From: Doris montereyensis
Taxonomy: Eukaryota; Mollusca; Gastropoda; Nudibranchia; Dorididae
Direction of reading: 5' to 3'
Length of the DNA stretch: 64,000 bases
Assembly: GCA_037039925.1 (NCBI GenBank)
Contig: JAXRKP010000680.1
Coordinates: forward strand, 1 to 64,000
In this document: positions 1 through 64,000 of the stretch, one piece after another
Layout of the letters: the number at the start of each line of letters is the position of its first letter
Position numbering within the stretch: the stretch's first letter is position 1
Made by a program: the position numbers and the translations under genes
The notes under the pieces: model-generated
Told to the model about the DNA's origin: nothing
Database searches by the model: none
The model's input: only the letters and a program-made list of their open reading frames with translations

Positions 1-290
1 ATTTGATAAATCAATTGATGAATTGAGTTATCTAGTTATGTAGATCATCAGATTGTCTAGTCGATAAATCAATTGATGAATTGAGTTACCTAGTTATGAA
101 GATCATCAGATGGTCTATTCGATAAATCAATTGATGAATTGAGTGATCTAGTTATGTAGATCATCAGATGGTCTATTCGATAAATCAATTGATGAATTGA
201 GTGATCTAGTTATGTAGATCATCAGATGGCCTATTTGATAAATCAATTGATGAATTGAGTTATCTAGTTATGTAGATCATCAGGGATGAA
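1..290. repeat. 58-bp tandem repeat, about 5 copies
   Basis: Successive copies of a unit beginning TCGATAAATCAATTGATG recur with a 58-base period (starts near 61, 119 and 177). Copies differ at only a few bases. The array runs off the left edge of the window, so its true length is unknown. Confidence 0.9.
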
Positions 291-589
291 AATGTCGCGG
301 CCATTACGTCATTGCAGGCGGTCAAAGATACAACTGTGGAAATACGTACTTCTTTTGAGAGCTCCAGTGAAAGTTTTCCCTCATGTACCCACCCCCATCT
401 GTTTTGTTTTTCATTCCCTTTAGGTAGCAATATAAAAAACAACAACACAAGGTTACAATTCAATCATCTTCATCTTGCTGTTTTTGCCTTCTAGCTTCTA
501 GCTGCAAGGAGCTATTTGGGATGTTTTCAGGGCTATTCTCAAAGAACAAACTGACAGATCACGTACATAAATATAATTATGCCCATGGA

Positions 590-1240
590 AACAGGCAATA
601 CGCATAACACATCATGTATACGTTCACTTGGAATCAGGCAATACGCATCACGCATCATGTATACGTTCACTTGGAATCAGGCAATATGCATAACGCATCA
701 TGTATACGTTCACATAGAATCGAACTTGTCATAGCATCATGTATCGTTCATAGAATCAGGCAGCCCCACATAACGCATCATGCATGCGTTACGCGAATCA
801 GGCAATACGCATAACATATCATGTATACGTTCACATGGAATGGAACATCGCGCAACATATCATGTATCTCGTTCACAAAGAATCGGAGACATCGTAACAT
901 ATCATGTATACGTTCATAACATATCATGTATACGTTCACATGGAAACAGGCAATATGCATAACATATCATGTATGCGTTCACATGGAAACAGGCAATACG
1001 CATAACATATCATGTATACGTTCACATGGAAACAGGCAATATGCATAACACATCATGTATACGTTCACTTGGAATCAGGCAATCGCATAACTCATCATGT
1101 ATACGTTCACATGGAATCAGGCAATATGCATCACACATCATGTATACATTCACTTGGAATCCGGCAATACGCATGACTCATCATGTCATACGTTCACATG
1201 GAATCAGGCAATACGCATCACGCGTGACTCATCGATATCA
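590..1240. repeat. ~42-bp minisatellite, about 15 copies
   Basis: The core CATCATGTATACGTTCAC is repeated every 40-43 bases, joined by a variable 'GGAATCAGGCAATACGCATAAC' type linker. Copies are diverged and differ by small indels. Open frames across it are by-products of the repeat and are not genes. Confidence 0.9.
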
Positions 1241-1319
1241 TCACGTATCACGCATGAGGGACACATAGAAACGTACCCTTAGGCCTTTGAGTTTCATTGA
1301 CCTTAAACAGAGCAACAAT

Positions 1320-1920
1320 GTGTTTTCTTTCTTTCTTGATCGTTTCCCATTCTACCTTGCGGTGTATGGGTTTTAGATGCCCAAAATGATCTTTCTCCAT
1401 GCTGCCCTGTCATGACATTTTCTGTTTCCTTCGGTGAAAGTTAAATTTCTTTGCGTTTATGCGTCTTTTATATCTTCTTCCCACTTTCTCCGAGGTTTGC
1501 CTTTTGGTCTTTTACATTGAATTTTACCACTGTATACTGAATTAGGTATTCTATTGTCATACATTGTGTTAACATGCCCAAACCATCTCAGGTTGATTTT
1601 ATGCTATCTGCTTTGATTCGATCTTTTATTGCTGTGTTTCTGATTTTGTCTCTTTTAGTTTTCCCTACTACTCTTCCTAGATATTTCATTTCGGCTGCCT
1701 GTATTCTACTGTATTCCCTACTATCTAAGGTCAAGGTTTCACTGTCATAGAGGAGAGTAGGACAATAAACTGTGTTGCATACTGCCATTTTGGTTTTCGT
1801 TGACTATTCTTGTTCACCTACAAATGCCTTTCCCAGATGGTTATATATTGCCCTTGCCTTTTGGATTCTCTGGCTGATTTCTTCTCTTAGTTTTCCCTCT
1901 GGGTTAATCATTACTGATCA
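1320..1920 (-). mobile_element. Non-LTR retrotransposon 3' end (LINE fragment)
   Basis: The minus strand encodes the region downstream of a reverse transcriptase, with motifs NTVYCPTLLYDSETLTLD, IQAAEMKYL and KTKRDKIRNT. A closely similar copy with the same order of motifs lies at 49440-49990, and both copies share the same 3' boundary around a CTTTCTTT stretch. The coding frame is broken and only the last part of the element remains. Confidence 0.8.
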
Positions 1921-2068
1921 GATCAAATAAAATAAAATAAAATAAAATAAAATAAAATAAAATAAAATAATATAAAATCAGATCAGGTCAAATAAAATAA
2001 AATAAAATAAAATAAAATAAAATAAAATAAAATAAAATAAAATAAAATAAAAAAAATAAAATAAAATT
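1921..2068. repeat. (AAAAT)n microsatellite
   Basis: Two blocks of pentamer AAAAT/AAATA are split by a short ATCAGATCAGGTC interruption. The array directly abuts the 5' side of the LINE fragment at 1320-1920. Confidence 0.95.
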
Positions 2069-2539
2069 CAAATGCTTTTCCGGTCACTGATTTTTAAAAG
2101 CCCGAGAACCTCAATTTTATAATATTTACACGATGTCAAATTTTAGAACATAAGGATTGTGTTGAAGTTAGTCACAGTTCTTATTGTATTCGATTACGGT
2201 TATGTATCACAATGCGTCATTATCACACCCCAAGAAAATTGTCAGCAAAAAGTTTTTTAATAATTGCTCAAAATGCAAACACCATAAGTGGACAAGAAAA
2301 TTAGTAGATAACTGAAAGATCAATACTGGGGTGAGGCAATGATGTATCTTTCCGCTCTTTTTGTTTCTTTTCTCCTTAGTAATTGACTGCATAATAGAAT
2401 AATCAATAGATATAAGATATATGCATGTGTGTGCGCGTGTGTGTGTGTATATATAAGAAAAATTCAGGCAAAAAGTAAGCATTTGCAGAGACCCTGGTGA
2501 ACTTTCATTTTGTGAGTAGCTTTAGATAGTAAGTATTTT

Positions 2540-3264
2540 ATTTTAAGTAAGTAAGTAAGCAAGTCAGTAAGTAAGTTAGCACGTGTGTAAGTAAATAAGT
2601 ACGTATGTAAATAAGTAAATAAGTAAGCAAGTAAGTAAGTAAGAAAAATAAGTAAGTAAGTAAGTAAGCAAGTCAGTAAGTAAGTAAGCACGTATGTAAG
2701 TAAATAAGTAAGTAAGTAAGTAAATAAGTAAGTAAGTAAGCACATATGTAAATAAGTAAATAAGTTTGTAAGCAAGTCAGTAAGTAAAAGTTGTACGTAT
2801 GTAAGTAAGTAAGTAAAGTATGTAAGTAAGTAATAAGTAAATAAATAAGGAAATAAATAAGTAAGTAAATAAGTAAGGAAATAAATAAGTAAATAAGTAA
2901 GGAAATAAATAAGTAAGTAAGTAAATAAGTAAGTATGTAAGTAAGTAAGTAAATAAGTAAGTAAGTATGTATGTAAATAAGTATGTAAATAAGTAAGTAA
3001 ATAAGTAAGTAAATAAGTATGTAAATAAGTAAGTAAATAAGTAAGTAAATAAGTATGTAAATAAGTATGTAAAAAGTAAGTAAATAAGTAAGTAAGTAAA
3101 TAAGTACGTAAGTACGTATGTAAGTAAGTAAAAAAAATAAGTAAGTAAGCACGTATGTAAGTAAATAAGTACGTAGTAAGTAAGTAAGTAAGTAAGTAAG
3201 TATGTATGTAAGTAAGTAAGTAAGTAAGTAGGTGCGTGTGTAAGTATGTAAGTAAGTAAGCAAA

Positions 3265-3299
<35 letters not shown>

Positions 3300-3300
3300 T
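2540..3300. repeat. (TAAG)n tetranucleotide array, ~760 bp
   Basis: GTAA/TAAG tetramers fill about 760 bases, with interspersed variants (AAATAAG, GTATGTAA, GCACGTATG) and a terminal (AAGC)n block at 3262-3298. Read on the minus strand the array gives Leu-Thr-Tyr-rich open frames of about 200-300 codons in all three frames, which is a composition artefact. Confidence 0.95.
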
Positions 3301-3850
3301 CACGTGTAAGAAAGTCGAAAAGAACGAACAAAACGGGGAAAATGACACTAACATATTCTGTTTTGCGATGGAAAAAAACCCAAAATCCTTTCATGTAACA
3401 AAATTGGTCAAAATATTGAGAAACAATCTTGAAAGTTTAAATAGTCGATTAAAATGAAAAGGCAAAGACTTGTTTTGTTAGTTTGTTTTGTTCGTTTGTT
3501 TGTTTGTTTGTTTGAAGTAACTCTGGCGGTGATCTCTGGGTTTGTAACTGACAAAAATTACTAATAAGCATGTTACACCCCAGATCACAAACAAGTGATT
3601 ATTATATCCGGTCAGTATTCATTAGGTAGGTGTGAACTATTCCATCGTTTATTAACTTTTAAATCACAAAACCTGTTCAAAACGGTATCTTAGGTGTATG
3701 AACATTCTACTCAAAAAAGGGGAAAACAATGCAATTTTCATTACATCACTTCTGGTAGAAACTTCTACAAGTGAAAACAATCTGGGAAATATGGTTACTC
3801 CTAGTGGATTGGCACCACAGACTTCGGTGAATAAAGAACGACCAACTCAG
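3300..3850. other. Non-repetitive spacer, no gene recognised
   Basis: Between the TAAG array and an AT tract there is unique AT-rich sequence with a short (TTTG)n at 3476-3515. I see no conserved coding motif, RNA gene or transposon end. Confidence 0.5.

Positions 3851-3853
<3 letters not shown>

Positions 3854-3937
<84 letters not shown>
3854..3937. repeat. (AT)n dinucleotide tract
   Basis: About 42 uninterrupted TA/AT units. Confidence 0.97.
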
Positions 3938-3939
<2 letters not shown>

Positions 3940-4129
3940 TGCCTGTGTGGGGATATAACTTTTTTTTTTTTTTTAAATCAACAATTCCCATAGATATTTG
4001 TTAATAGTAAAAAAGCGTCGATGTCTTAAAGATTTATTGCTACTAAGTACTCTAGACTAGTTATACAATTGAAGTTCTTGTACACATCCGAAATCAGTTT
4101 GTTGGATCAGTCTCTCGAAAGGGAATGTC

Positions 4130-4765
4130 GAAAGCACAAACAGACCAAAAACATCACAGCCCAAAGAAGGGACAAACGAACAAATCAAAACATTACAGCC
4201 CCAAGAAATGACAACACAAACAAACCAAAAACATCACAGCCCCAAAAGAAAGTACAACACCAACAAACCAAAAACATCACAGCCCAAAGAAAAGACAACA
4301 AAAACAAACCAAAAACATGACAGCTCAAAGAAAGGACAACACAAACAAACCAAAAACATCACAGCCCAAAGAAAGTACAACACAAACAAACCAAAAATAT
4401 CACAGCCCCAAAGAAAGGACAACAAAAACAAACCAAAAACATCACAGCCCCAAAGAAAGGACAACACAATCAAACCAAAAACATCACAGCCCAAAGAAAG
4501 AACAACACAAACAAACAAAAAACATCACAGCCCCAAAGAAAGGACAACACAAACAAACCAAAAACATCACAGCCCCAAGAGAGGACAACACAAACAAACC
4601 AAAAACATCACAGCCCCAAGAGAGGACAACACAAACAAACCAAAAACATCACAGCCCAAAGAAATTACAACAAAAACAAACCAAAAACATCACAGCCCAA
4701 ACAGAGGACAACACAAACAAACAAAAAACATCACAGCCCAAAGAAAGGACAACAAAAACTCACGC
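4130..4765. repeat. ~41-bp minisatellite, about 15 copies
   Basis: The motif CCAAAAACATCACAGCCC recurs every 38-42 bases, joined by AAAGAAAGGACAACACAAACAAA-type linkers. Copies are highly similar. Lys/Gln/Asn/Thr-rich open frames over it are repeat artefacts. Confidence 0.93.
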
Positions 4766-4859
4766 AAGAATTGATATGGAAAAATTTCCTATCTAATCCA
4801 TATCGTCAGAAAGGAATCAATTTGCAAATCAAAAATAGGGTTAATTATTAATTACTGCC

Positions 4860-6535
4860 CATGGAGCTAATGTGTGATTGAGCTCACCCCGGTTTCTATA
4901 GCGCAAAATGAAACTTAGGAGGACACTACATAGTTGCAGACTCACTCCCAACCTGATACTGCTCTCATTTGCATCTAGATCAATTGGGGAAATGTGTGAT
5001 TATCTCCCATTTGCATCTAGATCAATTGGGGAAATGTGTGATTGTCTCTCCGTTTGCATCTAGATCAATTGGGGAAATGTGTGATTGTCTCCCCATTTGC
5101 ATCTAGATCAATTGGGGAAATGTGTGATTGTCTCTCCGTTTGCATCTAGATCAATTGGGGAAATGTGTGATTGTCTCCCCATTTGCATCTAGATCAATTG
5201 GGGAAATGTGTGATTATCTCCCCATTTGCATCTAGATCAATTGGGGAAATGTGTGATTGTCTCCCCCATTTGCATCTAGAGCAATTGGGGAAATGTGTGA
5301 TTGTCTCCCATTTGCATCTAGATCAATTGGGGAAATGTGGGATTGTCTCTCCGTTTGCATCTAGATCAATTGGGGAAATGTGTGATTGTCTCCCATTTGC
5401 ATCTAGATCAATTGGGAAAATGCGTGATTGTCTCCCATTTGCATCTAGATCAATTGGGGAAATGTGTGATTATCTCCCGTTTGCATCTAGATCAATTGGG
5501 GAAATGTGTGGTTGTCTCTCCGTTTGCATCTAGATCAATTGGGGAAATGTGTGATTATCTGCCCATTTACATCTAGATCAATTGGTGAAATGTGTGGTTG
5601 TTCTCTCCGTTTGCATCTAGATCAATTGGGGAATGTGGATTATCTCCCCCATTTACATCTAGATAAATTGGGGAAATGTGTGGTTGTCTCCCCATTTGCA
5701 TCTAGATCAATTGGGGAAATGTAGTTGTCTCCTCCGTTTGCATCTAGATCAATTGGGGATATGTGTGATTATCTCCCCATTTACATCTAGATCAATTGGG
5801 GATATGTGTGGTTATCTCCCATTTGCATCTAGATCAATTGGGGAAATGTATGATTATCTGCCCATTTGCATCTAGATCAATTGGGGAAATGTGTGATTAA
5901 TTGTCTCACCACTTGCATCTGGATCAATTGGGGAAATATGTGATTAATTGTCTCCCGTTTGCATCGGATCAATTGAGGAAATATGTGATTAATTGTCTCC
6001 CGTTTGCATCTAGATCAATTGGGGAAATGTGTGGTTGTCTCCCCATTTGCATCTAGATCAATTGGGAAATGTGTGGTTGTCTCTCGTTTGCATCTAGATC
6101 AATTGGGAAATGTGTAGTTGTCTCTCCGTTTGCATCTATGGGATCAATTGGGGATATGTGGTTATCTCCCCATTTGCATCTAGATCAATTGGGGAAATGT
6201 GTGATTATCTGCCCATTTCCATCTAGATCAATTGGGGAAATGTGTGATTAATTGTCTCACCACTTGCATCTGGATCAATTGAGGAAATATGTGATTAATT
6301 GTCTCCCCGTTTGCATCGGATCAATTGAGGAAATATGATTAATTGTCTCCCGTTTGCATCGGATCAATTGAGGAAATATGTGATTAATTGTCTCCCCATT
6401 TGTATCTGTATCAATTGGGGAAATGTGTCATTAATTGTCTTTCCCAAGCAAATAGCTTGGATCTAGCTTTGCCAGGATCCGAACCCAGACCTCATGATCC
6501 CAAGTCTAGCCACCGACACCACCTTCACATGAATC
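4860..6535 (-). mobile_element. SINE-A copy expanded internally into a minisatellite
   Basis: Read on the minus strand, a tRNA-like SINE head lies at about 6535-6440 (GATCATGAGGTCTGGGTTCG, a B-box-like GGGTTCGGATCC, then CTTGGGAAAGACA). The SINE tail lies at about 4975-4860 (GCAAATGAGAGCAGTATCAG, GTTGGGAGTGAG, then TAGAAACCGGGGTGAGCTC). The intact order can be seen in the copies at 36635-36945 and 60733-61030. Between head and tail, one ~42-bp internal SINE segment has been multiplied about 34 times. The whole is one insertion with an internal satellite. Confidence 0.8.
4975..6440. repeat. ~42-bp minisatellite (SINE-A internal segment), ~34 copies
   Basis: The unit is CATTTGCATCTAGATCAATT + GGGGAAATGTGTGATTGTCTCC. 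Its reverse complement matches the SINE-A segment that reads ATCACGCATTTCTCCCGCTC followed by AACCCGGATGCAAACGGG. Units near 6245-6440 (ATCGGATCAATTGAGGAAATATG) are a different, longer variant than the homogenised bulk, which suggests growth mainly away from the SINE head. Confidence 0.9.
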
Positions 6536-6627
6536 GAATGAACAATAACTTTGTTTGAGGCAAATAGCCAAACATACCGATGGGAGAAACCCTTCTTGTG
6601 AAGAACTAATGAGAGTTGACTTGGTAG

Positions 6628-6770
6628 TTAAATTGAATTTACCACGTCCACCGTTGTGGTGATCTCAGAGTGAATTAAGAGGAAACAACAAGATGAAATA
6701 AGAAGTGAAAGTAAAGAGAAAGAAGTAAGATCTACCAGTAGGTCCTGCCAACACTCCGCACTAATCAGGG
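6628..6770 (-). mobile_element. R1 short interspersed element
   Basis: The plus strand reads GAATTTACCACGTCCACCGT, GATCTCAGAGTGAATTAAGA, GGAAACAACAAGATGAAA, then AAGAAGTAAGATCTACCAG. This order recurs about sixteen times in the window. Minus is assigned as the sense strand because the TGGGTAAAT end is shared with the 3' end of SINE-B. Confidence 0.75.
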
Positions 6771-6834
6771 AGGAAATCTTTGGGAGAGAAGGAAGTTGTC
6801 TTGCATAGGACAAAGATCGATTCTGAGCTCTAAG

Positions 6835-8070
6835 AATATCATAGCATTGACAAAAAAAGTATCATAGCATTGACAAAAAAGAATATCATAAAGTATTGAA
6901 AAAAAGAATATCATAGCATTGACAAAAAGAATATCATAGCATCGACAAAAAAGAATATCATAGCGTTGACAAAAAAGAATATCATAGCATTGACAAAAAA
7001 GAATATAGCATTGACATGGCATTGACAAAAGAATATCATAGCATTGACAAAAAAGAATATCATAGCATTGACAAAAAAGAATATCATAGCATTGACAAAA
7101 AAGAATATCATAGCATTGACAAAAAAGAATATCATAGTATTGACAAAAAAGAATATCATAGCATTGACAAGAAAGAATATCATAGCATTGATTGAAAAAA
7201 AGAATATCATAGCATTGACAAGAAGAATATCATAAAGATTGACAAAAAGAATACCATAGCATTGACAAAAAAAGAATACCATAGCATTGACAAAAAAGAA
7301 TAAAAAGAATATCATAGCATTGACAAAAAAGAATATTATAGCATTGACAAAAAAGAATATTATAGCATTGACAAAAAAGAATATCATAGCATTGACAAAA
7401 AAGAATATTATAACATTGACAAAAAAGAATATCATAGCATTGACAAAAAAGAATATTATTAAGCATTGACAAAAAAGAATATCATAGCATTGACAAGAAG
7501 ACAAAAAAGAATATCATAGCATTGACAAGAAGACTATTATAGCATTGACAAAAAGATAATATCATATCATAGCATTGACAAGAAGAATATTATATATTAT
7601 AACATTGACAAAAAGAATATTTCATTGACAAAAAGAATATCATAGCAGAATATATAATATTGACAAAAAGATATCATAGCATTGACAAAAAAATATCATA
7701 GCATTGACAAGAAGAATATTATAACATTGACAAAAAAAATATCATAGCATTGACAAAAAGAATATTATTTCATTGACAAAAGAATATTATAGCATTGACA
7801 AAAAAATATCATAACATTGACAAAAAGAATATCATAGCATTGACAAAAAGAATATCATAGCATTGACAAAAAAGAATATCATAGCATTGACAAGAAGAAT
7901 ATTAAAAGTAACAAAAAAGAATATCATAAGCATTGACAAAAAGAACATCATAGCATTGACAAAAAGAAAATAACATTGACAAAAAACATCATAACATTGA
8001 CAAAAAGAACATCATAATTGACAAAAAGAATATCACATTGTAAAAGAACATCATAGCATTGAAAAAAATA
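6835..8070. repeat. ~24-bp minisatellite, about 50 copies
   Basis: The unit GAATATCATAGCATTGACAA plus an A-run repeats every 22-25 bases. It is regular from 6900 to 7500, then increasingly degenerate towards 8070. Ile/Phe/Cys-rich minus-strand frames and Lys/Asn-rich plus-strand frames across it are artefacts. Confidence 0.95.
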
Positions 8071-8295
8071 ACAGATTTAAAACAACGTAAAACAAAAAAC
8101 AAAACACACAGTAAAAGTTTAAATAAGAAAAAGATATAAATTTTAATAACGTAATGATTAAATGAAAAATGTGAAAGTTAACAGAGAGGATTGGGAAGCG
8201 AATATGTGGGAAGACAACTTTTGTAAAGACAACATTACGTAACACTGAGTGATTCAAAGCAATGAAAAGTTAATGAACGCTTGTTTAATTTGTTA

Positions 8296-8505
8296 AAGTG
8301 AAATTTACCCCGTCCAATATTTGCGGTGATCTCATGGAGACATCTCATGAATTAAGAAGAAACAACAAGATGAAAAAGATAAGTGTAAAAGTGAAAAAGG
8401 AAAGAAGTACGGCCACCATTATCCCAGCCGTCCTCGGGCCCCAGCCGCCTTCGCCCCAGCCGCCCCGCCCCCAGCCGCCCCCGCCCCAGCCGCCCACGTT
8501 AATGA
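8296..8505 (-). mobile_element. R1 element with GC-rich internal mini-expansion
   Basis: The copy has the R1 core (AAATTTACCCCGTCC, GAATTAAGAAGAAACAACAA, GTGAAAAAGGAAAGAAGTA). At 8425-8500 the 'accagc-cgccc' part is multiplied into CCAGCCGCC-CCGCCC units, which makes an isolated GC-rich block in an AT-rich neighbourhood. Confidence 0.7.
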
Positions 8506-8539
8506 ACGCAAAACAAGTTAAAAGATAGAGCCTGAAGTA

Positions 8540-9760
8540 TGTTGTCTTTATTTTTTCATCTCATCCATTTGAATTGAAATGGAGATGGGTTGATGCATAC
8601 CTGCTACTAACGATAGTTAAACGTTTTCACAGCTTCAATAAAATTATAAAGAATAATGTTTTTAATTTGTGACCGCCTCCATTTTCGTAATAATGAACCA
8701 TAGGTTATGATAACATTGGAGGAACACAACAATCTGAGCAGGGAAGCGTTCAATCACCAAGAGACCGCCCTGCGTTTTTAATAATCTTATTGGTGATTAT
8801 TTTGAGGTCCTAGATTTTCATCCAATCAGAATGCTAGAATGCAAGATAGCGCTACAGTCACAGGCCGTATCGCAACTGAACGCAGCCCTGTGATACACAA
8901 CGTTTTGTTATCAGCTCAGTGTTCTCATTATAACGAATATCTTATTATTTTTAATGCTACCCGTATAGGGAATTAAACTGTTGGGTGAGCCAACAGTAAT
9001 AATAATATAAGATAGTACATGTATACAGTTTTCTATACTGCGGCTTGCTCGCTTGACTAAATATCAATGTCAAAATAGATATTATTATTAGTTTAAAGAG
9101 TAGAATTTTTCAATGAACTGACCCTGAAACCAAGAAACATAATGCGTTTAGTGAGATTACATTTCAACGCTCTAAAAAGCGGGCATGTTCAGACAGGCTC
9201 GTTCACTCTCAAGCTCCTGAATACAAATCATGTTCTTTTCATCGACAATGGAATCACAAGGGTCGTAAATTCACTTTGGTTAGTTTTGAGAAAATCGCTG
9301 TTTAAAGATTACAAAATAGAACTTGCCTTTGCACATACAGCCTTGTACACGACTAAAATGAGCCAAGCTAGGGGAGGTCAATGACTTTTGATTCGTTGTT
9401 TGAAGGGAAAACATAACGATATACAATATAAATCCCTGATGTGTTTATTTGATTTTAAAAAACATCAATTGTACTTACGATTCTGTCGTTCTTGGTCAGC
9501 AAGCGTAGCCGTTATCGTGGAGCCATTTTTTTTCATATCTTAGAAAACGTCACCACAATGGCATGAATCATTCCTCAGTGAAAGAGTAAGACATGTAGTA
9601 ACAATAGGGTACCCAAAGAGTCAATAAAATAGCGCGACCTCTCTTCATCTCAGGACACACACTTGCTCAACGCCCCACAGAAGTTGTGATTGCTTGCAAG
9701 TACTTTACCTTAAAAGTAAGCGTGTGTAGTCTAAATAAGGTCTCTCTGCTTTGAGCTAGA
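8540..9760. other. Unique sequence, no gene recognised
   Basis: This is about 1.2 kb without tandem structure. An 80-codon plus-strand open frame (9142-9384) has no recognisable motif, and I see no splice context to support it. Confidence 0.4.
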
Positions 9761-9769
9761 GTCATTAAT

Positions 9770-9870
9770 TCAATTCAGTTCAATTCAATTCAAATGCTTT
9801 ATTGCATCCCAGAGGGACATTTGTCTTAAATACGTATCAGTGTGAATAAAAGTATAGGTAAGTAAATTGT
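9770..9870 (-). mobile_element. Probable retroelement 3' tail with (TTGAA)n
   Basis: On the minus strand this reads GGGATGCAATAAAGCATTTG followed by AATTGAATTGAACTG, an AATAAA next to a short pentamer tail. That is typical of a LINE or SINE 3' end. It lies immediately beside the 68-bp array. Confidence 0.45.
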
Positions 9871-9877
9871 GTATAAT

Positions 9878-10680
9878 ATGGACATAGACATTAAACGTTT
9901 TCATGCACACAGCATATAGAATGATATCTAAACATTGTGTATAATATGGACATAGACATTAAACGTTTTCATGCACACAGCATATAGAATGATATCTAAA
10001 CATTGTGTATAATATGGACATAGACTTTAAACGTTTTCATGCACACAGCATATAGAATGATATCTAAAAATTGTGTATAATATGGACATAGACATTAAAC
10101 ATTTTCATGCACACAGCATATAGAATGATATCTAAACATTGTGTATAATATGGACATAGACATTAAACATTTTCATGCACACAGCATATAGAATGATATC
10201 TAAACATTGTGTATAATATGGACATAGACATTAAACATTTTCATGCACACAGCATATAGAATGATATCTAAACATTGTGTATAATATGGACAAAGACATT
10301 AAACGTTTTCATGCACACAGCATATAGAATGATATCTAAACATTGTGTATAATATGGACAAAGACATTAAACATTTTCATGCACACAGCATATAGAATAT
10401 TATCTAAACATTGTGTATAATATGGACATAGACATAAACGTTTTCATGCACATAGCATATAGAATGATATCTAAAAGTGTGTATAATATGGACATAGACA
10501 TAAACGTTTTCATGCACACAGCATAAATAATGATATCTAAAACTTGTGTATAATATGGGACATAGACATTAAACATTTTCATGCACACAGCATATAGAAT
10601 GATATCTAAACATTGTGTATAATATGGACATAGACATTAAACATTTTCATGCACACAGCATATAAATAATGATATTTAAA
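9878..10680. repeat. 68-bp minisatellite, about 12 copies
   Basis: The unit CATTGTGTATAATATGGACA + TAGACATTAAACRTTTTCAT + GCACACAGCATATAGAATGATATCTAAA repeats with a 68-base period (for example starts at 9933 and 10001). Divergence is low apart from single-base indels in the last copies. Confidence 0.95.
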
Positions 10681-10769
10681 AATTGCATTTAAAAGTAATG
10701 ACTTACCGTATCATAAATTCCAATATATTAAGATTGTATGGCAACTACATTTGTATTTTCTCTATAAGT

Positions 10770-10975
10770 CAGGGATTGTATAGTCTAGACACTGTCATGC
10801 CATTGCCTTGAACCAAATTGATTGAATGGCACTGCAACTACTTTTAAGCACGTTTGTATAGTCTGCACAGTGTCGTATTGCTTTGAACTAGACTCGTTGA
10901 GATGGCACAGCAACTGCTTTTAAGTAAGTTTGTATAGACTGCACAAAGCCATATTGCTTTGAATCAGACTGATAA
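10770..10975. repeat. Degenerate ~85-bp repeat, 3 copies
   Basis: Three diverged copies share TTTGTATAGTCTGCACAGTG / CATTGCTTTGAAC / GGCACAGCAACTGCTTTTAAG. They look older than the neighbouring arrays. Confidence 0.6.
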
Positions 10976-11139
10976 ATAATAGACACTATTTTATTTATAG
11001 AGGACCTTACCCTGTGCGAAACATGCTCAAAGATTAAGGATAAATACGGTATAAAAATGATAAAAATACGGTATAAAAATGTATACAGTGGCCACCATGC
11101 TATTACGTGACAACACGTTTACACAGTGCAATAAAAGTT

Positions 11140-11892
11140 TGTTATCACATGGTGAACAGAAAGGTCTCACTTGAGGTTTTGAAAAGTATATTATCACATG
11201 TTGAACAGAAAGGTCTTCACACGAGATTTTGAAAGTATATTATCACATGTTGAACAGAAAGGTCTTCACTTGAGGTTTTGAAAAAGCATATTATCACATG
11301 TTGAACAGAAAGGTCTTCACTTGAGGTTTTGAAAAGTATATTATCACATGTTGAACAGAAAGGTCTTCACTTTAGATTTAGAAAAAGTATATTATCACAT
11401 GTTGAACAGAAAGGTCTTCACTTTAGATTTAGAAAAAGTATATTATCACATGTTGAACAGAAAGGTTTTCACTTTAGATTTTGAAAAAGTATATTATCAC
11501 ATGTTGAACAGAAAGGTCTTCACACGAGATTTTGGAAAAGTATATTATCACATGTTGAACAGAAAGGTCTTCACACGAGATTTTGAAAGAGTATATTATC
11601 ACATGTTGAACAGAAAGGTCTTCACGAGATTTTGGAAAAGTATATTATCACATGTTGAACAGAAAGGTCTTCACACGAGATTTTGAAAGAGTATATTATC
11701 ACATGTTGAACAGAAAAGTCTTCACACGAGATTTTGAAAGAGTATATTATCACATGTAGAACAGAAAGGTCTTCACTTGAGATTTTGAAAGAGTATATTA
11801 TCATGTTGAACAGAAAGGTATTCACACGAGATTTTGAAAGAGTATATTATCACATGTTGAACAGAAAGGTCTTCACACGAGATTTTGAACCC
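11140..11892. repeat. ~51-bp minisatellite, about 15 copies
   Basis: The unit ATATTATCACATGTTGAACA + GAAAGGTCTTCAC + ACGAGATTTTGAAAGAGT recurs every 48-52 bases. Two sub-variants (TTTAGATTTAGAAA and ACGAGATTTTGAAA) occur in blocks, suggesting segmental amplification. Confidence 0.95.
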
Positions 11893-11919
11893 CTTTGTTT
11901 TATGTGTACGGACTAACTG

Positions 11920-12410
11920 TGTACCGCGCGATGTGTGAACAGATTACATGGAAACTTAACTGAGTGTATCCACGTGTCCCTGATGGGCTGTATGCGATGT
12001 GTGAACAGATTACATGGAAACTTAACTGAGGTGTATCCACGTGTTCCTGATGGGCTGTACGCGATGTGTGAACAGATTACATGGAAACTTAACTGAGGTG
12101 TATCCACGTGTCCCTGATGGGCTGCAGGGATGTGTGAACAGATTACATGGAAACTTAACTGAGGTGTATCCACGTGTCCCTGATGGGCTGTTGTGCGATG
12201 TGTGAACAGATTACATGGAAACTTAACTGAGGTGTATCCACGCGTCCCTGATGGGCTGTATGCGATGTGTGAACAGATTACATGGAAACTTAACTGAGGT
12301 GTATCCACGTGTCCCTGATGGGCTATATGCGATGTGTGAGCAGATTACATGGAAACTTAACTGAGGTGTATCCACGTGTCCGTGATGGGCTGTACGCGAT
12401 GCGTGATACG
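11920..12410. repeat. 67-bp minisatellite, about 7 copies
   Basis: The unit GCGATGTGTGAACAGATTAC + ATGGAAACTTAACTGAGGTG + TATCCACGTGTCCCTGATGGGCTGTA repeats every 67 bases (11994, 12061 and so on) with few mismatches. It begins 30 bases after the preceding 51-bp array ends. Confidence 0.95.
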
Positions 12411-12544
12411 CCTTAGTTAAATTTCCATATAATCGTTGTTTACGCATCACGCATCACACGTCACGCATTACATGGATGCACGGAAACTGGGCTTCACTCA
12501 ATCAATCATTGGCGCCAAACGGAGAGTAGTGCATCTGGTGGGTT

Positions 12545-12677
12545 GTCTATGAATGTCTATCAATGTCTATCAATGTCTATCAATGTCTATCAATGTCTAT
12601 CAATGTCTATGAATGTCTATCAATGTCTATCAATGTCTATCAATGTCTATCAATGTCTATCAATGTCTATCAATGTT
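12545..12677. repeat. 10-bp tandem repeat (TGTCTATCAA), ~13 copies
   Basis: Near-perfect decamer repeats. Two copies read TGTCTATGAA instead. Confidence 0.97.
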
Positions 12678-12944
12678 TGAAAACATGAAGCCGTACCTTC
12701 TGGCTTTCAAGAGAAACATGATGTTGGACTTTGAAGTGGGGGTACAAGGGTAAACAAACAAAAAGAATTAAAACATAATTTCATTTTTTTTTAAATTGAA
12801 ATCTCCCGCAAATCCGATGAATTCGGGATTAATTAAAGAAAATTAGTAAAGTGAAAGATTTGACTGCATGAACATGAAGCCGTATTAATAGAAAAATTAA
12901 TTTTTGACTTTGAAAATGAAGCAAGAAGAGGAAACAAACAAAAA

Positions 12945-13045
12945 CATGTCAACCGCTGGCGGGGCTCGAACCCTCTATCTTGGCGTTGAGAAGCCGACAC
13001 ATTGCCTCTAAACTATCGAGTTCTCCTTTTCCTCTCAGACCTCGG
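12945..13045 (-). mobile_element. SINE-B tRNA-like head
   Basis: On the minus strand, GAGGCAATGTGTCGGCTTCT is followed by CAACGCCAAGATAGAGGGTTCGAGCC, a tRNA-like region with a B-box. The same head occurs at 17310-17400, 33030-33105, 41260-41341 and 61925-61985. It lacks a foldable tRNA context, so it is not a tRNA gene. Confidence 0.65.
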
Positions 13046-13137
13046 CAGTAAAATTGCAACTGGAGAGCAGAGGCGCGATAGACGCGAAAAGCCTTGGCTG
13101 TTTGCACGCGCGCGGGTCTCAATAGCAATTATCTTTA

Positions 13138-13480
13138 ACGATGCTCCAAAAACATGAAGACTTCGATCAAGGGAACCCATTGTATCAGTCAGAACAAGCC
13201 AGATACGATCCAGAGGATCAGTGGGGAAAGAGAATGGGGAAAATGACTCCCCTCAAGGTGGCCAACTGATTGATGATCCAACCTCCAGACTTCCAGGCTT
13301 TGACACGGAAAAAAATACTGATCAGCTCAAACCGATTATTGACTGCGCATGCTAGAACAGCACATAATATGCACAAATTGCAGCTGGGAGATTCGCCAGT
13401 ATGCTCTCGATGTCACGTCAAAGCAGAGACCACCACTCGAAGGTTTCAAAACAGTCAAAAATGCGGCGAAGAATTTTAAA
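13138..13480 (+). mobile_element. LINE remnant, post-RNase H C-terminal region
   Basis: The plus strand encodes NRLLTAHARTAHNMHKLQLG, then DSPVCSRCHVKAETTT. This is the CX2C-type segment common at the C-terminus of non-LTR elements with an RNase H-type tail ('LTGH…H…G…SP.C..C…ET'). The frame is open for only about 70 codons, and the rest is decayed. Confidence 0.65.
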
Positions 13481-13524
13481 AAAATGGATTGACCGCTGAA
13501 AGATCATCTCGAAACTGAAAGATC

Positions 13525-13680
13525 ATCTACACCCAAAGGTAGAATGGGAACTGATAAAGAAAGGAACCCATACACCCAAACTGGTGACATACACCCAATG
13601 GTAGAATGGGAACTGATAAAGAAAGAACCCATAATCAATAAGTTAAATGGGAACTTTAAAGAAAGGAATAATACACCCAT
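13525..13680. repeat. Short ~40-bp tandem duplication, 3 partial copies
   Basis: ACACCCAAAGGTAGAATGGG / AACTGATAAAGAAAGGAACCC recurs three times with differing spacers. Confidence 0.7.
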
Positions 13681-13952
13681 GTTTTTTTTTCGTATGTTCT
13701 ACGTGAATGTTCTCCCTGATTGCTCACTGTTGAATTTTACAACGTAAATTCCTTTAAATTAATCAATAAGTTAAGTTGCTTTAAAAAAATATATAATTCT
13801 TTAACTGTTCACCGTTCACCATTTCAGCTTCAGCATTTCGTTTTGTTTCCCTTTGGATGAGAAAAATGTTTCCCTGATTGCTCACTGCGACAGGACAACA
13901 TGGGTGACTCTTGTTGTATTGGAGAGTAAACTCCATAGTAGTCTATATATTC

Positions 13953-14482
<530 letters not shown>

Positions 14483-14590
14483 AAGAAATTGAAATGCCAG
14501 GAGGGCGACGCGACACCTTTCGGTGCCCGTGACGACGACACCAAATTGATGGGTTGTTTTTTTTATTATTAATTTTAAAAATTGTTTTTC

Positions 14591-14592
14591 AG
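14591..14592 (+). promoter_or_regulatory. Probable 3' splice site before the hemopexin-like exon
   Basis: TTGTTTTTCAG follows a pyrimidine-rich stretch and precedes 35 bases of 5'UTR and the ATG. An upstream non-coding exon is implied but was not located. Confidence 0.45.
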
Positions 14593-14627
14593 CTTTGCCC
14601 TAAAGATTCGTCGTTGTGTCGTCCATC

Positions 14628-15327
14628 ATGGGAACTAAAGGCGCTATCCTACTGTTGGCACTTGGCCTGATTTCAGCTCTCCACCCCGGTGAAGCTTTTC
14701 TCTTCCACTCATGCAGTCACGTGAAGGCAACTGTGCGTAGTAGGGGTGTGCTCGACATGTTCGTCGGCGGCGAGGTCGTTTCGTTCAACCCGAACACCAG
14801 GCAGGCCGTGTCTAGGGTACCCATCGCTCAACGTTACCTGCATTTCCCTGGCTGTATTCGGTGGACGCCGCCTTCCACCCTAACAACGACCCTTCGTCCA
14901 TCATCTCACGTCCGGAGCCGTGTATTTCACCTACGACAATAGCGGCTCCAAGAGAAAGGGTCCATCTCCTATGAGTGACATTTTCCCAAACAGGTTTTTG
15001 TTCAAGTTTGGCATAGACGCGGCTGCTGGCTATAACGGAAATGTCTACTTCTTCAAAGGTTGCACCATGGTCATCAGACGGAGCCAAGGACAAGACCAGG
15101 AAGTGAACATGGAACAGGCGGGGATACCGTGTAACGTAAGGTCCGCTTGGGCGGACAGCCAGGGCGGTATGGTGGTGGCCTCCGATAAAGGGCGGTGCGT
15201 CTCCTTGGCAACGGACAGGTGTCTGACGGGTTTTGCGCCTATGACCGGTTCACGAGCCAGGCCAATCTCTGTGGATGTCACAATCACTGAGTTGAGAGGA
15301 GGACGAGGAGTAGGAGTAATAAGATGA
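14628..15327 (+). CDS. Secreted hemopexin-like repeat protein (two frame breaks)
   Basis: The ATG at 14628 follows a probable intron acceptor (TTTTTCAG ending at 14592). The first ~24 residues are a signal peptide (MGTKGAILLLALGLISALHP, then GEAF). Downstream are hemopexin-type blade motifs: a VDAAFHPNND segment, AVYFTYDNSG, and GIDAAAGYNGNVYFFKG. Hemopexin blades typically show 'DAA…YFFKG'. The product would be about 230 residues and secreted. The frame must shift twice, near 14858 (between FPGC and VDAAF) and near 14905 (before the SGAVYF segment), each needing one extra base. The stop is TGA at 15325-15327, and an AATAAA lies at 15789. The ligand is unknown. The family call is by motif only. 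Confidence 0.6.
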
Positions 15328-15357
15328 TGAAGGCTTGCTCCATTTACTGATTAAATA

Positions 15358-15555
<198 letters not shown>

Positions 15556-15831
15556 GCAGTTGACGAGAAATTATGTTAATGTTTAGCAAACTAATGTATT
15601 CGTTATGTTTCTTTTTATTTGTATTTGTCTTGTTTTTGGTGGTGAGGTGGGGCGCGGGGGGGGGCGAGGGGGGGCAATTTTCCGTTTCGGTTGTTGTTGG
15701 GTTTTTTTGTTGTGGATCCCATCTTCTATTCTTATTTTGCTTCTTTTTTTAAAAGAAAAAGTTCCAGCCCTCTTCCTCTATTAACAATAATAAAAATGAA
15801 ATGAAATATGTGTTTGTTTCTCTGTGTTCTT

Positions 15832-16090
15832 TTATATATATATATATTTACGTTTGTTCGTTTGCTTGTATATTTCTTTGTTTGTTTGTTAGTTTGTTTA
15901 TTTGTTTGTACATCTGTTTGTTCGTATGTTTGATTGTTTGTTTGCTTTTATATTTCTTTGTTTGTTTGTTAGTTTGTTTATACACTTGTTTGTTCGTATA
16001 TTTTGATTATTTGTTTGCTTTTATATTTTCTTTGTTTGTTTGTTTGTTTGCGTGTTTGTATATTTGTTTGTTTGTTTGTTTGTTTATTTC
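15832..16090. repeat. (TTTG)n-rich region with TA tract
   Basis: Short (TA)n at 15832-15848, followed by imperfect TTTG/TTTGTTCG units to 16090. Confidence 0.9.
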
Positions 16091-16094
16091 TCGC

Positions 16095-16165
16095 AATGTC
16101 AACCACCCACTGCAAGCTCTGGGTGAATTAAGAAGAAACAGCAAGATGAAAGCCATGATGTGCAA
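16095..16165 (-). mobile_element. R1 element, partial
   Basis: CAACCACCCACTGCAAGCTC, then GGGTGAATTAAGAAGAAACA and GCAAGATGAAAG match the R1 core. It is followed by (TTGA)n at 16175-16230, a tail-like microsatellite. Confidence 0.65.
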
Positions 16166-16237
16166 GAGTGAAAGGTTGATTGATTGATTGATACATTGAT
16201 AGATTGATTGATTGCTTAATTGATTGATAGATTATAA

Positions 16238-17095
16238 TTATGAAATATACCCCATTCATCATTATTATGCAATGATCCGATCACAGGGTGAATCAAGAGA
16301 AAACAGCAAGATACGCTAAATGAGTGAAAGAAAAGAAATAGGACATCTCTGTAATCCATGCCAACGGCCCACGCAAGAGTGAAAGTGAAAGAAAAGAAAT
16401 AGGACAGATCTGTAATCCATGCCAACTGCCCACGCAAGAGTGAAAGTGAAAAGGAAAGAAATAGGACAGATCTGTAATCCATGCCAACTGCCCACGCAAG
16501 AGTGAAAGTGAAAGGAAAGAAATAGGACAGATCTGTAATCCATGCCAACTGCCCACGCAAGAGTGAAAGTGAAAGGAAAGAAATAGAACAGATCTGTAAT
16601 CCATGCCAACTGCCCATGCAAGAGTGAAAGTGAAAGGAAAGAAATGGGACAGATTTGTAATCCCTGACAACTGCCCATCCAAGAGTGAAAGTGAAAGGAA
16701 AGAAATGGATCTGACAGATCTGTAATCCCTGACAACTGCCCATCCAAGAGTGAAAGTGAAAGGAAGAAAAGATCTGTAATCCCTGAAAGAAATAGGAAAT
16801 AGATCTGTAATCCATGCCAGATCTGCCCACCCATCCAAGAGTGAAAGTGAAAGGAAAGAAATAGGACAGATCTGTAATCCCTGACAACTGCCCATCCAAG
16901 AGTGAAAGTGAAAGGAAAGAAATGGGACAGATCTGTAATCCTGACAACTACCCATCCAAGAGTGAAAGTGAAAAGGAAAGAAATAGGACAGATCTGTAAG
17001 TGACAACTACCAACAGGATAGATCTGTAATCCCTGACAACTACCCATGTCAATGACAACTGATGCTTTTAATCCCTGACAACTGCCCATTTTTCA
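16238..17095 (-). mobile_element. R1 element expanded internally into a minisatellite
   Basis: The left end is a normal R1 tail (AATATACCCCATTCATCATT, GATCACAGGGTGAATCAAGA, GAAAACAGCAAGAT). At 16320 the sequence enters a 61-bp repeat. Its unit AGTGAAAGTGAAAGGAAAGA + AATAGGACAGATCTGTAATC + CCTGCCAACTGCCCAC is the R1 body itself, present once in other copies (for example 33895-33940). The other R1 end (CTGCCAACTG-like) is reached at about 17090-17125. Confidence 0.75.
16320..17060. repeat. 61-bp minisatellite (R1 body), ~12 copies
   Basis: Nearly identical units run from 16320 to 16700. A disordered stretch with partial units follows at 16760-16820, then better units to 17000. Long minus-strand open frames (about 240-257 codons in three frames) are produced by the 61-base period and are not genes. 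Confidence 0.95.
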
Positions 17096-17144
17096 GTACC
17101 AACAACGCCTGCCAAGCCAACTGTCCAATGTGATGCTTTTTTTT

Positions 17145-17402
17145 TTAAATTTTGATTTACCCACATCCAGAACGAAGGTGATCTCGGTTTTTTTTTTAAT
17201 GGGATTTGGTTTGTGTTCGAAGGATCGAGCCTGAAAGCAGTCAAGTATCAGGAGAAGGGGTGCGGGGGGGGGGGGGGGGGGGGAGTGATCGATTGCACTC
17301 CAGAAAAAAAAGTCGAAAAAATTGATCAATAGTTGGCTGGGCTTGAACGCATGACATATTGGTTGAGAGGCCGACACTTTGCCTCCTGGACTACCCACCC
17401 CA
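17145..17402 (-). mobile_element. SINE-B copy
   Basis: It has the 3' tail TTTGATTTACCCACATCCAG…GATCTCGG, the central region, and then the tRNA-like head (GGCTTGAACGCATGACATAT…GAGAGGCCGACACTTTGCCTCC) in inverse order. A G-run of about 20 occupies the middle (17264-17283). Confidence 0.7.
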
Positions 17403-17559
17403 CTCTGTAGCATCCGTGCATTCAAACACGAAAGAGGACTGTGTATTCAATGAGTGACGTAATATATGATATCATATCTTTTCTGAAGATATATAGGTAA
17501 TTTGACCTTTTAAATGCCCCGTATATCTCAATATAATCATGGAGTTTTAAAATGATTGA

Positions 17560-17814
17560 ACATCTTTTCTTTTTTTTCTTTTTTCTCTCTTTTTTTTCTT
17601 TTCTTTGTTCTTCCTCTTTTTTTTTTCTTTTTTTTTTTTTTTTTTTTTCTTGCTCAGATTGGTAGGCGTATATCAAACGTCAGCAGATGAACGGCTATTA
17701 GACCTTTGAGATTTGTTATATAGTCCCATTTCAATCAAATTATATTATATATCTTTGGCTGTTTTTTTTGTCACTCTGCCTATCTATCTATCTATAGCTC
17801 TCCTTCTCATCTAT

Positions 17815-17884
<70 letters not shown>

Positions 17885-17885
17885 G
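17560..17885. repeat. Low-complexity T-rich stretch and (CT)n
   Basis: A T/C-rich stretch at 17568-17651 and a near-pure (CT)n at 17820-17882. Confidence 0.9.
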
Positions 17886-17899
17886 GGGTTTTTCTCTCT

Positions 17900-18690
17900 C
17901 TCTTGATTTTTTCTGGTTATTTTTTTGTTTGGTTTTTGTTTTGTTTGTTTGTTTCTCTTCTTAGTGGGATATATAGTTCAGTAGGGCTCTGTACTGAAAT
18001 AACGCTTTCTGTGCACTGTGTCTCGAGGTAGTTTTAGAGTGCCGGTATCAAGCGTCATCTACATATTGTAGGTTCCGGAAGCTGGGCTGGCACCTTACCT
18101 CACGACAGTTTAGAGTGCTCGTGCTTTCAAAATGGCGCACATGTTGCGTTTTCATATATTGTCACAAAATTGTATTTGGTTTCAATATATCCCATAGTTT
18201 GTTTGTTTTTTTGTTTTTTTTTTTGTTTGTTTTTGTTTTGTTTTGGGGGTTTCTTTTTGCAATACAAATCTAGACATTAAAAGATAATCATACGTAATCC
18301 TAATAGTTCTTATTAAATTTTCCTCACCTCTCCCCTCCCCCCCAACACATGCTGCATAATTTAATTAATGAAACGACTGTTTGCTAACGCTATCACTACT
18401 ATCATTTTACTATTTACACCACCTTTATTTTACTAGTATTACTATCGTCCTCTATCACCACAACCACTGCCCTAATATTTGTTCTTTTTTTTTTTCTTTT
18501 TTTCTTTTTCTTTTTTTCTCTTTTTTTTTTATTAGTATAAGAGATGATTATAATGATAGTCTTACTTGTAGAAATTTTGACTGTTAAATGAACTTAGGAT
18601 AGTGATTAAATATATTAATGTTCATTTTGGGCTAGCTCTGCAGTCTGTTGCGCTTCCATTCATCATTGCTTTTCTTGTTTTCTTTTTTTT
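17900..18690. other. Spacer, no gene recognised
   Basis: T-rich, partly low-complexity sequence. I find no conserved ORF or RNA motif. Confidence 0.45.
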
Positions 18691-20650
18691 CTCCTTGTTT
18701 TATTGAATTCATTATTTCAAAACAAAAACCCACTATAAACATGAAAACAAAAACAAGAAAACATTAAAAGAATATAAAGATAAAATAAAATAAAATAAAG
18801 TGAAATACCCGAGACAAAACATCCGAATAACAACCATCCCCCCATCCCCCAACCCATTTTTAAACGAAAAATGAAAAACAGAAAGAAAAAAATAGCTGAC
18901 GAAAATATTAGGTTAGATATCAATGTTTCTTAATTTTGCGTTGAAATTGAATATTTCAATCAGATTTCCCCCTCCTCCATATTTGTACTTTGACACTGCC
19001 ATTTTAGCTACCGATAATATTCTATTTATCTCCTGAATTTCAGTTTGGCAAACTCCACTTGCAAATGTTAATCCAAGTAATATGTCCTTCCTTTCTAGAA
19101 CAATTCGTTTACCTAATTTCATAGAAAGTCTATCTTCAATAGTCTTCCATAGATTTGTTGTTTTCGAGCAGTCTACAAAGAAATGTTCTATATAATCCAT
19201 TTCTGAGCAATACGAACAATGTGGGGAGTCGCGAATTCCCATTTTGTGTAGTAAAATATTTGTTGGATAAATATTGTTCAGTATTTTCCACTGCAATGCT
19301 CTCAATCTTATTTCTTTTATCTCAACGCATCCTAAACTCCAATGTTTATTTGTGATATGAACGTCAAACCTTTGGAGCCACATATTTTCTGTGTGTGATC
19401 TTTGGTTCCTTTAATCAGTTTTAGGAATCCCTTTCTTCCAATTTCTCCAACTGGTTCACCTCTAAAAGGATTTGCTTAGGGCTTATCGTCACAGCTTCGT
19501 GTCGAAGTCTATCTTTTTAGCGAATTGTATATTAGCCAATAATCTAATACTCCCCGTGGATAATTACCGTATTTTTGAGTGAACTGTTCAAAATCTATTA
19601 TTGCTCCGCCATTGCAAATATCTTTGATATATTTCAACCCTTTAACTATAAGATATTGCACATGCAAAACCTTTCCAGCGTGAGTTACATTATTATTATT
19701 AAATAAAGGTTGGAGGAAAATATTAGCTTTTTTTCTTTATATCTCTTGCTGAAATTATGTTTTGTCCATGTCTTTAGTACCCGAAGCCAAAATTCATTGC
19801 GAATAAGGGACATACTTTGAAATTGTTTCAGAGAAACATTTGCTTCAAAAGCTATTAGTCCGCCAACGGGTAATAAAACTTTTTCAATTAAATTTTTAAA
19901 GCAGCCTTCCTCTGATTCAATGAATTTCTCGGCCCAATCTAATAGGTATGCGTCTTGTATTTCTACAATATTTGGCATGTTAAATCCTCCCATTTCAACA
20001 GGACTGAACATAACGCTTCTTTTTATTTTTTCGATTGCTCTTCTGTTTGTATATCTCTTTTGCCATATAAACTTGAAAAATATTCGATTTATGTCTGATA
20101 AAATTTCATCGGGAATACCAATACTTCTCATCACATAGGTTAACTGACTGAGAGCGAACGTTTTAAGTATCTGAATTTTACCCATTATTGACAGATTTCT
20201 TTTTTACCCACTGCGTCAATATACGTTTAATGGTGTGAATTCTTTTATCCCAGTTTTTTGCAATGCTTATTGCGGATTCATTGTTTCTAAAGAATATACC
20301 TAGTATTTTCATTTCAGTTACTGTGTTTATTCCATGCATTATGCAAGGAAATGGATTAGTAAAATTTAATGGCATTGCTAACGATTTTTCTTTATTGAGT
20401 TTCAGTCCAGACAGTTTTGAGAATATTTCAACTTGATCTAATGCATTCTTGAGATCATCAATGCCCTTGGCAAATAGCGACATATCATCTGCATATTGTT
20501 TTATTTTTATTGGTTCTATTCCCTCGACAAGACTTATGCCTTTTATGTTTTTGTTTTGCAGGTCCTGGCAACCCATTGAACAGAATGTACGGGCAAAGTG
20601 CATTTCAATTTCAGGTTTGAAATCTATGGAATCAATGGGACTAGAATACA
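18690..20650 (-). mobile_element. L1/Tx1-type LINE, 5'-truncated, C-terminal half of ORF2
   Basis: Minus-strand blocks occur in the order expected of an L1-clade ORF2. The RT catalytic box comes first (KIKQYADDMSLFAKG, KLSGLKLNKEKS), then the thumb (MKILGIFF, WDKRIHTIKRILTQW), then KIQILKTFALSQLTYVM. Next is a connector (NRIFFKFIWQ, MGGFNMPNI), and last the C-terminal zinc-knuckle-like segment (LNNIYPTNILLHKMGI, CSYCSEMDYIEHFF). The 3' end has AATAAA near 18700 followed by an A-rich stretch. Domains upstream of the RT palm are missing, and frames are split by stops and shifts at about 20180 and 19400-19680. A dead copy. Confidence 0.85.
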
Positions 20651-20799
20651 TGTATTGTCTAGAGAAATAAACGTCATTAAAACGGAGAGTTAAAATCTGA
20701 GTATCACAAAGTTAAGATAGAGAAAACAACATGGGGCTGATGTAACGGGGTTATGTGGACTAAACCTATTGCTCTCTTATAGTTGGTTATCTCTCCCTC

Positions 20800-20806
20800 C
20801 CTCCCC

Positions 20807-20888
<82 letters not shown>
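20800..20888. repeat. (CT)n tract
   Basis: Two CT blocks separated by CCTCTCCC. Confidence 0.95.
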
Positions 20889-20893
<5 letters not shown>

Positions 20894-20949
20894 TTTTCTT
20901 TTCTTTCTCTTCCCCCCCCCCTCTCCCACTCTCCTTACACAAGGTAACA

Positions 20950-22010
20950 ATATCTATAAAGAGTAAAACTAGAGATTGGAAAACATTGCGCTGCGCTCGT
21001 GTTTTGTTATGAAAATTCTTAAAAACAACTCAAAGTCATGACTTTTCCATAGGAAACAGAAGTATGCAAGACATTTATTGACGGAAACACTTTTGAAGTT
21101 AACCGAGACGATAAGGAAATTTGATCACAAAAAGTTTAGAAAATAAGTAGGCCTATAGTATGATATATAGGGTCAAAGTTCATGCTTTGAAAACAATGAT
21201 TACATATACCCCCCCCTTGCGTGCAAAGATCACCATTATGGTGGACAGGGTCTACTTCAAAGAATCATCATACAAACCAACATGAAGGCCATTAGGTACA
21301 TTAAGTTGTCTGCCCCTGGCTACAATCTTTAACAATTCAAAATGTTAACTTTGCAAATTCTATCATTTGAACGTGATCTAAAACATTAAACATCAAGCCC
21401 AAGCAAATCAATTTACACAAGCGAATGTGGAGTAAACCACAACGACAAAAGCATATCAGCAGTGTTACAATAGTTACATCCAACCTGCCAGAAATAAAAA
21501 AGAAAACATAGTTAGTCAAGGAATCCCCAGGTATCGCCAGAAAAACTAAAGTTGCACGTAAAGCCAATTCACGCGTATCAATAACCCAAAAACAAAAACT
21601 GGATGAATACGCACACACACACAAAAAAAATAAATCAAAACCATCATAGAAAAATTAGAAATAGAACATAAAGGCAGAATAAATAAAACTGTCCCTGGAA
21701 AATGTTGGCCTCAAAACCAACATGGACAAATTAAAATAGAATATAAAGGCAGGAAAATAAAGTTCCAGAATAAATAAAAATTTGGCCTACAAACTTTTTA
21801 GCCATTTTAGGCCCGGCCTGAGCCTCCATACAGTAAGGTGGCTTGGGGCCCAACCTAGGAACTCTCAGTACAGGAATAACAGAGACTGGCCGGCTAACTT
21901 TTGCGGAGGCCGATGGTCCCAACGCCACCTCGCTTGTCTTTGTCTCTACGCGGTCAGTGTGTAGTGTGTAATTAACACGGCGTCATCTTTCAAATGGAGT
22001 TGAGCGTGGC
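20950..22010. other. Spacer upstream of the THAP ORF, no gene recognised
   Basis: Mostly unique sequence. Minus-strand open frames (about 95 codons) carry no recognisable domain. Short (TTA)n blocks at 22020-22100 precede the THAP ORF. Confidence 0.4.
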
Positions 22011-22143
22011 TGTTTTCAAATTGATTATTATTATTATCTCTGTTACTCATTCACTCATATTGGATTGTTATTATTATTATCATTATCATCAGTTATTCAT
22101 TGGATTGTTATTATCATTGTGATTATTTTGTTGAACATTCAAG

Positions 22144-22653
22144 ATGGGTAGGAAGTGCAGTGTGTATGGCTGCAAGAGTGGCTATGATAGTGATAGAAGT
22201 GGAGTGAAGAAATCGTTCTTTAGGTTTCCCAAAGACACGGTCAAGAGGTTGAAGTGGGTAAAAGTTTTACCGAACAAATTAGATATCTCACAGATCACCG
22301 ATAACATGACGGTATGTTCTTTGCATTTTCCAACAAATGTAAGAACTAGAAAAGGTGGAATTCCAATTGAGCCACCAACTATAGTGAGCATCAAAGAGAC
22401 TTCGTGTTGTGGAACTCCTCAGACAGGGAAGAGGACCACGAACAATTCAATCGAATCAAGGATTCAGGATGAGGATATTCAACTCAAATATTTTAGTGAG
22501 AGAGACAGATTTAAATTAGACAACTTTTTTGATAAATTGAACAAAGTCTTCGAGTGTCATGATGGAACTCTTGTCATAAACAATAATAGCAGTTTTTCAT
22601 TTCTCAGCAGAAAGAGAACAGGGCCAATATTTTTTATTTTCTATTCATTTTGA
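22144..22653 (+). CDS. THAP-domain protein (zinc-dependent DNA binding)
   Basis: This is a 169-codon ORF with ATG in the context TTCAAGATGG. Residues 1-81 form a complete THAP zinc finger: C5, C10, C58 and H61 (C-x4-C…C-x2-H), invariant P29, W38 and F62, and a PPTI at 77-80 that matches the AVPTIF box. THAP domains bind DNA, and many derive from, or belong to, P-element-like transposases. The rest is Ser/Asn/Lys-rich, with no transposase core before the stop at 22651. Degraded coding-like sequence continues to 23203 (HTCDVCSSALVLNEAE; FFPATYILDIFLKKD). The ORF may therefore be a truncated transposon gene or a first exon. Confidence 0.7.
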   Translation: MGRKCSVYGCKSGYDSDRSGVKKSFFRFPKDTVKRLKWVKVLPNKLDISQITDNMTVCSLHFPTNVRTRKGGIPIEPPTIVSIKETSCCGTPQTGKRTTNNSIESRIQDEDIQLKYFSERDRFKLDNFFDKLNKVFECHDGTLVINNNSSFSFLSRKRTGPIFFIFYSF

Positions 22654-22659
22654 GGTTGT

Positions 22660-23203
22660 CAGTCTTTCTGTGGATGGCATAAAAGAACCTGCATACTTGT
22701 GATGTGTGTAGTTCTGCTTTAGTTTTAAATGAAGCTGAGGTGTTACTCATAAGTAAAATTCCTGACTTAGTTGCAGGCATTTCACATGATGATAAGTTGG
22801 TCTGTTTTATATTGCCGGATTTCTTGCCTCAAAGGACAATACACTTGTGGGAGATAAGGATTCATTTGTTGATGACTGTACAGAATTCCTGGATGCGGTT
22901 GACAGGGAAATCTGAAGTATCCATGTGTGGAATTATATGAATTTATCCTTCATGCATTCCTTTTTTACCCAAACTCCTGGAAAATTATGTAGGACCAGGT
23001 ATGTTGCTATCTTGGAGTTTTTTCCTGCCACATACATACTTGATATCTTTTTGAAAAAAGATACTCTAAGGAGATTGGCCAACATTTTCTTTAAGAAGTT
23101 TTGCATCAATAACAGACAAACAACCAGCAAAGAAAAACAAAGAGGGCAACGGCCAAGCTTTCCTCCTCATCAAGATAGAGTGAAGCTAAAAGAACGTCTT
23201 TGA
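22660..23203 (+). pseudogene. Degraded downstream coding remnant of the THAP gene
   Basis: Fragments in shifting frames read KNLHTCDVCSSALVLNEAEV, LVCFILPDFLP, and then CRTRYVAILEFFPATYILD with FKKFCINNRQTT. A CxxC pair and a hydrophobic/basic C-terminus would fit the tail of a transposase-like THAP protein. No single frame covers it, so I treat it as decayed or mis-sequenced. Confidence 0.35.
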
Positions 23204-23263
23204 TTTCTCTCAACTGAACTTGTAGCGTACTATGTTATCATCATCACCAGCCGTGATTCCTTT

Positions 23264-23339
<76 letters not shown>

Positions 23340-23345
23340 ATATAT
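23264..23345. repeat. (AT)n tracts
   Basis: Two AT blocks separated by GAATATAT. Confidence 0.95.
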
Positions 23346-23607
23346 ATTATAATGTATTTTTGGGCTATAATAGATTAAGATGAGTGAACCAACGGTTCAG
23401 TAGTCGTCTTTGAAATATGTATAATTACTATTATTAAAAATACTACATGTATTAGAGCTTACATGGGTCAACTAGATCTACATTTTATTTTACTCTCTTC
23501 ACATCCCAAGTAGCCTACAGTAATAGTAATAGTTATATAATATTAATATTATGTTATTGAATGACTGAATGTTAAAACATTAATTGTGTATAGTCAGTAT
23601 AGCTGTT

Positions 23608-23704
<97 letters not shown>

Positions 23705-23708
23705 AGAG

Positions 23709-23787
<79 letters not shown>

Positions 23788-23812
23788 AGAGAGAGAGAGA
23801 GAGAGAGAGTGT
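23608..23812. repeat. Compound (AT)n(GA)n microsatellite
   Basis: A pure (AT)n of about 90 bases passes through GGGAGAGAAAG into (GA)n of about 110 bases. Confidence 0.97.
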
Positions 23813-24395
23813 GCTGTTAATGTTAAGAGTATGCCTTCGGCCAGACGACGGCCGGCCGGCCAGCGTAACCAGCCTCCGTGAATCGCCAACGTTGACTCTC
23901 TGGCAGTCCCGGTATATGTAGTCCCAGGGCCCAACCCATGCCGCAACTTTCACCAATTTTGGCCAATGTCCCAAGTTTGATCAATTTTGGCACCATGCCG
24001 CAAAGTTTCCCCCTATTGACAGGATATCGAGAATGATCGTTTTAAAATATAAAGAAAATGCCAAGATGTACGGAGTTTCATCTCCCGATTTCCATCTTAC
24101 AATGCCTCCATCTGTCCCACATTCCTCGGTCATTGTTCCAAGGTAAACTGCAGATGGTCAAAGTCAAAGAAGAGTGGTCAGAGGGTGTTTCAGATTTAAG
24201 GCCCCCATTCCCTTGACTGGGGTTTAAAGATGGCGCCTCCCGCAATTCTCAGGGATTCGAAAGAGAAAGTGGAATTGCGGACAGGAAGAATCATCAACAG
24301 TGTTCGAAAATGAGTTTTGTGGGGTCCGTGTAGCACAATGCGAAGTGTCCTTGGAAATACGAAATGAATAGGAGAAATGGAATATGGAAAGAAAG

Positions 24396-24590
<195 letters not shown>

Positions 24591-24599
24591 TGGGTTATG

Positions 24600-25595
24600 A
24601 AAGGAGTCAAAAGACCCCCAAAGATAATTTTGGTTACATCCCTTGAAATCAGTATAACTCTCCCCCCTCCCCACAGGGAAAAGCCGCCTTCTCTCCCAAT
24701 GCCCCGACCTTTGTTTTCATGTGTGTTGGCCTTTAAAAGAGACAGAGGGTTGTTTTATTAGATTGTTTAGTTTGTTTGCATCACTTTTTTTTCACAGGAA
24801 ATTCCGTAAATTTGTAGAAATCTAGTACCAGTATCTTATCTGACTGCTTTGAAAAGCGGTGAACGAACGCGACAATGAGACAACACAGTAGTATCATCAG
24901 TGTGTACCACTTGTCTAGTAGTAACCCACATAGCACGCCACTAAGCACTTCACACGCTTTTGTTTTCACATTCACAGGGCACCACAGCTCACAACCCATA
25001 GTGGTGCATCATCACTGTTCTAAGACCAACCCCGCCCCATCTCTTCTTCCCCCTTCACCCCTTTCCTGTCACTAGTCTCACTCATGTCACCCATTGATGA
25101 TTTCAATGAGATCTAGACCCAGGCGCCCCGTCCCTCCTTTGGACCAGTAGGAGTCGCTGTGGTGTTGACAAAAAAAGAGCTGCGCTGTGTCGCTGGCGGT
25201 GACGACACGCTCACCTCTGACCCCTCCCATGGCCCACACTGTTGTTATGACTGCATGGATGGTACTGTGTTACTGTACGGAAGTCAGCACTAAGTAAGAA
25301 TACAGGGTGAAGAAGACTTGCGATGAAGATTTTTATTCCTTCCCGTGAAATGGCCGTATTGAGTTTGAATTATGAGAATCGGCTCATACTCATAGTCAAC
25401 TCGATTTATCTGTTCAAATCCAACGAGGACAAAGAGGAAAAAAACAAAATAATTTTCAATTTCTCCGATTTATGAGAAAATTTGAATTACCAGACCTCGT
25501 TTTTGGAGGTTTCCACAGTACAGCCATGAGAGAAGAGTTACAGGTAAATGACGGATGTTTAGAATTGTTTGTCAGAACTCAAAAACTGAAATATT
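24600..25595. other. Spacer downstream of PPOX, no gene recognised
   Basis: Unique sequence. A minus-strand AATAAA (25332-25337) could serve as a distal polyadenylation signal for PPOX, by inference only. Confidence 0.35.
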
Positions 25596-25599
25596 TTTG

Positions 25600-25860
25600 C
25601 CACATCAAATGACATAAAGTAAAGGTCTAGGAAGGATTATTCTGGAGGGTAAAATGAGGCGGGAAAAGAAACAGAGGAAAGCCGTGCAGAAGATGGGACA
25701 ATGATATAATAGACGGAGCATTTAGCAGGGGGAGGGGGGGAATGACAGAGGCAGGAAGAATGGTTCAGGACAGAGAGACTTTCAGAGGTGCTGTCAGGGA
25801 TGCAACGACCAATAGGACATGCAGTTAATGATGATTATGATGATGATGAAAACACGCCCT
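25600..25860 (+). mobile_element. LINE 3' end (C-terminus plus (GAT)n tail)
   Basis: The plus strand encodes GLGRIILEGKMRREKKQRKA, then in a shifted frame RRWDNDIIDGAFSRG and MTEAGRMVQDRETFRGAVRD. This is the familiar C-terminal signature of RTE-like non-LTR elements (I..G.M…KRQR.RW.D.I…). It ends in a GATGATTATGATGATGAT tail. Confidence 0.7.
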
Positions 25861-26023
25861 GTTTAGGGCTGACTGATCGATCACAGCTTCTTCGATCTTA
25901 TATCTGACTACGGTCATGGGGAGTTTGTCAACAGATTGGCAATTGGAAATATATCATAATTATCTTTCAGACACAGAGTGACCTAACATAACGACAAACT
26001 AAAATGTGAGTGCACATCTAACG

Positions 26024-26205
26024 TCAGGACGAATATTGCGGTTGGAGATCAAGAACAGCTTTCCTGGCATTGTTGATGCAGTCGTTGACAGCCGGCCCCT
26101 GTAAGATGAGCCTACCAGCTTGATGGGAAGGCCGCTTGAAGAGATGCTTTCTTCCACCCCCAGCAGCCAGGGAACATGGCCTACTGGGTATTGAGGTATG
26201 CACTC
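26024..26205 (-). CDS. PPOX: PPOX exon 11 (C-terminus)
   Basis: Acceptor TTATTCTGCAG. Encodes [35 protein letters not shown] and, after a one-base deficit in the G4 run (plus-strand C4 at 26096-26099), [20 protein letters not shown] followed by QYSS and a TGA stop at 26024-26026. The GPAVNDCI block is the conserved C-terminal FAD-contact segment of the family. Confidence 0.92.
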
Positions 26206-26930
26206 CTGCAGAATAACGGCAAATTGGAAGGACAAACGTTAAAATATCATTGGGCTTGGAATAAGGCCATTGTTGGCCTAGTGCTATGGTTGCAAAGCTT
26301 TTATTACAAACACTCGAAAACGCCAAGTCCGAAAAACCCTTAGTCCCAAAACTTACCCTAGTCTGAAAGATTTGCCAAGCGGTCCTAATTTTTTTGTAAT
26401 AGGTTTCCCCTTATAATCCCTAAAATTTCACCCGTTTTATCTGAAATTTCACCCGTTTGATCTGAAATTTCATCCTAGTTTAATCTGAAATTTCACCCTG
26501 GTTTAATCTGAAATTTCACCCTGGTTTAATCTGAATTTCACCCTGGTTTTATCTGAAATTTCACCCTAGTTAAATCTGAAATTTCACCCTGGTTTAATCT
26601 GAAATTTCCCTCTAGTTTAATCTGAAATTTCACCCTAGTTTAATCTGAAATTTCATCCTAGTTTAATCTGAAATTTCACCCTGGTTTAATCTGAAATTTA
26701 CTTCTAGTTTGAAATAATTTATGTTCCCCAGACGGCCATGTTTCCCCAGATAAAGCCAGCGTTACCCAAATCTATGCCTTAATAGAAGGAAAAGGAAGGC
26801 AGTGTCACAACTCTACCCCTTTGCCCTTTGGCATTACTGCAAAAACCCACAGTGCATTGTAATGTTATTATGCTAGAAGAGCAATATGTGCTGTGTGTGC
26901 TTAGGGTTAGACGTTGTAGATTAGTGTCTC

Positions 26931-26970
<40 letters not shown>

Positions 26971-29900
26971 GTTGACGATAAAAGTCTCCACGACCATCCC
27001 CTGCCACTACCATCCATCTATTAGTGATGACCCAATCAATCTCTTCACACATGATACCTCCTCCGTTCCTCCCCCCCTCTCTATATGTACTGGGAGGTTC
27101 ATAGATCTAGAGCCGTGATGGGGACTAGATGGATGTTCTGTGGCCTATGTGAGTTTATTTTGTTTCGTTTTGATCAAATTTTAAACAAAAACAATTCCCC
27201 CTCAGGAGTGATGCCAGTCACACAGACACTGGACGGATATCATTTGGCGCCGAGGACACTCAATTCGTTGGGCCCTGAGTTGTTTTTTTTATTGACTTTA
27301 GTAAGGAATACAATCTGGGATTGTTATAAAGGAGTCGCTGGACCCAATGCCTCGTTGAGTCAGAGCTCGTTTTTAAAGTCGAGGTTAACTGTATAACGGA
27401 CATAAAAAATGTGACGTACCTTCTGCAGGGAGACATGAGACGGACCGGATGTGCCTTTACACCAAGATGTGTGGCCGCAGCCTCTGTAGCCATCCGAACC
27501 AGGTCTTGGCCAGACGGAAGTTTGCCATCAGGGGTCAAAAGGTCATGGTACCATGCTCCTCCCATCATGACCTGCAAGTTCAAGATGGAAGAAGAAGAAG
27601 AAGAAGAAGAAAGTATAATCGTGGAATAAATTTTCCACGCGGGTCAGAGCGCGGACTTAAAGGTACAAAAGATAACACCGAGATGAGCTTGATTGATTGA
27701 TTCGTTGAAATTTACCCCATCCGTCATGTGCTGTGATCTCAGCGTGAATTAAAAGAAAACAACAAGATGAAAGATAGGGAAAAGATAATAACATTATTAT
27801 TTATGAATAAGGACGTGGGGTACTCACTGCCCTCGTATTTTACTATAATTAAAGAAGGGCTTCAGACTACACAAAAGAGTTACCACCGATCTGATTCTGA
27901 AACAAGGGCAGATAATTTCTCACGCTAAACACCCCATTGATACATCAATTATCCTTATAAAAAGGGTGATAGTTGCCGTTTAAAGGCATCTTTTTGAGAT
28001 TTTTAAAAAATATCGTTGAAATTTACCCAGCCTACCAGTAGAGCGTCCAATTACCACACAAGAGATCTGAGTTCGATTCCCAGTCCGGGTAAATTTTTCT
28101 GGTCCTCTTGTCAACCCAGCAGTGAAATGGGTAGCTAGGTCTGTTCAGATTCAGTCAAAAGTGAAGGTGGAGTGGAAAGCAATGGCAAACTACCGCATTA
28201 TGCCGTATGCCTAGAAAGATTATGACGCTCTGCTCCTGATAACCCGTCCCTCAACTCTTGAGTATAGGACTTGCTTTACTGTTTGCCCACTTCTAAGAAA
28301 TCAAATGAAAGAGACCCCATGCCCCTTCACCAAGTGCCCACTCTCTAAGAACTCAAACGCCCCATGCCTCTTCACTAAGTGCCCACTCTCTAAGAACTCA
28401 AACGCCCCATGCCCATGACAAAGACAAGATGGGAATAAGGGGAAAACAGATGAGATACATTAAGGCCATCACAGGACAGCGGAAGTTACCAACACTTTCC
28501 TGCCTCAAACACAACTACCCGCATGTAATACTACACAGTGGAACTTGCTCAAATTCAACACTTTGGGACCCCGACAAACAGTATTGACGTCAAGTGAGGT
28601 GGACATGAATCCTATTCAGAGGATATAATCCATTACGAAACAAAATTTGTGTCATATTTAGTGAGTCATGTTTCTTGTCAGAAGACAAACATTGTAAGCA
28701 TATTTATGTACATTATTTTGAGAAAGGACAGAACTTCAGCTGAGATTATGTGAAAATGAAAGTCAAAAATGGAAAGAGGAAATCACAGACAAGAGGACTT
28801 TTAAAAAAAAGAAGATAATTACAACAATTTACTTTAAGCAAAATAAGAATTTTTAACTAAATAGTTTGAATGAAAAATAACCAAATTACTGTAAGCCTTG
28901 TACTGTTTGGATATCCTTTACGGTTGTGTTCGGGAAAGGTGCATGAGTCATAGACGATACCCAGCAATGGACCACCCTCAGATGATGGCAGTAAGTGGCC
29001 GAAACCCTGGAACGGAAATTAAAAACGAAAAGACTGAGTATGAAATTTTAAACAGTTCAGACTATATCCCCTACGTAACCCCAAATGTATGAAAACGGAA
29101 AAGCTTTGAAACTATACTTTAACGGGCAGTGCGTCATCATTGTATTCCAAATACGAGGCTCAGCTCGTCATTTAAGAAAGAATTATAAAACAACAAAAGA
29201 AAGCAAAACAGATTCCTGTTTGGATCATTGTAAGTTTACCCATCCCCACATTCTGCCTAATCTCAGGGTGAATTCAGAGGAAAAGGCAAAATGAAAAACA
29301 TCTTCGTCTTCTTCTTCTTCTTCCTGTAGAAGCCACAACTTTAATTTTGAAGACTTGTATGGCTTGTATTATGGTTAGATCTATGTGTTTCTAACATTGT
29401 CCAAAATGGGTTTTTTTTCTCTAAATGATTGACCTTTTTGTACTCTTTGATGGTCTCTGGGAAACTGTTCCACAGTCTTATTGTTGAGTATAAATATGTG
29501 CGTCTGTTCCAGACAGTGGTATGGTGAAATTGTTGGAGAATTTTCGTTGTTTTTGTATTTCTTTCTTATTTTTCCAAGTTGTTCTAGTAGTATTTTGAGA
29601 GGTTGGTGGACTGCCTTGAATGATGTTGTAAATTTATTCACTGCTCTTCTCTCTTGGAGTGGTAGCCATTGGAGGTGTTGAACCAGTTGAAGTGTGAAAC
29701 AGTGAACGGAAAGAGAGAAGTAAAATCCTAGCCATAACGCCCCCCAACCTAACCCCAAATGTATGAAAACGGAAAAGCTTTGAAACTATACTTTAACGGG
29801 GCAGTACGTCATCATTGTATTCCAAATTGACGACCACGACGTCCACTGAGATCAAGGTCGCCAGCTGCTCTTTCAGATCAGAAAACTGACCAGGTAACAC

Positions 29901-32900
29901 GGTTGCTAGGTCTGAAAAAGGAAATTGAACACATGAGAGGGCGGCGTATCAATATATGAAGCTACAAAGTTTGTTATCCACAAATCTATTATGACATCAG
30001 CTCAGAACTTTATTGTTCTTACCACACACAAACTCGTTTTGAAAAGGTAAAAAAGCTTTAAAGTTTTCAGCTGGAAAGATAGTACAGAGTCAGGACAAAA
30101 ACTGTGAGTGAAAATTGTGACAAACGCAGACCAAATTTAGTTGCAATCATCTGTGAGACAGGACAATTGCCAAGCGGAAATATGATGATGATCATAACTC
30201 AAAAATCATCAAAGGGATAGTTAGGACAACGTAAATCATCAGAATCGCGATAAGTTTATAAAAGGCAACATGATTCTTAACCCTCGAATCGCCAACAATA
30301 ACGTCCCAGAATGTCAGGGCAAAATTCCATGTTTTAGCAGGGTCGAGAAAATCAATTATCATAAGTCTTTTATTATTTGAAATAGCATGGGGAAAAGGTA
30401 TACAATTTTTGAAAAGGTGAATAAAACAGGGAATCTCCAGACAAAAAATGATATGTTGATATGGCCTTGACATTAGACATAATTGGCCTTGACCTTGAAA
30501 ATCATGCAGTTTAACCTCAGATTTCATAACTCAGAGAGGTCAAATAAAAAAATCTGAAACAGTCAAAATGTAGCCCATTCATCTGATTTGAATCCCTAAT
30601 ACCTAAAAAAAGAAGCTCCTTCAAGGCCAGTGCGGCCCACAGAGCCGGAGTGTATCCCGGTTTCTGTAGCGTGAAGTAAAACAGGTGATAATTATCACCT
30701 CCTGGACAGGGACGCTAATCTGACACAGATCTTTACTCCCAAGCTAGTGCTTGTACCCATTTGCACATGGAGAAAAGGTGTGCAGTGTCTACCTCTAATA
30801 CCAACCCAAAGCAAAAACTAACAGACAGTCGAAAATGAAAAATTAACATTGCAAACTAGAATGATGTTAGAATGGCTTTTTTGTTAGTTTAATTGAAATT
30901 TACCCAATCCACCGTTGTGGTGATCTCAGGGCGAATTAAGAGTAATCAGTAAGATAAAAGAGAAGTAAAAAGGAAAGAAGTACGACCTACCAGCACCGGC
31001 CGCCGCCCACCCGCGTGAGAATGGCACGTGACCATCGGTTTATGACAAATATAACAAGAAATCCAACAGTTTCAAGGTGTCTGTAAGTCTTGAAAACAAA
31101 AATAAAAAATAAAACATTAGAAGATGTACATTCTGAGGACTGTAAGCAGGCTTGTAGTCCCCTCTGGCAGTAAAATTGATGGAAGAGTGAGCCGCGGCCT
31201 TCAGTGGTGTCACATTGGCCTAGAGAGCAGTCAAATAGGATTTGAACCTAGGTGTAGATCTAGTATCGTGTCCTTGATCGTCTCAACTCACACTACTTTC
31301 ACTTTTTAAGTCATCACTAACTTGAGGAATTTCCTCAAAAAAAAAGAAAACTGTTTTTTACTGTTTCATTTAAATTTACTCGTCCACCGTTGCGGTGATC
31401 TCAGAGTGAATTAAGAGAAAACAGCAAGATGAAAGATAAGTGAAAGAAGGAAAGAAAAAAATATATACGACCTTTGACCTACCAGCAGCATCCGCCAACC
31501 AATCGCTCAAAAATGAAGAGAGAAAAAAAAAGAACAGAGAGTTGTACATCTGGAGACCGAGAAAGGAGAGAGCAAAAGAAAGAGGCGCATCACATTCACA
31601 GACTTATTGTAGTCGTCTTAACACTGAATCAAAGGTCAGTCCCACCTTTGCTGTATATGGCCGAGATGACAACATCTGCCTGTATAGTGTCTGACTCCGT
31701 CTTGACCTGAACAAAATAGAGACAAGGAAGAGAAATGGATTTCAAAGAAACAGAACAGTGCCGTAGCAATGCATGAAAGCCTATCAAAGTAGTAAGAACA
31801 AGCGTGTACATTCCAAGCTATGGTCAAGACGAAACTATTAACTCTATGCTAGTTAATTAATTCCTAATTGTTAAGTTCCTTCCTCTACGGCTCTTCTCAC
31901 TTTCTTTCGAAGCATTTCATAGACTGGAAAGTAAAATGACGACATTTGTTTACAGCGGGACGCTCACCAAGACCTTCCCATCATCCTTTGGGGTGATGGC
32001 CGTGACAGGGGAATTCAGTCTGATTTCGGCACCTTTAGAGTTCGTCACAGCTCCTGCCATTGTGTCGGTCAGCTGCTGCAAACCTTTCCGCAAAGACCAA
32101 GTCGCCCACTTCTCCTGCTTTGCCCTCTTTATCACTCCTGTCAGTTCTTCCTCGGGGCTAGGACGAAATGCAAAATAAACCGATAAGATAACATTAAGAT
32201 TTTACTGAGGTGATGAATAAGAACATGAAATATCATAAAAAAATCCCACAGGAACAGACAAGACAAATACAGAGGAGATCGCACTACCAACCAAGCGAAC
32301 TATGATACGCTTAGTTAGCTCAGTTCGTAGCGTGCTCTCTTGTCATGGCGAGGTGAAGAGTGGCAGCTCAGAGGCCGTGGGTTCGATTCTGTTGACTTCC
32401 AAGATTTTTTTCTTCTGTCTATTCCTCTGTATTTGTCCCGTCTTTGTTCCTACAACAATTTAATATAATTTCATGTTCCTATTCCTCACCTTCGACATGC
32501 CCCTTGCCTCACTGTTTGTCTCAAGATATTTACAGAGTAAGACAAGACAGAATGAGACAAAATAATACGTCACTGGAAAACAGAACTTTGGATAAAATCC
32601 ATTAGAACGAGACACAATTGGACCAACAAAATAATAATTTATCAGCGTTTTTAAAAATTTATCCACACGATGACGCATAACAGTCATACTAATAAAATTC
32701 TAACAAATAGATACAAACTAATAACAAATGTATTAAACATGATTAACCAGCAGTCAAACAAACAGAGATAAAATTATTCTTGATCTGACTCTGACTTTGA
32801 TTTGATTTATCCACATCCACCACTAAGATGATCTCTGGGGTCTTGGTAGATTTTTTGTTGTTGCCCAGACTGCCTTGTAAACAACCAAGGGATCTTTAAT

Positions 32901-35900
32901 GTGCACAGAGTGTTGTGATCTGCACACGGGACCATTTCATTGTCCGTCTCCAATGGGACTAGGCGTCAATCCACCTACCTGGACAAAGGGGGTAGATTTT
33001 ACCTGAAAAAACTCGACAAAATGTGTCAACCGTCAGTGGGGTTTGAACTCACAACCTTTGAGTTGAGAGGCCGATACCTTGCCTCCGGACTACCGATCCC
33101 CCCCCCCCCCCCCCACTGACAGGGAAAATAATATGCAAAAATTTGTTAATATCAACTAATCTTTACCTACATTTGATTCAAGATATATCTAATTAAGTTC
33201 CTCACACTAATGTTTGAATACTACAAGTAGTCTATCAGGAGGGGTCTTGCTTCAAGCAGTCTTTAAATTACCGGTGTGACTCAATCTCACTCAGGTAGAA
33301 TGAGTTCCTAGTGACAGGCAGACAAACTATTTTGAAGAAGTTAGCATGTTTATGCAATTTTGAGACGAACTTCATCGTATCTGAAAAAGAACTTTTATCA
33401 AAAGACAATAAAAAAGTATTCTTACGAATACAAAAATAAACCAACTTACGTTTTGGCCCAAACAGAGCACCAATGACAAGAGAGCTGTACTTCTTTTCCA
33501 TTTCATACAAGGGAGGGAAACACGCTTGCACACTCAATTTGCGACAATCCCCGGCAAAAATTCCACGGCACATGGCATCAACGGCTATGTCTGCAACCTG
33601 GCAACATTTAAAATTTGAGTTCAGTTTTGCTGATCATGCTAAGGCAATAAAACAGGTAACACTTGCCAGCAACACCTTCTCTGGATAGATTTACACAACT
33701 GTCAACTGTGGCTAAGCTTCCATGCATGCTGTCATTATAATCTCAGAGCAAGTTTAGAGGAAACAGCTAGACGTTTGTTTGTTAACTTGTTTGCTTCATT
33801 GAACTATAACCCCATTCATCATAATATGATATAATGGTGATCCCGGGGTAAGTTAAGAGGTCAAGCAGGGGGAACCAAGATGAAAAAACATGTGACAGAG
33901 TGGAAGGAAAGAAGTAGGATCTGCCAACTATCCACACAAGCAAGAAGGAAGACAAAAAGGCCAGCTCTCGGGAGAGAACAAAAAACGACCTCTTAGCCGG
34001 ATGGCCCCTAAGCCTTGTTTGATTAAAATTTACCCCATCCACCATGTGCGATGATCTCAAGGTGATTTAAGAGGAAATAGGAAGATGAAAGATACATGAA
34101 AGAGGGAAAGGAAATACAGGACCTACTAGAAGTACCTACCAACCACACATGTGGCCTTATATGGCGTATAAACAAAACAACCATGTCGTAATGCTAATCG
34201 GTCAGACCGTAAGGCTAGAGCTCAGACTCAAAACAGTAGGAACCAGAGAATAATATAAGAAAGAGAAGGAAGAACGAAGGCAGTGTACAATTCTTTAAAA
34301 TTTTTATTCCACTTCGCTTTTCCTACTGATCACAAAACTAGGAAGTTTTTGCACCAAACAATTAGGCTTAATTCAGTTTTATTTCAGGCCATCACCAATC
34401 TTTTATCAGTGAAAACATGCTTCAAGCTTTCATCGGTTCATTGGGTGTGATGATGCTTTTGATCTGGTCAAGGTATTCCAATGACAGTGAACAGTCTGCA
34501 AGTCTTGAGTGTTGCTTGCCAGTTAGAGAGAAATATATGGCATTGCTGATCTGAATTAAAATTTTCATTTCATTGCATTGGGTTTAGCAGACCATTTGGC
34601 CTTCTGGCAAAGTAAACACCAGCTTCTTAGCCAAATTGAAGTTTTTCAAAAGCGGCCTCTTAGGCATGGTAATTAAGGAAGGAAAATCTCTGTTGCGTGC
34701 AAAAAGCGGCCTCTTAGGCATGGTAATTAAGGAAGGAAAATCTCTGTTGCATGCAAAAAGGACCTCTAAGATGGCCTGGCCTCTAAGGCAGAGACCACTG
34801 TATTTAGAATCCTAAAAGTATAAATAGCAACTAATTAAGGCGTAACATCTATACCTCTTTCCCAATTCTTCTGCTAACGAAGCTGTGGATGGTCTCATCA
34901 GGTTTTAGATCGACGTCTCAGAGGTTCAAAGGCAACATACCTGGCCAATGGTTTAGAGAACGGGGAATGGTTTTCAGCATTCCACTCAAACCTGGTGAAG
35001 GAAACCCATACATACAATAACTAGATAAAAATGATTCAGGGTCATGGGAAGACATTGTGTAATCAATGAAAATCATTCTGTTCTTCCAAAAATAGAATTC
35101 AATGAAGTTAGATTACCTACTAATCCCTTTTATTCCAGATGTCGGCGAATGAATGACTATAGATGAAAATGTGCGTAGTTATGCAAAATTCCATAGCACC
35201 GAATCTATATATACATCCACTAGGTTTGTGAACAAGAAGACAAAATCTGAATCACCAGAGAACATAGAATAATTTAGATTGATCTTTAATCCCTTCTCTG
35301 CTCAGGGACATTACATAGCAGTGCTGGGTAGAAACTGACAGTTATTTTTGACGAGATGTTATTCAAACAATATGCAAGTGTTTTATGCAGTTATGTCAAC
35401 AAACTCACTGAAACAATTACTAGCTGGAGGTAAAAACCTGCCTCAGACTCAAATGTGTAGGTTATGGTCAGTCAAATTTACTTGATCACTTAATCATTAT
35501 TGATAGGTTGTTTTTAACCATTTCCATCACAGACAGTGATCTTCTGCCTATTTTCTGCAAACTATGTGGAGCCATTAATATTTTTAAACTTATCAACTTA
35601 AATTTTAAATCATTAAGTAAGTGTGACAAAAATAGTCCTTACTGCTAGGAGTGCACAGAGTTGACCTTTGACATACAAATATCTATTTTTGGCAGCAGCA
35701 TCAGTACGGTAAACTGGAAGAATGTCACCAGCAAGACCAAGGTCTTCAGTCTGGACACAAGAAATGAAAAAAGAAAACAAGGTTATTATAGACGTGGATA
35801 TTCTTTTGCCAGTTTTTCCAGACTTGAAACAAGAATTTTGTTTCTATCAAAAACATATGAACATGACGATTCTCTACACATACATTTTACACACATAACT

Positions 35901-38784
35901 ATTTCAGAAATACATTCTGTTTTGTTCAATGAACAAGGATAAAGAATAAAAGATGGATTTATAGTCAGTATCCCCACACCAGTGTAGGCTCACCGACCGT
36001 ACATCGTTTATCCCCCAGTAGGTCATTTCATTCAAAGTCCTTCTCAACTTCCTGGGGAGCATACAGTATACCAGCCTGTTAGGGCTTTGTGCTAACACTC
36101 TGACAAGATATTTCTCTACCTATAGCTGGGCACACATTCACAACTGAGTCAAGGAGGAAAGAAGAGTGAAGCACCTTTCCTAAAAAGTACAACATTGGGG
36201 GGGGGAAACCTACCAGTGCCAGCCATAAGTTGGAACCAGTGTTGTTGTGATTACCAATCACAACACTACGGTTCAGCTACAACGCCTCATAAGCGGGTTA
36301 AAAGTTGGGGTTTTTTTCTTCCAAGTAAAATTTGACAAATAGTAGCCCTTTCAAAGGCTCTTTCGAGCTCAAACGACCCACGTCCATCTAGACTAGACAA
36401 ATCTCAAACTCTGAGATACATAATTATCATAGAGCTATAATATTATATTTTCCACATTTTTTTCCCAGTTTTGAGGACTGAGCTCATGACTGCTCGACTT
36501 TATTTTTGCAAAACGAACTGAGAACAAAAAACATTTCCGATACTGCAACTCAAGGGGCACCATCGAGATATAATAAACATGTGTGTGTCATTAAAATGAA
36601 GATTTGTAACCCATCTTACACAAGGTGTGGCGTCAATGATGGTCTAGTGGCTCAGACTTGGGGATAATGAGGTCCTGGGTTCGAATCCTAGTAAAGCTGG
36701 GTCCCACAATGTGTTCCCTGGGAACGACACATAACACGCATTTTCCCACTCGACCCAGGTGCAAATGAGTACAAGCCCTAGCTTGGGAGTAGTAAAAACC
36801 TGCGTCAGACTAGTGTCCTGTCCAGGATGTGATTATTATCACCTGTTTCGCTGTCGCTATAGAAGACGGATATGCTCCGGCTCTATAGGCTGTAATGGCC
36901 TTGGAGAAACATTACTTTATCATTACTTTAACGCAAGGTAACAGTACTTTATTTTGAACAAGTTTGTGATATAAATAAACAATACTGAGTACTATCCCTA
37001 AGGATAACTACAATACTATTCCTTATTTACCTCCCTTTTTAATAACCAAAGCAAGTCTCAAAAGAAGTAAATAGTACAGTTGGTTAGAGGCAGAGCCTTT
37101 CGTTTTGGAGCAAGCTTTACATTTATTTCCCTGGCACTTCTAATTCACAAACAATTACTTACAAGGCTGAGTGTGTTCTTTCCTGCTTCACCTACAGGCC
37201 GCAAACTCCGAGGCCCATGTTCAAATATTGCGCCATCTGGATTTATCGCTGAATTCACCCATCCACCAAGACAGAGGAACTCTCTAGTAATACAACCTGA
37301 TCAAAATTGATTAATTGAAAACATGATTAAATTATGAGACAGATAATCATGTATCAAAATTGATCAATTGAAAATGTAATTAAATCAACTTATTGAGACG
37401 GATAACTTATATCAAAATTGATCAATTGAAAACATGATTAAATTATGAGACAGATAATCATGTATCAAAATAGATCAATTGAAAACATGATTAAATTAAC
37501 TTTATTGAGACAGATAATCATGAAATATATTTTGACAGACTATGATATAAAGAAAGGAACATCTACCAAATTTTTGTAGAGATTCATTTAATATCATAAC
37601 GCTATGACAGGATGATTTCAACTCCATGATAAAGCAAAACCATGCACAATATATACATTGAATTAAAAATTGAACTTACCCCATCCACCATATATGGTGA
37701 TATCAGGGTAAATTAAGAGGAAACAACAAGATGAAATATATGTGAAGGAGTGATAGGAAAGAAGTAGGACCTACCAGAAGCACCAGCAAATTGCCAACAG
37801 AATTTGTTAGGTGTAAAAAGTACAAAACCCTTTGCATAACATGCATATGACACCAGTGTGCCAATGCAGAGAACCTTTAAAAGGTTAAAGTGGGCAGAGA
37901 AGAAACTTAACAAACTGCGTATTTGATTAAAACCCTTCAAAAGGAGACGAATGGAAACCAAAAATGATTATTTAAGATATCAAAGAATCACTTATATTTA
38001 AATAGCTTGTTTAATTCTTTATTGTTTAATTGAACTTCACCCTGTCCATCGGGATACGGGGATCTTTGGTGAATTAAGAGGAAACAACAACATAAAAGAA
38101 AAGTGAAAGTGAAAGAACGAAAGCAAAGAAGTAAAATCTGTCAGCAGTACCCGCCAGCTGCCTGCTATTTAAATAGCATGTTGATGGAAAACAATATGCC
38201 TTGATTAAAAGACTTTGCCTAAAATCAATTTGATAACTGTTGATTTTTAAATTCATTTTACATTTTTCAATCACTTTGCAGATATTGACCAATAGTACAA
38301 AACACATATGAAAGATTTGTTCCCATTACAAATACAGTTATGATCGAAACAAACCAACAACAGAAATACAAACTCCATCACCATCCCCACCCGTCTTGTT
38401 GAGACACATCACCTCTTAAAAAACAATTTTTAAAAGAGCAAAACCAACAATCCCCAAAGCATCCAATCAAGTCACAGCATTAGTGTTAAAAGTATGGACA
38501 GAAACAGCAATTTAAGTAACGATGGTTGATATGTAAAAACGCTATTGTCCTAACAAAGAAAATCGCTCTTCTTCAACATTATAACAAAGCTAATAAATTA
38601 TAAAGCATTTATATCAGACACCGATAACACTAAGCAATAATTCAGGATGCCTATCAGTTCTTTTCTCTCCTTTGTAATAGATCACCTAAAACATACCTTC
38701 TGAATTTTTGGCAAATGTCTTAAAACGTAGAAGGCAGAAGCTAATCTGGCTGACACCTCCTCCAATCACGACAGCTGTTGCCAT
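26024..38784 (-). CDS. PPOX: Protoporphyrinogen oxidase, 11 exons, several frame breaks
   Basis: FAD enzyme of the mitochondrial inner membrane that oxidises protoporphyrinogen IX to protoporphyrin IX before ferrochelatase. Eleven exons (38697-38784, 37163-37296, 35643-35750, 34855-34991, 33450-33597, 31968-32157, 31646-31706, 29792-29911, 28890-29006, 27420-27571, 26024-26205) total 1437 nt, about 478 codons, matching the roughly 477 residues of the animal enzyme. Landmarks are the N-terminal FAD loop [82 protein letters not shown], and the C-terminal [14 protein letters not shown]. All ten introns start GT and end AG. Single-base frame breaks occur in exons 1, 2, 3, 4 (two), 8, 10 and 11, and probably at the start of 6. 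Conserved residues are otherwise kept, so I favour consensus errors over a pseudogene. Introns are full of R1, SINE and LINE copies. Confidence 0.92.
26435..26715. repeat. 23-bp minisatellite in the last PPOX intron, ~12 copies
   Basis: TCTGAAATTTCACCCTGGTT + TAA units, with variants CATCCTAG and CCTCTAG. Confidence 0.95.
26936..26968. repeat. (GT)n microsatellite
   Basis: About 16 GT units in PPOX intron 10. Confidence 0.95.
27420..27571 (-). CDS. PPOX: PPOX exon 10
   Basis: Acceptor GAACTTGCAG. Encodes [38 protein letters not shown], and after a missing base near 27453-27458 [10 protein letters not shown]. Donor AAG|GTACGT. 152 nt, where 153 would fit phases 0/0. Confidence 0.92.
27708..27790 (-). 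mobile_element. R1 element, partial
   Basis: GAAATTTACCCCATCCGTCA, TGTGATCTCAGCGTGAATTA, AAACAACAAGATGAAAGATA. It lies in PPOX intron 9, next to a GATTGATTGATT tail. Confidence 0.75.
28020..28270 (+). mobile_element. SINE-C (tRNA-headed)
   Basis: A tRNA-like head (CTACCAGTAGAGCGTCCAAT…GAGTTCGATTCCCAGTCCGG) is followed by a body containing GGTGGAGTGGAAAGCAATGG and CAAACTACCGCATTATGCCG. The same body reappears at 61805-61925, which supports a dispersed family. Confidence 0.65.
28300..28420. repeat. 45-bp tandem duplication, 2.5 copies
   Basis: AAGTGCCCACTCTCTAAGAA + CTCAAACGCCCCATGCC repeated. Confidence 0.85.
28890..29006 (-). CDS. PPOX: PPOX exon 9
   Basis: Acceptor TTTCCGTTCCAG. Encodes [20 protein letters not shown] followed by [19 protein letters not shown]. 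Donor ACA|GTAATT. 117 nt, intact, phases 0/0. Confidence 0.95.
29076..29152 (-). repeat. Partial duplicate of PPOX exon 8 end and its donor
   Basis: This 77-base segment matches 29750-29827 with two or three differences. It includes the last ~36 coding bases of exon 8 ([10 protein letters not shown]) and the GTATAG donor. It lies about 70 bases from the exon 9 acceptor. Together with the matching segment it brackets about 600 bases containing an R1 fragment and a LINE tail. Confidence 0.85.
29233..29295 (-). mobile_element. R1 fragment
   Basis: GTTTACCCATCCCCACATTC, TAATCTCAGGGTGAATTCAG, AGGAAAAGGCAAAATGAAAA. Confidence 0.6.
29300..29710 (-). mobile_element. LINE 3' fragment (RT C-terminus)
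   Basis: The minus strand encodes [31 protein letters not shown], and [15 protein letters not shown] with SFREK. This is the usual C-terminal pattern of non-LTR elements ('L…LHWLPL..RR…K…K..H', then 'RTI..WN.LP…SFK'). A (GAA)n tail lies at 29308-29325. Confidence 0.7.
29792..29911 (-). CDS. PPOX: PPOX exon 8
   Basis: Acceptor CTTTTTCAG. Encodes [37 protein letters not shown] and, after one surplus C in the C4 run at 29798-29801, VK. Donor AAA|GTATAG. Its last 36 nt and donor are repeated at 29076-29152, where the run has three C and the frame is open. Confidence 0.88.
30000..30600. other. PPOX intron 7 sequence, nothing recognised
   Basis: A 111-codon minus-strand open frame (30192-30527) shows no conserved motif and is probably chance. 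Confidence 0.4.
30620..30785 (-). mobile_element. SINE-A body fragment
   Basis: CACAGAGCCGGAGTGTATCC, CGGTTTCTGTAGCGTGAAGT, ACCTCCTGGACAGGGACGCT and CTCCCAAGCTAGTGCTTGTA match the inverse of the SINE-A body at 36770-36910 and 60870-61000. The head is missing. Confidence 0.75.
30890..31015 (-). mobile_element. R1 element
   Basis: GAAATTTACCCAATCCACCG, TGGTGATCTCAGGGCGAATT, AAGGAAAGAAGTACGACCTA, CCAGCACCGGCCGCCGCCCA. Nearly full length. Confidence 0.8.
31365..31505 (-). mobile_element. R1 element
   Basis: AATTTACTCGTCCACCGTTG, CGGTGATCTCAGAGTGAATT, AGAGAAAACAGCAAGATGAA, then GACCTACCAGCAGCATCCGC. Confidence 0.8.
31646..31706 (-). CDS. PPOX: PPOX exon 7 (61 nt)
   Basis: Acceptor TTTTGTTCAG. 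Encodes [20 protein letters not shown], matching the 'A-D-x-V-I-S-A-I' strand of the FAD domain. Donor G|GTGGGA. Phases fit both neighbours. Confidence 0.9.
31968..32157 (-). CDS. PPOX: PPOX exon 6
   Basis: Acceptor TCGTCCTAG. Encodes [37 protein letters not shown] and [10 protein letters not shown]. Donor TTG|GTGAGC. The phase does not match exon 5 unless the opening C4 run is one base short or an acceptor 10 bases downstream is used. Confidence 0.92.
32310..32405 (+). mobile_element. tRNA-like SINE head
   Basis: The A-box-like TTAGCTCAGTTCGTAGCGTG and B-box-like GGGTTCGATTC are 50 bases apart, and the sequence is followed by a T-rich body. The spacing and lack of a closed acceptor stem argue against a functional tRNA. 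Confidence 0.5.
32805..33107 (-). mobile_element. SINE-B, near full length
   Basis: The inverse order runs from the 3' tail (TTTGATTTATCCACATCCAC, AAGATGATCTCTGGGG) through the middle (CAACCAAGGGATCTTTAATG, GTCCGTCTCCAATGGGACTA) to the tRNA-like head (GGGGTTTGAACTCACAACCT, GAGAGGCCGATACCTTGCCT). A C14 run follows it. Confidence 0.85.
33450..33597 (-). CDS. PPOX: PPOX exon 5
   Basis: Acceptor ATGTTGCCAG. Encodes [20 protein letters not shown] followed by [20 protein letters not shown] and VIGALFGPK. This is the most strongly conserved PPOX block (CRG.FAG..R.LS…CFP). Donor C|GTAAGT. No internal break. Confidence 0.95.
33798..33965 (-). mobile_element. R1 element
   Basis: ACTATAACCCCATTCATCAT, GATCCCGGGGTAAGTTAAGA, GGAAGGAAAGAAGTAGGATC, TGCCAACTATCCACACAAGC. 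Confidence 0.75.
34023..34150 (-). mobile_element. R1 element
   Basis: AAAATTTACCCCATCCACCA, GATCTCAAGGTGATTTAAGA, GGAAATAGGAAGATGAAAGA, GGACCTACTAGAAGTACCTA. Confidence 0.8.
34640..34775. repeat. ~56-bp tandem duplication
   Basis: AAAGCGGCCTCTTAGGCATG + GTAATTAAGGAAGGAAAATC occurs twice in PPOX intron 4. Confidence 0.85.
34855..34991 (-). CDS. PPOX: PPOX exon 4, two frame breaks
   Basis: Acceptor TTCACCAG. Encodes LSGMLKTIP, then (after a one-base deficit in the C4 run at 34962-34965) PFSKPLA, and after a second shift near 34903-34908 [16 protein letters not shown]. The two shifts cancel, so the exon length keeps phase. Donor GAG|GTATAG. Confidence 0.85.
35643..35750 (-). CDS. PPOX: PPOX exon 3
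   Basis: Acceptor TTGTGTCCAG. Encodes [20 protein letters not shown] and [14 protein letters not shown]. Donor GTAAGG. A base is missing near 35648 in the 'ALPS' codons, which also explains the phase mismatch with exon 4. Confidence 0.88.
35950..36130 (-). mobile_element. SINE-D fragment
   Basis: The inverse complement (ATGCTCCCCAGGAAGTTGAG, GACTTTGAATGAAATGACCT, ACTGGGGGATAAACGATGTA, GACTATAAATCCATC) matches 55105-55195 on the plus strand. Two dispersed copies define the family. Confidence 0.65.
36635..36945 (+). mobile_element. SINE-A, near full length
   Basis: A tRNA-like head (GGTCTAGTGGCTCAGACTTG, GAGGTCCTGGGTTCGAATCC) is followed by a body (CACATAACACGCATTTTCCC, GCAAATGAGTACAAGCCCTA, GACTAGTGTCCTGTCCAGG) and an end (ATGCTCCGGCTCTATAGGCT). 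This copy shows the single-copy arrangement of the segment that is amplified at 4975-6440. Confidence 0.85.
37163..37296 (-). CDS. PPOX: PPOX exon 2
   Basis: Acceptor TTTGATCAG. Encodes VVLLESSS, then [20 protein letters not shown] and [16 protein letters not shown]. Donor CTT|GTAAGT. One base is missing near 37270 (134 nt instead of 135). Confidence 0.9.
37300..37535. repeat. ~55-bp repeat, 4 copies, in PPOX intron 1
   Basis: AATTGATCAATTGAAAACAT + GATTAAATTATGAGACAGAT + AATCATGTATCAAA repeated. Internal palindromes centre on TTGATCAA. Confidence 0.9.
37670..37795 (-). mobile_element. R1 element
   Basis: AACTTACCCCATCCACCATA, GATATCAGGGTAAATTAAGA, GGAAAGAAGTAGGACCTACC, AGAAGCACCAGCAAATTGCC. 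Confidence 0.8.
38027..38165 (-). mobile_element. R1 element
   Basis: GAACTTCACCCTGTCCATCG, GATCTTTGGTGAATTAAGAG, GAAGTAAAATCTGTCAGCAG, TACCCGCCAGCTGCCTGC. Confidence 0.78.
38697..38784 (-). CDS. PPOX: PPOX exon 1 (FAD-binding loop)
   Basis: The ATG is at 38784-38782. It encodes [12 protein letters not shown] and then, after one surplus base near 38746-38752, [16 protein letters not shown]. The expected dinucleotide-binding GGGxSG loop spans the break. Donor AAG|GTATGT. Length is 88 nt, where 87 would keep phase. A TTCAACAG 33 bases 5' of a CAAAATGG context hints at a 5'UTR intron. Confidence 0.85.
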
Positions 38785-38799
38785 TTTGATTACACAGCA

Positions 38800-40930
38800 A
38801 ATTTTCAAATATGAATTACATTTTCTGAAGACCTGTTGAAAGACAGTATAAAAGGAAGATTTTAAGACAAATGAAAACAAACTACATTTGAAATTTTAAA
38901 ATTCAGATTGAAAGTTTGGGGGTTTCTAAGCTCAGATGAAAGATTTATTATTTTACAGCAGTTATTACATCTAAAGGGTCAGGGCTAGGGCAAACATCAT
39001 GATTGGAATACCTGCAAGCTATTGTTTGAATTGAGTTCAGCCTTTACACAATATGCAGTGACTTCAGGAACATGCATTAAAATGAAACAGGAAGAGAACA
39101 GATTTTGATTTGATTTTACCCACATCCACTACTAAGATGATCTCAGGGATATAGGAAGCATTTTTAATTTTGCTAGGGCTGCTATGTAAACAACCAAGGG
39201 ATCTTTAATGTGCACAGAGTGTAGTGATCCACACACAGGTTTCTGCCAGCAATGCGCCTTTAGTAAAAACCAATCCAACAAATTATAAGAGCCAGAATTT
39301 ATTGAAAGAGAAATTTAATGAGAGTGAATCCTGTATAACCTACCACTATTTTTCCATTTCTTTGCCTTCTTCAGTTTGTATCTTATCAGTACACCATCTA
39401 TAAATTAAAACAAACTCCTGCTTTTAACATGTATAATTTTGATTAATTAACTACTACTACTGCTATTTCAATACTTCATCCACTGAATTGTAAACCAAAC
39501 TAGATCTATCTAGAGTCTAGATCTAAATTCTCTGTCTAGAAATAGTTCATGTAAGACATCATCAGCATGGTTATGTCACAAAATTTGTCACCATGCCGAT
39601 TCATATAGTATACAGTCTCTATGCAATTTACTGAATTTTTACGTTATCTTTATGAATCTTCACACTCTGAATCAGTTCCAAAATTGTCAAAACTACCAGG
39701 AAGACATGTTGAATAATTTACTGCAGAGGAAGGATTTCAGACTGGCGTACATCCAAAGGACATTATTGCGGGGGGAAAGTTGGGGTTGAAAACAAAGGAG
39801 GTTACCTCCAGTTACAGCACAGTGTTTCGTCACTGTATCCGGTAATGTCGGTCAATCTGACACAGCATGAAACTAAGACAACGGACTTTGGATTTGAATT
39901 CAGACAGTGTGACATATCAGACTGGGACCCAACATTGAATCGAAACTGGCTTATTTTCATTTGGTTACACTCATTAGTAGAGTTATCTAATTTGCATAAA
40001 ACAATGTACATGGATACTATTATTGCAGTTTTATAATATGTTAACACTAACACTTTCAGTTCCTCTAAATTCAGCCCTGCCCCACCACCTTGGTTTGAAT
40101 TTGATGGAAATGTGATTTTAAGATATAACTCAAGATGGTTTGAAACATATGTTAAGTTCGCTACAAGTAGTAATATATTAGATCTAATTAGTTGTCTCTA
40201 CCGGACATGAAATGGTCAATGACAATCTGTTCAATGGTGTGCCCAACTATGCTAAATCTCTCTTCTCTCTCTCTCTCTCTCTCTCTTATTACTTTCAAAT
40301 AAGTAAAGCTAAATAAATCGATGATGGCAGTGGCAGCGACATCCTGCGTCCTGCTAGATCTATGTGTAGATGTAGATTCTAGATAGATCTAGATCTGCAT
40401 GTTTAAGTAGCGAAGGTTGTAATAAAATATAACTCTAAATGTAGAAAGCGACCAGCAACAACAAAAAGAAAGTTTCATGAGTAAAGAACAAATATGTACA
40501 ATCTTGTTTTCTACCGGCTAAGGTCATGTAGATCTCCATATCATTAACAATTAAAGTTACCGAATGTTTCTGTCACCTGTGGACTGTTGACAGTAGTATG
40601 ACTTTCGTAATCTTCGTTGCAGAAGAAATTCCTCCATGAAATGCGTCGACTATCCTAGAGCGTTAGATTATCGAGAGACACCATAGATCTAAAGCTAGAT
40701 CTATGTCGACGTAGTTATCAGAAAATTGAAAGATTACCCGTTAAAATCTACCACGTCTATAGAAATCGTCCTCCTTGTAAGATGTTTACATACAACCAGC
40801 TTTTCTCCGGCGCCTATTAAATTGACAGGGACATGATAAGTAATGAACCCTGCTCAAGCTTATAATATCGCAACTTTGAATATCGCGTCGCAGACAGTCA
40901 TCGCCGCCCATCCCCAACCCGCCTCCCGAT
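38800..40930. other. Region upstream of PPOX; no gene recognised
   Basis: It should contain the PPOX 5'UTR and promoter (minus strand), but I see no diagnostic core element. It includes a SINE-B tail at 39104-39235, AGATCTA-motif clusters (39500-39530, 40360-40395, 40690) and a short (CT)n at 40262-40287. Confidence 0.4.
39104..39240 (-). mobile_element. SINE-B 3' half
   Basis: TTGATTTTACCCACATCCAC, AAGATGATCTCAGGG and CAACCAAGGGATCTTTAATG match SINE-B. The head is absent. Confidence 0.75.
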
Positions 40931-40934
40931 AGGA

Positions 40935-40951
40935 GAGAGAGAAGAGAGAGA

Positions 40952-41019
<68 letters not shown>
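40935..41019. repeat. (GA)n tract (left of SINE-B)
   Basis: GA units with a GGGA interruption. A second GA tract begins immediately after the adjacent SINE-B. Confidence 0.95.
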
Positions 41020-41023
<4 letters not shown>

Positions 41024-41029
41024 TTATTA

Positions 41030-41339
41030 TTTGGTTTGATTTACCCCCATCCACAACTAAGGGGTGATCTCGGGGGTTTTTGATAGATTTTTAATGTTGC
41101 CCGAACTGCCATGTAAACAGCCAAGGGATCTTTAATGTGTACAGAGTGTTCTGATCTGCACAAGTGACCTTCTTTTATCGTCCGTCTCCGATGGGACTTG
41201 GTGTCGATCCATCTACCTGGACTAGGGTTGATTTTTACTTGAAAAAAAACGAGAAAATGTTTCTACTGTTGGCGAGGCTTGAACACACCACCTTTTGGTT
41301 GAGAGGCCGACACCTTGCCTCCTGGGTTATTGAGTCCCC

Positions 41340-41341
<2 letters not shown>
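41030..41341 (-). mobile_element. SINE-B, full length, between two GA tracts
   Basis: Tail TTGATTTACCCCCATCCACA, centre GCCAAGGGATCTTTAATGTG and GTCCGTCTCCGATGGGACTT, head GAGGCTTGAACACACCACCT and GAGAGGCCGACACCTTGCCT. Both sides are flanked by GA dinucleotides. Confidence 0.85.
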
Positions 41342-41412
<71 letters not shown>

Positions 41413-41439
41413 AGAGAGAGAGAGATAGAGAGAGAGGGG

Positions 41440-41500
<61 letters not shown>
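41341..41500. repeat. (GA)n tract (right of SINE-B)
   Basis: GA units interrupted by two GGGGGGAGA blocks. Confidence 0.95.
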
Positions 41501-41504
<4 letters not shown>

Positions 41505-42369
41505 GTGCCATCTCTTTACAATGAGGCCAAGCTGCTACATGTATTACATATGCTAAAATTGGTAATAATAGTACGGCATGTATTGTGCTTGTAGTGTTTT
41601 ACTGCTGTGTATTGTTATAATGATAATGTACATATTGTCTGTGTACGGAAATCTTGGAAAACAAAAGGGAGCAGGTGGGGAAAGTAGTTTATAACTTTGT
41701 AATGATCTATGATCGCAATGTGGACAGAATGATGCGGGATAATTTATCTTTAAAATAAACTTATTTTTGTTAATTTTGTAGGTGTATTTTTTAGCCATTG
41801 GATAAAATATGATGGGAAAAAAACATTAACAAAAAACAAAAAAACAACCAAAAACATGCATACATCTTTAAAATGCTTTAATCAAAAATGTTACCAATCC
41901 AAGAGAAATAATATCTTCTGAAATAACAGAGAAAACGTTGGTGCTATGCTAGAATCAAAGATTGAAAAATCGGTGTGAGAGAAGTATAGTAAAAGCGAAA
42001 TGAAATGGACCAATTTTTTTTTTTTAAATAAAAATTTCAATGGAGCGATGAGCTACCTGGGAATCCAGCTATCCTTGGCTGACTCCTGATAGATGAGCGC
42101 GTGTGGCTGATTATTGAGTTTTGTCGGCCACAACTAAGAGGGATGATTTGGACGCTGCGTACAATAATAAATAGTAAATAGTACTCGTATAGCACACAAC
42201 CCTGATATATATCAAGCTCGTTCAAACATTGATAAACATCATAAATCAAGACATATGCATGTATAATTTACACACACACCAATGCAATATACACGTTATT
42301 CATAACAAACATATTCAAAAGCATAAGATGATAATACAAAAGTTTTTTTTTTCTTAAATGTCTCAGTTG

Positions 42370-42765
42370 ATTTTATTTCTATTAAGTGGTTTCGGAGAGA
42401 ATTGCATACTTTCGGGGCACAAGACAAGAAAGACTTTTCACCAACTGTTTTAAGGCGTCTACGAGGAACTATTAACTGTTTTTAATATCGGCTAAAGATC
42501 CAAGCTGTCGATATGGAACGTAGGGGAGTGATCATATCAGATAGGTAGATGGGGGCATACAACAATTCACATTAATATTAAGTGATTTGGGAGAGAATTG
42601 CATACTTTCGGGGCACAAGACGAGAAAGACTTTTCACCAACTGTTTTAAGGCGTCTACGAGGAACTATTAACTGTTTTTAATATCGGCTGAAGATCCAAG
42701 CTGTCGATATGGAACCTAGGGAGTGATCATGTCAGATAGGTAGATGGGGGCATACAACAATTCAC
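42370..42765 (-). mobile_element. LINE C-terminal fragment, tandemly duplicated
   Basis: Two ~200-bp copies (42373-42570 and 42573-42765) are almost identical. The minus strand of each encodes LIVPRRRLKTVGEKSFLSCA followed by PKVCNSL. This is the 'GERAFS.AAP..WNSLP' motif that ends many non-LTR reverse transcriptases. Confidence 0.75.
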
Positions 42766-43085
42766 GAATATCAGCACTTGACGCCTCACCAGCATTGGTA
42801 CCAGTGGGGTTGTACAACAATTCACGAATATCAACACTTGATGCCTCACCCATTGGTACCAGTGGGGTTGTACAACACCACTAATATCAGCACTTACGCC
42901 TCACCAGTATTGGTACCAGTGGGGTTACACAACAATTCACTAATCACCAGCATTGGTACCAGTGGGGTTGTACAACGCACTCATCAGCACTTGATTGGTA
43001 CCAGTGGGGTTGTACAACAATTCACTAATGTCAGCACTTGACGCCTCATCAGCATTGGTACCAGTGGGGTTACACAACAACTCAA
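42765..43085. repeat. ~60-bp minisatellite, 5-6 copies
   Basis: The unit CATTGGTACCAGTGGGGTTG + TACAACAATTCACGAATATC + AGCACTTGACGCCTCACCAG has deletions in copies 3-5. The ACAACAATTCAC piece is shared with the end of the preceding LINE duplicate. Confidence 0.9.
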
Positions 43086-43204
43086 CAAAGGTCAGTTATC
43101 AATCCTTCTATTTCTATCCATCCATCTCTGAATTCTTACATATTATCGATCCTTCTACCCGCCCATCGTTATAGTAAGGCTATACACTTCCTCTTCATTT
43201 CATG

Positions 43205-43450
43205 TGTGGTGGAGTGGCCCAATGGTAAGTCTGTCAGTGTCAGACTTTAGTCCTGAGTTTGGAACCAAGCAATGCGAAGACACTCGAAACGCATTTCCTC
43301 ACCAGGTGCATAATGATGTGTATCAGTATTGAATCAGGACTAAAACTGCTGTACATTAGTGTCCTGTCAAGGAGGCGATTGATCACCTCCTGTTCTGCTT
43401 TAATGCACAGAAACCAGGATGATCTCCGGCTCCATGGCCCTAATGACTAT
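43205..43450 (+). mobile_element. SINE-A copy, diverged
   Basis: GTGGAGTGGCCCAATGGTAA, GTCCTGAGTTTGGAACCAAG, ACGCATTTCCTCACCAGGTG, AGTGTCCTGTCAAGGAGGCG, GATCTCCGGCTCCATGGCCC: the SINE-A order is preserved. Confidence 0.7.
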
Positions 43451-43459
43451 ATCGTAAAT

Positions 43460-44985
43460 GTAACCATATTATTATGTAATAGGATAAAATATATGTCTAT
43501 CTGTATTATCTATCTATCAGTACGTCAATTCAAGCCATGTATAATCACAGGATCTGTCTCAGCACCTAGTGATACAGGTCAGTAAGTGAAAGAAAAGTGT
43601 GAAAATCTTCTCTTTGATAATACTTATATTATATTGTACATCTCAAGCAGATAACGTTAGTGCTGAAATTTCAAGCAGTTCTATAGTTATAGACTGAAAG
43701 CAAATAGCCGCAAGGTTTTCTGATTGGAAGGAATTAGGCTCATTTCAAGTGGGAAAAAAAAAGATTTTGAGATAAATAAATGGTTAAACAAAAAGTAAAA
43801 TCGTGCTCAATAGAAGTAATTTTGCATTGTGGAGTGACACATCTAGATCTAATCATATTGATCTGATAAACGCAATTTTGAAAAATCCCGACTTAAACGT
43901 TTTTCGTGAGGCACCGACGATAAACCATTGGTGGCAGACTAACGTGCAACCTTCCATTTGCAGATAATATCGATCTAATTTTTTATTTGTTGAGGTGGGG
44001 GGGGGGAGGCAGTGACAAAGAGCCCTAAGACCTTACAGACTTCTTGCAAGAGTAGCAGGATGGTATGGAGTGGAAGGTGGTACACAAAAATTCAAGGTCA
44101 TGTTGTGGAATAGTATGACCACCACCAGTGCTAAAATCATTATGAATGGCGAACTCTGGAAAGAAATGGCCAACAATGTCCAGGTCTCGCGTCTATACAT
44201 AACATGATTGAGACTATTACCAACGACACCTGAAGAGCTTGAATTTCGATCGGAAGTTGATGATGCTCTTTCACATTTAATACTTAGTTCAATTTGGCCA
44301 TCGCTGATGTGGCTGTAGCAACCCATATCGGAATTTCTGTTGTACAGTGCCATTTTGTGACAGGCTGGCTCTCAGGTACAGTATTTGAAGAAAGTTGACG
44401 GAAGAGACTAATAAAAAAAAAGTGCCTGTGAAGACTGCCCCGCATCGCGTACAGAGCACGTAAAACCAACAATTATTGTGCATGGAGCATTGTGACTGAT
44501 TTCGTAGCTCTCAAGACTTTCTTCTTCTTGTTCATAATAACTGACTAACTCAATTCTTGAGTCTTACTGTCAGCACGCATGTTTTAATTTAATCCAAAAA
44601 TGTTAAATTTTGGTTTTAAAATGATGTGTTTAATTCTGTTGTTAAAGTTTTCAGTGCTATCAACAACAGTCAGACAACGAAAACTGGTATGGTTTAGCGA
44701 TGTAGTGAGACGTGGCGATACACTTTCTCCAAAAACGATGCCACAAGGCAAGGCACGGTTGAAGGAGGACGCAGATGTGCTAGCCAACACAAGAACTGGT
44801 CCGGTATCATCAACGTAATAACTGCCCAGAGCTGATCTTCTTGAGATTTTATTGACTGGCAAAGGATGTCAGCTTCTTGTACCCTTAGCTCCCCCTCCCG
44901 ACCCCCATCCTGACGACTGACACTAGTGACACAGTCATTGGAGTGACGTGAGGTGAGATGAGCATCATATACCTGAGCCTACTTA
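43460..44985. other. Intergenic, no gene recognised
   Basis: Several 60-106 codon minus-strand frames occur (44033-44353, 44584-44862). The first has a hydrophobic FIMILALVVVILF segment near its C-terminus, but no family match that I can recognise. They do not connect by obvious splice sites. Confidence 0.35.
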
Positions 44986-44994
44986 ATATAACCA

Positions 44995-46223
44995 AAGAGC
45001 CTAGATAAGCGAGAAGTGAAACTGGCACGTGACTTCCATGTCAACGCACTTTGATGTCACGTTATCACTTTTGGTGAGCACGGAAGCAAATAGGAACGGT
45101 AAACAGGGAGAAAATACAAGAGATAGAGAAAAGAAGAAATTTAATAGGACACATAGGGGAACTCATAAATGATGTAGAGCCAGAGAACTTTGAAGATCTG
45201 TATGAGAATCAATGCAAGATCAAACTCAGGAGTATACTTAAAGACAACACCCACCCTCTTTTCTCCATACCCAAAACAAGTAGTAGAAGCGGTCGACTTA
45301 TACAATTAGAATCCTACACTGAGATATATTTTAGATCTTTTCTTCCAAGTGCCATACGGAAGTTTGACCGTACCTTACTTTGAAAGCACAATGGTGTTTT
45401 CCTCACAATCTTTAAGAAATGTAAATTGATGAATGGTGAATGAATGATTTATGATAAGTTAATGAACGTGTATGAAGCTAAACTGATTTCTATAATTATT
45501 CGTTGTTTTTTTAATTCTTTTTTTAAAATTTGTAATGTTTCACCGCACTATTTATTTACCCACCTTTGAATTTTTGTATACTTCTCTTTAAAATCCAAAC
45601 ATTTAATGATTGACTAAGTTAAATTTGTTCTTAATTTAAATGCATTGATGTATTCTTTTATTTTATTTATATAAAAAAAAATATATGTCTTTAAAAGTTA
45701 CAATCTGTGTGTTGAACAGTTCGCTACCGCTTTCTAGCGTTTTATGTGATATTTTATAAGCTAACACTAAAATGAAAAAAGAATATTCTCAACTCATTAT
45801 TTGATCGAGCAATCTTGAGCCAGTAGGCCTGGGTGCGGATATTGTTTTAAAAGTAGAGCTACATCTAGATCTAAAACATTTCTCTCTTTCTCGGGCTTCT
45901 TTTATCAAATCATACTATGAGCAATACCATGTGGATAATTTAACATGTTGATATATTTCTTTCTCTTTCCTTTTTTAAAATTAAGGAAGCATTAAATAAG
46001 GAGAATGAATAAAAAGGTCCAAGAGGAAATGAAAAAGGAGCAAGTCTGCTTTTTTAGTTTTGGAATTTGAGCAGTTTATTCCAGAGCACCATTGGCTATG
46101 TGTGTTTGTATAAGCCTCCATTGTTTAGCGCGTTTACCGTTCCTATTTGGGTTGCCAAGTGGAGACATTCATTACGCGCTACATGACATCAGTTTCACCT
46201 CTCGCTTATCTATATGCTCTGTG
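44995..46223. mobile_element. 1.2-kb element bracketed by ~100-bp inverted repeats
   Basis: The left arm, about 44996-45112, begins AGAGCCTAGATAAGCGAGAA and then GTGAAACTG. It ends CAAATAGGAACGGTAAAC. The right arm, about 46123-46223, read on the minus strand, begins AGAGCATATAGATAAGCGAG then AGGTGAAACTG, and ends CAAATAGGAACGGTAAAC. The outer ~30 and inner ~18 bases of the arms match best. A LINE C-terminal remnant lies inside. This is consistent with a non-autonomous or foldback DNA element. Confidence 0.6.
45130..45385 (+). mobile_element. LINE C-terminal remnant inside the inverted repeats
   Basis: The plus strand encodes VEPENFEDLYENQCKIKLRS, ILKDNTHPLFSIPKTSSRSG, RLIQLESYTEIYFRSFLPSA and IRKFD. 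This is the typical end of a non-LTR polyprotein ('HPL…SGRL…T.RY..SF.P.AIR..N'). Confidence 0.7.
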
Positions 46224-46224
46224 G

Positions 46225-46922
46225 TATAATGTATTTTACACCCTTCGTCCCTAGATCGATAGTATTTGGTGATGAAATGAGCATCCCATCATTGTATATT
46301 TTCAAGTTTTGAATGTTTTGTTTTGAATGTAGGTGAAAAGGGAGGAGGAATGATGGGGTTCATGCAGTATTGTTGTCGGTCCCATAAAGTTAACTATGGC
46401 GTAACGGGTTTACCGTCACTGACCGTCATACGCTTTGACACGACGAACAAACCGGAAACAAATGACGTTAGGACTACCCAAAATGCACCAAATGACGTGT
46501 TGCCAACTTCATCAACCCAACTTCCATACTTCGACTTGAGTGTTTCGATACTTTGGATTCCTGCCACGACTCCACTTACTGCGATGCACAGTCCATCACG
46601 ACCGTTGCAATCATAATACACACGTTAAAAAAAAGATTGAGAGAAATGAATTGCTTCAATTGAGCTGTATAGAAATCTTTCTCTTAATCTGCATCTTTTT
46701 AAACTTTATGAAAACGAAACAATTTGCATGGAATTATTGAGAGCGAGCCATTATGTCAAGGCGTGACTTGTTGTTATGTATCGATATTTAGTGAGAATCA
46801 TAGTATCGCCTTCCTGTCTACGGTATTAAAAGCAAGTTTGATCTCTATCGTCTTGGCTTCATGAGGATAGGCCTAGATACCTGCCTATAATATCTGATCA
46901 AAATAAGTGACGAGCCGAAACA
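46225..46922. other. Region 5' of TM9SF2
   Basis: The presumed promoter/5'UTR of TM9SF2. The sequence just before the ATG is AAACAATGG. Overlapping open frames at 46323-46621 on both strands lack an ATG and a recognisable family. Confidence 0.4.
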
Positions 46923-63852
<16,930 letters not shown>

Positions 63853-64000
63853 GTAAGTACATGCAGACTTGAGGCTGCTTTGCTCTGTCGGACCATTATG
63901 GTCACGGCCAGTGGGCGTAGAAATATATACGTTTTTAGTTCTCGACATAAGTGCCTCAGTCAGATTGAGGCGCTTTAAGAAAAACGAAACAGAAACACCT

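Follow-up and report, generated by a model that had tools for sequence, protein, structure and literature searches.

A SINE copy with a multiplied internal segment

Judged from its sequence, the locus at 6532-4854, on the minus strand of the 64,000-nucleotide stretch of Doris montereyensis DNA analysed here (the window), is one SINE copy in which an internal segment has been multiplied while both ends have been kept. It is composed of a SINE head with Pol III box-like motifs (6447..6532, minus strand), recognised by a SINE HMM, a box scan and local alignment; a tandem array of 34 units of 41-48 bp (4968..6446, minus), each homologous to a SINE segment that is single elsewhere; and a SINE tail (4854..4967, minus), which is collinear with the other copies both by alignment and by the SINE HMM. 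The unit boundaries were obtained by a pattern-based split of the minus strand, proceeding from 6446 to 4968, and Tandem Repeats Finder places the array at 4966-6432, with a period of 43, 33.8 copies and 86% matches; the preliminary description of this DNA, which had reported a segment of about 42 bp present about 34 times, was accurate on this point. The count of 34 comes from one assembled sequence, and arrays of 1.5 kb are generally known to be error-prone in short-read assemblies; however, only three pairs of units are identical (6/21, 30/32 and 31/33) and the other units can be distinguished, so that wholesale false duplication is unlikely and there is little chance that the unit number is an assembly artefact.

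The organisation of the locus is very probably the result of an in-place tandem duplication of the SINE segment, which followed insertion and decay of the element and was itself followed by expansion of the array. The SINE would have inserted and then decayed through point mutation; one internal segment of about 48 bp, located between head and tail, would have been duplicated tandemly in place; slippage or unequal exchange would have enlarged the array to 34 units; and recent homogenisation would have acted at the tail side. The locus offers an unusually complete snapshot, in which the two ends, units close to the ancestor, derived units and the traces of recent homogenisation are readable together; since all the stages can be read at one place, we infer the order of events, and likewise slippage or unequal exchange as the process.

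The SINE family in the window

Two further copies of the SINE, A (36621..36915, plus strand; alignment, box scan and SINE HMM) and B (60733..61022, plus; alignment and SINE HMM), align with each other across almost their full length and contain a single segment of 47-48 bp. Copy D (43214..43439, plus; SINE HMM E 6.3e-17) is diverged and also has a single segment, while copy C (30615..30790, minus; E 3.4e-35) is 5'-truncated and starts inside the segment, with no extra unit upstream. The segment is single in all three window copies that fully span it (A, B and D), with a fourth, C, beginning within it; the copies at 36635 and 60733, previously described as having one segment, indeed have one unit each, and the same is true of the other spanning copy. 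A fragment consisting of the head only is found at 55276-55351 (E 1e-8), and weak HMM matches are present at 35413-35449 (E 0.022) and 36198-36099 (E 0.049). A diverged piece resembling the unit segment lies at 54996-55047, about 230 bp upstream of the head fragment and on the same strand; the two are possibly neighbouring fragments.

The head of the locus had been called tRNA-like. Its box B-like motif, GGTTCGGATCC, agrees with the consensus at 10 of 11 positions, and by the same consensus copies A, B and D reach 11/11, 8/11 and 7/11, respectively; a loose box A pattern is found at 11 of 12 positions in the locus head and in copies A, B and D. Pol III boxes A and B are thus present, but tRNA models do not match: ARAGORN finds no tRNA gene in the window, and Rfam gives no tRNA match at the gathering score, nor any with E of 1 or less in the three stretches that were compared. 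The only two matches to structured RNA in Rfam have E values of 0.41 and 0.5, far under the gathering scores. The putative tRNA-like character is that of the boxes only, and the SINE is not classed here as tRNA-derived. Its 3' half may resemble the V domain, the central domain common to fish and mollusc V-SINEs, such as that of mollusc RUDI; the SINE is not placed among them here.

Homology of the array to the SINE

An HMM built from copies A and B alone and run on the 64-kb window recognises both sides of the locus. At the head side it matches 6515-6391 (model 33-160, envelope 6532-6385, E 4.8e-16), a stretch that includes unit 1; at the tail side it matches 5000-4854 (model 119-283, E 3.2e-8), including 33 bases of unit 34. 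Since the matches include unit 1 and part of unit 34, homology to the SINE is unbroken through both array boundaries; moreover, the two matches are collinear, in agreement with the earlier observation that head and tail lie in the right order on the minus strand. At least 28 further stretches of the array match model positions 106-160, with E values from 3.3e-4 to 3.1 among the matches listed.

Pairwise alignment leads to the same arrangement. The head alone scores 110 and 85 against copies A and B, with maxima of 45 and 43 in 300 shuffles; the tail alone is weaker, with 44 and 52 (maxima of 300 shuffles, 41 and 39). The preliminary description had proposed an alignment of 4860-6535 (minus) to the SINE copies, and in this comparison the collapsed element, made of head, unit 1 and tail, scores 159 and 136, far above the maxima of 500 shuffles (51 and 46); the scores fall to 80 and 52 when head and tail are swapped.

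As regards the units, the proposed match between their reverse complement and the SINE segment is confirmed by global alignment: all 34 units score 25-50 against the segment, while none of 60,491 control 43-mers, taken from both strands of the window and excluding the array and all identified SINE pieces, scores above 22, so that none reaches the worst unit and the segment is matched better than by random window sequence. The match is also specific for position, since the unit consensus, compared with the two copies at successive positions, gives 41 and 32 where the segment is expected and 2 or less at places more than 20 bases off. Comparisons based on the unit alone are weak: against the complete SINE copies, a pair of units from the middle of the array scores 37, with 36 for the best of 22 other arrays; a consensus dimer scores 46 and 44, the best among 3774 random 86-mers being 44; and when the masked window is searched with a unit HMM, the SINE segment at 36.7 kb ranks first, at E 0.21, and that at 60.8 kb ninth, at E 2. 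A two-unit query has no match with E of 0.05 or less elsewhere in the 64-kb window, its own SINE included.

It can be asked whether head and tail are unrelated fragments around an independent satellite, which would resemble the SINE segment by chance. Unit-only similarity only marginally above controls, and the modest E value with which the unit HMM meets the SINE, would be expected in such a case. However, the position-specific match, the shared strand and register and the absence of any control reaching the units all speak against it; continuity through both boundaries, together with register, leads us to reject this origin, which is largely excluded and extremely improbable. The proposed origin from the SINE is a case built on position and order, strand, register and continuity, and not on unit similarity alone.

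Some features of the ends and of the units can be added. In the alignment of the tail to 120 bases of copy B, gaps account for 23 letters on the tail side and 13 on that of copy B. Sixteen of the 23 tail gap letters fall where the other copies hold the near-palindromic AGGAGGTG...ATCACCT, and close to the tail end there is an extra stretch with AATCACACATT, which belongs to 12 bp shared exactly with array units. A search for target site duplications around the element found none (best score 20, shuffle mean 21); the expanded copy is old, and possibly truncated at its 3' end. The motif ATGCAAAT, read in SINE orientation, occurs 14 times at 4968-6446 and 18 times window-wide on both strands, and is absent from all four other SINE copies; it corresponds to the octamer bound by POU factors, for which it would be a candidate site.

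History of the array

The units beside the head differ from the bulk, as had been noted. Units 1-5 (6216..6446, minus; unit split and alignment) keep an ATTAAT stretch, which is also kept in units 11-13, and measure 43-48 bp, four of the five being 46-48 bp, as compared with 42-44 bp in the last third of the array. Considering all units, 1, 2, 4, 5 and 11-13 are 45-48 bp long, near the 47-48 bp of the SINE, and the remaining ones are 41-44 bp. Units beside the head are also more diverged: mean pairwise identity rises from head to tail, from 0.819 (units 1-11) through 0.854 (units 12-22) to 0.943 (units 23-34), the last value defining a homogenised tail-side zone at 4968..5479 (minus). The identity of adjacent units increases toward the tail (Spearman 0.56, p 0.0007).

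These gradients of length and identity agree with the directional growth suggested in the preliminary description, which is nevertheless only part of the picture, since similarity of the units to the SINE has no significant gradient along the array (rho 0.24 and 0.23, p 0.17 and 0.19) and block copying is present. Simple monotone growth away from the SINE is rejected on the first of these grounds. As for the second, units 3-7 (6352-6129) resemble units 11-15 (6002-5780) at an offset of 8, as in a block duplication comprised within 5780..6352 (minus); the mean identity over the five units is 0.943, eighth among five-unit runs, and the seven runs ranked above it are within the homogenised zone or reach into it. 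The similarity of nearest neighbours exceeds that in all 2000 permutations, and the offsets that stand out are 2, 8 and 9, reached by 10, 15 and 4 of 2000 permutations, respectively; these signals fit alternating dimers at the tail end plus the copied block. Polarity of turnover is known from minisatellites, and here the latest turnover probably took place at the tail side, with block copying in addition.

The state of the element before expansion can be approached through the segment columns with the same base in copies A and B: 17 of them retain this base in 90% of units or more, and 16 are variable. Seven others have a different base that is nearly fixed across the array, in 31-34 of 34 units each; among these, columns 11 and 15 fall where gaps are frequent, so that their reading depends on the alignment. 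All seven changes are already found in unit 1, so that the SINE copy had probably decayed before the expansion, a later sweep of the changes being the other way to explain them.

The near-fixed changes also bear on whether a mobile source SINE already contained the array, the copy having inserted with many units in the manner of SVA and LAVA. In favour of this, SVA and LAVA, according to PMC4432496, are laid out in the same way, with the array placed between a head and a tail that are both kept. On the other hand, one segment is the most that any other copy in the window contains, and the array at the locus shows near-fixed changes of its own as well as local homogenisation. Moreover, two TTTT runs are present in SINE orientation, one of them within the array at 5420, and such runs tend to stop Pol III. 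Insertion of a ready-made array is therefore quite improbable, and the in-place expansion of a single segment remains preferred.

How the expansion started

Short direct repeats have been considered a start of tandem growth (Haber and Louis, as cited in PMC6947457 and PMC3389668). A candidate pair is found at the segment ends in copy B, GGGAAAGACAC / GGGCAGAAGCAC; as a seed this pair is weak at best, since 183 of 1017 copy-B pairs with a comparable spacing score as well or better, and in the three-copy consensus the pairs that equal or exceed it number 164 of 3791 with a window of 14, 242 of 3757 with one of 16 and 337 of 3723 with one of 18. For human TE-derived arrays, PMC3389668 gives flanking direct repeats in just 300 of 7276, so that their absence here is not unusual.

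A different trigger may be imagined in a palindrome. Point mutations, C to T included, would have made the SINE segment self-amplifying through the quasi-palindrome TTGATCTAGATGCAA, with hairpin-driven, runaway growth at the tail side. The core ATCTAGAT is present in 26 of the 34 units (it is absent from units 1-4, 7, 11, 12 and 27), is missing from SINE copies A and B and occurs 7 times in the window outside the locus. Through this palindrome, neighbouring units are predicted to pair into a long hairpin, with -13.2 kcal/mol and z -3.37 (dinucleotide shuffles) for units 31-32, while folding of a single unit gives z -0.96. Against a role of the palindrome, the energies of adjacent pairs in the array are spread between -4.7 and -17.7 kcal/mol, and -9.7 is reached when the copy A segment, which has no palindrome, is artificially dimerised. 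The hairpin energy of adjacent pairs strengthens toward the tail (rho -0.46, p 0.007, in an analysis that used single-letter shuffles), a trend that is confounded with position; the palindrome idea, moreover, arose after the fact, and it is unlikely to be correct. If it were true, then, together with the second repeat-seeded array described below, it would mean that the region routinely turns dispersed repeats into minisatellites. The locus raises the additional question of whether palindrome-forming mutations triggered growth.

Relation to known systems

The locus belongs with SINE-born minisatellites grown in place, of the Alu type; the process is already known and no new kind of element is involved, and the case supports the accepted idea that tandem repeats arise from dispersed ones, without changing it. 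Alu-derived human minisatellites were described by Jurka and Gentles (2006, as cited), and Ahmed and Liang (2012; PMC3389668) report 2663 minisatellites from Alu. According to the same source, AluJo positions 226-278 form an array of 17 x 52 bp, whose growth after insertion was argued from other primates, and the Alu cases have on average 2.3-2.4 units. As at the present locus, a SINE segment is repeated in place in these Alu minisatellites; the locus differs in that it involves an unrelated SINE family and has 34 units. The preliminary description had considered an expansion of this kind unusual, which was overstated, since internal SINE expansions such as the AluJo array are documented in PMC3389668; at the same time, no published report of this very case was found in the literature searched.

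Other systems share part of these features. The mouse B1-derived VNTR family (Bois et al. 1998, as listed in PMC9659126) has likewise grown from a SINE, with a unit (GGCAGA)n, as against 41-48 bp at the locus. PcH-sat of the limpet Patella caerulea is, like the array described here, an invertebrate tandem repeat that contains part of a SINE, the SINE2/tRNA element Nin-SINE; it is described in PMC11121367 as having a 179-bp monomer, as accounting for about 10% of the genome, as mainly pericentromeric and as being without box A and box B, whereas the present array is found at one place in the window and its SINE ends are kept. SVA and LAVA resemble the locus more closely in structure, with units of 30-50 bp between non-repeated ends, a non-random unit order and DNA-level remodelling; however, according to PMC4432496, their arrays are mobile with the element, and within the window there is no sign of a mobile array at the locus. 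Sequence patterns of the window gave no match in the collections viral_contigs and genome_contigs, nor did SINE copy A among phages, results that are little informative since the content of those collections is described as viral or prokaryotic.

Regional setting and a second array

The SINE array lies in a region rich in tandem repeats. The Tandem Repeats Finder table, merged by hand, gives a tandem-repeat cover of 5209 of 8000 bp (65%) in the first 8 kb, 3476 bp (43%) in the second and 1613 bp (20%) in the third, and then of 338-925 bp (4-12%) in each of the following ones; positions 1-17100 are possibly an unstable region.

A second array, with 61-bp units, is found at 16323-17011 and is made of repeats of a dispersed element's own 3' segment. 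An HMM of this second dispersed family, built from six copies, identifies a copy at 16240-16382 (E 7.1e-16) that runs into the 61-bp array; the array corresponds to about positions 101-170 of the model, and seven of its stretches match alone, with E values of 1.6e-4 to 0.014. Here the array is placed at the 3' end of its element, and no tail is seen after it. The presence of two repeat-seeded arrays in one window suggests that it is the region, rather than the SINE, that is prone to growth.

It may then be that subtelomeric or otherwise unstable DNA drove the expansion and that the SINE was an incidental seed. The large share of tandem repeats in the first 8 kb and the second dispersed repeat, which likewise continues into tandem copies of its 3' segment, point in this direction; against it, tandem TTAGGG (two units or more, on either strand) is found nowhere in the window. 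Such a cause is plausible, though somewhat short of probable; it concerns what drove the growth, and is compatible with an in-place origin from the SINE. In its behaviour the array is most likely a neutral minisatellite, specific for this locus and lying in a region of unstable repeats.

Two-unit queries of 20 other arrays in the window gave no listed match (E up to 0.05) in a SINE copy, the listing covering five of the six matches of the array at 16829, by a test that is insensitive, as it also missed the own SINE of the 43-bp array. The second dispersed family occupies 13 places in the window at E 1.3e-15 or better, examples being 6609-6774, 30867-31029, 33998-34167, 37656-37813 and 58265-58108. 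Three other arrays, at 57989-58130, 8423-8495 and 6832-8068, begin directly at the 3' ends of copies of this family or no more than about 60 bases from them, which could be due to chance in a repeat-rich region or to a property of the 3' end of the family. Finally, the coding content makes an animal genome likely: an RT frame has a single relative with an organism in its source name, a pufferfish, and the open reading frames of the window contain RVT_1, zf-RVT and THAP domains.
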